Shown one piece after another: positions 1-60,649 of a stretch of DNA of 60,649 bases. The notes below the pieces were generated by a model that saw nothing but the letters and a program-made list of their open reading frames with translations, ran no database searches and had not been told where the DNA came from. How positions within the stretch are numbered: the stretch's first letter is position 1; every line of letters begins with the position of its first letter. The position numbers and the translations under genes were made by a program. Origin of the DNA: Candidatus Harrisonbacteria bacterium RIFCSPLOWO2_01_FULL_44_18 (lineage in GTDB: Bacteria; Patescibacteriota; Minisyncoccia; UBA6257; WO2-44-18); NCBI GenBank assembly GCA_001817915.1, contig MHJJ01000002.1, positions 207 through 60,855 of the forward strand. Reading direction: 5' to 3'.

Positions 1-122
1 CACCGTTATCCCGAAAAGTTTCAACCTAAATTTCTTTAGGAAGCTGCCTAATGTGATCCTTCGACTACTTTCAGGATCAACTGCGTTGACAGGGCGCCGC
101 TCTACCGCTGAGCTACCGGGGA
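1..122 (-). tRNA. tRNA 5' half, interrupted (Asn-like body)
   Basis: On the minus strand from 122 a tRNA 5' half is readable: acceptor strand TCCCCGG, T8, A9, a D arm GCTCAGCGGTAGAGC and the 5' strand of an anticodon stem, GCGCC, with CTGTCAA after it. A TCCCCGG acceptor strand is usual in bacterial tRNA-Asn. The following bases do not close the anticodon stem, and no T arm or CCGGGGA 3' strand appears before the window edge. Instead there is a copy of a dispersed palindrome (55-78) and then CGGGATAACGGTG, similar to part of the 16S group I intron core. Either an intron splits the gene, with the 3' exon outside the window, or this is a disrupted tRNA. The anticodon cannot be assigned. Confidence 0.45.
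55..78. repeat. Dispersed 'TTCGACTACTTTCAGGA' palindrome, copy 1
   Basis: An inverted repeat with GATCCT and AGGATC ends. The same family is seen at 1120-1143, 2004-2072 and 44623-44654, where it is inside coding genes. Here it interrupts the tRNA 3' half. Confidence 0.6.
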
Positions 123-265
123 ATATCAATTTTTCTGCTATGCTAAATTTAATAATATATGACTCGCGGTTTTTTTCAACTTTCATATTAAAAGATTAAA
201 AAACGGCTAGCCAACGAATATGATAAAATAATAATGAAAAGGTCGTAATTCTAAAGATTAATAAT

Positions 266-640
266 ATGATTAAAAAATTTATAGTTGCTTCATCGTTGAT
301 GTCATTTTTAATAAGCGGATCAGTTTTGCCGGCAATGGCTCAAACTGTGGCTGTTCGGCCAACTAAAAAGGAAGTGAGCGAATGCATGCAGGCGGCAAAT
401 GCCAAAAAGAAAACAGCTTTGATGGCAGCTAAAGACGCTCGACACGCGACAGAAATGCAGGCAAAAGATGTCAGAAAATCTGGCGCGCCAGATGCTAAAA
501 AAACCGCCAAAGAACTTTTAAGATCCGCGAGGGATACTTATAAAACCGCGGAGCGCGCGGCTAAAACCGCTTTTGCCATTAATCGAAAAGCCTGCGCGCA
601 AGGAGCGCCAAAGCTTTTCGAGGTAAAAATGCTAGAATAA
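266..640 (+). CDS. Small secreted Ala/Lys-rich protein
   Basis: 124 residues. The N-terminus is a clear signal peptide: Lys-Lys, a hydrophobic stretch and an AMA cleavage site near residue 25. The mature part is about 98 residues, very rich in Ala and Lys, probably helical, with two Cys near residues 40 and 109 that could form a disulphide. I do not recognise a family. The gene ends 7 nt before the methyltransferase start, so the two are probably co-transcribed. No Shine-Dalgarno is visible before the ATG. Confidence 0.7.
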   Translation: MIKKFIVASSLMSFLISGSVLPAMAQTVAVRPTKKEVSECMQAANAKKKTALMAAKDARHATEMQAKDVRKSGAPDAKKTAKELLRSARDTYKTAERAAKTAFAINRKACAQGAPKLFEVKMLE

Positions 641-647
641 AAAGCGT

Positions 648-1421
648 ATGACACGGCAGGACGAAGGTTGGGGGAAATTTTCAGAATGGTACGCGGAATT
701 GCTGGAACAAAAAGACACTTATCAAAAAGCGGTGATTTTGCCTAACCTTTCTCGTCTTTTGAGTATCAAAAAGGGCGAGACCATTTTAGATCTGGCTTGC
801 GGACCAGGATTTTTCGCGCGGGAATTTTTCAAACAAGGCGCTCGAGTCATCGGGGCGGACGTTTCCGGCGAACTTATCAAACTCGCGATGAAAAATTCGC
901 CAAAAAACATAAATTTTCAGGTGGCGCCGGCCGACAATATGCCGTTTTTGAAAAACCAAAGCGTTGATAAAATCGTAATTATTCATGCCATCCAAAACAT
1001 TCACAACGTCTCAGGCGTTTTCAAAGAGTGCGCTCGCGTGTTAAAGATTAATGGCCGAATGTTGATTGTGATGAATCATCCGGCTTTTAGAATTCCGAGG
1101 GCGAGCGGCTGGGACTGGGATCCTTCGACTACGCTCAGGACAAGTGAAAAAGGCGTTATGTATCGCAGAATTGATCGCTACCTTTCAGAATCCAAAGTCA
1201 AAATTCAAATGCGCCCGGGCGATAAGCCAAACGAATATACTTTATCTTTTCATCGGCCTTTGCAATTTTATTTTAAAGCCCTGAATAAAAACGGATTTCT
1301 TATAAGCCGTCTTGAGGAATGGATTTCACACAGGAAAAGCGAGCCGGGTCCGCGGGCCATTGCCGAAGATCGCGCCAGAAAAGAAATTCCGTTATTTTTA
1401 TTTATTGAAGCGGTTCACTAA
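648..1421 (+). CDS. Class I SAM-dependent methyltransferase
   Basis: 257 residues with the Rossmann methyltransferase signature: motif I LDLACGPG near residues 46-53, the acidic GADVS turn after strand 2, and APADNMPF around motif II/III, as in the UbiE/Methyltransf_11 group. The substrate cannot be told from sequence. A copy of the dispersed 'TTCGACTACGCTCAGGA' palindrome at 1120-1143 is translated in frame as DPSTTLRTSE, in what looks like a loop before the C-terminal part. The gene sits between a secreted protein and a cell-wall peptidase. Confidence 0.85.
   Translation: MTRQDEGWGKFSEWYAELLEQKDTYQKAVILPNLSRLLSIKKGETILDLACGPGFFAREFFKQGARVIGADVSGELIKLAMKNSPKNINFQVAPADNMPFLKNQSVDKIVIIHAIQNIHNVSGVFKECARVLKINGRMLIVMNHPAFRIPRASGWDWDPSTTLRTSEKGVMYRRIDRYLSESKVKIQMRPGDKPNEYTLSFHRPLQFYFKALNKNGFLISRLEEWISHRKSEPGPRAIAEDRARKEIPLFLFIEAVH
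1120..1143. repeat. In-frame dispersed palindrome, copy 2
   Basis: GATCCTTCGACTACGCTCAG lies inside the methyltransferase gene and is translated, without stop or frameshift. It belongs to the same family as 55-78. Confidence 0.6.
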
Positions 1422-1433
1422 AAAAACAACCGA

Positions 1434-1646
1434 ATGTTCATAGAAAGAATTAAAAAGGAATCTTCGGAGCCGGTTAAAATTCCGGAGGCGGAAAATAAAA
1501 TCCAACCGGTCAAAGAAGCGGCGCCGAGCCGAGAGGTAAAAAAGGAAACAGAACAAGAAAGAAAAGAAAGAATGGAACGTGAGGAATATCGTAAAAAAGT
1601 CGAGCAAGAAATGGGCAAAGGGAGGATTATTGATGAGTCCAGATAA
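1434..1646 (+). CDS. Small highly charged protein
   Basis: 70 residues, almost entirely Glu/Lys/Arg with Pro near the N-terminus, predicted coiled or disordered; no family recognised. Its TAA (1644-1646) overlaps the start of the M23 peptidase gene, whose Shine-Dalgarno GGGAGG lies inside this reading frame, so the two would be translationally coupled. The composition and the start 12 nt after the methyltransferase stop make a real gene plausible but unproven. Confidence 0.45.
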   Translation: MFIERIKKESSEPVKIPEAENKIQPVKEAAPSREVKKETEQERKERMEREEYRKKVEQEMGKGRIIDESR

Positions 1647-2943
1647 GTCTCAAAAACTATTGATTTTAGTGGCAGTCGTTTTGGCGGCATTCTGGTTTTT
1701 TTTAATTCAAAATCCCGCTTTTCTAATAAAACCGGCTAAAGTTGAAAAAGAAATAGTCGTTAAAAAAACGATTCCGGCTGGCGCGACTTTTGATCAATTA
1801 GCCAAAGAAGCGGGGGTCGCCACTAATACGACAGCGGCTATCCTGGAAAGCGCGAAGGACGCGTATGATCTGGCAAAAATTGTAAGCGGCCGGGAACTAG
1901 CTCTTGTCTACGATAAAATAAGCGGCGGCCTTAAACGCCTGGTTTATCAAATAGACAGCGAAAAAGAATTGATTATTGAACGGGCGCAAGGCGATTCGCC
2001 GAGCGAACCCTTGTCGGAGCCCGTTCGACAAACTCATGACAAGCCCCTCGACTCCGCTCAGGGCGAGCCCGTTTGGCAAGCGCGGGTTCTCCTTATTCCT
2101 TATGAAATTAAACAATCCGAAGCCGGCGGGATTATTGCTTCTTCGCTTTTTGAAACTATTCAATCGGCTGGCCTTGATATCCGACTGGCGCTGGCTTTAG
2201 CTGAAATGTTCGCCTGGCAAATTGATTTTGCCGCCGATATTCGCGAAGGCGACAGTTTTAAAGTAATTTATGAACAACGGTTTTTGAACGATGAATACGC
2301 GATGCCCGGAAAAATTTTAGCCGCGGAATTTATTAACGATAAAAAAATATTCAGGGGCTTCTATTTTGACGGAGGGCAAACAAAAGCGGGCTTGCCCACC
2401 AGAGTTTCAACGAAGGCGGGCTATTACGATGAAAATGGAAATTCTCTCCAAAAAGTATTTTTAAAATCGCCGCTTCAATATAAATACATAAGTTCCGGTT
2501 TTACCTACGCGCGGCTGAATCCGATTACCAAAGAAATTTCCCCACATCGAGGCATTGATTACGCGGCTAATGCCGGAACGCCGGCGGTTTCAGTCGGAGA
2601 CGGTACGGTAATTCAAGCCGGCTGGAACGGCTACTACGGCATTTCGGCGACTATCCGCCACAACGAAACCTACAAAACCGTTTATGGACACTTCGCGAGT
2701 CTTGCCAAGGGAATTAAAATCGGCGCGAAAGTAAAACAAGGCCAAGTTATCGGCTATGTCGGATCAACCGGCCAAGCAACCGGGCCGCACTTGCATTATG
2801 AAATGCATAAGTTTAACCAGTATGCTAATCCTTTTAACGTAGAAATTCCTCCGGGCGAACCGATTAGTGAAGCGGATCGTCTATCTTTTGAGAAAATTAA
2901 AAGTGAATATCTTGAAGAATTGACTAGAACCGCCTCAATTTGA
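1633..2943 (+). CDS. Membrane-anchored M23 family metallopeptidase
   Basis: 436 residues from ATG 1633. I prefer this start to the ORF-track start at 1579 because GGGAGG lies 8 nt before it and residues 9-27 then form an N-terminal membrane anchor. A middle region with an IPAGATFDQLAKEAGV segment resembles the LysM/OapA-like part of such enzymes. The C-terminal M23 (LytM) domain has the zinc motifs HRGIDY and HLHYE plus the VYGHF strand, so the active site is complete. It probably cuts peptidoglycan cross-bridges in growth or division. An insertion of dispersed palindromes (2004-2072) codes for a Pro/Glu-rich linker between the two domains. Confidence 0.88.
   Translation: MSPDKSQKLLILVAVVLAAFWFFLIQNPAFLIKPAKVEKEIVVKKTIPAGATFDQLAKEAGVATNTTAAILESAKDAYDLAKIVSGRELALVYDKISGGLKRLVYQIDSEKELIIERAQGDSPSEPLSEPVRQTHDKPLDSAQGEPVWQARVLLIPYEIKQSEAGGIIASSLFETIQSAGLDIRLALALAEMFAWQIDFAADIREGDSFKVIYEQRFLNDEYAMPGKILAAEFINDKKIFRGFYFDGGQTKAGLPTRVSTKAGYYDENGNSLQKVFLKSPLQYKYISSGFTYARLNPITKEISPHRGIDYAANAGTPAVSVGDGTVIQAGWNGYYGISATIRHNETYKTVYGHFASLAKGIKIGAKVKQGQVIGYVGSTGQATGPHLHYEMHKFNQYANPFNVEIPPGEPISEADRLSFEKIKSEYLEELTRTASI
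2004..2072. repeat. In-frame dispersed palindromes in the M23 gene
   Basis: Two neighbouring copies of the 'TCGACTCCGCTCAGGG / TTCGACAAACTCATGA' family are translated in frame as a linker segment. They fall between domains rather than inside the catalytic fold. Confidence 0.55.
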
Positions 2944-2954
2944 CGACCCCCAAA

Positions 2955-3045
2955 AGCCAATGCGAATCAACTTTGCGATTCCCGGAAACGGGGTCAATAT
3001 TTGGGATTTCGGGAATCCAACGGATTCCCGAAATCCATGAGATGA
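2955..3045. repeat. CGGGAATC-type intergenic palindromic repeat
   Basis: AATCAACTTTGCGATTCCCG, then TATTTGGGATTTCGGGAATC and its complement. The same units recur several times at 7390-7765. The repeat lies between the converging M23 and nrdJ genes. No gene or clear U-tract terminator is seen. Confidence 0.7.
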
Positions 3046-3059
3046 GGACTATTCGAATG

Positions 3060-5339
3060 CTAGATTTCGCAAACGCCGCCGACGCACGCTAACTCTTTGG
3101 CTCCTTCGGTTTCGTCGTCTTTTTCGTAAAGAAGAATTTGAGCAAAATCTATTTTCGGGAAGTTCTTAAGCCGTTCTTTATAAGTTTTTTCATCAATTTC
3201 TTCATAGGGCGCCAGCGCGTAAACATGTTCGGCGCGCGGCAAAAACGACAAGCCCCCCAGAATATCCCAATTTTCATAAAGCCAGTCGGCGACTTTCAGC
3301 CATTCGTCATCGCCGACAGAAATTGTTACCGACGGATTATGCTCGGTATAGTTAAGTTTCACTTTTTTCCAGTATTCCAATTGCTCAATGGCGTTTAAAT
3401 CGTTAAGGATTATTGCTCGCTTTGGGGCGGCAACCGGGAATTCCAAAACATAAGTCGTGGCAGACCCCTCGGCTTGCCCTACTTCCGGATAGTACGGGGC
3501 TTTTTGATCACGCAACATATGAAATAGACTATCGCTGGCGGAAACTCGGACGCGCCGAACATAATATTTCGCGTGACGCGGATGCAGCCCGGAGGCGGCG
3601 TCTACTAACTGGCTCACAGTTCCGCTAGGCTTAACAGCTGTGATTGCCGTCGCTTGATTAATGCCAAAACGCTTCGCGTATTCTTTATTAACCTCAACGG
3701 CGCGCTCCTTAAGTTTTCCTAATGTTTCCGGATTCCGAACCGCCGGACAATCCCATTGTCCGGTAATAGAAACGCCAAGCAATCTTTCTTCTTCGCAATT
3801 CTTTTTCCATTCTTTGGAAATAAATTGAAAATTCGTAAGCGTCGCTTGATAAGTGCCTAAAATGGCGGCCAGGCGGACTTTTTTCAACAAGGTTTTTTCG
3901 GTATCTTTCGGGCGAGCAACTACTTCCGTGAGGTTGCAGAATTCATAATTTTTAAGGACGATCTCAGCGCACGGGTTGACTCCGCAAGTAGCGAAATCTT
4001 TTTTGAAAGTTTTCCATCTTCTTTCCGGAAGCTGTTTTGACAAACTGCCGCGATTAAAAATTCCTCTCTCCCCTGTTCCGCTTTTAGCCAAAGCCAGCCA
4101 TTCTTCCATAAAATCCGTTGTTGACGGTTTATCATTATAGACGGCCGAATTATTAGCCATTGAGCGCTGAGGCTCGGTAATGAAAAACTGTCCTTGTTTG
4201 GCGGTTCTCATCTCCGGATCGTTAAGATCCGAAAGAGAAATCAGAGCGCTTCTGCGAACTCCGCCCATAACAACAATTTCGCCAATTTTACAAACAATAT
4301 CGTGAACGTCCAAACTTGATAATCGGCCTCCTTGTCGGGAAAAAATTTTGTTGCGAGTATAATTCAAAAGGTCTTCAAGCGGTTTTGGGCCTGAAGTTTT
4401 CCCACCCATAGTCTTCAGCCGCGCGCCGGCCGGCCTGATTTTGCTGAAATCAAATTTGACATCTCCGCCGTTGAACCAAGTTCTTAATCCCAAATAAAAC
4501 GCCTCCGCCCAACCTTCTTTGCTGTCTTCAATAGCATGAATAGAAACCTTTCGATGATTTGTTTGTCTTTTAATTTGCGGAAGGGCGTGCACATTTTGAT
4601 GTTCCACTGAAAATCCTATACCCGTCCCGCACATAGAAACGTACATTATTTCCGCGAAATCTCTCAATTTTCGAGGAGCGATAAAAGAACAATTGTACGC
4701 GGATACGTTATTGGCGCGGGCCGCGTCGCCGGCCGACCACATCAAACGCATAGAAGGCATAACTTCCTGATTTAAAACTGCCTCGCGAATTTCAGAGCAT
4801 TCATCTTCAGAAAATTTATCGCCGAGATTTTCTTTCATAAAATTCATAAACCTTTCCACGGTTTCAATCCAAGTTTCCCGCCGGCCCTCTTTTTCGATCC
4901 AACGCGAGTAAGAACGGTAATAAATAAATTCCGCCAGCGAATTTTTAAAATACTTTTTGCTTTCGACGGCTAATTTTTTAACATGCTCGGGTATTTCTCG
5001 GCGCTTTTCCCGAAGTTTCGCCCGCTCATTGCGGTAAAGAATGTAGGCTTTCGCGGTTTTAGAAAAATCCATCAGGATCAAATTGGTTTCCACTAAATCC
5101 TGGATTTCTTCTATGTGCGGGGTCGCGTCTTTAATAAGAATCCCGCCTCGCATATATTTTTTCAGCAGCCCCTGGACAACCGCGTCGGCAATCCGTTCGG
5201 CATCCTTTTCATCGCCTTCCTTGGTAACATTCATCGCCTTTAAAATCGCGTTGGCAATCCGCGTTTTATCAAACGGCGCTAGCCGGCCATCTCGCTTTCT
5301 TACATAAATAAATCCTATTTTTATTTTCATTGGTGTCAT
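3060..5339 (-). CDS. nrdJ: Adenosylcobalamin-dependent ribonucleotide reductase (class II, monomeric type)
   Basis: 759 residues. It reduces ribonucleotides to deoxyribonucleotides with adenosylcobalamin as radical source. An N-terminal ATP-cone (about residues 8-105) gives allosteric control. The catalytic barrel carries Cys217, CGTGIGF, the NPCAEI loop with thiyl Cys457, and Cys468 in EFCNLTE. The KPSGTVSQL and GLHPRHAKYY segments match the Lactobacillus-type RTPR family. The C-terminal CVGGVC pair (752/757) is the relay that receives electrons from thioredoxin or glutaredoxin; trxB and a glutaredoxin gene are at 54.5-55.7 kb. ATG 5339 is exactly 7 nt after a TATAAT box, so the mRNA is probably leaderless. 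The stop is TAG. Confidence 0.95.
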   Translation of the reverse strand: MTPMKIKIGFIYVRKRDGRLAPFDKTRIANAILKAMNVTKEGDEKDAERIADAVVQGLLKKYMRGGILIKDATPHIEEIQDLVETNLILMDFSKTAKAYILYRNERAKLREKRREIPEHVKKLAVESKKYFKNSLAEFIYYRSYSRWIEKEGRRETWIETVERFMNFMKENLGDKFSEDECSEIREAVLNQEVMPSMRLMWSAGDAARANNVSAYNCSFIAPRKLRDFAEIMYVSMCGTGIGFSVEHQNVHALPQIKRQTNHRKVSIHAIEDSKEGWAEAFYLGLRTWFNGGDVKFDFSKIRPAGARLKTMGGKTSGPKPLEDLLNYTRNKIFSRQGGRLSSLDVHDIVCKIGEIVVMGGVRRSALISLSDLNDPEMRTAKQGQFFITEPQRSMANNSAVYNDKPSTTDFMEEWLALAKSGTGERGIFNRGSLSKQLPERRWKTFKKDFATCGVNPCAEIVLKNYEFCNLTEVVARPKDTEKTLLKKVRLAAILGTYQATLTNFQFISKEWKKNCEEERLLGVSITGQWDCPAVRNPETLGKLKERAVEVNKEYAKRFGINQATAITAVKPSGTVSQLVDAASGLHPRHAKYYVRRVRVSASDSLFHMLRDQKAPYYPEVGQAEGSATTYVLEFPVAAPKRAIILNDLNAIEQLEYWKKVKLNYTEHNPSVTISVGDDEWLKVADWLYENWDILGGLSFLPRAEHVYALAPYEEIDEKTYKERLKNFPKIDFAQILLYEKDDETEGAKELACVGGVCEI

Positions 5340-5346
5340 TAAACTA

Positions 5347-5374
5347 ATTATAAACCTACCGAGTCAAATCGCAA
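5347..5374 (-). promoter_or_regulatory. nrdJ promoter, leaderless
   Basis: On the minus strand TTGCGA, a 16-nt spacer and TATAAT, followed by 7 nt (TAGTTTA) and then ATG. A start site 7 nt after the -10 coincides with the A of the start codon. Confidence 0.65.
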
Positions 5375-5401
5375 GATCATGTATAACCGCGCCACACCTC
5401 A

Positions 5402-5423
5402 CTGCTCTCATTGATGAGAGCAG
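5402..5423. repeat. Perfect hairpin upstream of nrdJ
   Basis: CTGCTCTCAT, two bases, then ATGAGAGCAG: a perfect 10-bp stem. It lies upstream of the nrdJ promoter, so it is not in the nrdJ mRNA. The rest of 5340-5510 shows no gene and no cobalamin-riboswitch B12 box that I can see. Confidence 0.5.
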
Positions 5424-5508
5424 CGCCGCCAACACTTCACTCTTCAATGTTCGTCGTACCGGATGTTTGACGCGTCAAATAATCTATGGAGGTTCAACCT
5501 CGATAATT

Positions 5509-5540
5509 AAACAAAACCCCCGGCAGGCTGTCGGGGGTTT
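5509..5540 (-). terminator. Rho-independent terminator of the 5570-7209 gene
   Basis: On the minus strand ACCCCCGACAG, a short loop, then CTGCCGGGGGT followed by TTTGTTT, 30 nt after the stop at 5570. Confidence 0.8.
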
Positions 5541-5569
5541 TTGCGTAATTCTGCTATTTTTTAATGACA

Positions 5570-7168
5570 CTATATACAATTTGGTACCGTTTTCGTGCAG
5601 GCAATACTGAACGTAATCAGGCAATTACCTTCACTATTATTCGCCGCCTCAGCGTCATAGTTCCCGCTATGGCTGGGGGTACCAGGAGAACAAATTTCTC
5701 GACATATTGGTAGAAATGATTCAGTCTCTCTAATACGACACTGGGCGTCAGCCGAGAGCCATTCGTCCTCTATCTGTTGAGCCGCCCACTCAGAGAATCC
5801 CTCTGTACGACATTTTCCTTCTATTGTCTTTGAATAAGTCCCGAGTCGATAAGGATTCGCAGCCGGTCCGCATATAGATACTGATGGAAGAATGCCACCA
5901 GCACCAGCATCCGCCTCCGCCATGAGCGCATTAATATCAATAAACGTCGCGCCGGTACCGGTAACTGTAATAGTCGCGATACCGCCCATCTTAATCACTG
6001 CTGTTAAATCCTCCGGGGCGTTAGCTTGCACGGGTCTTGCCTGGTACCGTTCAATAGGTTCACCTTTAACCTCCCCCGCAAATCTTCTGCCTCCAGCCTT
6101 TCCTGTAAGAGAAATATTCGCCGTCGCGCTTTCACCGGGATTCTTTGAAATAATCCACACTTTTGCTAATTGCTCATTTAGATGTTTAAGATTGATGAAT
6201 TCAAAGCTAAGTTCTTTTGTAGTAGGAATTTTCTGTACTGGATTTGGCTTAGCATCGGCTAATTGAGAAAGAGCATCCGGATCGTCAGCGTGAGCTTTTT
6301 CTTGCCTACGAATGACTTTGTCCACAGTATCACCTAGTTTTTGAGTTATTTTTGCAATGGCCTTGGGATCATCTTCGTCCACAGCCTCCACAAGCGCATC
6401 GACTTGCTTTGTGACTTCTTTCAACTCTTTTTGCTGGTCGAAGTCGACGACAGATAGTAAATTTGTTTTAAGATTTTGTGCTAGTTTAGAAATTTCATCT
6501 TGAACTTTTTGGGCGCCATCAATATTTCCTTGCGCCTTTAATATGTCGGCCGTAATTTTTTGAGCTAGTATATCTTCCGTGGCATTAGCGACGTTTTCCA
6601 CGAATGCCAAGCTAAGCTCAACCGGCGGGCCAAGGCCGAATATGCCTAAAAGAAAGTTCAACACCCTTGTAAAAAGACCGTGTTCTTCTTTTGTGATTAA
6701 CGACGGTATTCTACGAAGTTCCAACTCCTCGGTTGACAACGCAACAAGTCCACCGTTTTCCTCAAAAAATCTTTGCGGTTGAGATGATCTAGAGTCCTGT
6801 GGTTGTTGATTATTATTACAAATAGCGGGATCGCAATAGCCGTCACTGTATTCACAATCAATGCATTTTAGAACACTGCCGTCTGGCTGTCGCCAATCGT
6901 TGTCCGTTGGCGTCCCTCTTCTACGACCCGTTGGTGCCCCAGGGGTTCCGTCACAACTTTCATCTTCTTTCGTGCCACAATCAAAAAAACAGTTGATTTC
7001 GCAGATGCGTTCTGCTGATGGATCTCTTGGAAATGTCCGACTTCTACAGTCTTCCTTTAGACGGCCACGGGCTTCTTCGGTATCAGGATCGGGGCAACGA
7101 AAAATAGACACGCCCTTATTCTGGGCGTACCCTATAAGCGGAGTAACTAAATTAGCCAAAAGCGACAA
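5570..7168 (-). CDS. Secreted Cys-rich protein of unknown function, start out of frame (putative phase-variable)
   Basis: 532 residues in the open frame, which begins at a TTG inside a hydrophobic stretch. A better start, ATG 7209, lies 15 nt below a consensus promoter. It reads ATG AAT AAA, then (TC)6, and is one dinucleotide out of frame. With (TC)5 or (TC)8 the product would begin MNKSLSLISAIALLSLLANL, a full signal peptide ending near GYAQ. The N-terminal third has many Cys (about 12 in the first 120 residues). A hydrophobic segment near residues 170-185, long helices (about 195-300), a beta-rich part and a Cys-rich C-terminus follow. No family recognised. It is probably a surface protein switched by slippage. 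Confidence 0.6.
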   Translation of the reverse strand: MSLLANLVTPLIGYAQNKGVSIFRCPDPDTEEARGRLKEDCRSRTFPRDPSAERICEINCFFDCGTKEDESCDGTPGAPTGRRRGTPTDNDWRQPDGSVLKCIDCEYSDGYCDPAICNNNQQPQDSRSSQPQRFFEENGGLVALSTEELELRRIPSLITKEEHGLFTRVLNFLLGIFGLGPPVELSLAFVENVANATEDILAQKITADILKAQGNIDGAQKVQDEISKLAQNLKTNLLSVVDFDQQKELKEVTKQVDALVEAVDEDDPKAIAKITQKLGDTVDKVIRRQEKAHADDPDALSQLADAKPNPVQKIPTTKELSFEFINLKHLNEQLAKVWIISKNPGESATANISLTGKAGGRRFAGEVKGEPIERYQARPVQANAPEDLTAVIKMGGIATITVTGTGATFIDINALMAEADAGAGGILPSVSICGPAANPYRLGTYSKTIEGKCRTEGFSEWAAQQIEDEWLSADAQCRIRETESFLPICREICSPGTPSHSGNYDAEAANNSEGNCLITFSIACTKTVPNCI

Positions 7169-7188
7169 AAGCGCTATGGCCGATATAA

Positions 7189-7200
7189 GAGAGAGAGAGA
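7189..7200 (-). repeat. (TC)6 dinucleotide tract after the start codon
   Basis: Six TC units directly after ATG AAT AAA. Loss of one or gain of two units joins the ATG to the 5570-7168 frame. The present count puts a TAG stop 12 codons in. Confidence 0.8.
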
Positions 7201-7223
7201 TTTATTCATACTTCTTATTTTTA

Positions 7224-7252
7224 AATATATGCAGGCCAAATATTAAAGTCAA
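7224..7252 (-). promoter_or_regulatory. Sigma-70-type promoter of the phase-variable gene
   Basis: TTGACT, a 17-nt spacer, then TATATT on the minus strand, 15 nt before ATG 7209. This placement supports ATG 7209 as the real start. Confidence 0.75.
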
Positions 7253-7301
7253 ATGAAAGTTATCCACAAGACACCAGAGTTGCCGAAAGTAACAAGGCAA
7301 T

Positions 7302-7337
7302 CTCCCGTTATGCTCGCTATAGCGAGCATAACGGGAG
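7302..7337. repeat. R9 palindrome, copy 1
   Basis: A perfect 36-nt palindrome with half-site CTCCCGTTATGCTCGCTA. Related copies are at 53282-53325 and 53975-54010, with arm bases that differ but still pair. It is about 50 nt upstream of the -35 box of the phase-variable gene. Confidence 0.85.
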
Positions 7338-7389
7338 TAAAAAACAAAATCAATTTCTGGACTTTGCTCTGGTTCGAGGCGCAGCTAGA

Positions 7390-7765
7390 TTAAACTTGAC
7401 GATTCCCGGGGAATAAACAGGCTGCGTTAACGGGAATCCACGACGAACGAATGCGAATTAACTTGGCGATTCCCAAAACAGCCTACGGCAGACGGCGGTG
7501 AATCAATTTTGGAATTCCCGGAAACGGGGTTAATATTTGGGATTTCAGGAACCCGATGGGTTCCCGAAATCCACGGGAATCTGGGGTTTCGGGAATTCGC
7601 TGGATTCCCTACGGGGTTAATATTTGGGATTTCCGAGGTTAAATCAACTTTGCGATTCCCGAAACGGATAGAAGCATCTATCGGTTTCGGGAATCGGGGC
7701 CAACAAATGGATTCAATATTTGGGATTTCGGGAAGCCGCTGGATTCCCGAAATCCGTTCCGGGAA
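7390..7765. repeat. Array of CGGGAATC palindromic repeats downstream of ftsZ
   Basis: This gap holds at least five imperfect copies of AACTTTGCGATTCCCG, TATTTGGGATTTCGGG and GGATTCCCGAAATCC, in alternating orientation, able to form nested hairpins. The ORF at 7509-7793 is only a translation of these repeats. The rest of 7253-7390 holds the R9 palindrome and no gene. Confidence 0.75.
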
Positions 7766-7769
7766 TCGG

Positions 7770-9008
7770 CTACTGGCGTTTTTTTCTTCTTAAAAATGTC
7801 GGGATATTCCAAATGTCGTCTTCTTTTTCTTTTTTTATAATGGCGCTAGGTTTTTCGTTGTCTTTTTTCGCGTCTTGCGCTCCTCCGTTTTGATTGTTGA
7901 CCGCCGTTTTAGCGGAACTTTTGTCCATCAAATTATTATTATAGCCGCCGTTGAACAAAGTAGAAATCGCGGTTTCGGGACTTTTAACCGCCGCGTGGCC
8001 GTTAAAGCCGGTGGCTACCAAAGTAACTTTCAGCTGTCCTTTTTTCAATTTACGATCCTGATAGGCGCCGAAAATAATTTTGGCAGAAGAATCAGCCGCT
8101 TCCGCGATAATTTTAGCGATATCATTAATCTCATTCATCTTCATGTCCCGTCCCCCCGATATTCCGAAAAGCACCCCTCTGGCGCCTTCCATTGAAATTT
8201 CCAGAAGGGGCGAATTTACCGCTTGAGTAACGGCGTTCATAGCCCGATCCTGCCCCGAGCCGATCCCAATGCCGATCATCGCCGAACCCGCTTCGTGCAT
8301 AATAGTTTTAACATCGGCAAAATCAACATTAATGATGCCCGGCATCGCGATCAATTCGGCAATGCCCTGAACGGCCGATCGTAAAACATCATCTACCACT
8401 TCAAAAGCCTTGATTAACGGCGTGTCTTTTTGGATGACGCTAAAAATCCTATCATTGGGCACTACTATAAGAGTGTCAACTTTTTCTCTTAATTTTAGCA
8501 GGGCCTCCTGGGCAATGCGGCTGCGTTGAGATCCCTCGAAAGCAAATGGCTTTGTCACTATTGCCACCGTTAGGGCGCCGCTCTCTTTGGCGGCCTCGGC
8601 AATGATCGGCGAGGCGCCGGAACCGGTCCCTCCGCCCAAACCGGCAGTCACGAAAACCAAATCAGAATCTTTCAGGGCTTCCACGAGCTCGGAACGGTTC
8701 TCTTCGGCCGCTTGGCGCCCAACATCCGGATTCATGCCCGTGCCTAAACCGCGTGTTAAATTTTTACCAATATAAATTTTGCGGCGAGCCCGGCAATAAT
8801 TCAAATCCTGAACATCCGTGTTAACGGCGATAAATCCGACGCCCTTAACAAACTCCTCCTGCATCCGGGAAATAACGTTTCCGCCAGCGCCGCCAACGCC
8901 AATAACCTTAATTCTGGCAAAATTATAATTGTTGCCGTTTTGATTTCCGATCTTATTGCCGTTTTTTGCTTGATCCTTTTTAACTTTTTTAACTTTGAGT
9001 TTTTTCAT
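7770..9008 (-). CDS. ftsZ: Cell division protein FtsZ
   Basis: 412 residues. It is the GTP-binding tubulin homologue that forms the Z ring. A basic Lys/Asn-rich tail of about 30 residues precedes the GTPase domain. The tubulin signature GGGTGSG is at 125-131, NTD in AVNTDVQDL and the T7-loop region VDFADVKTIM are present. The C-terminal linker ends in the conserved peptide NIPTFLRRKK, which in other bacteria binds FtsA. ftsA lies directly upstream in the same orientation. No Shine-Dalgarno is visible. Confidence 0.97.
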   Translation of the reverse strand: MKKLKVKKVKKDQAKNGNKIGNQNGNNYNFARIKVIGVGGAGGNVISRMQEEFVKGVGFIAVNTDVQDLNYCRARRKIYIGKNLTRGLGTGMNPDVGRQAAEENRSELVEALKDSDLVFVTAGLGGGTGSGASPIIAEAAKESGALTVAIVTKPFAFEGSQRSRIAQEALLKLREKVDTLIVVPNDRIFSVIQKDTPLIKAFEVVDDVLRSAVQGIAELIAMPGIINVDFADVKTIMHEAGSAMIGIGIGSGQDRAMNAVTQAVNSPLLEISMEGARGVLFGISGGRDMKMNEINDIAKIIAEAADSSAKIIFGAYQDRKLKKGQLKVTLVATGFNGHAAVKSPETAISTLFNGGYNNNLMDKSSAKTAVNNQNGGAQDAKKDNEKPSAIIKKEKEDDIWNIPTFLRRKKRQ

Positions 9009-9125
9009 GCCGATTTTGTCTAAAATTTCGAGTCAGAGCATATAGCAAGTTATGCGCTCGGTAAAGGTTTGGTGCTGAAAAATTCTACTCCGCCAACCGG
9101 CGGATTGAATTTTTCAACCAAGCCC

Positions 9126-10355
9126 TTACGGTAAAAAGCTGCTGACGATTTTTTTAAAAATGCCGCTCACTAATTTATCATCATTCTTATTTTCATTGAC
9201 TTTATCAACGCCCCACAAAAGCAGTCCCAGGGCGCCGACTAATTCTGGATCTTCAACCTGCAAACCAAGTTCTCCGCTAGAAATTGAAAAATTCGAGATA
9301 TCGGGTATTCCAATTTGTGTTGACAACCTTAATTCTTGTCTGGCTAAATCCGCGATGCCCGGGATTTTCGCGCCGCCGCCGATAAGGACCACGCCTCCCG
9401 GCAACCGCGCCGCTTTGCCGATATGTTTGAGTTCATTATTAACGAATTCAAAAATTTCCGCAAGTCTTACCTCTATAATCTCGGAAATAAACCGCCGAGA
9501 AACCACCCCTCTGGAACGAGGGTCGAATTTTTTAAGTTCCACCGTCTCACGAACGCCTACTTCTTTTGACAAAGCCGAACCAAAAGAAAATTTCACCGTC
9601 TCGGCGACCTCTACCGATGTTTTAAGACCGATCGCTAAATCATTCGTGACATTACTGGCGCCGATCGGAAAAACCTTGGCATTAATAAGTTTATTTTCCT
9701 CATAGACGCTTAAACTGGTTTTCCCAAAACCGATATCCAATAAAGCCACTCCCAATTCTTTTTGATTTCGGGATAAAACCGCTCGACTGCCGGCCATCGG
9801 CGCAAAAATAAGCCCGCCTATAATGCCGCCGGCTACTTCAACGCACTTAGTTAAATTTTTTACTGCCGGCGAAAAAGCGTCAATGATCAAACTATTAACT
9901 TCCAGCCGATTGCCAACCATTCCCAAAGGGTCGCGGATATCGCCGACGCCATCCACGATAAACTCGCGCGTAATCGCGTGAACCACCATCCGATTCGGCG
10001 GAAGATTAACAGCTCGGGAAGCTTGGATAACGCGATCAATGTCATCTCGACAAATTTCATAATCAGCCCGCGAAACAGCCACGATGCCTCGGGAATTCTG
10101 AACTCGGGCGTCGGCATTTCCGATACTTACAAATATATTTTTAACCGCGTCTTTAGAGATCTTCTTGAGTTCCGCCAAGGCAAGGTTTATAGAACGGGTG
10201 GCATCAGCCAGATCATCAACCGCCCCCCTTCGAATGCCCTGAGAAGGCACTTTAAATACCTGAATTAAGGACAATTTGCCGTCTCTTTTTATCTCGCCAA
10301 TGGCGGCCTTTATGGTGAGCGAGCCGATATCTAAACCAACAATAAAATTGTTCAT
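9126..10355 (-). CDS. ftsA: Cell division protein FtsA
   Basis: 409 residues of the actin-like family that anchors FtsZ to the membrane. The phosphate-1 motif GLDIGSLTIK is at the N-terminus, the SHS2 (1C) domain follows, DIGFGKTSLSVY is phosphate-2 and VVLIGGGAKIPG the adenosine motif. The short hydrophobic C-terminus (IFKKIVSSFLP) fits an amphipathic membrane-binding helix. Its ATG overlaps the ybeY stop (ATGA), so it is translated in the ybeY operon. ftsZ follows after about 120 nt. Confidence 0.95.
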   Translation of the reverse strand: MNNFIVGLDIGSLTIKAAIGEIKRDGKLSLIQVFKVPSQGIRRGAVDDLADATRSINLALAELKKISKDAVKNIFVSIGNADARVQNSRGIVAVSRADYEICRDDIDRVIQASRAVNLPPNRMVVHAITREFIVDGVGDIRDPLGMVGNRLEVNSLIIDAFSPAVKNLTKCVEVAGGIIGGLIFAPMAGSRAVLSRNQKELGVALLDIGFGKTSLSVYEENKLINAKVFPIGASNVTNDLAIGLKTSVEVAETVKFSFGSALSKEVGVRETVELKKFDPRSRGVVSRRFISEIIEVRLAEIFEFVNNELKHIGKAARLPGGVVLIGGGAKIPGIADLARQELRLSTQIGIPDISNFSISSGELGLQVEDPELVGALGLLLWGVDKVNENKNDDKLVSGIFKKIVSSFLP

Positions 10356-10732
10356 ATTGCCAATCTCTGAAGCAGCGCTTGCTCTTTATTTTCCATCTTT
10401 ATTCTATCATTTTTTTTCTTATGACCATAGCCCAAAAGGTGCAAAAAGCCATGCGTCAATAAATACACGAGGTTTTCATTATGTCTTTTGATATATTCCG
10501 GATTCAAATAAATTTCGCCCAAAAAATTTACTTTCATGTCTGGATGAGGAAAATTTTTGGGAACCGGAAATGCCAGAACATTCTTCTTCATCAATTCATC
10601 GCCTACCAAATATACTTCCACGCCGATATTCTTCAGTTTCAAAAGCTTAATTAAAATTTGCGCCTTCTTTTTTATAAAAGGCGCCAAATGATCAACCTCT
10701 TTTTCAGGGCTGATCACTAATATCTTGTTCAT
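10352..10732 (-). CDS. ybeY: Endoribonuclease YbeY (16S rRNA maturation)
   Basis: 126 residues. The zinc motif reads HGFLHLLGYGH with His94, His98 and His104; the family consensus has Asp where this protein has Gly103. YbeY acts in 16S 3'-end processing and ribosome quality control in other bacteria, which is of interest given the odd 16S 3' end in this window. It overlaps yqeY upstream and ftsA downstream by 4 nt each. Confidence 0.88.
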   Translation of the reverse strand: MNKILVISPEKEVDHLAPFIKKKAQILIKLLKLKNIGVEVYLVGDELMKKNVLAFPVPKNFPHPDMKVNFLGEIYLNPEYIKRHNENLVYLLTHGFLHLLGYGHKKKNDRIKMENKEQALLQRLAI

Positions 10733-11181
10733 CTTTCCAATCTTGCCTTAACTATTTCGCTAACTAACGCCGCGTCTGCCTTGCCCTTCAATTCTTTCAT
10801 TACTTCCTTCATCGCCGGACCAAATTCTTTTATTTCGACGCGGGCTAAAACTTGACTGACTATTTTCTCCACTTCTTCACGGCCGAACTGCGTCGGCAAA
10901 TACTTTTGAATAATCTCAAATTCTTTTTTTTCTTTATCGGCCAAATCCTGACGGCCGCCTTTCTCATAAACAACAATAGCTTCTTTTCTTTTCTTGGCTT
11001 CGCGGCTCAAAACTTCTTGAAATTCTTCATCTGTAAGTTCTGCCGCGGCTCCTTTAGTTCTTTTTTCTATCTCTTTATTGTGAGCGGCAGTTAAAATCAG
11101 TCTCAAAACGCTTACTTTAAGCTGTTCGCCGTCTTTCATGGCGGATTTTAAGTCGCTATTAAATTGAGCTTTAAGAGGCAT
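10729..11181 (-). CDS. yqeY: GatB/YqeY domain protein
   Basis: About 150 residues from Met14 of the ORF track. MPLKAQFNSDLKSAMKDGE matches the usual YqeY start, and the longer reading would overlap rpsU. The family resembles the tRNA-binding tail of the GatB amidotransferase subunit and is often next to rpsU, as here. The motifs LRLILTAAHNKEIEK and YLPTQF are typical. Its exact role is not established. It overlaps ybeY by 4 nt. Confidence 0.85.
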   Translation of the reverse strand: MPLKAQFNSDLKSAMKDGEQLKVSVLRLILTAAHNKEIEKRTKGAAAELTDEEFQEVLSREAKKRKEAIVVYEKGGRQDLADKEKKEFEIIQKYLPTQFGREEVEKIVSQVLARVEIKEFGPAMKEVMKELKGKADAALVSEIVKARLER

Positions 11182-11188
11182 AAGCGCG

Positions 11189-11404
11189 CTATGACAATCC
11201 CAATTTTTTAGCTCGCTCAAATTCTTTGCGTTTTTGTTCGCGATGAAGAGCCGATAATCTTCTTTTATTGCGATTAATCGGCCGATGATAAGATCGCCTT
11301 TTTTTCGACTCGCGCAAAATACCGCTTTGTTGAACTCTTTTCGAAAAGCGGTATAAAAGCGAACTGGTTGATTCTCCCGCGCGTTTTTTTACTTCCATAG
11401 TCAT
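11189..11404 (-). CDS. rpsU: Small ribosomal subunit protein bS21
   Basis: 71 residues from ATG 11404. The sequence EVKKRAGESTSSLLYRF followed by a very basic KKRR/NKRR region and a HREQKRKEF tail matches bS21, which sits near the 16S 3' end and the Shine-Dalgarno duplex. The ORF-track start (MRSKM) reads into the R1 repeat; the real ATG is at the end of the R1 hairpin (GCAAAATG), exactly as for pilB. Confidence 0.88.
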   Translation of the reverse strand: MTMEVKKRAGESTSSLLYRFSKRVQQSGILRESKKRRSYHRPINRNKRRLSALHREQKRKEFERAKKLGLS

Positions 11405-11460
11405 TTTGCTTCGCAAAATCGCGAACTCCGCTGACTTAACGCGGACTTACGCGGAAACGC
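11403..11460. repeat. R1 element (half form) at the rpsU start
   Basis: Hairpin ATTTTGCTTCGCAAAAT, then CGCGAACTCCGCTGACTTAA and CGCGGACTTACGCGGA. Nearly identical to the copy at the pilB start (21936-21990). It fills the gap between rpsU and the HIT gene. Confidence 0.8.
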
Positions 11461-11466
11461 GAAACT

Positions 11467-11877
11467 TTATAGTTGTCGGATCTTTTTTGCTGTTTCGGCT
11501 AAAGATTCGACTGGCGGATTGTTGACGACTGAATGAATTGATTTTCCGCCATCATTATTGAACCTCGGTATAATATGAATATGCAAATGATCAACTACTT
11601 GACCGCTGGCTCTGCCCTGATTAATTCCGATGGTAAATCCGTCCGGCTGAAACGCTTTATTTAAAGTACCAGTTACTTTCTTAACAGTCAAAAGCGTCGG
11701 GCCCAACTTGCTATCATCTAATTCCAAGATATTGGCCGCGTGGCTTTTGGGAATAATCATTGTATGCCCCGGCGCCCGCGGAGTAATGTCTAAAAAAGCC
11801 AAAGTTTCATCATCTTCATAAACAACCTCGGCTTTTATTTCCTTTTTAGCGATCCTGCAAAAAAGACAATCTGCCAT
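11467..11877 (-). CDS. HIT family nucleotide hydrolase (HinT-like)
   Basis: 136 residues with the histidine-triad motif HLHIHIIPRF and the GFTIGINQGRASGQ strand typical of HinT. These enzymes hydrolyse nucleoside phosphoramidates such as aminoacyl-AMP. CLFCRIAKKEI at the N-terminus is the usual start, with two Cys that bind zinc in some members. It lies between hisS and rpsU in the same orientation. Confidence 0.92.
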   Translation of the reverse strand: MADCLFCRIAKKEIKAEVVYEDDETLAFLDITPRAPGHTMIIPKSHAANILELDDSKLGPTLLTVKKVTGTLNKAFQPDGFTIGINQGRASGQVVDHLHIHIIPRFNNDGGKSIHSVVNNPPVESLAETAKKIRQL

Positions 11878-11904
11878 AACTTTATAAACCTTATGAACTT
11901 TTAA

Positions 11905-13206
11905 CTATTTTAGCTTGCGCTTGATTACATCGGCCATTTTTTTGAGCGGAACGGTTTCTTGGGTGCCGTAATGAAGGTCGCGAATAATTATAGACTCCTC
12001 AAACGCTTCTTTCTGCCCAAAAATTAAAGCTAACGGGCATTTAAATTTGTCAGCTGAACGCAATTGAGCTTTTAACGAGTCCTTGCCCAAAGATTCTAAA
12101 ATATCAATGTTGTTATTTCTTAACTCTTCTATTAATGTCAGACTTTTCTTTTTTGCTAAGTTCCCAATATGGATAAGAAATACTTTATTTTTTGTCTTCA
12201 TCGGAAAAATAATGTTACTCGCCTTAATAACCTCAATCAAACGTTCCAAGCCGATAGCGCCTCCAACTGCCGAGGAATGACGCCCGCCCAGCAGCTCGAT
12301 CAAATAATCATAACGGCCGCCGCCAGCCAAAGCCGAATAAAAGCCTTCGGCAAAAATTTCAAAAACCGTGCGATTATAATAATCCAATCCGCGCACTAAA
12401 TGATTATTAAGATTGTAAGGCAATTTCAATTCCTCAATATATTCCAAAACTGCCTTAAAATGGCTATTGCAGAAACCGCATAAATTATCAAGCATTATCG
12501 GCGCGTCCTTTTTTAAATCCTGACAATCCTTGTTCTGGCAATCTAATAATCTTAACGGGTTGGTCGTCAATCTTCGCCGGCAATCCCTGCAAAGATGCCG
12601 CTCGCGGCTTTTATAATAATTCTGAAGTTTTTGCCGGTAAGCCGGACGGCAATTTTTACAGCCGATCGTATTAATCTGAATAGTTAATTTTTTAATCTTC
12701 AGCCCTTCAATCGCCCGGTAGCAAGCCAAAATAACCTGCGCGTCGTAAATCGGGTCATCGTCATGAGAAATCATCTCAAAACCGGCCTGATGGAATTGTC
12801 GAAAACGGCCGGCCTGTGGCTGTTCATATCTGAACATAGGACCCTCGTAATAAAGCTTAAGCGGTTGCGCGATATGGCTTAGACCATGTTGAATATAAGC
12901 TCGAGCAATAGAAGCGGTGCCTTCCGGACGCAAAACCAGACGGTCTTTCCCTTTGGATTTAAAAACAAACATTTGTTTCTCAACAACATCGGTGGTCTCT
13001 CCCAAAGATCGTTCAAAAAGCTCGGCTCGCTCCAAAATCGGCGTATCAATTCTTAAAAAACTATAATACTCGGCTATTTCTTTGACTTGGCGCTTGATTC
13101 GATTCCAAAAAACCTGATCCTGCGGCAAAATATCATGCATCCCTTTAGGAGTTTGCAATGCCAAAGCTTTATTTTTTTTTGATGTTTTATTTGTTTTTTT
13201 TCTCAT
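11905..13206 (-). CDS. hisS: Histidyl-tRNA synthetase
   Basis: 433 residues, class II synthetase. GMHDILPQD near the N-terminus and the motif 2 region MFRYEQPQAGRFRQFHQAG are clear. The histidine-binding motif GLDYYNRTVFE and the motif 3 region with GLERLIEV also match. Four CxxC-type pairs in the insertion domain (CKNC, CRDC, CQNKDC, CGFC) suggest a zinc site, seen in some bacterial HisRS. The C-terminal anticodon-binding domain is about 90 residues. It starts after a short TTCTTAATTCTTAG repeat; AGGGG 9 nt before the ATG may be a weak ribosome-binding site. Confidence 0.95.
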   Translation of the reverse strand: MRKKTNKTSKKNKALALQTPKGMHDILPQDQVFWNRIKRQVKEIAEYYSFLRIDTPILERAELFERSLGETTDVVEKQMFVFKSKGKDRLVLRPEGTASIARAYIQHGLSHIAQPLKLYYEGPMFRYEQPQAGRFRQFHQAGFEMISHDDDPIYDAQVILACYRAIEGLKIKKLTIQINTIGCKNCRPAYRQKLQNYYKSRERHLCRDCRRRLTTNPLRLLDCQNKDCQDLKKDAPIMLDNLCGFCNSHFKAVLEYIEELKLPYNLNNHLVRGLDYYNRTVFEIFAEGFYSALAGGGRYDYLIELLGGRHSSAVGGAIGLERLIEVIKASNIIFPMKTKNKVFLIHIGNLAKKKSLTLIEELRNNNIDILESLGKDSLKAQLRSADKFKCPLALIFGQKEAFEESIIIRDLHYGTQETVPLKKMADVIKRKLK

Positions 13207-13237
13207 TCTTAGTCCCCTACTTCTTAATTCTTAGTTC

Positions 13238-13786
13238 TTAGTACCTCGGCGCGGCAAATGCCTTAAGATAGGTCAACGGCAAAAGCCGCAGTCTGGCTAA
13301 ACCAATAATGTCGTCTTTCGGAACCGGTCCCCAATTGCGCGAATCATAACTATAATAGCGGTTATCTCCCAAAACATAGTACTCATTGTCCTTTAGCAAA
13401 ACTTCTATGTTCCCCGCGGTTTTTATATCAGAGCGGATATAATCCTCATTAATGTTAAATCCTTCGGGTTTTTGATTGTTGAAAATAGTGAGTTGATTGT
13501 TTTTGATTGACAGTTTTTCGCCGGGCAAACCGATAATTCTTTTAATGTAATACGTTGACGGATCATTGGGATACCGAAAAACAATCACTTCTCCCCGCGC
13601 GGGTTCTCGGAAACGATATGTTATTTCATCTATCAAAAGATAGTTGCCGTCGGAGAAATTCGGCTCCATGCTTGCGCCGCTTACCAAAAACGGCTGAATT
13701 AAAAAAGTTCGAACCAGAAATACGGTTACGGTCGCGATAACCACTATTTCTAAAACCTCCCAAGCCGATAACAAAAATTGCTTCAT
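13238..13786 (-). CDS. lepB: Signal peptidase I
   Basis: 182 residues. One N-terminal membrane helix (about 10-28) is followed by the catalytic Ser39 in SGASMEPN and the general base Lys82 in YYIKRIIGLPGE; box D GDNRYYSYDSRNWGPVP is intact. It cleaves Sec signal peptides such as those predicted for several secreted proteins in this window. The C-terminal piece YLKAFAAPRY is short. It lies upstream of hisS with a 31-nt gap filled by a simple repeat. Confidence 0.95.
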   Translation of the reverse strand: MKQFLLSAWEVLEIVVIATVTVFLVRTFLIQPFLVSGASMEPNFSDGNYLLIDEITYRFREPARGEVIVFRYPNDPSTYYIKRIIGLPGEKLSIKNNQLTIFNNQKPEGFNINEDYIRSDIKTAGNIEVLLKDNEYYVLGDNRYYSYDSRNWGPVPKDDIIGLARLRLLPLTYLKAFAAPRY

Positions 13787-13832
13787 AATGGACTTACTTT
13801 ACTACAAAAATGCCGAGTAAACAAGATGTTGC

Positions 13833-13866
13833 AATCTATCGACTTGCGATGTCGATAGATTGTTGC
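13833..13866. repeat. REP-like hairpin
   Basis: CAATCTATCGAC, a short loop, then GTCGATAGATTG. A 22-nt match to one arm recurs at 14051-14073 inside the transposase remnant. Confidence 0.65.
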
Positions 13867-13881
13867 TAAAGTAAATTTCAT

Positions 13882-14175
13882 ATGCGGATCAGGATGGTAG
13901 CAAATAATATTTATCACGTTCTCAGCCGCGGCGTAGATAAAAGAAAAATCTTCTTGGAAGATCTGGATTATTTGCGTTTCATTCATGATATGTTTGAGTT
14001 TAATGACACAGAGCCCGCGACTAACGTCAACTATTTTTTCCACAGTCAACCCCAATCTATCGACATCGCAAGTCCATATATTAGAGGTAAACGGACGCTA
14101 GAAAAACAAAAACCAAGAAAATTACTAATAGAAAGGAGAGCAGGATTCGAACTTGGCTCAAATTCTCTCTTCTAA
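13882..14175 (+). pseudogene. REP-associated (IS200-like, Y1) transposase remnant
   Basis: The first 50 residues (NNIYHVLSRGVDKRKIFLED, then YLRFIHDMFEFND) match the N-terminus of RAYT/Y1_Tnp proteins common in Parcubacteria. After the PATNVNYF segment a REP copy (14051-14073) is translated in frame (QSIDIAS). A KPRKLL piece of the same family follows, then unrelated sequence. The HUH motif and the catalytic Tyr are missing, so it is inactive. Nearby REPs are its expected substrates. The ORF-track entry 13783-14055 on the minus strand is a shadow. Confidence 0.75.
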
Positions 14176-14204
14176 ATTTGACGCTAGTTCGAATCCTGCT
14201 CTCC
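14135..14204. repeat. Inverted repeat of tRNA T-arm/acceptor-like sequence
   Basis: Perfect 19-bp arms: GGAGAGCAGGATTCGAACT on the left, AGTTCGAATCCTGCTCTCC on the right, with about 32 nt between. The right arm reads like a tRNA T loop (TTCGAAT) plus 3' acceptor strand, but no D arm or anticodon arm exists on either strand. Probably two head-to-head tRNA 3' ends left by mobile-element activity. Confidence 0.7.
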
Positions 14205-14221
14205 TATGATAAACTGATATC

Positions 14222-14680
14222 ATGAATCTAAAACTAAAACTCATCATCGGCCTTGGCAATCCGGATCCGAAATATCAAAACACCTACCACAATGTTGGCC
14301 ATCTTTTCATTGATTATTTAACTAAAAGCTCACAACTAAAAACTAAAAACTTAAAAACAGATGTGTATATGAATGAGTCCGGCCGCTTTGTTGCCCGAAC
14401 TTTGAAAAAACATAATGCAAATCCCAAAGAATTATTGATAGTTCACGACGACAGCGACTTAGGGCTTGGAACTTATAAACTCCAATTTGGCCGCGGAGCG
14501 GCCGGCCATCATGGCATAGAAAATGTCATCAAAGTCCTAAAAACGAAAAACTTCTGGCGATTGAGAATCGGAATAAGGCCGCCTCAAGAAAAAACTCGAC
14601 AGAGGGCCGAAAAATTCGTGCTTAAAAAAATATCCACCGCTGATAAAAAAAGTTTGGAGGGAGTTTTTGAAAAATTATAG
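14222..14680 (+). CDS. pth: Peptidyl-tRNA hydrolase (shortened)
   Basis: 152 residues against about 185-195 usually. It frees peptidyl-tRNAs dropped by ribosomes. GLGNPDPKYQNTYHNVGH carries the conserved Asn and catalytic His; YMNESG, HDDSDLGLGTYKL (Asp) and GRGAAGHHGIENVI are present. The region between NVGH and YMNESG is shorter than normal, and is replaced by TKSSQLKTKNLKTD, coded by an AACTAAAAACT-type simple repeat of the kind seen in gaps here. No Shine-Dalgarno; a TATGAT box lies 11 nt before the ATG. Confidence 0.9.
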   Translation: MNLKLKLIIGLGNPDPKYQNTYHNVGHLFIDYLTKSSQLKTKNLKTDVYMNESGRFVARTLKKHNANPKELLIVHDDSDLGLGTYKLQFGRGAAGHHGIENVIKVLKTKNFWRLRIGIRPPQEKTRQRAEKFVLKKISTADKKSLEGVFEKL

Positions 14681-14715
14681 AAAAATTGTAGTCCCCATGT
14701 CACATGTCACATGTC

Positions 14716-16191
14716 TCACTTAATCTTAAGACTCACTTGAAATGAAACTGTCCCGTCCGGATTGGTTTCAATGCTCGCTAACGGCAAAAAAACATCGGCG
14801 AAATTAGGTTCGGCCGCAAGGCGGTTTTTAAAATTTATGGCTGCCGCTTCGCTGGCGGCCGCGCCATTCACTAAAACCGAATTATTCGTGTAATCGGCGT
14901 AAACTCGATCCATGGCGACAGCTTGACCGGCGATAACGTTTAATTTTTCAAAAAGCGGCGAGCGCTTAGGGCTTTGTTTAGCGGCGCCGGAAGCAAGTTC
15001 CACCAAACGATTTAACTCCTTAGCCCCATCCTGAAGCTGGGTAATTTCGTTAACCGCGGGCGCCGCTAAACCCAATCCCAGCTGCCGTTTAATCGCGTTA
15101 AGATTATGGGCGAAAAAACTGTCAACGATTATAAAAGCCAAAAAAATAAAACCAAGGCTGGCCAAAATCGCGTTTCTCCAAATATCAATAAAATTCATAA
15201 TCTGCCAGCGATAATAACGCTCTTCAGTTCCGGCCGCGGCCAAAGAAATCAAATCGTCTTGAGATCTGGGAACCAAACCGCGCAAAGCGGCTCCCAAAAC
15301 GCCAAACCAGTTCGGCAACAATTTATCATAATTTTTCAAAGTCAACTGCCTAACTTCCAGCCGAAAATTTTCTTGCAATAACGCCGTAATTTCTTTGCTT
15401 AAGGCGGAGCTTAACAAAATAACTTCCCCTACCTGTCCGCTCCAATGCGCTGCGTAAAAATTTATTAATCGCTGAACTTCTTTTTTAATAAATTCGTCCA
15501 GCGAACCGGCCGCTAGCGACTTCCATGGATGAAAATAGCTGAAGTACAAATTGCCGTTGCGCAAAATCATAAAATTCAACCCGTCGCCGGAAACATCCAG
15601 CAAAAAGTACGGCTGCTTAATATCTACGCCATTCCCCTCTTCCTTTACCAGTCTGGCCAAAGCCAACGAAGAAAATTCTATTGTCACCACTTCAAAATTG
15701 GCTTCGCGCAAGGCGTCGGTAAATTCGTCAACGATCGCGGAGTTGATAAAAGCTCCCAAAATTTCCAGCTGGCCGCCTTCGCTGGCAATTTCACCGACGG
15801 CCTGCCAATCATAGTAAGCCGTTTTCGCGTCAATGGGCGAAATCATCTGCAAATTAAGCTTCGCGGCGTCAACTAGCGACTTTCCAGACAAAAAAGGCAG
15901 ATTAAAAACCTGGCTGTACACGCTGCCGGAAGAAAGAGAAGCGATCACGTGCGCTTTTTTCTTGACCGGCGCTATTCGCGCGTGAAGACTGTTTAGCGCC
16001 GCTATGAAAGTACGGCGATCTTTAATTCTTCCTTCTTCTATGACACCCGGAGGCAATCCCAAGGAAGATTTTATTGTTTCGCCGTTTCGGATCCTAAGAT
16101 ATTTTAATGACGAATCGGTAATTTCTAAACCGCCCACAAGCGGAGATGGATTCAAGAATTTTAACAATTTTCGCAGAGTGTCCTTTCCCAT
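14716..16191 (-). CDS. pilM: Type IV pilus assembly PilM-PilN fusion-like protein
   Basis: 491 residues. The N-terminal two thirds is an actin-like PilM domain (LEITDSSLKYLRI and VIASLSSGSVYSQVFNLP). A single membrane helix near residue 345 (LASLGFIFLAFIIV) is followed by a periplasmic coiled and alpha/beta region ending in FADVFLPLASIETNPDGTVS, as in PilN. Separate PilM and PilN normally link the cytoplasmic ATPase to the outer parts; here they look fused. The start is ATG 16191, touching an R1 repeat (GCGAACAATG). It is the last gene of the pilus operon. Confidence 0.75.
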   Translation of the reverse strand: MGKDTLRKLLKFLNPSPLVGGLEITDSSLKYLRIRNGETIKSSLGLPPGVIEEGRIKDRRTFIAALNSLHARIAPVKKKAHVIASLSSGSVYSQVFNLPFLSGKSLVDAAKLNLQMISPIDAKTAYYDWQAVGEIASEGGQLEILGAFINSAIVDEFTDALREANFEVVTIEFSSLALARLVKEEGNGVDIKQPYFLLDVSGDGLNFMILRNGNLYFSYFHPWKSLAAGSLDEFIKKEVQRLINFYAAHWSGQVGEVILLSSALSKEITALLQENFRLEVRQLTLKNYDKLLPNWFGVLGAALRGLVPRSQDDLISLAAAGTEERYYRWQIMNFIDIWRNAILASLGFIFLAFIIVDSFFAHNLNAIKRQLGLGLAAPAVNEITQLQDGAKELNRLVELASGAAKQSPKRSPLFEKLNVIAGQAVAMDRVYADYTNNSVLVNGAAASEAAAINFKNRLAAEPNFADVFLPLASIETNPDGTVSFQVSLKIK

Positions 16192-16193
16192 TG

Positions 16194-16306
16194 TTCGCTA
16201 TCGCTCACCGCTGACTTACGCCGACTTTACGCAGACTTACGCGGAAAAATTTCTGCGTAGTTCTGCGTTCATTCTGCGTCGGTCTGCGATTTTACGAAGT
16301 AAAACA
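16194..16306. repeat. R1 element between pilM and the pilX-like gene
   Basis: GTTCGCTATCGCTCACCGCT, then units of GACTTTACGCA/GACTTACGCGGA, an AT-rich centre, units of TTCTGCGT and a terminal hairpin TTTTACGAAGTAAAA. Its ends are almost identical to the copy at 20066-20224. It reaches from the stop of the upstream gene to the ATG of pilM. Confidence 0.85.
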
Positions 16307-16307
16307 T

Positions 16308-16718
16308 CTATTGAAGCGCGACTTCCTTAATTGACTGGATTTCAATTTTGCCGGTTATGGAATTGACTTCAACTACCGCCTGCAACTGACGAAATTTATT
16401 GGCTGCCTTAGCCTTGACGGTGATCAAAGATTTGCCGATTCCCGCGCACGAATCTTTGCAAACGGCTACCGTAGCCAAACGACTGCCAACCGTTAAAGTG
16501 TATCCGGCGGTAGAATAATTTTTGTCGCGGATTATTCTAATAATACCATCTTCAATGCCCGCTTGAGCAGCGGCTAAGGCTTCGGCCGAAAGTCGAACGC
16601 CTAAATTGGCATTATTAAGCAGATACACCAAAAGAGCGCCCGCGATTCCCAACTCGACAATAACGGCGCTTAGAAGTAAAACTGTTGGCAAAAACGCTAT
16701 GCCTTTCATCTGCTCCAA
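16308..16718 (-). CDS. Pilus-associated membrane protein (PilX-like)
   Basis: 136 residues with one N-terminal membrane helix (FLPTVLLLSAVIVELGIAGAL) and a small extracellular part with one CKDSC pair. The position between minor pilin and pilM genes and the AQAGIEDGIIRI helix resemble PilX-type minor pilins, but no clear prepilin cleavage motif is visible. The function is inferred from context. It overlaps the next upstream gene by 13 nt. Confidence 0.6.
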   Translation of the reverse strand: MEQMKGIAFLPTVLLLSAVIVELGIAGALLVYLLNNANLGVRLSAEALAAAQAGIEDGIIRIIRDKNYSTAGYTLTVGSRLATVAVCKDSCAGIGKSLITVKAKAANKFRQLQAVVEVNSITGKIEIQSIKEVALQ

Positions 16719-17605
16719 TTTATTATTATGTCATCGACGCGGGGACTGTTAATCCCCAAAGAGTCGGTTTTTAAAAAAATCCGGTAACGAACATACCGTT
16801 TATTATTATGATGCGCTAAATTAATTTTAATTGGCGCGTCCGGACCGGCTGGCTGATAAAATGTCGTATCCGAACCGTCGGGGCCCGAAAAGTTCCATGG
16901 CCCGGCAAGATTATTTGAACTGGTAATCTGAAATTTAACTTCGCCGCCGTTAAGCGCGCCTTGCCACATAATAGTATTGATGGCCGCGCCCAAACCCACT
17001 TGAGTGTCAAAAATACTTGAAGTCAAACTAGCGCTAACGGGAGAAGGCGGGCCCCAAGAAGTTTTGACGCGATAATCAGAAACGCCGCAGGTGTTGCCTA
17101 TGCCGCTATTGTCGCAATTAAAACTAATCCAGCCAATCGCGTCATTCCAAGCCCAGCCGTTAAATTCGCCGGCGCTAATCGTAACTTTGTAATTTGTCGA
17201 GGCGCAGCTGCTGGTATTTTGACAATTAAAAGAAATCCAGCCGATATTGTCATTCCAAGCCCAGCCCGAAAGATTGCCGACGCCGTCATTTGTAATTTTC
17301 CAATCGCCGGCAGGACCAGAACAAACATTGCCGTTTGGAGTGGTGGCGCAATCAAAAGCAATCAAGCCGACCTGTGAACTGGCATAACCTTCAATTTTAG
17401 TATTAGTAACCGTAACTGTGGTTGTGATATAAAAATCGATCCAGCCGATTTTATCATTCCAGGCCCAGCGCTCTGGGGTCAGGGAGCTAATGTTGGTGGC
17501 AGCCGTCACTAAGCGCGGCGATAGTAGAAAGTAGAAAGTAAAAAGTAAAACGATTATCAATAAGAGAATTTTTATCGTGTTATTTTTCAAAATCCCGACA
17601 GTCAT
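16706..17605 (-). CDS. Secreted protein with WAWNDxIGWI repeats
   Basis: 299 residues. An N-terminal signal or anchor segment is partly coded by a CTTTCTACTTTCTAC simple repeat (17521-17545). The mature part has three copies of a Trp-rich unit, WAWNDKIGWIDF, WAWNDNIGWISFNC and WAWNDAIGWISFNC, about 40 residues apart, the last two with Cys that could cross-link. A beta-sandwich-like C-terminus follows. Such repeats are frequent in Parcubacteria surface proteins, with no known function. It lies inside the pilus operon, so it may be a pilus-associated adhesin. Confidence 0.65.
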   Translation of the reverse strand: MTVGILKNNTIKILLLIIVLLFTFYFLLSPRLVTAATNISSLTPERWAWNDKIGWIDFYITTTVTVTNTKIEGYASSQVGLIAFDCATTPNGNVCSGPAGDWKITNDGVGNLSGWAWNDNIGWISFNCQNTSSCASTNYKVTISAGEFNGWAWNDAIGWISFNCDNSGIGNTCGVSDYRVKTSWGPPSPVSASLTSSIFDTQVGLGAAINTIMWQGALNGGEVKFQITSSNNLAGPWNFSGPDGSDTTFYQPAGPDAPIKINLAHHNNKRYVRYRIFLKTDSLGINSPRVDDIIINWSR

Positions 17606-17629
17606 ATAATTATATTCTCTATTCGCTGT

Positions 17630-17657
17630 TTACTGTTTACTGTTTACTGTTTACTGT
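17630..17657. repeat. TGTTTAC simple repeat
   Basis: Four tandem 7-nt TGTTTAC units in a gap inside the pilus operon. Confidence 0.8.
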
Positions 17658-17660
17658 CCT

Positions 17661-18287
17661 CTAATACCCTTGTATTTTTATTGAACCCGGAGCAGAAGTA
17701 AAATCAATATTGCTCGCGCTGTCAAATTTGTTATTTACATCGCTGATCGCGCCCGTTTGGCCGTTTCCGCCGGACCAATCGCTTTGCCGAAAAACCGAAT
17801 TTTGGCTTCGCGTCAGATATTTAACCATCTTAACATCAACTATTCCTCCGACTTGAACCCACTCCGTGACGGCGGTAATTTTTTGAGTGGAAGGATCTTC
17901 GGCGCCGCCAACATCAACAATATTATCTCCCGCGTCGCGTAAAACATTTTCTACCGTAAAGTAACGCATGTAAGCGGCGCCATCAGCCGTCACCTCTTCA
18001 ACATCGCTTAGCGAAACAAAAACGCCGCTGGAAGAACTCAAATAATACTTGGCTGATAGACCCTTTGGCGAAAGATTATAAATATCGTGCCAGCTTTTTT
18101 CGGCAACAGATGTAACGCTGTCCAACAACGCCTGAGAAAGAATAGAGGCGGCTTGAAAAGATTTTGACTGCGAGCCGGTGCGTAAAGTTAAAAGAATCGC
18201 TCCGGCCGCCGTTCCCAGTATTAAAGTGCCAATAGTTATTCCAATGACTACCTCTATTAAAGACTGGCCATTACTGCGTTTCTTCAT
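17661..18287 (-). CDS. Minor pilin (PilV-like)
   Basis: 208 residues. The N-terminus NGQSLIEVVIGITIGTLILG has the prepilin Glu at position 5 of the mature form and the long hydrophobic helix used for membrane insertion and pilus packing. The globular part is unlike known pilins. It overlaps the 18271-18786 prepilin gene by 17 nt, so the two are translated together. Confidence 0.8.
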   Translation of the reverse strand: MKKRSNGQSLIEVVIGITIGTLILGTAAGAILLTLRTGSQSKSFQAASILSQALLDSVTSVAEKSWHDIYNLSPKGLSAKYYLSSSSGVFVSLSDVEEVTADGAAYMRYFTVENVLRDAGDNIVDVGGAEDPSTQKITAVTEWVQVGGIVDVKMVKYLTRSQNSVFRQSDWSGGNGQTGAISDVNNKFDSASNIDFTSAPGSIKIQGY

Positions 18288-18786
18288 ATTCTATCGTTCC
18301 CGCATCGGTGAGTTTGACAGTTTTGAGTAAATTAGAAATTCCACTGGCCAAACCTAGATCAATTTTGTCGGGACTGGCGGGCAGGCCGGTAAGTTTACTG
18401 AAATTAATTTCTTTCTCGCCCACGCTGCAGCCAGAAGAAACTAAAGCGTTCTCGCACGGATCGAAAAACGCGATGCTGGGCCTTAAAAAAACAGTGGCAT
18501 AGGCCAAGCCGTCGTTATAATTCTGGCCGCTAAAAAGCGTGTAATAATCTTTCCCCACCAACGCCGGATTGCTGAAATGAACGCCCCACTGCTGTCCTAA
18601 TTCTTGGGTAATGGAATTTTGTTGGGCGTCCCTTAAAAACGCCACTAAATGCTGGGTTTCCAAATTTAAGTCCTGCCTTTGGCGAAAACCAAATAAATTC
18701 ATAAAACCAACGCTGGCGATTATGGCGGTAATGCCAAGAACAATAACAATCTCTAGAAGAGTAAAAGCTCTAAAAGTTGCCCTCAT
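18271..18786 (-). CDS. Prepilin-like protein (GspH/FimT-like)
   Basis: 171 residues. FRAFTLLEIVIVLGITAII is a class III prepilin signal with Glu5. The helix continues into RQDLNLETQHLVAFLRDAQQNSI, as in GspH/FimT minor pilins. One Cys pair (CENALVSSGC) may form a disulphide in the globular part. It is transcribed with pilC upstream. Confidence 0.82.
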   Translation of the reverse strand: MRATFRAFTLLEIVIVLGITAIIASVGFMNLFGFRQRQDLNLETQHLVAFLRDAQQNSITQELGQQWGVHFSNPALVGKDYYTLFSGQNYNDGLAYATVFLRPSIAFFDPCENALVSSGCSVGEKEINFSKLTGLPASPDKIDLGLASGISNLLKTVKLTDAGTIEYEETQ

Positions 18787-18853
18787 ACTTTTTAGTATAA
18801 CATATTTTTGCGCGCCTCACTATTACTTTACTGCCGAACGGCGGCGAGACGCG

Positions 18854-20065
18854 TTAGAATTGGCCCACGAGTTGATAGATCGGCACGATTATTGAAAGAG
18901 CGATGATACCGATAACTCCTCCGATGAATAAGAGCATTACCGGCTCGATGAAAGAAACCATGGCCTTAACAGTAGAATCGATTTCCGATTCATAAAATTC
19001 CGCGAAAGTCTGCAAGATCTCATCGATGTGGCCGGCTTTTTCGGAAATCGCGATCAAGTTGCTCACCGTGGCCGGGAAAACAGCCTCCTTCCGAAAGGCC
19101 TCGCCAAGCGTTAAACCACGAGTCACCCCCTCGCGCGCGATCCTCTTTAAGCTTAGCCGCAAATCCTCTTTATCAACCGCGTCAGCGGTAATCTCCAGCG
19201 CGTCAACAATGGGCAGTCCCGCTTTCATCAAAGAAGACAGAGTAAGGGCAAAACGTTGAAGCGCGATCTTATGAAGAACGTCCTTTACAAGGGGGACGTG
19301 ATTTATGAATTGACTGAGCAGCCGCCTGCCGATTTTATTTCGAGTCGCGAAATACCAGCCGCCGATAATCAACAAAGCCAATGAAATTAAAATGGGTAGG
19401 AGATAATTGCCTATAAATAAGCCTATGCCGAAAACGACTCTGGAAAATAGCGGCGGCGCAAAACCGCTGCCTAAAAAAATACCGGCGATGCGCGGCAAAG
19501 CAAAAGTTATTAAAAATATCAAAATCAAAACCGAAACGGTCAAAAGCAAAACCGGATAAATCAGCGCCGAACGAATGCGGTTCCGCAGATTCATCTCTTT
19601 TTCCAACGATTGGCTAAGGTTTTCAAAAACCGTTTCTAGGTTGCCCGACGCCTCTCCGGCTTTAACCAAATTAACAAAAACCGGTGAAAAAAATTTTGGA
19701 TAACGGGCGAAGGTGCTGTAAAACGGCTGGCCTCTTTCCAAATCTGTTTTTATTTCAATCAAAAGTTCCCGCAAAACCGGTTTTTTGAAATCGGCTATTA
19801 AAATATCCAGAGCCCGGAACAAATCAGTACCAACTCCCAACATTAACGACAGATATTTAGTCAGGAAAACTTTATCAACAACGGATATGGCCTGGCCCCA
19901 AAATCTTCTTGGCATCCTTTGTTCCAGTCCTTTGACTTGCTGGATTGATACCGGCTTCAAGCCTTTTGTGGCCAAAAATGTCAAAACGTCGGCAGTCCCC
20001 TGCGCGTCAATATTGCCCTCTATTATTTCCCCATTTGGTTGTGACGCAACGTAATGAAATCTCAT
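18854..20065 (-). CDS. pilC: Type IV pilus inner-membrane platform protein PilC
   Basis: 403 residues of the GspF/PilC family, with two repeated T2SSF domains and three membrane helices (near 170, 220 and 380). LMLGVGTDLFRALDIL and LSSLMKAGLPIVDALEI are the paired family motifs. It connects the PilB ATPase to pilin insertion. Its ATG directly follows the end of an R1 element (GCGAACAATG), so the 5' leader is R1 sequence. Confidence 0.93.
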   Translation of the reverse strand: MRFHYVASQPNGEIIEGNIDAQGTADVLTFLATKGLKPVSIQQVKGLEQRMPRRFWGQAISVVDKVFLTKYLSLMLGVGTDLFRALDILIADFKKPVLRELLIEIKTDLERGQPFYSTFARYPKFFSPVFVNLVKAGEASGNLETVFENLSQSLEKEMNLRNRIRSALIYPVLLLTVSVLILIFLITFALPRIAGIFLGSGFAPPLFSRVVFGIGLFIGNYLLPILISLALLIIGGWYFATRNKIGRRLLSQFINHVPLVKDVLHKIALQRFALTLSSLMKAGLPIVDALEITADAVDKEDLRLSLKRIAREGVTRGLTLGEAFRKEAVFPATVSNLIAISEKAGHIDEILQTFAEFYESEIDSTVKAMVSFIEPVMLLFIGGVIGIIALSIIVPIYQLVGQF

Positions 20066-20224
20066 TGTTCGCTATCGCTCACCGCTGACTTACGCCGACT
20101 TTACGCAGACTTACGCGGATGAAACCTGTTGGTTTCCGCAGACACTCGCGGACTTTACGCAGATAATCGCAGAAAATAATTCTGCGTGATTCTGCGTCGG
20201 TCTGCGGTTTTACGAAGTAAAACA
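20066..20224. repeat. R1 element between pilC and pilB
   Basis: Same termini as the copy at 16194-16306 (GTTCGCTATCGCTCACCGCT at one end, TTTTACGAAGTAAAA at the other) with a longer centre that has an extra CAGACACTCGCGGACTTTACG stretch. It reaches from the pilB stop to the pilC ATG. Confidence 0.85.
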
Positions 20225-20225
20225 T

Positions 20226-21935
20226 CTACTCTCTGATAACCCTAAATACCTCTTCTAGTGTAGTTACGCCCTGCTCGACTTTTCTCAAGCCATCTTCAAA
20301 CATTGTTATCATTCCTTCTTTTCGGGCTAAATCTCGCAACGCGTCCAATGAAAAACTCGGACTCACGATGAGTTTCCTCACCTGCTCGCTGACATTGAGA
20401 ACTTCAAAAATTCCCAGCCGGCCCTTGTAGCCGGTATTGGCGCAGGCATAACAGCCGGCCCCCTTATAAAGCATTTGCGGAGGAGCAAATTTTGATTCCA
20501 AATTAAGTTCTTTCATCTGTTGTTTAATCGCTTCAAGAATTTCCTGCCCGGGTTTATAAGAAACTCGGCAATCCTGACAAATCCGTCGGACTAATCTTTG
20601 CGCTTCTATGGCATTGAGAACCGCCGCCACCAAAAACGGCTCTATCTTCATGTCTATCAAGCGCGGCACGGCAGTCACCGCGTCGTTGGTGTGCAAACTC
20701 GAAAGCACTAAATGGCCGGTGAGGGCCGCCTGAACGGCAATCTCCGCGGTTTCTTCGTCGCGAATCTCTCCCACCATAATAACATTTGGGTCCTGCCTTA
20801 AGATAGCCCGCAAACCGTTGGCAAAAGTGATCCCCGCTACCGGATTAATCTGAGTCTGATTGATATATTTCATGTCATATTCTATCGGATCCTCCACTGT
20901 GACGATATTCACTTCGGGCCTGTTCAAAGTATTTAATACTGAATAAAGAGTGGTGGTTTTGCCGGAACCGGTGGGTCCGCAAACCAAAACCATGCCGTAA
21001 GTTTTAAAAATATTTTCGGTGATCAATTTGATTGTGTCTTCAAACATTCCCAATTCCTCGGATGATAACGGCCGCTGAGTGGCGGCCAAAAGACGCATCT
21101 CAATTTTTTCGCCGTAAAGAACCGGCATCACCGCCACTCTCGTGTCAATCAAATCATTTCCGATCTTATACCGAAAACGCCCGTCTTGCGGCTTAAAATG
21201 TTCGTCTAGTTTCAGTCCGGCCAATAATTTTATTCTGGCGATAATTGAAGGATGAATCGGTTTTGGCATCCTGATAATTTCATGCAGAATGCCGTCAATT
21301 CTATAACGTATTAACACTCCCTCTTCCAAAATTTCTATATGGATATCGGATGCCCTAAGAGAAACGGCATGATTCAAGATATTATCCACAATCGCCACCA
21401 CGGGCAATTCCACGGCCGCTTCTTTGGCTCCGGCCGCTCGCGAACGCAACGTGGCTTTAATATTTTCTTCAATGAGTTTTTTAAAATCTTCCGCAGTCCG
21501 CTGGCCATAAAGAGCAAACCCCTTGTTGAGATCGTCGGGCGACGCCAGAAAAGGTTTAATACTCGCTTTCAGCGCCTTTTCCAAAAACTCAATTATATTC
21601 AAATCGCTGGGATCTTCCATCGCCGCTTGCAAAGCTCCATCGGGTTCGCGGCTAAAAATTATGGCTCGCTTTTGCCTGGCCAAATCTTCGGGCAAAAGCT
21701 TTAAAATATTTTCATCGATCGGGCGGGTTAATAAATTCGCTTTTTCAACGCCGAAATAATTTGCCAGGGCGCTAAGATAATACTCAAAGGTGATAATATT
21801 GCGGCTGATTAAAACATCGGCCACGCCATAATTCATTCTTTGGGCGTCCTTTAAAACTTCCTCAAAAAGTTCCGGAGCGACTAATTGATCTTTAATCAAA
21901 AGCTCTTTTAATTTTTGGTCAGGAATTTGAATCAT
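20226..21935 (-). CDS. pilB: Type IV pilus extension ATPase PilB
   Basis: About 569 residues from ATG 21935. The ORF-track start (MRSKM) comes from the R1 hairpin. An N-terminal GspE_N domain is followed by the hexameric ATPase with Walker A GPTGSGKTTT, Asp box EDPIEYD, Walker B VIMVGEIRDEETA and the His box GHLVLSSLHTND. A tetracysteine zinc site (CQDC and CYAC) is typical of PilB/GspE. It powers pilus extension. No pilT retraction ATPase is in the window. Confidence 0.95.
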   Translation of the reverse strand: MIQIPDQKLKELLIKDQLVAPELFEEVLKDAQRMNYGVADVLISRNIITFEYYLSALANYFGVEKANLLTRPIDENILKLLPEDLARQKRAIIFSREPDGALQAAMEDPSDLNIIEFLEKALKASIKPFLASPDDLNKGFALYGQRTAEDFKKLIEENIKATLRSRAAGAKEAAVELPVVAIVDNILNHAVSLRASDIHIEILEEGVLIRYRIDGILHEIIRMPKPIHPSIIARIKLLAGLKLDEHFKPQDGRFRYKIGNDLIDTRVAVMPVLYGEKIEMRLLAATQRPLSSEELGMFEDTIKLITENIFKTYGMVLVCGPTGSGKTTTLYSVLNTLNRPEVNIVTVEDPIEYDMKYINQTQINPVAGITFANGLRAILRQDPNVIMVGEIRDEETAEIAVQAALTGHLVLSSLHTNDAVTAVPRLIDMKIEPFLVAAVLNAIEAQRLVRRICQDCRVSYKPGQEILEAIKQQMKELNLESKFAPPQMLYKGAGCYACANTGYKGRLGIFEVLNVSEQVRKLIVSPSFSLDALRDLARKEGMITMFEDGLRKVEQGVTTLEEVFRVIRE

Positions 21936-21990
21936 TTTGCTTCGCAAAATCGCGGACTCCGCTGACTTAACGCGGACTTACGCGGAAATA
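21936..21990. repeat. R1 element (half form) at the pilB start
   Basis: ATTTTGCTTCGCAAAAT hairpin, CGCGGACTCCGCTGACTTAA, then CGCGGACTTACGCGGA. Near-identical to the copy at the rpsU start (11403-11460). Confidence 0.82.
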
Positions 21991-21994
21991 CGAA

Positions 21995-22570
21995 TTAAAT
22001 ACTTAAATATTTTACGATCGGCAAAGCCGAAAGCCACCTACTTACTATTATAGATAAAATGGCGACTGGAATCCAAAGGTAATAAAGGGAGACTCGACGC
22101 GATAACCGATGACCGATGACCAATGACAAAATAAGCGCGGCGATCAAAAGAAACAATAAATAAAAAATCCAGCCGGGATGACCGACTAAAAATATTGACG
22201 CCGCCAATAAATACGGTTCTTCTTCATAAAAAAATCTTTCCTGATATTTTTTATTCAAAAATTTCGCGGCTATAAAAAATAAAATGGCGATAATTAAAGA
22301 AATCAAATAAGTCGCCCAGAATCGGAAAAAGACATAATAAAAAAAATATCCTATGTCTTGATGCGGCGGGAGCAAAAACCTGGCCGGCGAGTCCGAATTA
22401 AGCCAGAGAAAATATTGACTGGCCGACCAATAAACTAGAATGGCGGCGATGACGATGGGCGATAATAAAGACGATAAACGGATCAAAGAAAACTTTAAGG
22501 GGCGCCGTATTAATTGCGCCCCAAAAAGAATCGCTAGAATTGCCAAACTAAAACCCAATATTAAACGCAT
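21995..22570 (-). CDS. Multi-pass membrane protein of unknown function
   Basis: 191 residues with about five or six hydrophobic helices, including ILGFSLAILAILFGAQLI, LLSPIVIAAILVYW and IFYLLFLLIAALILSLVIG, and short polar loops. No catalytic motif is visible and it does not look like the A24 prepilin peptidase (no paired Asp motif). Its place between the major pilin and pilB suggests a pilus-related or export role, by context only. Confidence 0.6.
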   Translation of the reverse strand: MRLILGFSLAILAILFGAQLIRRPLKFSLIRLSSLLSPIVIAAILVYWSASQYFLWLNSDSPARFLLPPHQDIGYFFYYVFFRFWATYLISLIIAILFFIAAKFLNKKYQERFFYEEEPYLLAASIFLVGHPGWIFYLLFLLIAALILSLVIGHRLSRRVSLYYLWIPVAILSIIVSRWLSALPIVKYLSI

Positions 22571-22581
22571 TTTAAATTGTT

Positions 22582-23148
22582 TTAAAGATCCAATCCGGGA
22601 TCATTCCCTACTTCGTAAACACCCGCCTGATCTCCGCCGTCAGTTGACTCCACATCATCACTGCCCCCTTGCGCGTAACGAGTGCTTTCCATATTGGCAT
22701 TTAACTCAAATGTCTTATTGGTATTATCACACTGATAAGTATAAGACTGGGCCGCGGTATTCGGATTTACCGGGTCGTTTGGTAAAACACTTAGCGGCGA
22801 ACCTCCGGGCACAGTTGTAAAATTCACTGGCACCCAACCAGCGCCATCAACAACTGTTCCGACATTAGCGCTCTGAGTAGGCGCGCCGGTGAAATTTTCC
22901 GTGGCGGATGCCACAGTACCCCAATAATTAGTGCCGCAAGTGCCGGCCCCATCCATATCAGGACCGGAAACCGTTGCCAAATAAAATGAGATGGCGCTCC
23001 GTAAAGTTGCCAGGTCAGAAACTCTTTGAGAATCCCGGGCTTGCGCGAAAAGCTGAGCCGGATTTAAAACCAACACGGTGGCGGTGGCTAAAATAGCCAA
23101 AATACCGATAACAATCAAAAGCTCTATTAGAGTGAAACCTTTTTTCAT
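22582..23148 (-). CDS. Major type IV pilin-like protein
   Basis: About 188 residues from ATG 23148, chosen because KKGFTLIELLIVIGILAILA then forms a perfect short-leader prepilin signal. The ORF-track start 43 codons upstream lacks this logic. The globular part has CGTNYW and YQCDNTN Cys that can form the pilin disulphide. It is the first gene of the pilus operon and lies directly downstream of the 16S gene on the same strand. Confidence 0.88.
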   Translation of the reverse strand: MKKGFTLIELLIVIGILAILATATVLVLNPAQLFAQARDSQRVSDLATLRSAISFYLATVSGPDMDGAGTCGTNYWGTVASATENFTGAPTQSANVGTVVDGAGWVPVNFTTVPGGSPLSVLPNDPVNPNTAAQSYTYQCDNTNKTFELNANMESTRYAQGGSDDVESTDGGDQAGVYEVGNDPGLDL

Positions 23149-23440
23149 TTTTTTGAAAACATTAAAAATTGTCGACTTTTTATTATTCTTATTTATTATA
23201 CAATACCTTCGGAAATTATAAGAATCGCAGTTATCCACAGCTATTGAAAATTTTATAGTTGCCCCAAGCTTCGGCAATTTGTTAATTGCCTATGCCGTAA
23301 CTTAAAGCTCCACGGCAAACGCTTTTTTTCTTAACAATCACCAAAGGTGATTGTTCGTAATTGAATTAGTCCACGAACAGCTTCCGCTACCCGTGCCTTG
23401 TTACGACTTCTGCCATGTTGCCGAGCCTACCTTAACCCCT

Positions 23441-23568
23441 CTTTTGGCTACAAGCCAAAAGCGCGGACGGTCGCGGACTTCACGCGGACTAACGCAGAAA
23501 AAATAATTCTGCGTTCTTCTGCGTACTGTCTGCGTAATTCTGCGCTTTTGTCCGCTTGCGGACAAAAG
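23441..23568 (-). repeat. R1 insertion in 16S helix 44 tip (V9)
   Basis: Bracketed by hairpins CTTTTGGCTACAAGCCAAAAG and CTTTTGTCCGC/GCGGACAAAAG, with R1 arms (TCGCGGACTTCACGCGGA; TTCTGCGTTCTTCTGCGTA) between. Flanking AACCCCT and AGGGGTT pair, so the insert extends helix 44. Confidence 0.85.
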
Positions 23569-23844
23569 AGGGGTTTCAGATATTCCCGGTTCCCCTGCAG
23601 TGACGGGCGGTGAGTACAGGACTCGAGAACGTATTCACCGCGGCATGGCTGATCCGCGATTACTAGCGATTCCAGCTTCATGAGGGCGAGTTGCAGCCCT
23701 CAATCCGAACTGAGGCCGCTTTTGATGGGATTAGCTCCGCCTTACGGCTTAGCAACCCATTGTAGCGGCCATTGTAACACGAGTGTAGCCCAGGGCATCA
23801 GAGGGCCATGCGGATTTGACGTCATCCCCGCCTTCCTCCCCCTC

Positions 23845-24022
23845 CTTTGTTCGCAAACGAATAAAGGAAATTCCAAATCACAAATTCCAAATCCCAAACA
23901 ATACTCAATAACCAAAATCCCAATGACCAAAACTCGTGTTTAGGGTTTGGAAATTTGAATTTTGAATTTGTTTGTAATTTAGCGTTTGTAATTTGGCGCT
24001 TCCTTTGCGCTTGTGCGCAAAA
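23845..24022 (-). repeat. Insertion in 16S helix 39 tip (V7), different repeat family
   Basis: 178 nt replacing the loop between CCCCCTC and GAGGGGG. Its core is an AT-rich repeat (AAATTCCAAATCACAAATTCC, later TTTGAATTTTGAATTTG) not related to R1. Like R1, it has a hairpin at each end (CTTTGTTCG/CGAATAAAG and GCGC-rich CTTTGCGC/GCGCAAAAG). Confidence 0.82.
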
Positions 24023-24101
24023 GAGGGGGCGGTCTCCGATGACACATATAACATCGGATAGGGGTTGCGCTCGTTACCCCACTTAAGGGAACAATTCAAA
24101 T

Positions 24102-24132
<31 letters not shown>

Positions 24133-24257
24133 TCCGACGTCCTTGAGAGAAAATACTCCTTTCGGAATATCGTCGTCGGAATTTCAAGCCCTGGTAAGGT
24201 TCTTCGTTTACTATCGAATTAAACCTCATGTTCCACCGCTTGTGCGAGTCCCCGTCT

Positions 24258-24289
<32 letters not shown>

Positions 24290-24394
24290 TCCCAGGCGGC
24301 AGACTTAACGCGTTAGCTACGCCGCTCCGAGGGTCGATACTCGAAACAGCTAGTCTGCATCGTTTAGGGCGTGGAATACAAGGGTCACTATTGT

Positions 24395-24448
24395 TACTTC
24401 GTAACAATCGCGGACTTACGCAGACTTCACGCGGACATACGCGGAAAT
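24395..24448 (-). repeat. R1 sequence in the P9 region of the 16S intron
   Basis: Hairpin TTGTTACTTCGTAACAA followed by CGCGGACTTACGCAGACTT and CACGCGGACATACGCGGA: a half-form R1, like those at rpsU and pilB. Confidence 0.78.
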
Positions 24449-24519
24449 CAAATGCCGCAATTCTACGAGGATAAAACATTTCTGTTTACCTCTGCATATC
24501 GCTATGCAGGTCGGACTAT

Positions 24520-24653
24520 ATCTTCATCCTCGCTCGCTTCGCTCGCGCGCGGAACAATACTGACTTTACGCAGACCTGCGCAGAAAATAAATTCTGCGTT
24601 GGTCCGCGTCCAGTCTGCGACTGTCCGCGCGTTTCACAAATTGAAACGAGGAG
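24520..24653 (-). repeat. R1 sequence in the P8 region of the 16S intron
   Basis: GCTCGCTTCGCTCGC hairpin, GACTTTACGCAGACCTGCGC, an AT-rich centre, TTCTGCGTTGGTCCGCGTCC and the CGTTTCACAAATTGAAACG hairpin. It lies between the R and S strands of P7, i.e. in P8. Confidence 0.78.
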
Positions 24654-25320
24654 CTCGGCGTGTAGTCTCTACGGGGTCATTTAAGACTTCCCTCGGTGTT
24701 TTCCTATTTCAACAGGATGTTCACCGATATAGCCAAGTTACAATTAGTATTGCTACTAAAAGAGACACAGGGCCCTACCATCCGCCTCGCTAACAAAGCG
24801 AGGTGTTTTTAAATTTTTGGTCGAGGACATGTTGCTTCTTCGGAACATCTCGGAGGCGGTTTTGCTTGGTTCGGTCGTTTTACATTTCAGCCGACCGAAA
24901 AACCGCCGAGAGCGAAGCGCCATTTGCCGCTGGAGCAAATGGACGTTGTTTCCGAAAAGCAACTGTCCGATGGTACCAAAAATTCTAGAAAATGGCGGGC
25001 CGTATCTAATCCTTTTTTCTGCCCACGCTTTCGCGCACTGAGGGTCAGGAATGCCCCAGCTGACTGCCTTCGCCTTCGGTGTTCCGCATGATATCAACGG
25101 ATTTCACCCCTACACCATGCGTTCCGTCAGCCTCTGGCATCCTCTAGCTCGGCCGTTTCCATTGCAGCCCCACTGTTGAGCAGTGGGATTTAACAACAGA
25201 CTAACCGAGCCCCCTACGCGCTCTTTACGCCCAATAAATCCGGATAACGCTTGAGGCCCTCGTATTACCGCGGCTGCTGGCACGAGGTTTGCAGCCCCTT
25301 ATTCAACTGGTACGGTCAAT

Positions 25321-25447
25321 CGTGCCTCGCTGCTGCGAGTCACGCGCAGACTCTCGCAGACGTCACGCAGAATAACGCAGAAAATTTCTGCGACCGTCTG
25401 CGTCAATTCTGCATACTTCTGCGCGTGCCTCACAAAAGTGAGGCACG
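25321..25447 (-). repeat. R1 insertion in 16S helix 17 (V3)
   Basis: Left hairpin CGTGCCTCGCTGCTGCGAG, R1 arms (CGCAGACTCTCGCAGACGT; TTCTGCGACCGTCTGCGTC), right hairpin CGTGCCTCAC/GTGAGGCACG. Ordinary 16S sequence resumes on both sides. Confidence 0.87.
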
Positions 25448-25790
25448 ACTTCATCCCAGCTAAAAGCAGTTTACAGACCGAAGCCCTTCTTCCTGCACGC
25501 GGCGTCGCTCGATCAGGCTTTCGCCCATTGTCGAATATTCTCGACTGCTGCCTCCCGTAGGAGTACGTTCCGTTCTCAGTAACGTCGTTGGGGAACAGCC
25601 TCTCAGCTCCCCTACCGGTCATAGCCTTGGTAGGCAATTACCCTACCAACTAGCTGATCGGACCTAAGCCCATCTTTGAGCGGCTCGCGCCTTTACTCTT
25701 GCGAGACTATCAGATATTACCCCGGGTTTCCCCGGACTATCTCTGACTCAAAGGTAGGTACTAGGGTATTACTAACTCGTTCGCCACTTG

Positions 25791-25908
25791 CCAATGCCGT
25801 GCATTGGCCGCGGACTTACACAGACTTCACGCAGACTTTCGCAGAATTTTACTTCTGCGTTTTTCTGCGTTTGTTCTGCGTCGTTCTGCGGTCAGTGCAC
25901 AGCACTGA
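25791..25908 (-). repeat. R1 insertion in 16S helix 6 (V1)
   Basis: Left hairpin CCAATGCCGTGCATTGG, R1 arms (CGGACTTACACAGACTTCAC; TTCTGCGTTTTTCTGCGTTT), right hairpin TCAGTGCACAGCACTGA, directly before CGTTCGACTTGCATGCC. Confidence 0.87.
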
Positions 25909-25980
25909 CACGTTCGACTTGCATGCCTTATCCACGCCGCCAGCGTTCATCCTGGACCAGGATCAAATCCTCTTAAATAT

Positions 25981-26205
25981 AGAAGCGGAAATACGCGGAA
26001 ATAAAATCAATTAGAGGCAGATCAACGCGAAAATAAATCCGCGTAAATCTGCTTCTATAAAAATTCGAATCCGCGTAAATCTGCTTCTATGGAAAATTGG
26101 GACAACTATAAAATCTTCAATAATTCTATTTTTTTATCAACGTCCTATCAATCCCATCGTGCCTTTCGCGTCATTCCGCGTTTATTCTTTCGCATCGACT
26201 CTTAC
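25981..26205. repeat. R1-related repeats upstream of the 16S gene
   Basis: AGAAGCGGAAATACGCGGAA, then two copies of ATCCGCGTAAATCTGCTTCT and a further TTCCGCGTTTATTC stretch. The 390-nt gap 25979-26369 holds these, presumably the 16S promoter, and the rpmE promoter. No gene is seen. Confidence 0.65.
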
Positions 26206-26333
26206 AATAACACATCCGGCCCGCTCTTCGTTAATTTTTAACCAAGAACCGGCCGGATGAATTAAAACGTTTTAAATTGTTAAATAATAATTATCGCATC
26301 TTTGTACTTCCCATTATATTTGTATCAAGGGTC

Positions 26334-26362
26334 TTGTCAAGAGGCATAAAGGGCTGTAGTAT
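26334..26362 (+). promoter_or_regulatory. rpmE promoter, leaderless
   Basis: TTGTCA, 17 nt, TAGTAT, then AAAACTT and ATG: the start codon is exactly 7 nt after the -10 box. Confidence 0.7.
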
Positions 26363-26369
26363 AAAACTT

Positions 26370-26624
26370 ATGAAAAAAGACATTCATCCTCAATATTACA
26401 ATGATACCGAAGTTCGCTGCGCCTGCGGCAACAAATTTAAAGTCGGCTCAACCAAGCCCGATCTTGATGTTGAAATTTGCTACAAATGCCATCCTTTTTA
26501 TACCGGTAAAGAAAAATTCATCGGCATCGCCGGCAAAGTTGAAAAATTCAAAGCTCGCCGCGCCAAAGCCGCCGCTAAACCAAAAACCGCAAAAAAACCG
26601 AGAGTGAAAAAACAAAAAAAGTAA
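26370..26624 (+). CDS. rpmE: Large ribosomal subunit protein bL31
   Basis: 84 residues from ATG 26370. [20 protein letters not shown] and KVEKFKARR match bL31. The zinc-type Cys set is kept (CAC in VRCACGNKF and [11 protein letters not shown]). A Lys/Ala/Pro-rich basic tail of about 25 residues extends the usual length. The ORF-track start 31 codons upstream reads through the promoter and is rejected. Confidence 0.92.
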
Positions 26625-26636
26625 CTACTTCAAACG

Positions 26637-26722
26637 ATTAATGACTAGTGGTTAGTTATTAATTTTCAGTTTAAAAATGGAAAATTTACTAGTCGCTAGC
26701 GGCTAATCACTAGTCGCTAAAC
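26637..26722. repeat. TAGTCGCTAG-type simple repeat
   Basis: ACTAGTCGCTAGCGGCTAAT and ACTAGTCGCTAAACA between rpmE and prfA. The same 7-nt unit is tandem at 39270-39340 and is embedded in rpe. Confidence 0.7.
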
Positions 26723-26725
26723 ATT

Positions 26726-27466
26726 ATGACCAATAAAATTATTCTAGAAATAAGGGCGGGGACAGGCGGCGATGAAGCCGCTATTTTTGCCGGCGATTTG
26801 GTGAGAATGTATCAAAAATACGCCGCTAAAAAGGGTTGGGCTTTTACCATTGTTGATTCCAGCCCGGGCACTATTGGCGGTTATAAAACTTTTGTCGGCC
26901 GTGTCACGGGAGAAGGAACGTATGACGCGCTCAAGCAAGAATCCGGCACTCATCGCGTCCAAAGAATACCGGCTACCGAAAAAGCCGGCCGCGTGCATAC
27001 ATCCACCGCCACCGTCGCCATCCTGCCGGAAATTGAACCAAAGGAACTAGTGATTAATCCCAATGATATTGAGGTTTCTTTTTCGCGCGCCGGCGGACCA
27101 GGCGGCCAAAATGTAAATAAAGTAGAAACTGCGGTACGGATCACTCATAAACCGTCGGGCATCGTCATCTCTTCCCGAGCCGAACGTTCCCAACATGCCA
27201 ACCGTGAAGCGGCAATGTCAATTTTGCGCGCCAAACTCTATGAAATACAAAAAGAAAAAGAGTTTGAACAAATCGCCGGCGAAAGAAAACAGCAAGTCGG
27301 CACCGCCGAAAGAGCGGAAAAAATAAGAACATATAATTTCCCGGATGACCGCATCGCCGACCACCGATTTAATGTGAAAATCCACGGAATTGAACGCGTC
27401 CTCGATGGGGACCTGGGCATATTGTTAGAAAAAATAGCTAAATCAGTCCGCCAGAAAACGAATTGA
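26726..27466 (+). CDS. prfA: Peptide chain release factor 1, without the N-terminal domain
   Basis: 246 residues against about 355 in typical RF1. The catalytic [13 protein letters not shown] loop and the RF1-type codon-recognition PAT tripeptide ([13 protein letters not shown]) are intact, so it should read UAA/UAG. The usual domain 1 (about 105 residues, contacting uL11 and the GTPase centre) is absent: the protein starts at [14 protein letters not shown]. The upstream 100 nt are only repeats, so I see no missing exon. It resembles the short organellar and rescue-type RFs in architecture. Confidence 0.88.
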
Positions 27467-27485
27467 TCGAAAAATTTATCAAAAT

Positions 27486-27513
27486 AGAAAAAGCCGCGAT
27501 TTTGTCGCGGCTA
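27486..27513 (-). terminator. Rho-independent terminator for the zinc-ribbon genes
   Basis: On the minus strand AGCCGCGA, a CAAAA loop, TCGCGGCT, then TTTTCT, 12 nt after the stop at 27525. Confidence 0.8.
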
Positions 27514-27524
27514 TTTATTCCACT

Positions 27525-27704
27525 TTATGTGTACCTCCCGAAATTCCCACAACTCGTCATATCCTTCACGGTAGGCATTGCCTCTACCCGGACGTTAATC
27601 TCATCTTCATCAAAACGCAATCGGGCATTACAGTTGGGGCACTTGAGTTGAAATTTCCATCCGTAGACATCGTCATGCGCGTTAGAAATTACGCCCCATT
27701 TCAT
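27525..27704 (-). CDS. Small zinc-knuckle protein (second part of a split zinc ribbon?)
   Basis: 59 residues, not in the ORF track. MKWGVISNAHDDVYGWKF is followed by LKCPNCNARLRF, one CPxC knuckle. Its ATG overlaps the TGA of the upstream ORF (ATGA), and a terminator follows directly. With the upstream CSQCG knuckle it would make a complete four-Cys ribbon, so the two may be one gene broken by a frameshift or a coupled pair. Confidence 0.5.
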   Translation of the reverse strand: MKWGVISNAHDDVYGWKFQLKCPNCNARLRFDEDEINVRVEAMPTVKDMTSCGNFGRYT

Positions 27705-27814
27705 CTAAAATTTTTCCTTCGGAAATTAACACCGGGAATTCCAACTCCGCACTGTGAACAAGTCACCACTAGAACATCGAGAAGTTGCTCGAAAAATCGC
27801 TTACTGTTTTGCAT
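27701..27814 (-). CDS. Small zinc-knuckle protein (first part)
   Basis: 37 residues, below the ORF-track limit. It begins MQNSKRFFEQLLDVLVVT and contains TCSQCGVGIPG, a CxxC knuckle of zinc-ribbon type. It overlaps the following ORF by 4 nt. Upstream AAAAAGGATA may be a weak ribosome-binding site. Confidence 0.45.
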   Translation of the reverse strand: MQNSKRFFEQLLDVLVVTCSQCGVGIPGVNFRRKNFR

Positions 27815-28228
27815 AGATTTACTGTATCCTTTTTTCAAAATCCCCACCGCGCACCCCCTTCAAAAAATGACCGTTTTGGCTCTTACGACGCTCGGAGCCA
27901 TTTCAATGTACCGCCATTATATTATTATATTCACGAAAATAACGCAACACATGCAATACCCGGACAGCGCGCGCGATCCCTCGATCATCCTCCCTATTAT
28001 GTATGCTATAGCTTACGTAACGGGAGTTTAAGAAATTACGTGATCAATATCTAGGTGGTCAATATCTATCTAAACTCAGGCTAAACTCATATAACGCACA
28101 CAAATGTTCATTCCAACGTTCTTAAGAACGTTGGAATGAACATTCGAACTATCTAATTAAGGCGAAAAATGAAGAATAAACTTCCATGGCCTTACGCCCG
28201 TGGTTTTCGTTCGGAAGTTCGACATATA
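27815..28228. other. Non-coding gap with a large perfect palindrome
   Basis: No supportable gene. It contains a degenerate half of the R9 palindrome near 27998-28026 (TATGCTATAGC, then GTAACGGGAG), the 42-nt palindrome at 28103-28144 and a weaker stem ending GGAAGTT at 28217. The ORF at 27648-28031 is a shadow of the zinc-ribbon genes and then gap sequence. Confidence 0.55.
28103..28144. repeat. Perfect 42-nt palindrome
   Basis: Half-site AATGTTCATTCCAACGTTC, then TT|AA and the exact complement, no loop. There is no T-tract next to it, so it is not a standard terminator. No second copy in the window. Confidence 0.85.
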
Positions 28229-28258
28229 AAAACAGCGAACTTATTAGTTCGCTGTTTT
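28226..28258 (-). terminator. Terminator overlapping the end of the 28244 gene
   Basis: AACAGCGAAC, TAATAA loop, GTTCGCTGTT, TTTAT on the minus strand. The gene's TAA lies in the loop. The plus strand also carries a T-tract, so it may act both ways. Confidence 0.7.
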
Positions 28259-28411
28259 GGTTTTTTTATTTTTTTTTTGGGGGGGGGCTAACCTAGCAAA
28301 AACCTTGTCCGCAAATTTTAGTTGCCCCTGCGTGGCTCTATCTGAGGAATTTGTAAGCCCATGTTGAATCCTCATATCACACTTCCCGGAACAACCACAC
28401 CAATAACACAT
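28244..28411 (-). CDS. Small Cys-rich peptide
   Basis: 55 residues from ATG 28411 (the ORF track gives a longer frame from 28480 that overlaps the HTH gene). The start MCYWCGCSGKC has four closely spaced Cys. The end is basic and coded by homopolymer tracts C9 and A9, which makes its C-terminus prone to slippage. The stop lies inside a terminator hairpin, which supports a real gene. It starts 20 nt after the HTH gene stop. Confidence 0.5.
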   Translation of the reverse strand: MCYWCGCSGKCDMRIQHGLTNSSDRATQGQLKFADKVFARLAPPQKKNKKTKTAN

Positions 28412-28431
28412 ATAGTCGTCTTCGCCTTTTT

Positions 28432-28710
28432 TCAACGCGCGCCTCCTTTCTTGCCGGCAAACCACGGCCTGATACACCATTGAAAATTCATTGCCCTGGC
28501 CAAACGAACCATCTGCGGAACAGTCATGCTAATTTCGCCATCCAGAAGGTCCTGCAAATACCTCTCGCTAACACCGAGACGACGGGCCAATTCCTGTCTA
28601 GACACTTTCTGGCGATCCATTTCGTTATAAATTCCGATGACAATCTGCAACTGCAATCCTGCAATTTCAAAAGCAACATCACGCTTTCCGAATTTCGTGA
28701 CCCGGGCCAT
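28432..28710 (-). CDS. XRE-family helix-turn-helix regulator
   Basis: 92 residues from ATG 28710, chosen for GGAGGA 5 nt before it; the ORF-track start is 55 codons too far. MDRQKVSRQELARRLGVSERYLQDLLDGE is a Cro/XRE-type HTH. It may be an antitoxin or a phage-type regulator; no partner toxin is evident. TTGCTT, 16 nt, TAAGAT upstream is a likely promoter. Confidence 0.85.
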   Translation of the reverse strand: MARVTKFGKRDVAFEIAGLQLQIVIGIYNEMDRQKVSRQELARRLGVSERYLQDLLDGEISMTVPQMVRLARAMNFQWCIRPWFAGKKGGAR

Positions 28711-28783
28711 AGTTCCTCCAAAAATAAACTGTCGATATCTTAGCACAAAAGAAAAATAAAGCAAAATGACCTTGTGTAGAAAA

Positions 28784-28803
28784 AAGCGGCCATGGGGCCG
28801 CTT
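28784..28803 (-). terminator. Terminator of the 28812-30197 gene
   Basis: AAGCGGCCCCATGGCCGCTT followed by TTTTCT on the minus strand, 9 nt after the stop. Confidence 0.8.
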
Positions 28804-28811
28804 AAACTTTA

Positions 28812-30197
28812 CTAAACAATAACGTACGCTTCGGTTCCGCCGACGCTTTCCAGAAAGTAGGGCTGGTGATTCCAATAACCGCCGAGTTTTTCAATTTTTT
28901 CAAGAGAAACCGGCAGCAAATCAAAAACATCAATACCATTCTGAATCTTGTGCCGCTGGCCCTTGTTTTTTCCCGATCTCAGCGTCGGCCCATTATTTCC
29001 CAGCACCACTCGTTCAATTCCTACCGCGCGAGCGTATCCTTTTAAAAATTCAAATAACGCTTTCCTAATTTCGCGTTTCAAAGATCGGTTTCGATAGCTC
29101 GAATGAATTTCAACGGAATCAATCATCAAAACGGGTTTTTGATTGTCTAAAAATACAAAAAGATAACAATGGCCGACGTGATATTCTTGTCCGTCTTTTT
29201 TTTCGATGATTTTTACCACTTGGATACCTTTGTCAACCAGATAATCTAAAACGCCGGCGGGACGCCGCTTCCCGGGCACTCCCGGAAGCCGCACGGCGGG
29301 ATAAACGTCTTTTTCGCCGATGGATAAACAATTCTCGAGAAAATTACCTAAAAAAAGTGACTGAAAATCATTGCGATCCCAGAGCTCAATTCTAAAATTT
29401 CTAACTCCAAAAACGAAAAATTCTTTTACCATTGATTGAATAAGATATAGCCGATCCATGAAACCGCGCGCCACTTTAATTTTTTTTCCACTTCCGGGCT
29501 TTCTCGTCAAATATTCTATGCCCTTAAAGAGCGTTGGGAAAAGTTCTTCAAGCAAAACTTCTGATAATTGCCCCCTCATAACTTCCGCCTTCTTTTTCCT
29601 GAGGGCCATACAATCTTTCAAAATACTTGGCCGCAAAGGATGACTTTTATCAAGGGCGTGTTCCAGCAAAAGTAATTCTTCATCTAATTGCTGCCACCGA
29701 GAAGAGGGGTTGGTTTTTATTTTAATACTGGCATTAACCGGCGAATAATTTACCCATTGTTCCCAATTAAGACCAAGCGAAGAGAACGTTTTCGTCAGCA
29801 ACAAATTATGAACGGCTATCTGCCGAGATAAAACATCGCCGTCAAACAAACGGAAATTGATAAGACCGTCGGAAAACCAATGCGGATTTTTATCCCTGAC
29901 AACTTGCGTATCAAAATAGCGGAAGTAAATAAACACAAAAAGCTCCTGAATTTCCAGCGGTTCGGTTTTTAAGAGTTTAAAATGTTCGCAAAGCTTTGCG
30001 ATAAAAGAAAACTCTTCATCGCTCGTCCCCGCTTTTCTTAAAAGCTTTATAAGCTCCTCGAAGATGCTCGTGTATTCTCTCATTCTTTCTCTAATCGATG
30101 TCAAACGCCATTCTCGCCATTTTCTCGGCTTATTTCCGCATCTGAAGACAATTTCCTCGGCAAACGGATCAAGGCATTTTGGCGGCATTCCTGTCAT
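28812..30197 (-). CDS. Protein of unknown function with a GNAT-like C-terminus
   Basis: 461 residues from ATG 30197, with GGAGGAG 6 nt before it. The ORF-track TTG start lies in the Shine-Dalgarno itself. The N-terminal 300 residues are mainly helical with no known motif. The C-terminal part (YHVGHCYLFVFLDNQKPVLM, SVEIHSSYRNRSLKREIRKA, then GIERVVLGNNGP) has the strand-helix pattern of an acetyltransferase fold, but the acetyl-CoA loop is not clear. It has its own terminator and probably its own transcript. Confidence 0.6.
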   Translation of the reverse strand: MTGMPPKCLDPFAEEIVFRCGNKPRKWREWRLTSIRERMREYTSIFEELIKLLRKAGTSDEEFSFIAKLCEHFKLLKTEPLEIQELFVFIYFRYFDTQVVRDKNPHWFSDGLINFRLFDGDVLSRQIAVHNLLLTKTFSSLGLNWEQWVNYSPVNASIKIKTNPSSRWQQLDEELLLLEHALDKSHPLRPSILKDCMALRKKKAEVMRGQLSEVLLEELFPTLFKGIEYLTRKPGSGKKIKVARGFMDRLYLIQSMVKEFFVFGVRNFRIELWDRNDFQSLFLGNFLENCLSIGEKDVYPAVRLPGVPGKRRPAGVLDYLVDKGIQVVKIIEKKDGQEYHVGHCYLFVFLDNQKPVLMIDSVEIHSSYRNRSLKREIRKALFEFLKGYARAVGIERVVLGNNGPTLRSGKNKGQRHKIQNGIDVFDLLPVSLEKIEKLGGYWNHQPYFLESVGGTEAYVIV

Positions 30198-30331
30198 TGG
30201 CTTCTCCTCCAATCGCGTATTCTGTTGTCAACTTGAACTGCCAATAGAATAACAAAAATAAAAGCCGTCCGTCAACCGACTGTACTGGACGGGTACATCG
30301 GTGACACTTTTACGGAGTTTATTGCTGGGCG

Positions 30332-30943
30332 TCACTGACGTATCTCACTCAATTTATTTTCAATAATCGGCTTTAATCTTTTCAGCGCCTTCAGGCGATG
30401 ATTCGCTAAATCATGTTCTTCGTTAGTTAAATCTTTAAACAACTTCCCAAATCGCGGAATAAACAACAAAGATCGGAAAGGATACCCAGGCCGCACTTCT
30501 TTCGGCCGCTCTTCAACGATATAACCGCTTAATGACTCTGATTCAGTGACGCATTCAACGCCGTCAAAAAACGCGACAACGGTACGCAAACGAGCAGACC
30601 TTCGCGCCCTTGGCACATCTTTTATTTTTGCCAAAATATGATCCACTATTCCCCAATCGGTCATTTCTCTGCCTATCCAGCGCCGACTTCTGACTCCGGG
30701 TTCTCCACCAAGAGCGTCGATTTCCAATCCGCCATCGTCCGCGAGCGTCGGAATGCCGCAAACTGCATAATACCCCTTGGCTTTTAATATCGCGTTTTCT
30801 TCAAATGTTTTCCCGGTTTCCTCAATCGAGGGCGCGTCGGGAAAATCAGTTAAAAACCGGCAAGAAATTCTGAAGTCTTTCAAAAAATCGCTCATCTCCT
30901 TGGCCTTCCCCGGATTAGTTGTGGCAATAAGCAATTGCTTCAT
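30332..30943 (-). CDS. rdgB: Non-canonical purine NTP pyrophosphatase (RdgB/HAM1)
   Basis: 203 residues. IATTNPGKAKEM, SIEETGKTFEENAILKAKGY and LADDGGLEIDALGGEPGVRS are the three family blocks with the catalytic Asp pair. It removes dITP/XTP from the nucleotide pool. The C-terminal HRLKAL is the usual specificity motif. It overlaps the next upstream gene by 4 nt. Confidence 0.93.
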   Translation of the reverse strand: MKQLLIATTNPGKAKEMSDFLKDFRISCRFLTDFPDAPSIEETGKTFEENAILKAKGYYAVCGIPTLADDGGLEIDALGGEPGVRSRRWIGREMTDWGIVDHILAKIKDVPRARRSARLRTVVAFFDGVECVTESESLSGYIVEERPKEVRPGYPFRSLLFIPRFGKLFKDLTNEEHDLANHRLKALKRLKPIIENKLSEIRQ

Positions 30944-32409
30944 TGCGAATTCAAAATATCTATATCTTGCTGGAATTTCCGCGCTTGCTCCGCGACTCGA
31001 TAGCCGTATCGGCCGAAACTAATATGGGAACGCCATTTGCTTCCGGCGTAATACTTAGCCGCGGCGCATTTCTCAATATCAAACTGCTTATCGTAGGCGC
31101 CGTTACAACCGCGAAGCGAATCTTTAAGATATAACGCCGTCGCCACGAAAGCATCGCCGTTATTCCAGGGATTCGGCGGATTACTGCCGTTGATTTCAGA
31201 AATTTTTTCGCCGTATAAAACCCAGGTGGATGGAATAAATTGAGCCGAACCCATGGCGCCGCCGAAATATCCGTCGCGATTCGGGCAAGAAACCATTACC
31301 GGTTCCGGCGGAGCTTTTCCGGCGGCTTTCAGGTCGGAAAGAAGGGCTAAAAATTTTGGGAGGTCGCGCGTCGGATGCATTGCTTTTTCGTAACTGCAAC
31401 GGCCGACATTTTGGCCGAGCGCCGATTCCCTGTCTAAAACCGCGAGTATCAAAGCCGCTCGCGCGCCCGTCGCCTGTTCGGCGAATTTCGCCAATTTGTA
31501 CGCCTCTTCAAAAGTCAATTCGCCGCCGCCTAATAAGTCAAAAATCCTGCCCCTGATTTGGGCGGCTGTTTTTTTGGTTTCCTTTAAAAGCTCTTGGTAT
31601 GCCGATTCTTTTCCCTTGGTAACGGTTAATAAATTATTTTTTTCTCCCTTAACATCTTTAGCCGCCACTTTCTGAGAAGCTTGATAGGCCTTTAACGCCG
31701 CGGCGTCGGTTCTTTTTAAACTCAACGTTTCTTTTTCTTCAAGTAAATCATTTTTCAAATCAATTATCTTTTTTAAAGTTATCGTTAAATTGCTTTGCAA
31801 TTCGATTAAATTAGTGATGTCGCCGAAAAAATCCGATAATTTCGGGTTTTTTAAAAGTAGCGCGACCAAGCTGATGTTTTCGTTTTCGTAAACTTTTTGC
31901 AGCGACCCGGCTAGCGCTCCCTTATTTAAATCGATGTCGGACTCAGTTGTTTTAATTTGATTTTCGTTTTCATCAATCTCCTGATCCAATCTTTTCAAAG
32001 AAAGTTCGGTGGCTTTAATCTGTAAATCCAATTTCGCGATTTTAGCGTTTAATTTATCAATTTCTTTTTGTAAGGTAGTGCCTTCTTTTTTATAGCTTTG
32101 AATGGTACCCTCATATTCCGCGATTTGATTTTCCATTTGGGCTAACTGCTGCTCCAAATCCAGTCTTGCTTCCTCGCCGCCTTGAGCGGCAAAAGATTGG
32201 CTGTATTGATTGCGATAAACCGGCGCTACCGCCGATCCGAAAATCAAATAAGAAAAAACGCCTAACAGAAATAGGGCTTTAAGCGCGGTCTGAAGAGGTA
32301 CTCTTACAATCTTTGATCGCCGAAGAAAAATCCGTTTCGCGGGCAAAGAAAAAGGGTTAAGCTTTGAAGTTTTGATATCTAATATAACCTTGGGCCTTGG
32401 TCTTATCAT
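30940..32409 (-). CDS. Coiled-coil lytic transglycosylase-like protein
   Basis: 489 residues. A membrane helix near 43-62 is followed by a long coiled coil (about 75-300) like those of CwlO/PcsB-type division hydrolases. A C-terminal SLT_2/MltB-like domain follows: AALILAVLDRESALG with the catalytic Glu, GGAMGSAQFIPSTW, and WNNGDAFVATALYLKD. It probably cleaves glycan strands under control of the coiled coil. The combination of this coiled coil with a transglycosylase rather than an NlpC/CHAP domain is notable. Confidence 0.8.
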   Translation of the reverse strand: MIRPRPKVILDIKTSKLNPFSLPAKRIFLRRSKIVRVPLQTALKALFLLGVFSYLIFGSAVAPVYRNQYSQSFAAQGGEEARLDLEQQLAQMENQIAEYEGTIQSYKKEGTTLQKEIDKLNAKIAKLDLQIKATELSLKRLDQEIDENENQIKTTESDIDLNKGALAGSLQKVYENENISLVALLLKNPKLSDFFGDITNLIELQSNLTITLKKIIDLKNDLLEEKETLSLKRTDAAALKAYQASQKVAAKDVKGEKNNLLTVTKGKESAYQELLKETKKTAAQIRGRIFDLLGGGELTFEEAYKLAKFAEQATGARAALILAVLDRESALGQNVGRCSYEKAMHPTRDLPKFLALLSDLKAAGKAPPEPVMVSCPNRDGYFGGAMGSAQFIPSTWVLYGEKISEINGSNPPNPWNNGDAFVATALYLKDSLRGCNGAYDKQFDIEKCAAAKYYAGSKWRSHISFGRYGYRVAEQARKFQQDIDILNSQ

Positions 32410-32442
32410 CTTTACAATGATATCACAAAGACAACAAGAGGC

Positions 32443-33144
32443 TCATTTTTTGCTTTCAGTTGGCGCGGCTTGAGCTTCTCCAGTTTTTTCTTCAGTCTTG
32501 GCGGCCCGCGCGGCCTTTTTCTCTTCAGTTTCAACTTTTACCTCTTCAACGGCTGGCTTTTGGGCCAGGGCCTCTTCTTGTTCTTGGCTTAGGGGCGGTT
32601 TGACAATAGCGACAACGTTTTCCAGATCTACCAAAATTTTAACCTCCGGAGGAATATCCAAATCTTTTATGGCGATGCCCCGATCTAATTCAGAAAGCCG
32701 CCCCAAGTCTACCCTAATCGAATGAGGAATTTTATCGGGCAAGGCCTCGACGTCAACTGCCTGAATCGTCTTTACTAAAATGCCGCTTTTATTTTTAACT
32801 GCCGGCGCTTCGCCAAAAAATTCCAGCGGCACGCTGATTTTGATCCGTTCGTCCAATCTGACTTGATAAAAATCAATGCTGGCGATTTGATCGGTTACCG
32901 GATCATTCTGAACATTGTAAATCAAAACCGGCCGCTTCTCTTTGCTAGTCGCGGAATCAATAACAAGATCAACCATCGTATTTTCTCCGGCTTGCTTAAA
33001 AATCTTATTGAAATCTTTGACGGCGACGCTTAAATGCAAATTCTCAATACCCCGGCCGTAAAGTTCGGCGGGGACCAACCCGCTCTTGCGCAGTTCCTCC
33101 ACTTTCCTGCCAAAGACTTCTCTTTTTTGAACAGATAATTCCAT
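32443..33144 (-). CDS. rplY: Large ribosomal subunit protein bL25 (CTC form)
   Basis: 233 residues from ATG 33144; MELSVQKREVFGRKVEELRK is the standard start, and the ORF-track extension reads into a repeat. It has the 5S rRNA-binding L25 domain followed by the TL5/CTC beta domain (VPLEFFGEAPAVKNKSGI). An Ala/Glu/Lys-rich tail (TEEKKAARAAKTEEKTGEAQ) is typical. It binds 5S rRNA in the central protuberance. Confidence 0.93.
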   Translation of the reverse strand: MELSVQKREVFGRKVEELRKSGLVPAELYGRGIENLHLSVAVKDFNKIFKQAGENTMVDLVIDSATSKEKRPVLIYNVQNDPVTDQIASIDFYQVRLDERIKISVPLEFFGEAPAVKNKSGILVKTIQAVDVEALPDKIPHSIRVDLGRLSELDRGIAIKDLDIPPEVKILVDLENVVAIVKPPLSQEQEEALAQKPAVEEVKVETEEKKAARAAKTEEKTGEAQAAPTESKK

Positions 33145-33169
33145 AGCTTGTATTCCCACCAATATGGCT

Positions 33170-33222
33170 AATCCAGCACTAATATACAAATTCGTATATT
33201 CACGCTTGATCCGTATATTAGT
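33170..33222. repeat. Inverted repeat between rplY and fba
   Basis: CACTAATATACAAATTCGTA and TCCGTATATTAGTGAAG pair around a short centre. Similar ATACGAAT palindromes lie at 34194-34288 on the other side of fba. Confidence 0.6.
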
Positions 33223-34162
33223 GAAGTTTATTAAATAGTTTCAACCTATTGTATACCACTTTTTGCACTTCTTCAACCCCTGGCTTCATAAGTTTATACG
33301 GCGCAATCTCTTCGGGATCTTTTCGCAAACCTTGTTCCAACCCCTTGCGCCAAGCAAGCCGCAGTTCAGTGCTGATATGAATTATAGAAATGCCCGCCTC
33401 TATGGCCGCCAAAAAATCGGAATCGGTGTTGCCGGAACCGCCATGGAGAACCAGCGGGATTTTTACCGCTCGCTTTATGGCGCGAACGCGCTCTATATCA
33501 AGCGGGGGTTCAATGGGTGCAAACCCCGTTAGAGGCAAGCCGCCCCCAGCGGCTGCCGCCCTTCCTCCGAAAGAGGAAGGGCGGGCCTCTAACGGGACGA
33601 ACATCCCATGAATATTGCCAACTGCCGGAGCCAAAAGATCCACTCCCGTTTCTTGTACAAATCGCTTGGCATCTTCCGGTTTTGTTAAATCTTCCGGCTT
33701 GATCGCCGCGCCCTTTGGGATTTCTTTTAAAATTTTTGACGAACTGCCAATATATCCCAATTCGCCCTCAATCAAAACATCAGGGTTTATTTTTTTGGCT
33801 ATTTCAACCGCTTTTTTAGTTTGCTTGATATTTTCTTCAAAAGGCAGCGCGCCGCCATCAAATAAAATCGCGTCGTAGCCGGCTTTGGCCGCTTCTTCTA
33901 CTTTTTCCAAAGAATGAGTGTGGTCGGCGTTTAAAAAAATCGGATAGTCGTATTCCTCGCGCAAACTTTTTATTAAGGCGGCCGCCTGTCGTACGCCGAT
34001 AAATTCCCGCTCGCCCTCGGAAGTGCCAATTATAACTGGAGTATTAACATCTCGACTTGCCTGAAAAATTGCTTTGAGCATTGACAGTTCGGAGATATTA
34101 AAATGTCCCAGCGCTATACCGTTTTTCTCAGCGGCGGCGATTAATTGTTTTAAACTTTGCAT
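33218..34162 (-). CDS. fba: Class II fructose-bisphosphate aldolase
   Basis: 314 residues. LNADHTHSLEKVEEAAKAGY carries the zinc His and the catalytic Asp; GELGYIG, GNIHGM and LVLHGGSGNTDSDF are the family blocks, with NxxxTD-type substrate contact ISIIHISTELR. It interconverts fructose-1,6-bisphosphate and triose phosphates. A 72-nt palindrome (33525-33596) is translated in frame as EARPSSFGGRAAAAGGGLPL, just after GNIHGMFVPL and before PPLDIERV. Conserved motifs on both sides are intact, so the insert is probably tolerated as a loop. Confidence 0.92.
   Translation of the reverse strand: MQSLKQLIAAAEKNGIALGHFNISELSMLKAIFQASRDVNTPVIIGTSEGEREFIGVRQAAALIKSLREEYDYPIFLNADHTHSLEKVEEAAKAGYDAILFDGGALPFEENIKQTKKAVEIAKKINPDVLIEGELGYIGSSSKILKEIPKGAAIKPEDLTKPEDAKRFVQETGVDLLAPAVGNIHGMFVPLEARPSSFGGRAAAAGGGLPLTGFAPIEPPLDIERVRAIKRAVKIPLVLHGGSGNTDSDFLAAIEAGISIIHISTELRLAWRKGLEQGLRKDPEEIAPYKLMKPGVEEVQKVVYNRLKLFNKLH
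33525..33596. repeat. 72-nt in-frame palindromic element in fba
   Basis: Outer arms CCCGTTAGAGGC/GCCTCTAACGGG (12 bp perfect) and inner arms CGCCCTTCCTC/GAGGAAGGGCG. Length 24 codons, no stop in the coding frame. Confidence 0.88.
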
Positions 34163-34193
34163 AGATTTTACGTATGGCGGCTTAAATATAATA

Positions 34194-34288
34194 CCAATAT
34201 ACGAATTGCGCTAATGATACGAATGAATACTAATCTTTTTATTGATTATTCGTATTATTAGTATCATTCGCATGTCATTCGTATATTG
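34194..34288. repeat. 95-nt intergenic inverted repeat
   Basis: CCAATATACGAATTGCGCTA at one end and TGTCATTCGTATATTGG at the other, with inner GATACGAATGAATACTAATC/TTATTAGTATCATTCG arms. It fills the gap between fba and the next upstream gene. Confidence 0.8.
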
Positions 34289-34299
34289 GCATCGCGATA

Positions 34300-35571
34300 T
34301 TAAATTTCAAACCATCCTTTTAAAATATACTCCTTGCTCATTTCTTCCAATTTTTGCGCGCCGAAATACTCGGCGAAAATCTTATTCCAAAGCGCCTCTT
34401 GATGGTGATATAAATACTTAATTAGTTCCCGACGCTTAACCAATGCCATAATCGTATCAACAAGATTGAAACTCACCAAAACCCCCACGCCAGTTTCAGT
34501 CGGGAAATAATCTCCAACCCAGCCAAGACCCTGCCAGAATTCCATCCCGTCATGAAGAATATGGTCAGTCCGGCCAACCTTTACTATGTCATCCTCGGCT
34601 CTTTGCCAATGGAGCGCTTCGGGATTAATACGCGGTTCAAATAATCGCCAATCGTGTTCGTCATCTTTGGCTAGATATCTTTGAACAATTAAAAATCTTG
34701 GACGCTTCGCCTCTAGAGATTGTTCCGGCAATCTATTTTCAACCACATCGCCTCGCAAAAGCGAGATAACATTTTTGGCAAAACCATGTTCATCGTTTTT
34801 ATAACCGGCAAAAAGTCCAGAATAATAATTCACTTCATTTAAATAATGGAAGAGCAGACTCAATAACCTTAGTGTTTCTCCGGATATGCCCAAAAATATC
34901 GGAATCACAAAAATGACGCCTAATTCTTTAAGATGGCTGACATTGTGATATTTTTTAGCAACGAATTTTTCTGCCGCCTTGGCCCATTTGGGACGCAGCA
35001 CTCGCAACTCTATTTTGCGCTCCTCAAAGTCTTCCGGATGCAAAGTTTCGTATTGTTTGAAAAAAACTTTATTTTGCCACTCCGAATCCTCTAAAAATCT
35101 GATTGCGCTGTAAACTTCCAAAATATCTTCTTTTCCCAGCATTTCTTCGACATATTTATATCCTAAGGCGGCTAAGATTTTTTTGGGCGGTTCGGCAATT
35201 AAAAATTGTTTTGCTTTCTCCAGCTTCAAAAAGTATCCTTTGAATGGCGGATGAACTTTTTTAACGAAATCAACCAAAAATTTAGACGTTTCGGGGATAC
35301 GCATAGAAACAAGGTTTATGTGTTCAAAAATCTTAAGATCATCCGCCTCTACTTTGCTAATTAAGGCGTCGTAAACCTCTTGCGCCCGCGCATGGCGCGC
35401 CAAACCCAAAACATCCAGCTTTTCGGCAACTATTTTCTCATTCTCATCCATAATCCTCCGCAGTACGCCAATTTTACCAGTTGCTTTTTCCAGCCTGGCT
35501 TCCAATTCGGCAATCCGTTTCTTATCTATCCTCAAAATTTTCGCGATTTTTTCGTGATAACTATTCATCAA
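34300..35571 (-). CDS. Conserved-looking protein of unknown function in the sugar cluster
   Basis: 423 residues, soluble. A coiled-coil start (KRIAELEARLEKATGKIGVLRR) is followed by helices and a C-terminal half rich in aromatic and His residues (NEVNYYSGLFAGYKNDEHGF, RFLIVQRYLAKDDEHDWRLF, HILHDGMEFWQGLGWVGDYF). I do not recognise a family. It overlaps pfkB upstream by 11 nt and precedes fba, so it is embedded in the central-carbon operon, which suggests an enzyme or regulator of sugar phosphates. Confidence 0.7.
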   Translation of the reverse strand: MMNSYHEKIAKILRIDKKRIAELEARLEKATGKIGVLRRIMDENEKIVAEKLDVLGLARHARAQEVYDALISKVEADDLKIFEHINLVSMRIPETSKFLVDFVKKVHPPFKGYFLKLEKAKQFLIAEPPKKILAALGYKYVEEMLGKEDILEVYSAIRFLEDSEWQNKVFFKQYETLHPEDFEERKIELRVLRPKWAKAAEKFVAKKYHNVSHLKELGVIFVIPIFLGISGETLRLLSLLFHYLNEVNYYSGLFAGYKNDEHGFAKNVISLLRGDVVENRLPEQSLEAKRPRFLIVQRYLAKDDEHDWRLFEPRINPEALHWQRAEDDIVKVGRTDHILHDGMEFWQGLGWVGDYFPTETGVGVLVSFNLVDTIMALVKRRELIKYLYHHQEALWNKIFAEYFGAQKLEEMSKEYILKGWFEI

Positions 35572-36586
35572 GCGATTTAACTTCTATCTTAAACTCCTGC
35601 CACCTAGGATCCTGCTCAAATTGCTCACGCGTCAGAGTTCCTTCGGTCGCGCCGATATGCTCAACTACTGAAGTGGCGTTCGCGCTCGCCAACCGAATAG
35701 CATATTTGATGTCGTCAGTTCTCGGTTCTAAGTTCTTAGTTCTAAGTTGGCAGCGAAGCAGGCCGGCCACAAAACCGCTGCCAAACGCGTCGCCGGCGCC
35801 GGTGCGGTCAACAAGTTGTTTTTCCGGAAAAATTCCGGCTTTATACAAATTTTCCCCATCCGAAACCGTAACGCCCCTTGGCCCATCAGTAACAGCAATT
35901 ATTCCCGGCGTCATTTCATCTAATTTTTTAAAAACCTCTTTCTCTTTTTCGAAAGAAATACCGATTAACTCTGCCGCCTCACCAGCATTTAAAACTAAAA
36001 TGGCCAAATCTTTAAGCGACTTAAGAACTTCTTGCCGTTTGTGTTTGATGTGATGGCCGCTCGGATTGAAAGCAACTTTAATGCTATTTTTTTTAGCAAA
36101 TCGCAGTAAATCAAGATACATAGAATCCGACTCGCCCGAAAGCGATAAATACCACCACCGACTTCTTAACTTTTTAAGATTGACGTCCTCTAAAGAAAAA
36201 GTGTCCGAGGCGCCGTGATGGCTCAAAATAGTTCTTTCGCCATTTTTTAAGAGCAGCGCGGAATATGCCGTCGGCCCATCCTTTGATTCACTTATTAATT
36301 TCGTGTTAACCCGTTCACGCTTTAAACGCGCCAAAAAATCTTTCCCGGGCAAATCATCGCCAATTTTGGCGACGCAAGCAGTTTTAAAACCCTGACGAGA
36401 AAAAGTAACGCTGGCATTCGCCGCATTGCCGCCAATCGTAAAATAAACTTCATCAACGCCCACTTTTTCGCCAAACGGCAAAACAATCGCCTTTTTCAAA
36501 GGCGTCTCCGGCCAATCAATAATTTTATAATCGGCTTTTAGAAAATTGTCCCGCGTCGCCGAACCAATAGCAATTACATCAGGCAT
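35561..36586 (-). CDS. PfkB-family carbohydrate kinase
   Basis: 341 residues, ribokinase-like. FTIGGNAANASVTFSRQG (PfkB signature 1 region) and DRTGAGDAFGSGFVAGLL (signature 2 with the catalytic Asp and anion hole) are intact. The substrate (fructose-6-phosphate, ribose or a nucleoside) cannot be told. A TTCTAAGTTCTTAGTTC-type simple repeat is translated in frame as RCQLRTKNLEPRTD after the catalytic helix. It follows the transketolase gene directly. Confidence 0.88.
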   Translation of the reverse strand: MPDVIAIGSATRDNFLKADYKIIDWPETPLKKAIVLPFGEKVGVDEVYFTIGGNAANASVTFSRQGFKTACVAKIGDDLPGKDFLARLKRERVNTKLISESKDGPTAYSALLLKNGERTILSHHGASDTFSLEDVNLKKLRSRWWYLSLSGESDSMYLDLLRFAKKNSIKVAFNPSGHHIKHKRQEVLKSLKDLAILVLNAGEAAELIGISFEKEKEVFKKLDEMTPGIIAVTDGPRGVTVSDGENLYKAGIFPEKQLVDRTGAGDAFGSGFVAGLLRCQLRTKNLEPRTDDIKYAIRLASANATSVVEHIGATEGTLTREQFEQDPRWQEFKIEVKSLDE

Positions 36587-37579
36587 CTATTTTTTTCTGC
36601 TTAAAACTTTCTTAACCGCCGCCTTGATATCCTTTACTCCCATGCCGTATTTCTCAATAAGCTCGTCCGGCGAACCCGATTCTCCAAAAACATTTTGCAT
36701 GCCGATAAATTCCATCGGCGCAGGCAAATTTTTTGCCAACAACTCGGCGATAGCCCCGCCTAAACCGCCCATTATTTGATGCTCTTCAATAGTCACGACT
36801 GCTCCGCATTTTTTAACCACTTCCAAAATTTTCGCCTCATCTAGCGGCTTAACCGTGTGGCAATTCGCGATTATCGCGCCAATTCCCTCTTTCTCTAAAT
36901 CGCGAGCCGCCACTAACGCGTTGTGTAAAAGCGCGCCACAGCCGATTATCGCGACTTCCGGCTTTTGCGATTCCCATAATATCTGCGCCTTTCCCGGCGT
37001 ATATGGAGTTTCTTCAGTCGTGAAAACCGGCGTTTTTTCTCTGGCAAATCTAAGGTAAACCGGACCCCAGATTTTTGCCGCCGCCGCTGTGGCTTTTTTC
37101 GCTTCAATCGCGTCACAGGGCACAAAAACTTTCATATTAGCCATCACTCGCATAGTGGCAATATCTTCAATGGCCTGGTGCGTAGCGCCGTCCGGACCAA
37201 CGGAAATACCGGCGTGATGCCCCGCGATTTTAACATTAGAATCATTATAGGAAATTGTCGTTCGTATCTGCTCCCAGTTGCGGCCGGGAGAAAATGTCGC
37301 GTATGAAGAAACAAAAGGAATTTTCCCTGAAATGCCAAGGCCCGCCGCGATAGCCGCCATATTCTGCTCCGCCACGCCAATCTCAAAAAATCTTTCCGGA
37401 AACTTTTCGGCAAATTTATGAGAACGAGTTGACTCGGTTAAATCGGCGCACAAGACCACTACGTTAGGATCTTCCGCGCCGGCAATAACTAAACCATCTC
37501 CGTACCCGTCACGGGTCGGTTTTTGCTCAACGTCCTTATCGAATAATTTAGGGTTTAATTTGGCTTCCGGATTCAGCAT
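36587..37579 (-). CDS. Transketolase, C-terminal subunit
   Basis: 330 residues: the Pyr domain (TRDGYGDGLVIAG, EKFPERFFEIGVAEQNMAAIAAGL with the ThDP-activating Glu) plus the C-terminal regulatory domain (EEHQIMGGLGGAIAELL). The N-terminal PP-domain subunit is encoded separately at 38402-39265, with two small membrane proteins in between. The two would form one active transketolase for the non-oxidative pentose phosphate pathway. It ends 1 nt before pfkB. Confidence 0.92.
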   Translation of the reverse strand: MLNPEAKLNPKLFDKDVEQKPTRDGYGDGLVIAGAEDPNVVVLCADLTESTRSHKFAEKFPERFFEIGVAEQNMAAIAAGLGISGKIPFVSSYATFSPGRNWEQIRTTISYNDSNVKIAGHHAGISVGPDGATHQAIEDIATMRVMANMKVFVPCDAIEAKKATAAAAKIWGPVYLRFAREKTPVFTTEETPYTPGKAQILWESQKPEVAIIGCGALLHNALVAARDLEKEGIGAIIANCHTVKPLDEAKILEVVKKCGAVVTIEEHQIMGGLGGAIAELLAKNLPAPMEFIGMQNVFGESGSPDELIEKYGMGVKDIKAAVKKVLSRKK

Positions 37580-37589
37580 CGCTTCGCTC

Positions 37590-37682
37590 TATCAACGAAT
37601 TACGAATCTTGCGCGAATTTACGAATAAGCGAATTCGTTTATTCGATTATCCGTAACAAATTCGTTATTCGCTGATAAATTT
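37590..37682. repeat. CGAATTCGTTTATTCG-type intergenic repeat
   Basis: Nested inverted copies: CGAATTACGAATCTTGCGCG, AATTTACGAATAAGCGAATT, CGTTTATTCG and AAATTCGTTATTCGCTGAT. Confidence 0.7.
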
Positions 37683-37961
37683 TTATTCTTCTTTTTTCTC
37701 TTCCGTCATTGCTCCGGGGGCGCAAACATCGCAAGAACCGCCATGTCCGCCGCAATGCTTCCCGACTTTTAAACCGAGCGCTAAAACGCCGAGTATCAAT
37801 GAATCCCAAAACAAATGGGCAACCGGCAATCCCAAAAAAACGCCAGTTTGTCTAGTTGAAGCCACCCAAGCCGCGACCAAAGCCAAAGCCGACGCGGCCC
37901 AAAGCAAAAGCCCTAAAAGATTTCGGCAGCAGCATTTTAAATGCCATTTATAATGAACCAT
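37683..37961 (-). CDS. Small membrane protein with a Cys/His-rich tail
   Basis: 92 residues. Two hydrophobic helices (LLGLLLWAASALALVAAWVA and VAHLFWDSLILGVLALGL) are followed by HCGGHGGSCDVCAPG, a possible metal-binding tail. CCC near the N-terminus adds three Cys. No family recognised. It lies between the two transketolase subunit genes. Confidence 0.6.
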   Translation of the reverse strand: MVHYKWHLKCCCRNLLGLLLWAASALALVAAWVASTRQTGVFLGLPVAHLFWDSLILGVLALGLKVGKHCGGHGGSCDVCAPGAMTEEKKEE

Positions 37962-37979
37962 ATTTTTTATATTTAAATA

Positions 37980-38366
37980 TCACGATAACGACCTTTGATT
38001 AATTTCTTCTTTTTTATCTCTCCGAATTACATACCAATGATACAAATAAAGCGGCAAACCGACAATTATAAAACCGAAGGATTCCGCGGCTTCACGCTGG
38101 CGATTAGAAATTCGCTGTTTTCTGTCAAATTCCTCAAGTTCTTCCTTAGTCGGTTCAATAAATTGTTGGACGACGCCATCAGGACCTTCCGCGGGCGCGA
38201 ATTTCGGCCGCGACGCGGGATATTGAATATAAACATCCGCTTGGGTAAAAATATAAACTTTCAAACCAAGCGTCACCAAACGCGCTATGCCAATAACAAC
38301 CAGCACCAGGCCAATCGCTGAAAAAAGATACAAATAAATTTTTCGAATTAACGGGTATCTGCTCAT
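37980..38366 (-). CDS. Two-helix membrane protein of unknown function
   Basis: 128 residues. Membrane helices near 10-35 (YLFSAIGLVLVVIGIARLV) and 93-110 (SFGFIIVGLPLYLYHWYVI) flank a charged segment with FIEPTKEELEEFDRKQRI. The RRDKKEE tail is probably cytoplasmic. Related to the DUF5671-type architecture at most; function unknown. The upstream gap is a TTAGTTTT tandem repeat. Confidence 0.6.
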   Translation of the reverse strand: MSRYPLIRKIYLYLFSAIGLVLVVIGIARLVTLGLKVYIFTQADVYIQYPASRPKFAPAEGPDGVVQQFIEPTKEELEEFDRKQRISNRQREAAESFGFIIVGLPLYLYHWYVIRRDKKEEINQRSLS

Positions 38367-38400
38367 TAGTTTTTAGTTTTTAGTTTTTAGTTTTTAGTTT
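38367..38400. repeat. TTAGTTTT tandem repeat
   Basis: Four TTAGTTTT/TTTTTAG units between the small membrane gene and the transketolase N subunit. The reverse complement (AACTAAAAACT) is embedded in pth. Confidence 0.8.
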
Positions 38401-38401
38401 T

Positions 38402-39265
38402 TTATTGGTGCTCTGACTCAATTCTTTTACCAAGAGTCCTCAACTCTTCTAATGCGATCTTCGCCTCTTCTTTATTCGGGGGCTTGCCATGCCAGAGATA
38501 GTCGCGTTCCATAAAACTTACTCCCTTGCCCGGAATAGTATGGGCGATAATCACTGTCGGTTTCTCAAAAATCGCGTGCGCCTCATTTATAGCATCAACA
38601 AATTCTTCCATATTATGCCCGTCAACTTCTAACACATGCCAGCCAAAAGCTTCATATTTATCTTTGAGCGGTTCAAGCGGCATAATGTCCTCCGTAAAAC
38701 CGTCAATTTGGATATTATTCCGATCCATGATAACAGTGAGATTGCTTAAACGGCGCTTGCCGGCGAACATCGCCGCTTCCCAAGTGTTGCCCGCGTCATG
38801 TTCGCCGTCAGAAGTAACGCAATAAACGCGATAGTTCTTTTTATCAAGTTTCGCTGCTAAAGCCATGCCAATCGCTTGAGAAAGTCCCGAACCTAACGGG
38901 CCGGAAGTTGTTTCCACTCCGGGCAAAGTGGTTCGATGGGGATGCCCTTGAAGACGGGAATTTATTTTGCGAAGCGTCTTTAATTCTTCAAATGGAAAAT
39001 ATCCGGCATGAGCCATTGCCGCGTAGCGAACCGGACAAATGTGACCGTTAGAAAGCAGTAATCGATCCCGCTCCGGCCAATCAGGATTTTTCGGATCATG
39101 ATTTAAAACATGAAAATATAAAATGGTAAAAATGTCCGCCATTCCCAATGGACCGGCCGAATGTCCCGAGCCGGCTTCTAAAAGCATTTCAATAACATCC
39201 TGGCGGATCCGATTCGCCATTTCTTCCAGATATTTTAATTTTTCTTCGTGTAAGGACTCTATCAT
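38402..39265 (-). CDS. Transketolase, N-terminal subunit
   Basis: 287 residues, the thiamine-diphosphate PP domain. GSGHSAGPLGMADIFTILYF, LSNGHICPVRYA, the ThDP/Mg motif SDGEHDAGNTWEA with DRNNIQIDG, and HTIPGKGVSFME are present. It pairs with the 36587-37579 subunit. The gap upstream to rpe is a 7-nt tandem repeat. Confidence 0.92.
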   Translation of the reverse strand: MIESLHEEKLKYLEEMANRIRQDVIEMLLEAGSGHSAGPLGMADIFTILYFHVLNHDPKNPDWPERDRLLLSNGHICPVRYAAMAHAGYFPFEELKTLRKINSRLQGHPHRTTLPGVETTSGPLGSGLSQAIGMALAAKLDKKNYRVYCVTSDGEHDAGNTWEAAMFAGKRRLSNLTVIMDRNNIQIDGFTEDIMPLEPLKDKYEAFGWHVLEVDGHNMEEFVDAINEAHAIFEKPTVIIAHTIPGKGVSFMERDYLWHGKPPNKEEAKIALEELRTLGKRIESEHQ

Positions 39266-39269
39266 ATTA

Positions 39270-39340
39270 GTAGTTAGCCACTAGCCACCAGTCGCTAGTC
39301 GCTAGTCGCTAGTCGCTAGTCGCTAGTCGCTAGTCGCTTT
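39270..39340. repeat. GTCGCTA minisatellite
   Basis: About seven tandem GTCGCTA units after degenerate copies. It overlaps the 3' end of rpe: the last codons (ATSD) and the TAG stop of rpe are coded by the repeat. Confidence 0.88.
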
Positions 39341-40003
39341 TACCAGCTCTTCATACGCTCCTTTCGGATCTGGACTTCCAAATACGTACGATGCCGATAC
39401 TATTATATCCGCTCCGGCGTCTTTGCAAAGTTTAGCGGTTTCAAGATTGATGCCGCCGTCTACTTCTATTTTAACATCAGGAAATTTTTGACGCAAAAAC
39501 TTTATTTTTTCTAAAACCGGCTTTTGAAACTGCTGACCTGCCAATCCCGGACTAACCGCCAAAGTTTGACAATATTTAAATTCGTGAAGATAGGGCATTA
39601 AATTGTCAGTCGGGGTTTCGGGATTGATCGCCAGCATCGCTTCGGCTTCGTAATTTTTACAAGTTTCTAAAATATAAGCGGGGTCTTGCATTGCCTCCAA
39701 ATGAACAATGATTCTTTTCGCTCCCGCCTTCGCTAAAGCTTCATTGGGCAAGCCCGCCTCCAGCCATGATTTCAAAACCTGCTCCGGATTTTCCACCATC
39801 AGATGAATCTCAAAGTTAGCCACTAGCGGCTGGCCACTAGCGACTAGTAACTTTAATTCTTCCGGGGCGCCCCAAGTGACATTCGGAGCAAAAACTCCGT
39901 CAACAACATCAATGTGTATCCAATTGCTAAACTCCGCGGCTTGCTTAATCTGCCGCTCAGCCTCACCAAAAGAAATCGTGTTGATAGCGGGAATTACTTG
40001 CAT
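39323..40003 (-). CDS. rpe: Ribulose-phosphate 3-epimerase
   Basis: 226 residues, TIM barrel. WIHIDVVDGVFAPNVTWG carries the metal-binding His/Asp, EIHLMVENPE the next His, MAINPETPTDN and VDGGINLETAKLCKDAGADI the phosphate-binding end. A TAGTCGCTAG repeat is translated in frame as LLVASGQPLVANF between strands, and the C-terminus is formed by the minisatellite. It links ribulose- and xylulose-5-phosphate for transketolase. Confidence 0.92.
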   Translation of the reverse strand: MQVIPAINTISFGEAERQIKQAAEFSNWIHIDVVDGVFAPNVTWGAPEELKLLVASGQPLVANFEIHLMVENPEQVLKSWLEAGLPNEALAKAGAKRIIVHLEAMQDPAYILETCKNYEAEAMLAINPETPTDNLMPYLHEFKYCQTLAVSPGLAGQQFQKPVLEKIKFLRQKFPDVKIEVDGGINLETAKLCKDAGADIIVSASYVFGSPDPKGAYEELVKATSD

Positions 40004-40016
40004 TCCTATATTTTAA

Positions 40017-40045
40017 CATAAAAGCCGCCTACTGAGGCGACTTAT
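40017..40045 (-). terminator. Terminator of the 40055-40363 gene
   Basis: GTCGCCTCAGTAGGCGGCTTTTATG on the minus strand: 7-bp stem and short T-tract. Confidence 0.65.
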
Positions 40046-40054
40046 TAGATCATC

Positions 40055-40363
40055 TTATCTTTTTGTTTTCTTATCTTTTTCTTGAAGCCTGGCCACTGCA
40101 GTTTTAAGTTCACTTTCTAATGTGCCTGCTTCGTGACTCTTTTGAAGTTTCTGCAACATATCACGAAGAACATCTTGATAATTTCTGTTAGTATCTTTCG
40201 CGATTGCGCGCGCCACATCCTCGAAAATTCTCATTAGCGCGCCTACATCAGCGGTAACCTTCATAACTGACGTCTTTTCTCTTTCGGCTTCCGCTTCAAG
40301 AACTTTTATCGCTCCTCGCGAAAAACCAGCCGCTTTCAAAAACTTGCGCTCCTGATTCTTCAC
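40055..40363 (-). CDS. Small helical protein of unknown function
   Basis: 102 residues from GTG 40363, chosen because AAGGAGGA lies 5 nt before it; the ORF-track start is 11 codons upstream and would include the Shine-Dalgarno. It is all helical and charged (VKNQERKFLKAAGFSRGAIK, VTADVGALMRIFEDVARAIA). No family recognised. It has its own terminator and sits between rpe and rpiB. Confidence 0.6.
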   Translation of the reverse strand: MKNQERKFLKAAGFSRGAIKVLEAEAEREKTSVMKVTADVGALMRIFEDVARAIAKDTNRNYQDVLRDMLQKLQKSHEAGTLESELKTAVARLQEKDKKTKR

Positions 40364-40407
40364 GCCGTCCTCCTTCCAATGAACTACTCCATGCAATACC
40401 GCAAAAG

Positions 40408-40857
40408 TTAAAATTTTGCAATTCTACGCTTATGGCGCGGCTCATTTGAAAAAGACGTCTTGATCCAAAGCTCCACGGCCCTAATGACTTCTTTTTCTTT
40501 TAAAAACCGCGCGCCGAGGCACAAAACATTGGCGTTGTTATGTTCGCGAGAAAGCTTGATAATATCTTCGTCATATTTGTATAAAACCGCCGCTCGCACG
40601 CCCTTATGACGATTGGCAACCATGGCCTCGCCCTGTCCGGAGCCGCCAAAAAAAATGCCGCGATTGTTTTCCGGATTTTTGGCCAATACCACGGCCAACT
40701 CCTTAGCCGCTGGATTCATAAAATCAGGATAGTCATCGGCGGGGTCAAAAGAAAAGGCGCCGAAATCCTTAATTTCGTGGCCTTGCTTCTGAAGCCAAAA
40801 TTTTATTTTTTCTTTTAACTCAAAGCCGGCATGATCTGCGGCTAGATAGATGGTCAT
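40408..40857 (-). CDS. rpiB: Ribose-5-phosphate isomerase B (RpiB/LacAB family)
   Basis: 149 residues. LAADHAGFELKEKI, DYPDFMNPAAKELA, GIFFGGSGQGEAMVANRHKG and NNANVLCLGARF are the family blocks. It interconverts ribose- and ribulose-5-phosphate. Together with rpe, both transketolase halves, fba and gap it completes most of a non-oxidative pentose phosphate route. Confidence 0.92.
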   Translation of the reverse strand: MTIYLAADHAGFELKEKIKFWLQKQGHEIKDFGAFSFDPADDYPDFMNPAAKELAVVLAKNPENNRGIFFGGSGQGEAMVANRHKGVRAAVLYKYDEDIIKLSREHNNANVLCLGARFLKEKEVIRAVELWIKTSFSNEPRHKRRIAKF

Positions 40858-40870
40858 TTTAGTTACTTAG

Positions 40871-41107
40871 TTACTTTTTCCCTAATAATTTCAGCAATTC
40901 CTTTAATGAGATTTTAGTTTGTTTCAAAATAGCGTGCAGCAGCCAACGCGGGATCGGAAAATTATGAATCGGGACTGTCGTTTGTCTTGTCGAATCAAGA
41001 ACGTGTCGCAAACGGACGTGGCTGCCGCTTTGTTTGATGATGCGAAAACCGGCCCCCAAAAGGGCCTTAATTAACTGAGCCGAGCGCAATAACGGCACTA
41101 TACTCAT
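40871..41107 (-). CDS. hicA: HicA-like mRNA interferase toxin
   Basis: 78 residues from ATG 41107, one base after the hicB stop. QLIKALLGAGFRIIKQSGSHVRLRH contains the GSH catalytic His of HicA double-stranded-RNA-binding toxins; VPIHNFPIPRWLLHAILKQ is the usual second half. The order antitoxin then toxin suits translational coupling. Confidence 0.85.
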   Translation of the reverse strand: MSIVPLLRSAQLIKALLGAGFRIIKQSGSHVRLRHVLDSTRQTTVPIHNFPIPRWLLHAILKQTKISLKELLKLLGKK

Positions 41108-41108
41108 T

Positions 41109-41387
41109 CTACTTGACGGAGAAGACGTGTGATTTTGGCAACTTACCAACTACGCGTCGCTCGTCATCAACAACTATTTTACCCTCGTCAGCTTGACAAT
41201 CGCAGTAAAGCTCGATGGCATCCTTGGCCATTTTTTTTGCTTCCGCAAGCGACTTTCCAAACGTAACAACGCCAGGTAAGCTGGGTACTTTTACCAAATA
41301 AGCCTTGTCGCTTTTATCCCGCCATATAATGACGCGGTAAGAACCATTTTTGGTTTTAATCACAAATTCCTTTTTGACACTATCCAT
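41109..41387 (-). CDS. hicB: HicB-like antitoxin
   Basis: 92 residues. YRVIIWRDKSDKAYLVKVPSLPGVVTFGKSLAEAKKMAKDAIELY is the HicB partial RNase-H fold (the P-x-LPG-x-x-T-x-G-x-S-x-x-EA pattern). The C-terminus is short with no HTH, so DNA binding for autoregulation is uncertain. It directly precedes hicA. Confidence 0.85.
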   Translation of the reverse strand: MDSVKKEFVIKTKNGSYRVIIWRDKSDKAYLVKVPSLPGVVTFGKSLAEAKKMAKDAIELYCDCQADEGKIVVDDERRVVGKLPKSHVFSVK

Positions 41388-41418
41388 AAATTAACTTTAT
41401 TTGATTTTTTACAATGTG

Positions 41419-42453
41419 TCAAAGAGTTTCTGCCGCTTTCAAGACATGCTTTATTAATGTAGCTACGTAGCCCCATTCATTATCGTACCAAGACAAAACC
41501 TTTACCAAATCTCCGTCAATAACTTTAGTATAAGTCAGATCAACAATTGAACCGTAAGGATCGCCGATAATATCGGAAGAAACGATTTGATCTTCGGTTA
41601 CCTTCAAAATTCCTTTCCAGCGCGGATCTTGAGCGGCTTTTTTGAAAATATTATTTATTTCTTCAGCCGAAGTTTTTCGTTTTGCGACAAAAGTAAAATC
41701 GGCAAGAGAGCCGGTTACAATAGGCACACGATAGGCAACCCCATCAAATTTACCTTCCAATTCTTTGACAGCCCGCGTCACTGAAATCGCGGCGCCGGTA
41801 AATGACGGCGATATGTTGACGGCGGAGGCGCGGCCGCGGCGGAAATCTTTTCCTTTGGTCGGGCCGTCAACCAAATTTTGAGTGGCGGTGTAGCCATGAA
41901 CGCTGGCCAAAAAAGCTTTTTTAACGCCAACGGTTTCAGCCATAATCGCCGCGATCGGATGAGTGGCATTAGTTGTGCAAGAACCATTAGAAGTAATTTT
42001 ACAATGTTTGAACTCCTCCTCATTAACACCCAACAAAACAGTCTTGGCATCATCTCGTTCTTCGTCTTTTGCCGGAGCGGTGATTACCGCCCTTTTGGCG
42101 CCGGCGATCAGATGCGCCGATGCTTTTTCAAAAGATTCAAACGCTCCCGTGGATTCCACGGCAATATCAATTTTTAAATTCTTCCAGGGAAGTTTAGCCG
42201 GATCTTTTTCCTGAACAACAACTATTTTTTCCCCATCAACTTTTAATTCGCCGCCAATTCCGCCGGGATCGCGCTTGAACTCCACCGACTTATCATAAGC
42301 GCGGTAAACAGAGTCGTATTTTAGTAAATAAGCGAGGTTTTCAATATCGCCGAGATCGTTTACGGCAACGACATCTAAATCTTTATGGCCGTACGCGGCG
42401 CGAAAAAATAGCCGACCGATTCTGCCGAAACCATTAATTGCTATTCTTGCCAT
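41419..42453 (-). CDS. gap: Glyceraldehyde-3-phosphate dehydrogenase
   Basis: 344 residues. INGFGRIGRLFFRAA is the NAD-binding start, ITSNGSCTTNATHPIAA holds the catalytic Cys, and SWYDNEWGYVATLIKHV is the C-terminal signature. It oxidises glyceraldehyde-3-phosphate. Its ATG overlaps the end of the coiled-coil gene upstream by 13 nt. Confidence 0.96.
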   Translation of the reverse strand: MARIAINGFGRIGRLFFRAAYGHKDLDVVAVNDLGDIENLAYLLKYDSVYRAYDKSVEFKRDPGGIGGELKVDGEKIVVVQEKDPAKLPWKNLKIDIAVESTGAFESFEKASAHLIAGAKRAVITAPAKDEERDDAKTVLLGVNEEEFKHCKITSNGSCTTNATHPIAAIMAETVGVKKAFLASVHGYTATQNLVDGPTKGKDFRRGRASAVNISPSFTGAAISVTRAVKELEGKFDGVAYRVPIVTGSLADFTFVAKRKTSAEEINNIFKKAAQDPRWKGILKVTEDQIVSSDIIGDPYGSIVDLTYTKVIDGDLVKVLSWYDNEWGYVATLIKHVLKAAETL

Positions 42454-42905
42454 GGAAAATGTTTCTTAACTATTAATTTTATCTGAGCGACCTCTTGTTC
42501 GACGCGCTCTAATCGTTCCAAGTCGGCCTTTCCATCCAGCCGGGTTTTTAAATCTTGAATTTCTTCATCGATCTTTGAAAGATAGGCCAGAATTTGATCG
42601 AAATTTTTATCGTATTTTGATTCTAGATTAGAAATTTTTGATTCTAGATTAGAGGTTTTTGATTCCAGATTAGAAATTTTGGAATTCGTCTCTTTCAATT
42701 CGCCAGTCAAAACTCCAAATTTGAAGTTTGTTTCATTCCTGAATTCCTTAAATTCATCGCGAAAGCCCCCGAATTCTTTGGATAAAGCCGCGTTGCCCTC
42801 CAGCACCTGATCAAATTTAGAATTGACATCTTCTAAAACAACTCCGAAATATCTCTCGGCCGCCGACATCTCCTTATTTTTACTGACAATTCTCTTTTTG
42901 GTCAT
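42441..42905 (-). CDS. Coiled-coil protein of unknown function
   Basis: 154 residues from ATG 42905 (the ORF-track start 34 codons upstream overlaps the MFS gene). Nearly all coiled coil with heptad repeats, including SKISNLESKTSNLESKISNL in which a 7-residue unit is coded by near-identical TTTTTGATTCTAGATTAGA copies. TTGTAA, 18 nt, TATAAT lies 10 nt before the ATG. It overlaps gap and would be translated with it. Confidence 0.65.
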   Translation of the reverse strand: MTKKRIVSKNKEMSAAERYFGVVLEDVNSKFDQVLEGNAALSKEFGGFRDEFKEFRNETNFKFGVLTGELKETNSKISNLESKTSNLESKISNLESKYDKNFDQILAYLSKIDEEIQDLKTRLDGKADLERLERVEQEVAQIKLIVKKHFPWQE

Positions 42906-42916
42906 CGTTTCATTTA

Positions 42917-44089
42917 TTATACAATTCTTTGCGGCGTATTTACAAACGTTAATAATCCTATTGACATCAACGCGATGCCGTAAACAAAGGCGGCGGCAGA
43001 ACCCCAAAAAGTCCAGATCGCGCCGCCGGCAAGACCGGCTAAAAGCGAAGAAATGCCGATGGCGGCGTTTAAAAATCCCTGGCCGGTTGCCAATTTTTCA
43101 GCGGCTGCCAACTTGCTTGCCAAGGCCCGCTGAACTCCGTCAGTCATTGCCGAATACAGACCAAAAATTACAAAGCCCGCGACCACTCCGGCCGGACTGT
43201 TAAATCCCGCTAGAACCGCGTAAGCGACAATCGCCGATAAAAAACCGAGAATTAAAACTTTGCGTTCGCCGATTTTATCGGATAAACGGCCGAAGGGAAT
43301 GGCAAAAATCACAAACGAAAGACTATATATAAAATACATTAATGGTATCGCCGCGCCATTGAAATCCATAACTTTCGATTGCAGCAAAACCAAAGAAATC
43401 GGCATAAAACCCAGACCGAAAATAAAAACCGCGAAGATGTAAAACTTAAAGTCGCGGCTAAAGCCTTTGAGCGACAAAGTAAATGGAACACGCGGCAAAG
43501 TTTGCGATTCTTTTTTGGGAATATCTTTGACAAAAACAAAACTCAATATCGCTAAAATGCCGAAGAAAAACCCGACAATGAATAAAGAACGATAATTGCC
43601 TGACAAAATCGGCAACAGAAGAACCGCGGCCAAAGGTCCGAGCGTGCCGCCTATGGTATCCATAGCCCGATGATAGCCAAACGACCTGCCTATTTCTTGT
43701 TTTTCAACCGACTCCGCCAATAGCGCGTCGCGCGGAGAATCTCGCAAACCCTTTCCAACCCGATCAATCGCCCGCAAGAAAAACACGTGCCAGAAATTAG
43801 TTACCAGCGCCAAAACCAAGCGGGTCGCGGTTGACAAAGAATAGCCGAAAACAGATAAAATTTTCCGCTTGCCGATTCGATCGGAAAACCATCCGGCAAA
43901 GATTTTCAAAAAACTAGCGAGCGCGTCGGCAAATCCTTCGAGAAGGCCGACAAAAATCGGCGGCGCGCCCAAAACAATTGTCAAAAACGCCGGCATCACC
44001 GAATAAACCATTTCTGAAGAAAAATCGTTAAATAAACTAACTAACCCAAGAAAAAATACGTTTGGAACTAAACCAAAAATACGACGCAT
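42917..44089 (-). CDS. Major facilitator superfamily transporter
   Basis: 390 residues with 11-12 membrane helices. The loop 2-3 motif GWFSDRIGKRKIL and the second-half copy GRLSDKIGERKVL are the MFS signature. LFNDFSSEMVYSVMPAFL and GLRDSPRDALLAESV resemble a subgroup often annotated as multidrug or unknown MFS proteins. The substrate is unknown. Confidence 0.88.
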   Translation of the reverse strand: MRRIFGLVPNVFFLGLVSLFNDFSSEMVYSVMPAFLTIVLGAPPIFVGLLEGFADALASFLKIFAGWFSDRIGKRKILSVFGYSLSTATRLVLALVTNFWHVFFLRAIDRVGKGLRDSPRDALLAESVEKQEIGRSFGYHRAMDTIGGTLGPLAAVLLLPILSGNYRSLFIVGFFFGILAILSFVFVKDIPKKESQTLPRVPFTLSLKGFSRDFKFYIFAVFIFGLGFMPISLVLLQSKVMDFNGAAIPLMYFIYSLSFVIFAIPFGRLSDKIGERKVLILGFLSAIVAYAVLAGFNSPAGVVAGFVIFGLYSAMTDGVQRALASKLAAAEKLATGQGFLNAAIGISSLLAGLAGGAIWTFWGSAAAFVYGIALMSIGLLTFVNTPQRIV

Positions 44090-44093
44090 ATAA

Positions 44094-44555
44094 TCAGAAT
44101 TCTATCGTGTCGCCTATTTTAATGCCTAATTTTTTAATCGAGCCGGCGTTTATTTCTAAAACTTTATCAACCGGCTGGGGCGGCGTATAAATAGTCAGCG
44201 GCGCGTTGCCGGCGGGCGGAGCATTTTCCGCAAAACCAACAACTTTGTTTTCCTTAATCCAAATAATATCCAGCGGGGAATTCATATCTTTCATCCAAAA
44301 AGAATATTGACCAAGGCTATCAAAAATAAAAAGCATCCCTTCATTTTCTTTTAATTGCTTGTGTCCGGACAATCCCTTAGTTCGAGTAGCCGGCGTATCC
44401 GCAATTTCGACAAAAAATGCCGCATCGCCGATTGTTATTTCTTTCAAATTTCCGCCGCCTTGCTGACCGCCTCTAACATTTATAAATTGCCAAATAACGG
44501 CGGCGCCCACTATAAGCAAAAAAATTCCTAAAGACAATAAAAGTTTTTTAACCAT
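44094..44555 (-). CDS. DUF192 family membrane-anchored protein
   Basis: 153 residues. An N-terminal membrane helix (LLLSLGIFLLIVGAAVIWQF) is followed by the DUF192 domain: TKGLSGHKQLKENEGMLFIF, FWMKDMNSPLDIIWI and VLEINAGSIKKLGIKIGD. The family forms a small beta barrel outside the membrane; function not established. It overlaps the SpoU gene by 8 nt. Confidence 0.88.
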   Translation of the reverse strand: MVKKLLLSLGIFLLIVGAAVIWQFINVRGGQQGGGNLKEITIGDAAFFVEIADTPATRTKGLSGHKQLKENEGMLFIFDSLGQYSFWMKDMNSPLDIIWIKENKVVGFAENAPPAGNAPLTIYTPPQPVDKVLEINAGSIKKLGIKIGDTIEF

Positions 44556-45063
44556 AAATTAACTGAAATGCCACTATCCCAAAAGCAACCGCGACATTAA
44601 GAGATTCCTTTCCGCGACCAATGCGTCGCGGATGGTGAGCTTGTCGAACCACTGCCCCGCGCATAGGTATTTCCAGTATAGCATCCGCGCGCTTTAAGAT
44701 AGACGGGGTAAGCCCCCTTGTTTCACTTCCTAAAATAAGCGCCGCTTTCTTCAGTCTAAGGTCCGACATTCGAAGTTCAAAGTATGGAATCGCTCTTTTG
44801 CTTTGCTCAATTGCTAAAATTTTATAACCTTCTTTTTTGAGTCTATCTATAACACGGCTAGCAGAACTGCATTTTTCCCACGCGACAGTCTTTTCCGCGC
44901 CTAACGAAACCTTAGCAAGTTGAGTCCGAATTTTGCCAAAACGATCGACGGGTTCCGGCGTTATTCCGCAAAGATAAATTTTCTCCACGCCGGCCGCGTC
45001 GGCAGTGCGAAAAATCGAACCGACATTATAAAGGCTGCGTATGTCGCGCAAAATGACTATCAT
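44548..45063 (-). CDS. SpoU/TrmH family RNA 2'-O-methyltransferase with insertion
   Basis: 171 residues. RDIRSLYNVGSIFRTADAAG is motif 1 with the catalytic Arg/Asn, LILGSETRGLTPSILKRAD motif 2, and EIPMRG...SLNVAVAFGIVAF motif 3. The SAM-binding trefoil-knot motif 3 is split by an insertion, AVVRQAHHPRRIGRGKE, coded by the dispersed TTCGACAAGCTCACC palindrome. Whether SAM binding survives is open. The target (tRNA or rRNA) is not clear. Confidence 0.85.
   Translation of the reverse strand: MIVILRDIRSLYNVGSIFRTADAAGVEKIYLCGITPEPVDRFGKIRTQLAKVSLGAEKTVAWEKCSSASRVIDRLKKEGYKILAIEQSKRAIPYFELRMSDLRLKKAALILGSETRGLTPSILKRADAILEIPMRGAVVRQAHHPRRIGRGKESLNVAVAFGIVAFQLIYG
44623..44654. repeat. In-frame dispersed palindrome in the SpoU methyltransferase
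   Basis: GCGTCGCGGATGGTGAGCTT followed by GTCGAACCACTG. Same family as 55-78. It falls between IPM and SLNVA of motif 3. Confidence 0.65.
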
Positions 45064-45107
45064 GGTTAGTTCTTAGTTTTTAGTTCCAATTTATTATATA
45101 CTAAAAT

Positions 45108-45292
45108 AGAAATCCACGGACTTACGCCCGTAGTACTCCGACCCGATTAACGGGTCTTCGTACCTTTCGCCAAATGATGAGATTTGAATATACTCATCAT
45201 TTGGCTGGATTTATATAGTTTCCTCCGTCCCGATTTTCATCGGGACTACGGGCTGCCATTCATCCGCGGCCTGACGGCCGCGGTTTTCTGGT
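45108..45292. other. Series of hairpins in the gap before 45305
   Basis: At least three stems: GCCAAATGATGAG/CTCATCATTTGGC (13 bp), GTCCCGAT/ATCGGGAC and CCGCGGCC/GGCCGCGG. The gap lies between divergent genes. No ORF is supported; it may be a structured leader or repeat debris. Confidence 0.5.
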
Positions 45293-45304
45293 AGAAATTA
45301 TAAA

Positions 45305-45724
45305 ATGTTGCGAATCCTGATTAGTTTAATTTTCGTCGTTATCGCGGCTATCGTCATTTTTTATAAAATGCCGGCCGCGACGAAACAACAAACGATTGAG
45401 GCGGTTTCTGAAATCGTTCCTGATCCGATAAAAGAAAAGATTGAGTCGCTCGTCTCTACTCCGGCGCAGCGACGTTTAAAACTTCTTGAAAAACTGGAAA
45501 CCGCTCTCTCGGAAATAAAAAATAATGTTGCCGAGGATGCCGCGATCAATCCGGAAAATGTCGGAAAAATCATGGATAAAATCGGGGAATCCGAAAAAAT
45601 TATTTCGCAAATTGAAAAAACCAACGAAGAATCAAGCGTAATCAATAAAGTAACAACCGCGGTCATTGATAAAACAACCGGCGTCTTAACAAAAGATGGA
45701 AAAGAAGAAAAAAACTGCTATTGA
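45305..45724 (+). CDS. Membrane-anchored helical protein of unknown function
   Basis: 139 residues. An N-terminal helix (ILISLIFVVIAAIVIFYKM) anchors a soluble helical part of low complexity, with an extended coiled region (LLEKLETALSEIKNNVAEDA). It ends EEKNCY with a lone Cys. No family recognised. The stop overlaps the -35 box of the tRNA promoter. Confidence 0.6.
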   Translation: MLRILISLIFVVIAAIVIFYKMPAATKQQTIEAVSEIVPDPIKEKIESLVSTPAQRRLKLLEKLETALSEIKNNVAEDAAINPENVGKIMDKIGESEKIISQIEKTNEESSVINKVTTAVIDKTTGVLTKDGKEEKNCY

Positions 45725-45748
45725 CTTTTTATGTGGGCATGCTATAAT
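45721..45748 (+). promoter_or_regulatory. tRNA-Met promoter
   Basis: TTGACT, 16 nt, TATAAT, about 16 nt before the tRNA 5' end. Confidence 0.85.
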
Positions 45749-45764
45749 GGATTTTAGAACCTCG

Positions 45765-45839
45765 GGGCCCATAGCTCAACGTCAGAGCAGCGGCCTCATA
45801 AGCCGCAAGATGAGGGTTAAATTCCTTCTGGGCCCACCA
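45765..45839 (+). tRNA. tRNA-Met (CAT anticodon), CCA encoded
   Basis: 75 nt. Acceptor GGGCCCA/TGGGCCC with discriminator A and an encoded CCA. Anticodon stem GCGGC/GCCGC with loop CTCATAA. It could be elongator Met or Ile-2 (after lysidine); the initiator mark (unpaired C1) is absent. The D loop reads AACGTCA rather than AGCGGTA, and the T loop TTAAATT instead of TTCGAAT, so the G19-C56 tertiary pair is replaced by U19-A56 and position 15/48 becomes A15-U48. T-stem GAGGG/CCTTC includes one G-U pair. Confidence 0.93.
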
Positions 45840-45865
45840 CTCCGACCACGGTCGGAGTTTTGCTT
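45840..45865 (+). terminator. tRNA-Met terminator
   Basis: CTCCGACCACGGTCGGAG followed by TTTTGCTTT, starting directly after the CCA. Confidence 0.85.
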
Positions 45866-45867
45866 TA

Positions 45868-45896
45868 AATAGAAAGGCCGCGACTCCGTCGCGGCC
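45868..45896 (-). terminator. Terminator of the 45898-46516 gene
   Basis: GGCCGCGAC, GGA loop, GTCGCGGCC, TTTCTATTT on the minus strand, just after the stop. Confidence 0.82.
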
Positions 45897-45897
45897 C

Positions 45898-46516
45898 CTA
45901 TGTTTGAACCTTGAAACAAAAATTCCTGGCAAGAAATTTCTGCATATCTTCAAAACTAACAAATCCATGCAGCAAAAGGAGGGTGAGTTTTTGACGATAC
46001 GGCTCTAAATCCACAAAATGGCGTTTCCACCAAAAAAACGCTGAACGCGGAGTAATGGCCGTAAACCGAAAGATAAAATTCCTCAACCCAAACTGCTATA
46101 TCTTCCTCATGATTGGTCTTGCCATAGCGGGTCAAAACAGCACCCGAAATACCCTGCCATCTTTCTGAAAAATCACTGCCTGTCCTGTCGAGAAAAAAAT
46201 GGTACGCGTGAGCCGCTTCATGCCATATTACCCAAGGAGATATTTTCGCGTATCTCTTATTGATATGTATGCGGCTGCCTCGACTATTAGATGCGCAATG
46301 CCCTGCCTCCCAAAAGCTAAAGTGCGATGAGTCAGAAATCATTACCGACTTTATGGATTCCTGAACCTGCTTAGGCAAACTGGCTTTTAAGCTGTCGATT
46401 GTAATTGAAGAAAAAAGATTGATATTTAATAAACCCGGATTAATCAGCCTAATCAATAGATACATCCATAAAAACGCGTTAAGTTCGCCGAGCGCCAGAG
46501 CGACGCACCATCCCAC
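45898..46516 (-). pseudogene. HEAAH metallopeptidase-like protein, frameshifted
   Basis: GTG 46516 follows GGGAGGAA by 8 nt. The N-terminus has a signal or anchor helix (LGELNAFLWMYLLIRLI). WHEAAHAYHFFLDRTGSDF is a zincin HExxH motif, and NHEEDIAVWVEEF 30 residues on may give the third ligand. At an A7 tract (46032-46038) the frame shifts. Removing one base joins the first frame to the ORF-track protein 45898-46086, restoring WWKRHFVDLEPYRQKL to a stop in front of a terminator, about 205 residues in total. In the present sequence the first frame instead ends at 45956. A sequencing error, a true mutation or slippage are all possible. Confidence 0.6.
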
Positions 46517-46582
46517 TGTTCGTTCCTCCCGATGAATTTTAGATGAGCTTTCAAAACAATATCAGAGGTTGACAAGTTAAGC

Positions 46583-46608
46583 AACAAAAAAGCCCTCTAT
46601 CGAGGGCT
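46583..46608 (-). terminator. Terminator of the lipoprotein gene
   Basis: AGCCCTCGATAGAGGGCT followed by TTTTTG on the minus strand, about 27 nt after the stop at 46635. Confidence 0.82.
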
Positions 46609-46634
46609 AGAGCCATAGCCCGAGGCTCGCTCCT

Positions 46635-47573
46635 TTAGGGTTCAACTTCTATGCCGGCTGGCATATCATACAGCGCCTCAAGTGTTTCCTTTACAATCAC
46701 CGTTACAAGATCATTATAAATTTCCTGCGTCATCACGCCGCCGTCTTGAGTATAATCAAAAAATCCGAGCGACTGAATCAAGTTATGCTTCAACACCGCG
46801 TAAAAATGGCAGTCAATTTCCTCAAACTCGCCCAACTCTATTACCGCGCTATTGATTTCGTTATCGCCATTGACCTGCCACAGAGCGCCTCCCCACTCCT
46901 GCCAATCGGAATTGCGCCTAATCACAATATGATGATTCGGCGCGTTACCGCCAAAAATAATAAGGTTCGCGGGCCGAATAAACGAATTTAGTTCATCGAA
47001 AATCATCTGAAGCGCGTCCAGATCCACCCGCTCATCGCTCACTCTGACCCTGATGGCTCCATTTCTCCAGCGAGCAGTCCTATTCCCGTAAAACTTGGCG
47101 TTGAAATACCAAACCGGATTCTCTTGAGGCGCCCATAGCTCATCCACATAGGAATAATCGCAATCGGGCGAACCCTCTTCTTCGCTGTCATCACCTCCAT
47201 TATCTCCATCGTTCCCGCCGCTGTCATCGCCATCGCCGCCATTATCAATATCACCACCGTCATCGTTGCCATCATTGCCATCATCCCCGGGCGGTTCATC
47301 AACCACCGGCTCCGGCGGTGAATCATCCGGCGGCGGAACATCGCCTGGCGAAGGATTATCATCTGGCGACGAAATATCGTCAGGCGGAGTAAGATCGTCT
47401 GCCGGAGGAACATCATCCGGCGGAGGGTTAACATCCGGCGGCACCACGTCATCTGGCGGTAAATCGCCACCCTCTTCAAGATATTCCGGCAAATAGTCGC
47501 CGCTTCCGCCGCTACCTCCGCCGCAGCCAACCAACAACGCGCAAGCCGATAACGCAATCACAGCCGTTTTCAT
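46635..47573 (-). CDS. Lipoprotein with Pro/Asp repeats and a degenerate zincin-like domain
   Basis: 312 residues. The signal peptide ends in a lipobox, LLVGC (Cys17). Then about 110 residues of PPDD repeats and Gly/Asp/Asn low complexity form a long acidic stalk, followed by a folded C-terminal domain. VLKHNLIQSLGFFDYTQDGGVMT looks like a matrixin/archaemetzincin active site (HExxHxxGxxD...M) in which Glu and the second His are replaced, so it is probably a pseudo-protease that binds rather than cuts. The Shine-Dalgarno AAAGGAGGTGG, 5 nt before the ATG, is the strongest in the window. Confidence 0.75.
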   Translation of the reverse strand: MKTAVIALSACALLVGCGGGSGGSGDYLPEYLEEGGDLPPDDVVPPDVNPPPDDVPPADDLTPPDDISSPDDNPSPGDVPPPDDSPPEPVVDEPPGDDGNDGNDDGGDIDNGGDGDDSGGNDGDNGGDDSEEEGSPDCDYSYVDELWAPQENPVWYFNAKFYGNRTARWRNGAIRVRVSDERVDLDALQMIFDELNSFIRPANLIIFGGNAPNHHIVIRRNSDWQEWGGALWQVNGDNEINSAVIELGEFEEIDCHFYAVLKHNLIQSLGFFDYTQDGGVMTQEIYNDLVTVIVKETLEALYDMPAGIEVEP

Positions 47574-47890
47574 CTAGCCACCTCCTTTCATATAAATCTC
47601 TGTCGCGACAGAGCAAATTTTATTTCAGAGCGAGGCGCGAGGGCGCCGGTGTGAAAGCTCACTCCAAGCCCGAGCAACGAAGCTATGAATTAAAATTTGC
47701 CTGTCCCGAAGCCTGCCTGCCGGCAGGCAGGGGTTGCGGTTAAAATGCCATTCGGCGTCGTCGCTCCAACTTGAAGTGTATTTACACATCTGCGTCGTCG
47801 CTCCTAGCCGACTGGATATTTTAGCTCGCAACGCGACCGAGAGCTTATATGAAAAGAGGTGGCTGCCACCTCCTTTTCATTATCTGCGCC
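47574..47890 (-). other. Possible structured leader of the lipoprotein gene
   Basis: About 300 nt without a supportable gene. On the minus strand: a hairpin GAAAAGGAGGTGGCAGCCACCTC that hides a second Shine-Dalgarno-like site, two GGAGCGACGACGC copies 40 nt apart, the perfect palindrome CCTGCCTGCCGGCAGGCAGG and CTCTGTCGCGACAGAG just before the lipoprotein Shine-Dalgarno. ORFs 47625-47831 and 47734-48069 look like chance frames. Confidence 0.4.
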
Positions 47891-47994
47891 TTTCAAAGAG
47901 CTACCTTCTGCCTTGCGGATTCACGCAAGTCAAAGTAAAAATAGCACAACAAAAGAAACTTGTAAATGATTGGGTAAATTTGAATGAGCGGCTA

Positions 47995-50900
47995 TTAATT
48001 TCCTGTTTCCTGGAAATAAATTTTCTTATTATAGTTGGCGATGTTGGTAAAATAAGCCGTACCATATAGATCGCGCGTCCCCAACTGATAAAAACCAATG
48101 GTTATGTAATCGCCCTCAGAAAACTCCTGATCGTTAATCACCTCGGCAGTAAATTGAGTATCCTCACTGCTTAATTTAGCCAGCAAAAGCTTACTCATTG
48201 CTAACGAACTGGTTGTGGGGCAATCAGCATTATTAAAAATCGCGCCGCCGACAATTCTCTTATTCGTCCAAGTGCCGTTAAAATCGCACGGATAATAAGA
48301 AAGTTCCAAAAAATTATTAGAGCCGCCCATATCGGCGCCATTTCGATAATCGTCATCCAAAAATGAGTAGTCCGACGGCGGCATTTGGTTTAAAAAGAAA
48401 ATCATGGCGCCGGGAGACGCTATATCCATAAACGGATACTCTGCAAACTCCAAATTCAAAACAGCGGGATTTCCTTCATCAAAATTTCCCCAAGAAATAT
48501 CCGAGATTCCATAGGGCAGCGGGGTATCGGGCACATCGTAGCTAACGCTGGCTGTTTCAGAATAATTGCCGAATTCATCCGCGGCTCGCAGTTCAAAATC
48601 ATAAGTCGCGCCAGGTTCAACTGCCATTTCCGCAAAATCATTGCCAGTAGTAATCACAATTGAATCATATTTAATTTCGTACGTGATTAAATTATCTAAA
48701 GTATCGGAATCAGTGGATTGATCCCAAAAAATTTTTAATAAAGAGGTGCCAGCATCAAACTCAAAATCAATATTGTCTAGTGTGGTCGGTGGCTGATGAA
48801 CCATCGTCGAATCTTGAAAATAGTATTTTGTTTTATCGATTGCCGCTAAACCAAGTCCGTAATTATTCGGTTCATAGCCCGGCCGGTAAACATAAAAAGC
48901 GGCGGTTATATAATCTTGGCCGGCAATCGGACTCGCGGCGGAAAAATTAGAATCATCGACATTCAGCAATAAATGATTATCTTCTAACTCTGGCCAATTT
49001 AAAGCATAACTCGCGTGATTTCCGGCCAGAGAAGAACACTGATCCGCGGTGTCCGGCAAAATCAAAGCCGAACCGGCGGTTTCGTTTTCTGAGCCGAAAC
49101 AGTTTCGGTATTTTACTTTAAAACCATTCGGCGCAATTAACCCCCAACTTTTGTAAGGAAGATTATTGTAGTCAACCCAAAAAAGATCGTCGGTTATCGG
49201 AGCTTCCTGGTTGTAATAAAATACTGCGGTATGCCAATGATTTTCTACTTCTTCATCGGAAACCAGATGCCTTAACTGGATAGGCACAAACGGATATTCT
49301 TCCCAGCTTAGATCAACCAAATACCGCGGTGAATCGCCGCGCGGATCTTGAAACCAAGAAATTGACTCCAGAAAACTAGGAACATTAACAGTAAATTGCG
49401 CGGGGCTTGACGCAAGGCCGTCTTGATCAATCGCAAGAATTTCGTATTTATATTCGCGACCAATCTCGGTGATTTTTTTATTAAAACTCGTATCGGCAGT
49501 TTCCGCGGTAATCGTCGGATTCGCGCCGCTAATGTCTCGCAGTTGATAAGTTACTTCTTCTGCGTCTGCCGATTCTTCCCAATTAAAATTCAGCTCCAAG
49601 GCGCTGGAGCTGAATTCAACATTGAAATCTTCCACGGCGACTGGAGCCGATCGCGGCTCGGGCAAACTTTGAGCATTTTGCGGATTAGACGCCGGTCGAA
49701 ATTCAAAATCATTTTGGTTATTATCGGTATCGCAACCATTACCCAGATATTCACCATCGTTTTGCGCCGAAACACACTCACCGTCTTTATAAACCCGCCT
49801 TTCTAAACTTTGGCCTGTGGGAATTTCTGTCCAACTTAATTCATCCACGACATTTCCACCCGCGTCATAAAGCAACACGGAGTTATTGGTATAAGCAAGA
49901 TTGTTGGAATTGGCGGAATAAACCAAATCTGCCGTCTTAGAACCTTTGTAGTTGGCGTGAGCAATCAAAAAGAAACTTTTGGGAGCAATGCTTCCAGAAA
50001 ACACGGACGAATTAACTAAACTACTTTCGCTTCCGGAATTAGTTTTCTTCTTTAACGACCAGCCAGTTAAGCTAATTGTTTGGTCAGTCGGGTTGTACAA
50101 TTCTACAAACTCATCTTCGGCGCCGTTTTCATTGGTTCCCGCCCGAATCTCGCTCATAACAACGTGGTCGGGCGCGTAATCAAAAAAAGCGCTGGGCGCC
50201 TGATTTGATTGGGCCGCTTGGCAAGAAGTTGAGCGGGCTTTGGGACTCGGACAAATTTGAAGTTCAAAATCATTGGCATTGTTATCGGTATCAACAAAAA
50301 TTTCATTTTGAAATTTTCTTTGGATGCTTTGATTATCGGGCGGCTGCGGGGCGCAACTGCCTTCGCAATCACTTGCCTGCCCCCAGCCAATTTTATCAAC
50401 GACTTCAGCGTTAGGATTCTTAAATTGAATTACATTTGATTCAGTAAGAGTTAAGTTGTCTAGCACAATGTCGGCGCCGTCTAAAGCGTTGCGGGAAATT
50501 ACAAAATAACTGCGAGCATTAATAGTCTTACCATTAAAATACGTATTGGAAACTAATGAGCTAAAACTGCTGCCTGTTTGCGTTTTTCTCTGAAGATACC
50601 AGCCGGTTAAATCAACAGAAAAATCGTTGGGATTATAAAGTTCTATAAACCGGCCGCCGGTTGGGTTAACTTGAACTTCAGTAATAAGTATTTTTGACGG
50701 CGATGATACGCTCTCCTGCGTGGCTTGATTATTTTGGGCGCCGCTATTTTGTGAACTGCCGCCCGATGAAGATCCTCCGCCGCCGCTATAACTATAAGCC
50801 GAGGGCGGTAAAGTGTTTTCTTTTCGAGGAGTCCCCAGGATATTATTTTCGCCATTGCCGAGATAGGTGTGCCAAGAAAAATCAGTAGAACGCTCCATTG

Positions 50901-52692
50901 ATCTTCTGGTATTGCTTTCGCCAGCCGGCCAATTCGGATTGGCAAAAACTTCATCAATCAAGTTACAGTTTTTATCAAATAAACGAAGTCCCTCATCGGT
51001 GTCGTTTAAAACGTTTTTATAAATTTGGTCTGCGGCAACATTTGGCACAGAATCGTCATCGGTTCTTTCTAAAAGATAAAATCCGCCGGTCAAAATTTTA
51101 CCGCTTAATTGAAATTTAATTTTTTCGGCTTTATCTAAAATCTGCCAGTTGTTAATATCTAACTCGCCGCCAGAAACATTTTTCAATTCTATCCATTCAT
51201 CATTGGCGCTGGCGTGAGTTCCCATCCAACCAACCTCGTTAATAATCACGCCTTGCCGAGTTGGCGTTTGATTGGTGTTAAAACCGCAAAGCTGGAGAGA
51301 AACGATTTCTGTTTGAATCTCGGACGTTTGAGGCGTCGAATCTCCCAAAGATTGATTATCGGATTCCGGGGTTTCGGTTTCCAAAATTTGTTCGTTCTCT
51401 TGTTCCGGCGATGGCACTGTAATCGGCTCCACCGATCGCAAATCCATTGACACAATTTCTGTCGGTATTTCAACTTCTGGAGTTTCATCATCGTTATTCT
51501 TAGATTCGGAAGTTTCGGATCGGTTTGTAAGCGGAACTTCCGCGACTAACTCAAAATCGCTTTCACCTCGCTTTGCCGATTCAACAATATCATCAACACT
51601 ACCGGATTTTCCTCCAAACACTCCCCCAAAACCATCAATCAACCGCGCCAAAAATGGCCGCTGGGCTTTTTCAAGCGCGTATTTCGCTTTTGCTTTTTCG
51701 GCTTCTTGAAAAAATAAATTGATTAAGCCGGCGCCATATTGAACGGACTTTGTTGAAAGACGAGACCAGTAATCGTTAATAATAGAACTTTCTTTATCGA
51801 TGATTGACAGCTTGACTTCATTATCCGCTGAATTTATATAAGCAAATTTATCCTTTTTAATAACCTGCGCCAAACGATAATTGCCAAAATCGCTATCATT
51901 TTTGAATGCGAATGTTAATTCATCGTCAATATTAAAATAATCATATTTGGGCAATTCATAATTTTTTATTGAATCTCGGCTGTAAAAATTATTATTGGAG
52001 TAAGTCGCCATTTCATTAAAATAAACATCTAAGTTACCGAGTAGAATCGGCTTTTTACTTTTTAATCTGTTGACTAAATCTTTGTCCGGATTCTCTAAAC
52101 TAAACTTTTTTGTCCAATTTTCATAAGGACTGCCGCCATCATCAAAAGGAGGATGAGCATCATTACGAGTATGGTCAGGCACTGAAGCATCTTCTATTAA
52201 ATGAAGAATATGCCCCAAAGTAAATAAAGCTTGTTCTGTCTCGCCTCTGGCATAAAAATCAAGGGCTTTTTGCCAAGTAAAATTACTTTTATCAAAAACT
52301 GACTTAATCTTGTCTATTTGGCTGGCAGTCAAAATTGAAGCCACGGTTGCGGGCGTTAATTTATAAACCAATCCTTTTTGCAATTTTTCATTTTGGGCCC
52401 ATTCTTTGGACTTCTGGCCTCGATAAATGCCGTCAGCCAAACCTCGATCATTAACCGGATCATAAAAATGATGAAAATAGCGCGGCACATTGTCTTCACG
52501 ACGAGAACCATCAACGAGGTAGTTGGTTAAATCTTCTGCGATTTTTCGATCTGGGAAATTCTTGTTGTAAAATCCAACTACTTCTTGGGTTAAAAATGCG
52601 TGGGTCCCTATTTCATAAGCATGTGCCCGAAAAACAAAAAGACCACTAAATAACGTGGCCCCAATCAAAATTATTAAAATTTTTCTTCCCAT
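47995..52692 (-). CDS. Large secreted phospholipase C-like protein with lamin-tail domains
   Basis: 1565 residues from ATG 52692 (a GTG at 52731 is the ORF-track start); the signal peptide is ILIILIGATLFSGLFVFRAHA. Residues about 25-240 form a zinc-dependent phospholipase C/S1-P1 nuclease-like helical domain (GTHAFLTQEVV, GSRREDNVPRYFHHFYDP, LGHILHLIEDASVPDHTRND). Three lamin-tail domains follow (VIINEVGWMG...DEWIELKN; ILITEVQVNPTGGRFIELYN; VVMSEIRAGTNENGAEDEF), with a Gly/Ser linker after the first. Then come fibronectin-III-like beta domains. It is probably exported and acts on or binds a host surface. Confidence 0.82.
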   Translation of the reverse strand: MGRKILIILIGATLFSGLFVFRAHAYEIGTHAFLTQEVVGFYNKNFPDRKIAEDLTNYLVDGSRREDNVPRYFHHFYDPVNDRGLADGIYRGQKSKEWAQNEKLQKGLVYKLTPATVASILTASQIDKIKSVFDKSNFTWQKALDFYARGETEQALFTLGHILHLIEDASVPDHTRNDAHPPFDDGGSPYENWTKKFSLENPDKDLVNRLKSKKPILLGNLDVYFNEMATYSNNNFYSRDSIKNYELPKYDYFNIDDELTFAFKNDSDFGNYRLAQVIKKDKFAYINSADNEVKLSIIDKESSIINDYWSRLSTKSVQYGAGLINLFFQEAEKAKAKYALEKAQRPFLARLIDGFGGVFGGKSGSVDDIVESAKRGESDFELVAEVPLTNRSETSESKNNDDETPEVEIPTEIVSMDLRSVEPITVPSPEQENEQILETETPESDNQSLGDSTPQTSEIQTEIVSLQLCGFNTNQTPTRQGVIINEVGWMGTHASANDEWIELKNVSGGELDINNWQILDKAEKIKFQLSGKILTGGFYLLERTDDDSVPNVAADQIYKNVLNDTDEGLRLFDKNCNLIDEVFANPNWPAGESNTRRSMERSTDFSWHTYLGNGENNILGTPRKENTLPPSAYSYSGGGGSSSGGSSQNSGAQNNQATQESVSSPSKILITEVQVNPTGGRFIELYNPNDFSVDLTGWYLQRKTQTGSSFSSLVSNTYFNGKTINARSYFVISRNALDGADIVLDNLTLTESNVIQFKNPNAEVVDKIGWGQASDCEGSCAPQPPDNQSIQRKFQNEIFVDTDNNANDFELQICPSPKARSTSCQAAQSNQAPSAFFDYAPDHVVMSEIRAGTNENGAEDEFVELYNPTDQTISLTGWSLKKKTNSGSESSLVNSSVFSGSIAPKSFFLIAHANYKGSKTADLVYSANSNNLAYTNNSVLLYDAGGNVVDELSWTEIPTGQSLERRVYKDGECVSAQNDGEYLGNGCDTDNNQNDFEFRPASNPQNAQSLPEPRSAPVAVEDFNVEFSSSALELNFNWEESADAEEVTYQLRDISGANPTITAETADTSFNKKITEIGREYKYEILAIDQDGLASSPAQFTVNVPSFLESISWFQDPRGDSPRYLVDLSWEEYPFVPIQLRHLVSDEEVENHWHTAVFYYNQEAPITDDLFWVDYNNLPYKSWGLIAPNGFKVKYRNCFGSENETAGSALILPDTADQCSSLAGNHASYALNWPELEDNHLLLNVDDSNFSAASPIAGQDYITAAFYVYRPGYEPNNYGLGLAAIDKTKYYFQDSTMVHQPPTTLDNIDFEFDAGTSLLKIFWDQSTDSDTLDNLITYEIKYDSIVITTGNDFAEMAVEPGATYDFELRAADEFGNYSETASVSYDVPDTPLPYGISDISWGNFDEGNPAVLNLEFAEYPFMDIASPGAMIFFLNQMPPSDYSFLDDDYRNGADMGGSNNFLELSYYPCDFNGTWTNKRIVGGAIFNNADCPTTSSLAMSKLLLAKLSSEDTQFTAEVINDQEFSEGDYITIGFYQLGTRDLYGTAYFTNIANYNKKIYFQETGN

Positions 52693-52709
52693 GGCATACG
52701 ACGGAATAT

Positions 52710-53186
52710 TTATAAGCTTTCGATTTTCCACACACCGGCATTTGAATTAAATCTCATAATCATCTGCAAACCGACTGTTCCGTCATCGTTGTAATAAGAA
52801 AATGTATAATAACCCTCCATCACGTCTCCCGCGTCTCCATAATTACCCAAGTCATTAGACATTTTCCCCAAAAATCCTCGATCTTTTACGTTCGCCAATA
52901 AATTAGCCCACTTCTCCCTACTCAAATTCTCATCCAACATAAAATACTTGCTCGCCAACTCAATATCTTCGGCGCGCAACGCCTCAACAAACATATCCAA
53001 AGTTTCTTGCGGGGTTTTGCCGCCGTAAGTATCGGCAGTCATTGCCTCAACATATCTGCGCTCCGCCTCTTGATAAACCTTCTCCAGATCGTACTTAAAA
53101 TATTTATTCCAAATCAAATAACTGCCTCCGACCACGACCACCATGGCCACCAAAACGCCCCAAAATAAAAAAAGCCGCTTATTCAT
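52710..53186 (-). CDS. Membrane-anchored small protein (NTF2-like fold?)
   Basis: 158 residues. An N-terminal helix (LFLFWGVLVAMVVVVGGSYL) is followed by TPQETLDMFVEALRAEDIELASKYF, the helical start typical of DUF4878/NTF2-like lipoprotein domains, and strands ending GVWKIESL. The function is unknown. It lies 17 nt upstream of the phospholipase-like gene and probably shares its transcript, with promoter 53198-53225. Confidence 0.7.
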   Translation of the reverse strand: MNKRLFLFWGVLVAMVVVVGGSYLIWNKYFKYDLEKVYQEAERRYVEAMTADTYGGKTPQETLDMFVEALRAEDIELASKYFMLDENLSREKWANLLANVKDRGFLGKMSNDLGNYGDAGDVMEGYYTFSYYNDDGTVGLQMIMRFNSNAGVWKIESL

Positions 53187-53197
53187 AATTGTTGATT

Positions 53198-53225
53198 ATT
53201 GTAGCAGCCAAAAAACCCTTGTCAA
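53198..53225 (-). promoter_or_regulatory. Promoter of the 53186 gene and the phospholipase-like gene
   Basis: TTGACA, 16 nt, TACAAT on the minus strand, 11 nt before ATG 53186. The R9 palindrome at 53282-53325 is about 57 nt upstream of the -35 box. Confidence 0.75.
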
Positions 53226-53281
53226 TAGCGCGCAACAATCCTAGCAACAAAACCACAAAATATAACTTTATATAACTTCTT

Positions 53282-53325
53282 CCTACTCCCGTTATGCCCG
53301 CTATAGCGGGCATAACGGGAGTAGG
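53282..53325. repeat. R9 palindrome, copy 2 (44 nt, perfect)
   Basis: Half-site CCTACTCCCGTTATGCCCGC, then TA|TA and the exact complement. It lies between the stop of the PaaX/Cas2-like gene and the promoter of the downstream surface-protein genes. Confidence 0.88.
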
Positions 53326-53376
53326 AAAATAAATAAATTTGAAAAGTAAATTCGAAAAGTAAATCAATTTTAACAA

Positions 53377-53949
53377 TCAAGCCAGATTAAACCACTTTTT
53401 AATTTCTTTTTCCTTGGGAACGGTTTGGATTTCCAAGTAAAAAATATGGTTATTCATATCGATGTTAAAAACAGCGCAGCAAAACTCGATTTCTGGTAAA
53501 CAATCGTATGCGGAAACCCACAGACTTTTTTGGAGTTGATAAAGTCCCAAATTGCGCAATTTTTTACTCAAAGCATCGCGCGCCTTTTTATTATATTCAG
53601 GAATGTCATAAAAGATTAAGCGCCATTTCCTGTCCCACTTTTTGGGTTTATTTATTTCCAGGTCCTCCAGCTGATAGCACCTGATCCAGCTTTGGCCGCG
53701 CTGGGTCAATTCAATTTTGATTTTGCCGTCGGCCAACTCCTGAAACGAAACAATCCTTTTCTTTTCTAATTCACGCAGACGTTCAGCTCTTTTCCAGCAC
53801 GCTTGCTTCATCTTGTCATTAAAGTATGCTTGAAGAAAATTTGTAAGAAAGTATGGAGAGGTAGCCGCGATAATAAAACACCCTGCCCGCGCCAATGCTA
53901 GAAGAGTTTCCTTAGTTAGGTTATCTTTTCTTGAAAATTCCCTCGCCAT
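53377..53949 (-). CDS. PaaX/Cas2-like regulator (winged helix plus Cas2-type ferredoxin fold)
   Basis: 190 residues. The N-terminal half looks like a winged helix (SRKDNLTKETLLALARAG, LRELEKKRIVSFQELADG). The C-terminal half has the Cas2-type pattern KWRLIFYDIPEYNKKARDAL, SKKLRNLGLYQLQKSLWVS and a final strand, as in PaaX-family repressors. No cas1 or CRISPR array is near. The promoter (TTGCAT, 17 nt, TATAAT) has its -35 inside an R9 palindrome, so autorepression is likely. A second R9 palindrome follows the gene. It may control surface genes that carry R9 upstream. Confidence 0.78.
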   Translation of the reverse strand: MAREFSRKDNLTKETLLALARAGCFIIAATSPYFLTNFLQAYFNDKMKQACWKRAERLRELEKKRIVSFQELADGKIKIELTQRGQSWIRCYQLEDLEINKPKKWDRKWRLIFYDIPEYNKKARDALSKKLRNLGLYQLQKSLWVSAYDCLPEIEFCCAVFNIDMNNHIFYLEIQTVPKEKEIKKWFNLA

Positions 53950-53959
53950 AGCAATTTAC

Positions 53960-53988
53960 ATTATAAATAATTCTCTTCCGTTATGCAA
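53960..53988 (-). promoter_or_regulatory. Promoter of the PaaX/Cas2-like gene overlapping an R9 palindrome
   Basis: TTGCAT (inside the palindrome 53975-54010), 17 nt, TATAAT, 10 nt before ATG 53949. Confidence 0.65.
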
Positions 53989-54010
53989 GCTATAGCGTGC
54001 ATAACGGGAG
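53975..54010. repeat. R9 palindrome, copy 3 (imperfect)
   Basis: CTTCCGTTATGCAAGCTATA on one side, GCGTGCATAACGGGAG on the other, with two mismatches. It covers the -35 box of the PaaX/Cas2-like gene. Confidence 0.85.
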
Positions 54011-54050
54011 AAAAACATGAAGCCAGGTGCGAAGCCAGGCGCAACCAGAC

Positions 54051-54130
54051 GTGGAACCGGGAAAAAGGCGTGGAGCCAAACGTAAAGCCAGTGAAACCGG
54101 GAAAAAGGCGTGGAGCCAAACGTAAAGCCA
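54051..54130. repeat. Tandem duplication of a 40-nt unit
   Basis: Two copies of GTGGAACCGGGAAAAAGGCG/TGGAGCCAAACGTAAAGCCA with one difference, in the gap upstream of the R9 promoter region. Confidence 0.85.
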
Positions 54131-54147
54131 ATTGAGTCAATAGCGAA

Positions 54148-54564
54148 TTAGAATTCTCGTAAAAAGATCCGGGCGGTGACTGGACCGATACCTTTAAATT
54201 CTTGAAGGCGGCGAGATAAATCTTTTTTATTTTTTGCGGATTTAATCAAGGCACCCACGGAACCATAACGAGCTTTTAATTCTTCGCATATCTCAAGCAA
54301 TTTTGTGGCGGTGGAAAAATCGTAGCGAACGTAATGTCCTTTATCTAAAACTTTGACTAATTTGTCCCAGCCGGCGCGCAAAATTTTATCAGGCGATGTT
54401 AATCCTTCTTTTATAAATTCAAAATAAGTTCGCTTGGCAACTTCCTGCTGAATCGGTTTCCCAAAAAGCAGGCAAGCCAAAAACCATTTAAATAATTCTG
54501 ATTCTTTACGAGTGGTTAGATTGATACCGAGATCGCGCGAATATATTTTCCGGCTCAACCTCAT
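54148..54564 (-). CDS. HhH-GPD DNA glycosylase-like protein, probably truncated
   Basis: 138 residues. FKWFLACLLFGKPIQQEVAKRTYFEF and LQEFKGIGPVTARIFLREF fit the helix-hairpin-helix endonuclease III superfamily. The frame stops right after the hairpin, where homologues would continue with the catalytic Asp (GPVTA..FLRE..), so the C-terminus seems lost. It overlaps trxB by 4 nt at its start. Confidence 0.65.
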   Translation of the reverse strand: MRLSRKIYSRDLGINLTTRKESELFKWFLACLLFGKPIQQEVAKRTYFEFIKEGLTSPDKILRAGWDKLVKVLDKGHYVRYDFSTATKLLEICEELKARYGSVGALIKSAKNKKDLSRRLQEFKGIGPVTARIFLREF

Positions 54565-55478
54565 TGTTTATTTAGATAATCATATATATTAAGAACAGCT
54601 TTAACGGCGTCGCCGGCGGAAATGTTGTTTTGCTTATACAAAACATCGGTGGCGTCGCCGGCAGCCCAGATCCCCTCCTGGGAAGCGCGCTGAGTTTTGT
54701 GATCAATGATGATTTCTCCCCATTCGTTTTTTTCAACTAGACCGCCCAAAAATTCCGTGTTGGGAACAGAGCCGATTTCCACAAAAACGCCGTCAACTTT
54801 CAATTCTTTTTCTTCACCGGTCTTGACGTCTTTGTATCTCAAACCCGTAACAAACTTATCTCCTATGATTTCGGTGGTAATGGCATTGAGGAAAACCGTC
54901 ACTTTCGCTTCCTTAGCAATCATTTCTTGAGTAAGCGGATCGCCTTTCAATGCCTGGCCTCTTTGAAGAAGATAAATTTTAGGCGAATATGCCAAAAGGT
55001 CGCGAACCGCTTCCAAACCGGCATTGCCGCCGCCGACAACCGCGGTTACCTTATTTTTGAAAATTGGGGCGTCGCAAATACTGCAATAAGCCACGCCTTT
55101 GCCGTCGAATTCTTTTTCTCCCGGCACGTTTAATTTCCGACGACGGCTACCGGTAGCGACCAAAATTGTCTTAGCTTCCAGAATTTTTCCTTCTCTTGTT
55201 GAAATTTGAAAATTTCCGTCGGCTTTATCAACCCGCTCAACCAAATCCGGATAAAAAATTTCAATTCCCTCCTGCGCGCGAAGATGATCCTCCAACATTT
55301 TTGAAAAATCAAAACCGGAAACTGATTTTGTCCCTATCCAATTTTGAATATCCGCTGAAACCAAAGATTGACCGCCAAATCCATCAGTAATTAACGCGGA
55401 TTTTATTTTTTTTCTAGCCGCGTAAACGCCAGCTGCTACGCCGGCTGGGCCGCCGCCAATAATAACAAAATCGTACAT
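54561..55478 (-). CDS. trxB: Thioredoxin-disulphide reductase
   Basis: 305 residues. FAD-binding GGGPAGVAAGVYAARK, redox pair CSIC at 132-135, NADPH-binding GGGNAGLEAV and the C-terminal GIWAAGDATD motif. The NADPH-binding loop lacks the usual HRR.x..R (it reads LLQRGQALKG), which may mean a different electron donor. With the glutaredoxin downstream on the map it can supply electrons for NrdJ. Confidence 0.93.
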   Translation of the reverse strand: MYDFVIIGGGPAGVAAGVYAARKKIKSALITDGFGGQSLVSADIQNWIGTKSVSGFDFSKMLEDHLRAQEGIEIFYPDLVERVDKADGNFQISTREGKILEAKTILVATGSRRRKLNVPGEKEFDGKGVAYCSICDAPIFKNKVTAVVGGGNAGLEAVRDLLAYSPKIYLLQRGQALKGDPLTQEMIAKEAKVTVFLNAITTEIIGDKFVTGLRYKDVKTGEEKELKVDGVFVEIGSVPNTEFLGGLVEKNEWGEIIIDHKTQRASQEGIWAAGDATDVLYKQNNISAGDAVKAVLNIYDYLNKQ

Positions 55479-55485
55479 AAAGTTT

Positions 55486-55722
55486 TTATTTCAATTCCAA
55501 CGCCTTCTCCAAATCGGCCCTATTAAACCCGACGAAAATTTCTCCGCCGATATCAATCACTGGCACGCCAAGTTGATGCGATTTTTCCACCATCTCTTCG
55601 CGCGCCTTCTCGTCTTCGGCGACATTATACTCTTCGTATTGAATATTATTTTTTTTAAAAAAATCTTTTGCCATCTTGCAATAGACGCAAGCGGGCGTGG
55701 AATAAATTTTTATGCTCTTCAT
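55486..55722 (-). CDS. Glutaredoxin/NrdH-like redox protein
   Basis: 78 residues. STPACVYCKMAKDFF holds the CVYC pair (12/15), GVPVIDIGGEIFVGFNR is the cis-Pro loop. It is transcribed together with trxB, 7 nt before it, and is a good candidate electron donor for the ribonucleotide reductase. Confidence 0.92.
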   Translation of the reverse strand: MKSIKIYSTPACVYCKMAKDFFKKNNIQYEEYNVAEDEKAREEMVEKSHQLGVPVIDIGGEIFVGFNRADLEKALELK

Positions 55723-55779
55723 ATTTTCTTAAAAAATTTAGGACCTTTCAATAATTATATAACGGAACAAGTCATAAAA

Positions 55780-55812
55780 AAATACCCCCTCGATATGAAT
55801 CGGGGGGTATTT
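55780..55812 (-). terminator. Bidirectional terminator
   Basis: AATACCCCC, CGATATGAATCG centre, GGGGGTATT, with A/T tracts on both sides. On the minus strand it follows the zinc-ribbon gene. Confidence 0.82.
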
Positions 55813-55817
55813 TTTCT

Positions 55818-56033
55818 TTAAGCCGCTCGCCTAAACGGCGGACGCTTAAAGGAACTAACTCTTGCCCGATGGCAATCTCCGCACAAAAGCTGATTAAGTC
55901 GGCTAGGATCCGGCTGAAAAGGCAGACTGGTTATCGCCGCTTTGCAATCCGGGTTTGAACACACCCAATTGCCCTCAACTCGTTGACGCTGAGGAGCGCC
56001 ATCGTTATCGTTATAAGCCATTTTTAGTGACAT
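55818..56033 (-). CDS. CxxC zinc-ribbon protein
   Basis: 71 residues. WVCSNPDCKAAITSLPFQPDPS and LLCGDCHRARVSSFKRPPFR form a four-Cys zinc ribbon of the type that is very common in Parcubacteria as a stand-alone small protein, with a basic tail suited to RNA or DNA binding. The exact role is unknown. ATG 56033 or 56021 could be the start. Confidence 0.75.
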   Translation of the reverse strand: MSLKMAYNDNDGAPQRQRVEGNWVCSNPDCKAAITSLPFQPDPSRLNQLLCGDCHRARVSSFKRPPFRRAA

Positions 56034-56113
56034 CTATTTTATCGCCCTTTTTTGTTAGTCTAAATCGCGCAAAAGAGCGACTTAAATCTAAACTAGAACA
56101 AGTTTACTCCCGC

Positions 56114-56142
56114 TTGAGAAATAAATCAAGTATGCGTATTAT
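56114..56142 (+). promoter_or_regulatory. Promoter of the sugar transferase gene, leaderless
   Basis: TTGAGA, 17 nt, TATTAT, then ATTAACG and ATG: again exactly 7 nt between the -10 and the start codon. Confidence 0.7.
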
Positions 56143-56149
56143 ATTAACG

Positions 56150-57487
56150 ATGGACACAACAGTTAAATTAAAACAATCGGCCTTGGTCGTTGGGGATATT
56201 ATTATTTTGTACGCGTCGTTAGCGTTGACTCTTTTTTTGAGATACGGCTGGCCAGCGGAGGAAATTGTTAAATTTCATTTTTGGCCGTTCACTCTTATCT
56301 TTGCCGTCTGGCTTTTAATTTTTTACATCGGCGGATTATATGATTTAAGATCTTTAAAAAATGACGTGGATTTCGCAAGGCGATTTGGCGCGATCTTGGC
56401 AATCGCGGCATTATTCGCCATTATCGTTTTTTACTTCTTCAAGCCCACCTTCATAATCACGCCGAGGGTCAATCTTTTCATCTTTCTGGCAATTTTTGGA
56501 TTGTCCAGCTATATCTGGCGGACTTTTTATAATAATCTGGCTAGCGCCGGCGCGCCTTCTGATAAAATTCTGATAATCGGCTACAATCAAACAACGCAGG
56601 AATTAGTTGACCAAATCAACCAAAATCCTCAACTGGGTTATGAAATAAAATTCTGGATGAAAGAAGGTCTGCAAGACAAAGAATTAGAACATCTTTCACA
56701 AATTATTTTGGCCAATCAAATCAATATAATCGTCGTGCCGGCGCATATTAAAAAGAATTCAAATGCGGCAAAACTTATTTACAAAAATTTAGTTTTGGGA
56801 ATAGAAGTCGTGAATTTGGCCGACCTTTATGAAATTGTCTTTCAAAAAATTCCTTTGGCGGAATTGGAAGAAGTCTGGTTTTTGGAAAACTTGGCCAAAA
56901 GGCATCGGCTTTATGAAATTTTTAAAAGACCGATAGAAATATTTTTGGCGACGATTATTGGAATCCTGACGCTTCCTCTGGCTATTCTTATCGCGCTCTT
57001 CATAAAGCTCGTTTCCTCCGGATCAGTTATTTTCACCCAACAACGAGCGGGACAAAACGGCGCGGCATTCACAATTTATAAATTCCGGACTATGCGCCCC
57101 GATGCCGAAAAAGACGGCCCGCAATGGGCGCAAAAAGACGACGGACGCGTTATACCGCTGGGTAATATGTTAAGAAAAAGCCATTTAGATGAATGGCCCC
57201 AACTGCTCAATATCTTGCGCGGCGAGCTATCGCTTGTCGGTCCCCGGCCAGAAAGACCGGAATTCGTCAAAAACCTAAGCAAAGAAATCCCCTACTACGA
57301 TTTGCGCCACTTGATCCGTCCCGGCATAACCGGTTGGGCTCAAATCAATTACCGCTACGGCGCCTCAATTGAAGACGCTTATGAAAAACTGCAATACGAT
57401 ATATATTATCTCAAAAATCGCTCCGTCGTTCTGGATATCCTCATCGTAATAAAAACGATTCGCCTGCTTTTCACCAGCGCTAAATAA
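56150..57487 (+). CDS. Undecaprenyl-phosphate sugar phosphotransferase (WcaJ-type)
   Basis: 445 residues from ATG 56150; the ORF-track start would include the zinc-ribbon promoter region. Four N-terminal membrane helices, a CoA-binding-like Rossmann region (ILIIGYNQTTQELVDQINQN) and the C-terminal catalytic domain: IFTQQRAGQNGAAFTIYKFR, RKSHLDEWPQLLNILRGELS, VGPRPERPEFV and PGITGWAQINYRYG. It starts lipid-linked glycan synthesis by moving a sugar phosphate to the carrier lipid. Confidence 0.92.
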   Translation: MDTTVKLKQSALVVGDIIILYASLALTLFLRYGWPAEEIVKFHFWPFTLIFAVWLLIFYIGGLYDLRSLKNDVDFARRFGAILAIAALFAIIVFYFFKPTFIITPRVNLFIFLAIFGLSSYIWRTFYNNLASAGAPSDKILIIGYNQTTQELVDQINQNPQLGYEIKFWMKEGLQDKELEHLSQIILANQINIIVVPAHIKKNSNAAKLIYKNLVLGIEVVNLADLYEIVFQKIPLAELEEVWFLENLAKRHRLYEIFKRPIEIFLATIIGILTLPLAILIALFIKLVSSGSVIFTQQRAGQNGAAFTIYKFRTMRPDAEKDGPQWAQKDDGRVIPLGNMLRKSHLDEWPQLLNILRGELSLVGPRPERPEFVKNLSKEIPYYDLRHLIRPGITGWAQINYRYGASIEDAYEKLQYDIYYLKNRSVVLDILIVIKTIRLLFTSAK

Positions 57488-58364
57488 GTTTCAATCCTTT
57501 CTCGAGCGAAATCATCGGCTGCCATCCTAAAAGCGACTTGGCCTTTGATATGTCCGCTAGAGCATGCCGCATCTCCGCGCGCGGCGCGATATATTTCTTC
57601 GGCCCGCCGATCAAATCGGCTAGCTGGTTCACCGAATAATTTTTGCCGGAACCGATATTGATAATCTCTCCCTTGCCCGCCTTTTTACTTCGCATCGCCA
57701 AAATATTGGCTCGCGCCACGTCTTCTACAAAAACATAGTCGCGGATTTGTTTGCCATCGCCGGTAATGGTAAATGGCTTACCATCGGCTTTCTGTTTCAA
57801 AAAAATTTTGATTACTCCGGAATATGGGCCGGATTCAGCCATCCGCGGGCCATAAACATTAAAATACCGCAAATTCACCGTTTCTACGCCGTAAAGGTCC
57901 GAAAAAAGTTTGGCATACTCTTCTCCAATATACTTGTGAAGAGCATAAGGGCTTTTAGGCGCCGCTTTCATATTTTCTTTTTTCAGTATCTTGCCGTCCG
58001 AATCTCCATAAACCGCGCACGAAGAAGAAAAAACCAAACGCCTTGCCCCCGCTTCTTTGGCGGCCATTAAAACATTCAAAACGCCATTCGCGTTTATGTC
58101 ATGAGATTCTAAGGGGTGAACAATTGAGAGCTGAACAGACGGCATAGCCGCCAGATGAAAAACGCCGTCCATTCCGGCAAAAAACGGCTTAATGCTTTTA
58201 TAATTATGGATGTCTTTTTTATAAAATTTCGCGCGGGGATTTAAATTGCTTTTTTTGCCGGTAGATAAATTATCAATAACAATAACTTGATGCCCTTTTA
58301 CGATTAAAGCATCAACTAAGTGCGATCCTATAAAACCGGCTCCGCCGGTAACAAGATATTTCAT
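57480..58364 (-). CDS. NAD-dependent nucleotide-sugar epimerase/dehydratase (copy A)
   Basis: 294 residues, extended SDR. TGGAGFIGSHLVDALI, the active-site SSSCAVYG and YALHK (Tyr-x3-Lys), and NVYGPRM. It resembles GalE/UDP-glucuronate epimerase types; the substrate is not certain. The 3' end overlaps the converging sugar transferase by 8 nt. It overlaps the second epimerase by 4 nt and is clearly a duplicate of it. Confidence 0.9.
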   Translation of the reverse strand: MKYLVTGGAGFIGSHLVDALIVKGHQVIVIDNLSTGKKSNLNPRAKFYKKDIHNYKSIKPFFAGMDGVFHLAAMPSVQLSIVHPLESHDINANGVLNVLMAAKEAGARRLVFSSSCAVYGDSDGKILKKENMKAAPKSPYALHKYIGEEYAKLFSDLYGVETVNLRYFNVYGPRMAESGPYSGVIKIFLKQKADGKPFTITGDGKQIRDYVFVEDVARANILAMRSKKAGKGEIINIGSGKNYSVNQLADLIGGPKKYIAPRAEMRHALADISKAKSLLGWQPMISLEKGLKLI

Positions 58365-59269
58365 TTTAATCCGTGTAGTTTTTTCACTTCCGCTACGCCG
58401 TCGCGCAAATTAACCGTCGGCTCCCAGCCCAACAACTCTTTAGCTTTGCGATTATCAGCCAAAGTAATCACAGTTTCCCCGGGCTTTGGAGAAATAATTT
58501 GAATCGGCCCGCCGAACATTTCTGCCAATTCTTTGATCGTATAGTTTTTTCCCGTGCCGATGTTAATAATTTCGGCTTTTCCAACTCTATCGGATTCCAT
58601 AGCAAGGATGTTCGCGCGAACTACATCTCGAACATGCGTAAAGTCGCGAGTTTTTTTGTCGCCGTCCGCGACCATTGTCATCGGCTTTCCTTCTTTGAGC
58701 TGCTGGCGAAAAATACCAATAACCGTCGCGTAAGCTCCCTCTAAAATCTCCCGCGGGCCGTAAACATTAAAATATCGCAAAATCACCGTTGGCAAACCAT
58801 AAAGCTCGGTAAAATTTCGGCAATACATCTCGCCCACTAGTTTCTGGACGGCGTAAGGATTTAAGGGATTGGGCGCCATATTTTCTTGAAACGGCAATTC
58901 TTTTTGAGTGCCATAAACCGAAGAAGAACCGGAATAAACAAGCCGCTTCACGCCGGCTTCTTTCGCGGCTATCAAAACATGAAGAGTACCGGTTGTATTA
59001 GTATGATGCGCCGGCAAAGGATCTTTAATAGACGTCTGAATCCTGGGAAGGGCCGCTAAGTGAAAAACTTCGTCAACGCCCCGAAACAGCGGCCTAATAT
59101 CATCTAAATTTCTAATATCCTTTTCGTGAAACTCAGCTTTTGGATTCAAATTTTCTTTTTTGCCGGTACAAAAATTATCAACAACTGTTACCCGATGGCC
59201 TCGCCCGATTAAGGCATCAACTAAATTAGAACCGATAAAGCCGGCGCCGCCGGTGACTAGATATTTCAT
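58361..59269 (-). CDS. NAD-dependent nucleotide-sugar epimerase/dehydratase (copy B)
   Basis: 302 residues, extended SDR with TGGAGFIGSNLVDALI, SGSSSVYG, YAVQK and NVYGPRE. It is paralogous to the gene at 57480 (same start MKYLVTGGAGFIGS, same C-terminal ITLAD/LLGW pattern), suggesting tandem duplication and specialisation to two sugars. TATAAC lies 14 nt upstream on the minus strand, divergent from the flippase promoter. Confidence 0.9.
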   Translation of the reverse strand: MKYLVTGGAGFIGSNLVDALIGRGHRVTVVDNFCTGKKENLNPKAEFHEKDIRNLDDIRPLFRGVDEVFHLAALPRIQTSIKDPLPAHHTNTTGTLHVLIAAKEAGVKRLVYSGSSSVYGTQKELPFQENMAPNPLNPYAVQKLVGEMYCRNFTELYGLPTVILRYFNVYGPREILEGAYATVIGIFRQQLKEGKPMTMVADGDKKTRDFTHVRDVVRANILAMESDRVGKAEIINIGTGKNYTIKELAEMFGGPIQIISPKPGETVITLADNRKAKELLGWEPTVNLRDGVAEVKKLHGLK

Positions 59270-59302
59270 GATATGAATTTTCGGTTATACTAATTATAAC
59301 TT

Positions 59303-59308
59303 TATCAT
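59303..59308 (+). promoter_or_regulatory. -10 box of the flippase gene, leaderless spacing
   Basis: TATCAT, then AATCAAA and ATG 59316: 7 nt. The -35 (TTCGGT at 17 nt) is weak. Confidence 0.5.
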
Positions 59309-59315
59309 AATCAAA

Positions 59316-60611
59316 ATGTTCTCAAGAATCCAAGACTGGCTTTTGAATAATAAAACCGTTGGGCAGACTGTCGCCAAAAACACTTTTTGGCTTTTTTCCG
59401 GACAGTTGATTAGCCGACTTTTGCGGGCGGCGATTGTTATTTACGCCGCTCGCGTCCTCGGCGCGTCAAGCTGGGGAGCTTTTTCTTACGCTTTGGGAAT
59501 CGCCACTTTTCTCACGATCTTCTCGGATATAGGCATCAACGCGCTGATCACCAAAGAAGCGACAAGAAATCCCCAACTTAAAGATCAATACGTGTCAACG
59601 GCATTTTTCACTAAGTTAGGGCTGCTTTCAATTTTAATACTAAGCGTTATTATTTTCTTTCCCTATCTTACCAAGATCGAGGAGGCCGCCGTTATTATGC
59701 CGATTTTAATTTTCGTTTTCGCTTTTGACACGCTGCGCGATCTCGGTTCGGCAGTCAGCCGCGCTTTAGAAAAAATGCAAATTGAAGCCGGCGTCACGAT
59801 TTTCACCAATTTCGCTATCGTAGCGCTGGGCTTCCTATTCTTGACTGCCAACCAAACCAGCCAATCGCTTGCTTTTGCATACGCCCTAGGCAGCGCTCTG
59901 GGTCTAGCGGCAATTTTCTATACGCTTCGATCGCATTTTAACAATATATTTAAAAATTTTAACAAGTCGCTCGTAAAACCAATTCTTGCCACGGCTTGGC
60001 CCTTCGGCCTTATGGCGCTAATGGGCGCGATAATGCTTAATACTGACATTATTATGCTCGGTTGGCTGCGTTCTCCCGCGGAAGTGGGTTATTATTCAGT
60101 CGCTCAAAAATTAATTCAGCTTCTTTATGTGCTTCCGGCGCTGCTGGCAACCAGTATTTTTCCGATTATGGCGCGGCTTTCTAAATCAGATCCCCAGCAA
60201 GTAAAAAATATCTTGGAAAAATCCGTGGCAACAGTTTTATTAATTTCGATTCCCGTCGTAATATTGGGCATCGCGTTTGCTCCTTTGATAATCAACATTC
60301 TCTTCGGCGCGGAATATTCGCCGGCAATTTTAACTTTTCAAATACTGATGGCGACTATTCTGATTGTTTACCCGTCAACTTTGATTGGCAACGCGATTTT
60401 TGCTTATGACCAGCAAAAAAGCTTTATAACTTTTGTTTTAACGGCGGCAATCGGCAATGTCGTCTTTAATTTTCTTTTGATTCCGCCTCTCGGTATCGAA
60501 GGCGCGGCAATTTCAACAATTTTTACTCAGCTTATCACTAACGCGCTTATCTGGCGCAAAGCCAAAAAAATAACCGGCTTCTGTGTGACAAAGTTTCGCA
60601 TTTCCGCGTAA
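59316..60611 (+). CDS. Polysaccharide flippase (Wzx/MOP family)
   Basis: 431 residues with about 12 membrane helices. VAKNTFWLFSGQLISRLLRA at the start, AARVLGASSWGAFSYALGIA and the second-half LGWLRSPAEVGYYSVAQKLI are typical of Wzx/RfbX oligosaccharide flippases. It would move the lipid-linked unit made by the neighbouring genes across the membrane. The last residues (TKFRISA) and the TAA stop are coded by an R1 repeat, so the C-terminus may have been shortened by that insertion. Confidence 0.88.
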   Translation: MFSRIQDWLLNNKTVGQTVAKNTFWLFSGQLISRLLRAAIVIYAARVLGASSWGAFSYALGIATFLTIFSDIGINALITKEATRNPQLKDQYVSTAFFTKLGLLSILILSVIIFFPYLTKIEEAAVIMPILIFVFAFDTLRDLGSAVSRALEKMQIEAGVTIFTNFAIVALGFLFLTANQTSQSLAFAYALGSALGLAAIFYTLRSHFNNIFKNFNKSLVKPILATAWPFGLMALMGAIMLNTDIIMLGWLRSPAEVGYYSVAQKLIQLLYVLPALLATSIFPIMARLSKSDPQQVKNILEKSVATVLLISIPVVILGIAFAPLIINILFGAEYSPAILTFQILMATILIVYPSTLIGNAIFAYDQQKSFITFVLTAAIGNVVFNFLLIPPLGIEGAAISTIFTQLITNALIWRKAKKITGFCVTKFRISA

Positions 60612-60640
60612 GTCCGCGCTTGCCCCGAGCGCAAGGCGTA
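60588..60640. repeat. R1 element at the end of the flippase gene
   Basis: AAAGTTTCGCATTTCCGCGT, AAGTCCGCG, then a GCGCTTGC..GCGCAAGGC stem. It supplies the stop codon of the flippase and runs towards the window end. Confidence 0.6.
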
Positions 60641-60649
60641 CCCAAGAAT

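Follow-up and report, generated by a model that had tools for sequence, protein, structure and literature searches.

The stretch analysed here, referred to as the window (60,649 nt; G000:C2:207-60855), belongs to the 752-kb, 14-contig genome of an ultra-small bacterium of the Parcubacteria. On its minus strand, the genes for ribosomal protein bS21 (rpsU) and for three pilus proteins (PilM, PilC and PilB) each follow a copy of a palindromic repeat, R1:

11189-11404, minus strand: rpsU (bS21; TIGR00030, 3.4e-6, just below the cut-off), with a second ATG at 11396-11398
11401-11466, minus strand: R1b copy between the stop codon of a HIT-protein gene (TAA, 11467-11469) and rpsU, 95% identical to the pilB copy; its 3' end carries the small hairpin ATTTTGCGAAGCAAAAT
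14716-16191, minus strand: pilM-like gene (PF11104, 8.3e-4, below the Pfam cut-off; relatives have it with matching neighbours)
16192-16307, minus strand: R1a full hairpin from an upstream TAG to the pilM ATG, laid out as small hairpin, arm, loop, arm, small hairpin; flanked ATG...ATG
18854-20065, minus strand: pilC (T2SSF; PF00482, 3.7e-54), its start MRFHYVASQPNG common to relatives
20066-20225, minus strand: R1a composite, a complete element with one additional arm, from the pilB stop codon (TAG) to the pilC ATG; flanked ATG...ATG
20226-21935, minus strand: pilB (PF00437, 1.5e-121), starting MIQIP, similar to MVQIP/MLQIP of relatives
21936-21994, minus strand: R1b copy from an upstream stop codon (21995-21997) to the pilB ATG, with the AT of that ATG in the small-hairpin stem

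As the original prediction had it, R1 fills the entire gap between stop and start codon at all four genes, which by ORF coordinates amounts to 62 nt at rpsU (11405-11466), 116 nt at pilM (16192-16307), 160 nt at pilC (20066-20225) and 59 nt at pilB (21936-21994). In gene orientation, R1 comes right after the upstream stop and runs on to the ATG, and the repeat does form the 5' leader of these genes. The claimed near-identity within pairs of copies also holds, with 95% over 63 nt for rpsU and pilB (11401-11463 vs 21932-21994; D16) and 98% over 60 nt for pilM and pilC (16186-16245 vs 20060-20119; D2). The first pair represents a single-arm version, R1b, terminating in GCAAAATG, and the second a double-arm version, R1a, terminating in GCGAACAATG. 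Read along the gene strand, the TAA of the HIT gene is followed by AGTTTCGCGTTTCCGCG...GCAAAATG at rpsU, the pilB leader runs TTTAATTCGTATTTCCGCG...GCAAAATG, and at both pilM and pilC a TAG precedes ATGTTTTACTTCGTAAAA...GCGAACA and the ATG. Three further leader copies exist in this genome, upstream of rpsK (L006), an HU-like gene (L009) and a pilin gene (L007); at rpsK (encoding S11) and the HU-like gene the R1a ends abut the ATG, and at the pilin gene a 3-nt spacer intervenes.

That the repeat abuts an ATG stands for all four genes as far as the letters go, but at rpsU this codon is probably not the native start. S21 of relatives with the HIT-rpsU gene order has its start codon at the position corresponding to the second ATG found here (ATGGAAGTA, ATGGAAG, MEVKK), and the first ATG (11402-11404) was therefore probably made by the end of the repeat. 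The native start would then probably be the second ATG, 6 nt past the first, at a distance of about 5-6 nt from R1. The start codons of pilB, pilC and rpsK agree with those of relatives, and that of pilM is conserved approximately.

What kind of sequence is R1? Its arm reads CGCNGA-4nt-CGCNGA-5nt-CGCNGA-4nt-CGCNGA, four blocks spaced 10/11/10 nt or about one per helical turn, and many copies of this palindromic family consist of two facing arms around a short loop, with complementary CGCNGA/TCNGCG. The arms are often bordered immediately by a small perfect hairpin whose stem sequence varies by site: stems of at least 7 nt adjoin 25% of arm ends, as opposed to 0.5% with shuffled flanks, and 56% of rRNA flanks. 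In infB (HKITFIDT), valS (IPVYF) and lepA (YILNLIDT), with host sequence assigned by conserved protein motifs, the outer half of the stem is host coding sequence and the R1-side half an inverted copy of it; the lepA-site stem co-changes from genome to genome, as in CAAGTTGAGGA/TCCTCAACTTG and CAGGTTGAGT/ACTCAACCTG. At the variable position of the blocks, no covariation of the long arms was found (23 of 128 cases formed Watson-Crick pairs vs 41 expected on shuffling), and conservation of an RNA structure of the long arms through this position was rejected for want of such support. As a separate observation, insertions recur across Parcubacteria in the lepA loop ahead of the LNLIDTPGH motif, which makes this loop a hot spot (L008, L037, L047, L049, L122, L145, L147), and several lepA copies combine a GxxExxY-like segment, an R1 arm and a co-varying small hairpin.

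An arm sequence model recovered 48 arms at E<0.01 from this genome, which were grouped into elements and classed using R1-masked rRNA queries. The 30 strong copies comprise 13 in ORFs, all in frame, nine that are intergenic and eight in rRNA genes. Among the coding hosts are valS, infB, adk, gltX, a rluD-like gene, rplU, glyS, tatD, pheS (twice), argS and pcm, and when GltX, PheS and L21 with their in-frame inserts are aligned to solved homologues, the latter show a gap exactly where R1 lies. The window itself holds the following copies in and beyond its 16S gene:

23442-23571, minus strand: full R1 element in the 3' region of the 16S gene (23359-25978), a small hairpin on both sides
24390-24445, minus strand: single R1 arm with a small hairpin in the 16S gene
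24530-24655, minus strand: full R1 element in a peripheral loop of a group I intron in the 16S gene, an unmodelled insert in the RF00028 match (24492-24806)
25326-25448, minus strand: full R1 element in the 16S gene, a 119-nt insert relative to the Rfam model
25788-25912, minus strand: full R1 element at the 16S V1 stem tip, a 101-nt insert after AAGUCGAACGUGUCAGUGCUG
60590-60618, plus strand: truncated R1b copy that gives the stop codon (TAA of GCGTAAG) to a polysaccharide-export ORF (59316-60611)

R1b is near-identical at two leaders and at two sites in the 23S gene, and recurs as a fragment, which implies spread. Both 23S copies are found in the 3' portion of the gene, beside GUGAGACAGG and the sarcin-ricin motif ACGAGAGGA; from the adjacent GATATAGTC motif we infer that both stand at the 3' ends of group I introns, although Rfam made no intron call at these two sites. 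Nor does Rfam hold a family that matches R1 itself. The 23S gene (L003, 2723-9900) exceeds 7 kb, with several introns or inserts as well as R1 copies, and its Rfam LSU match ends at 7447, yet the sarcin-ricin motif lies near 9560.

Further repeats were seen in the window. At 14134-14205, the right arm of a 31-nt inverted repeat (90%) resembles the T-arm and acceptor 3' half of a tRNA (GTTCGAATCCTGCTCTCCT) and faces an inverted copy, as if from snap-back synthesis. A second palindrome family, CTCCCGTTATGC..GCATAACGGGAG, has three copies (7302-7337, 53286-53321 and 53975-54010), and repeats with GGGATTTCGGGAA..TTCCCGAAATCC palindromes occur near the window start (2964-3042 and 7389-7761).

Is the position before start codons a matter of chance? 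Of the nine strong intergenic copies in this genome, six lay within 3 nt of an ATG, an excess with P of about 4e-7 (five of nine and about 1e-5 with rpsU set aside), values that come from a simple random model with ORF-based gene calls and include four copies with one end sequence in common. The model assumes 1.07 genes per kb and 10.3% intergenic DNA, and gives a point a probability of 0.0043 of falling 0-3 nt upstream of a start, or 0.041 if it is intergenic. Start-adjacent copies are hence above chance in this genome, but the suggested preference for stop/start junctions in operons is not borne out more broadly: with 13 of the 30 copies in ORFs and eight in rRNA genes, most are far from any start codon, which is largely the random placement that had been named as speaking against it. 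The same applies to the wider family. Of 150 distinct copies in other Parcubacteria, ORFs contain 101 and rRNA genes 21, and 28 are intergenic (some of the latter being unrecognised rRNA), and a likely start falls within one small hairpin's length for only about five of these 28. We therefore treat start adjacency as real in this genome and not as family-wide, since few intergenic copies elsewhere adjoin starts. The suggested target preference accordingly fails for the family and is possible for the subset here, where stop/start junctions might be favoured through insertion chemistry or through tolerance.

R1 is patchily distributed, occurring in 15 of the 61 genomes searched, with 35 arms in one Jorgensenbacteria genome, and was not detectable in any of seven same-family genomes. 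Across 85,462 species, matches came almost exclusively from Parcubacteria, the related records including Candidatus Jorgensenbacteria, Wolfebacteria, Liptonbacteria, Staskawiczbacteria and others; viral carriage was rejected, as the viral contigs searched gave zero matches. One contig labelled Nanoarchaeota (L147; JAUYPG010000026.1) bears a bacterial lepA with an R1 closely resembling Parcubacteria copies and is probably mis-binned. All genomes taken together, this one included, there are 114 CDS copies, and 110 of 135 distinct CDS arms use two of the six possible readings (54 + 56), a bias for which stop-codon avoidance alone does not account.

R1 was not found at the orthologous leader junctions of the relatives examined. 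Where the junction of pilB and pilC here reads GAGTAG-[R1]-ATG, that of G036 is GAATAATGAG (TAATG, with stop and start overlapping) and that of G028 GAGTAGTATG (TAGTATG). The pilM junction of relatives takes the forms TAATG, TAAGTTATG and TAAAAATG, at -1 to +5 nt; the HIT-rpsU spacer in G002 measures 2 nt; and rpsM and rpsK are mostly separated by an AT-rich spacer of 11-50 nt that is free of a ribosome-binding motif. With the same gene order, no R1 and overlapping or short junctions in relatives, the leader copies appear as insertions into compact junctions, and R1 fills the gap because no gap existed before it inserted.

Together, this suggests, with a probability of about 0.74, that R1 is a mobile-element family of Parcubacteria (class Paceibacteria) whose members are short, palindromic and non-autonomous and resemble the Rickettsia palindromic elements (RPE) in behaviour, and that its leader copies are tolerated. 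Its additional presence, both here and in many related bacteria, in rRNA genes and, in frame, in essential genes points to a DNA element that spreads rather than to a signal dedicated to translation. R1 would insert wherever an extra hairpin or peptide can be borne, that is at rRNA helix tips, in intron loops, in frame in surface loops of essential proteins and at stop/start junctions of operons. Having entered overlapping or short junctions, the copies at rpsU, pilB, pilC and pilM would necessarily become leaders abutting both codons, and the sublineages R1a and R1b, each with its own end hairpins, may have spread among such junctions. The leader copies would then be neutral, and would owe their position to tolerance and not to function. 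We saw neither a transposition event nor an empty site at strain level, and identified no mobilising enzyme for R1.

The best-known cases of palindromic elements entering essential protein genes in frame come from Rickettsia and Wolbachia. Mitochondria contain double-hairpin and repetitive hairpin-forming elements (DHE/RHE), whose hairpin units, like those of R1, are situated in spacers between genes, in intron loops and in rRNA; they differ in being organellar and R1 in having a long central hairpin between small ones, and we know of no sequence relation between the two. RPE are located between genes and, fused in frame, within conserved protein genes, as well as in the genes for tmRNA and RNase P RNA (PMC2229807). 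R1 fits this description, being palindromic, in frame in conserved protein genes and also present in intergenic DNA and RNA genes, and it shares with RPE and Wolbachia palindromic elements the short length and many copies. In contrast to both, its host belongs to an unrelated phylum, its arms are built of tandem CGCNGA blocks with 10/11/10-nt spacing, it enters 16S and 23S rRNA and group I introns, and its flanking palindromes are often site-specific. R1 would thus best be read as RPE-like by behaviour. The literature searched on palindromic repeats of Patescibacteria/Parcubacteria, in which few subscription papers were covered, describes no R1-like family, and as far as we found, an RPE-like family is new to Parcubacteria.

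The exact abutment of six of nine intergenic copies (five without rpsU) exceeds random insertion, and something beyond tolerance may operate. One possibility, which we consider unlikely overall, is that an unknown transposition machinery targets R1a and R1b to ATG, or to stop/ATG, with ATG as a 3-bp target duplication. The copies at pilM, pilC and rpsK are flanked ATG...ATG, so that the empty site would be TAG-ATG or TA-ATG; the copy at the HU-like gene abuts its ATG despite a wide upstream gap; and R1b at the two 23S sites is followed by ATG or CATG. However, the fourth R1a copy (L009) has CTG at its 5' side, rpsU and pilB lack such a duplication, one Yanofskybacteria copy (L115) whose end resembles that of R1a has no ATG after it, and the majority of the family lies away from ATG. 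As for a MITE, of which constant terminal inverted repeats and a target-site duplication would be expected, ATG...ATG flanks were seen in three of four R1a copies, with none for R1b. Both insertion chemistry, in view of these flanks, and selection for harmless sites fit the start adjacency. It is similarly doubtful, if conceivable, that R1 spreads by an undescribed mechanism that makes palindromic junctions of host flank and inverted copy, such as snap-back synthesis or hairpin opening, and can be domesticated as a ready-made leader for translation initiation in lineages without an anti-Shine-Dalgarno sequence.

Might the leader hairpins control translation initiation or mRNA stability, as the original prediction offered as its second option? 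The genes concerned are suggestive (four pilus genes, two for ribosomal proteins and the HU-like gene), and the hairpin ends lie 0-4 nt from the ATG. Moreover, the 16S 3' tail, GGACTAATTCAATTA in this genome (window 23340-23380) and GGATTAATTAAATTTA in G043 (L022), lacks the anti-Shine-Dalgarno CCUCC, and five-base Shine-Dalgarno-like motifs precede few ORFs (12 of 162 vs 3 in the control); initiation in this lineage may consequently depend on leader context, which would leave room for a contribution of R1. Yet a conserved leader regulator is expected at the orthologous leaders, where all relatives examined lack R1, as do the same-family genomes, and R1 is far commoner at sites where a leader function is impossible. 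In addition, predicted start-codon accessibility in eight R1 leader folds scatters from 0.01 to 0.96, as compared with a background median of 0.42 (121 ORFs), on which ground we rejected a hairpin that uniformly sequesters or exposes the start codon. We thus see no sign of a conserved translation or stability signal; a regulatory role of R1 in leaders is not supported, and we regard it as quite improbable.

Still less probable is that RNase III or splicing removes the R1 copies as intervening sequences, so that the mature RNA lacks them. Several copies do sit in rRNA helix tips like bacterial intervening sequences, and some within group I introns. The main text of Tsurumaki et al. 2024 (PMC11270868) reports inserts at the tops or bases of stem-loops in CPR rRNA genes, many of them short and non-intron, among them short inserts in 23S that are like intervening sequences; in that main text, a search for the terms hairpin, palindrome and repeat returned no mention describing R1. 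These inserts resemble R1 in their location at rRNA stem-loops of CPR bacteria, but R1 is also found in proteins and leaders. The in-frame CDS copies with their biased frame use are expected only if R1 is translated, which argues against excision.

Mobilisation of R1 as a BIME/REP-like element by an IS200-type (RAYT, Y1) transposase is the least credible reading, since the R1-rich genomes G043, G056 and G026 lack a Y1_Tnp match, on which ground this driver was rejected: the inverted pairs of hairpin units do resemble BIMEs, and this genome has three Y1_Tnp genes as well as an ORF (13882-14175) that looks by eye like a probably truncated RAYT (Y1) N-terminus, but this ORF has no NCBIfam match, small-hairpin sequences vary among copies, a constant GTAG-type foot was not seen, and R1, unlike REP/BIME, is out of step with Y1 transposases and mostly inside genes.

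For genome annotation, R1 is a caution that annotated start codons and rRNA genes of CPR bacteria can be shaped by repeats, as at rpsU, where an extra, spurious ATG ahead of the native start seems to stem from the repeat. R1 has over 100 in-frame copies among Parcubacteria, besides those in rRNA, introns and leaders, and would constitute a second, independent and larger system beside that of Rickettsia and Wolbachia, in which to study how palindromic elements move and what makes reduced genomes tolerant of them.
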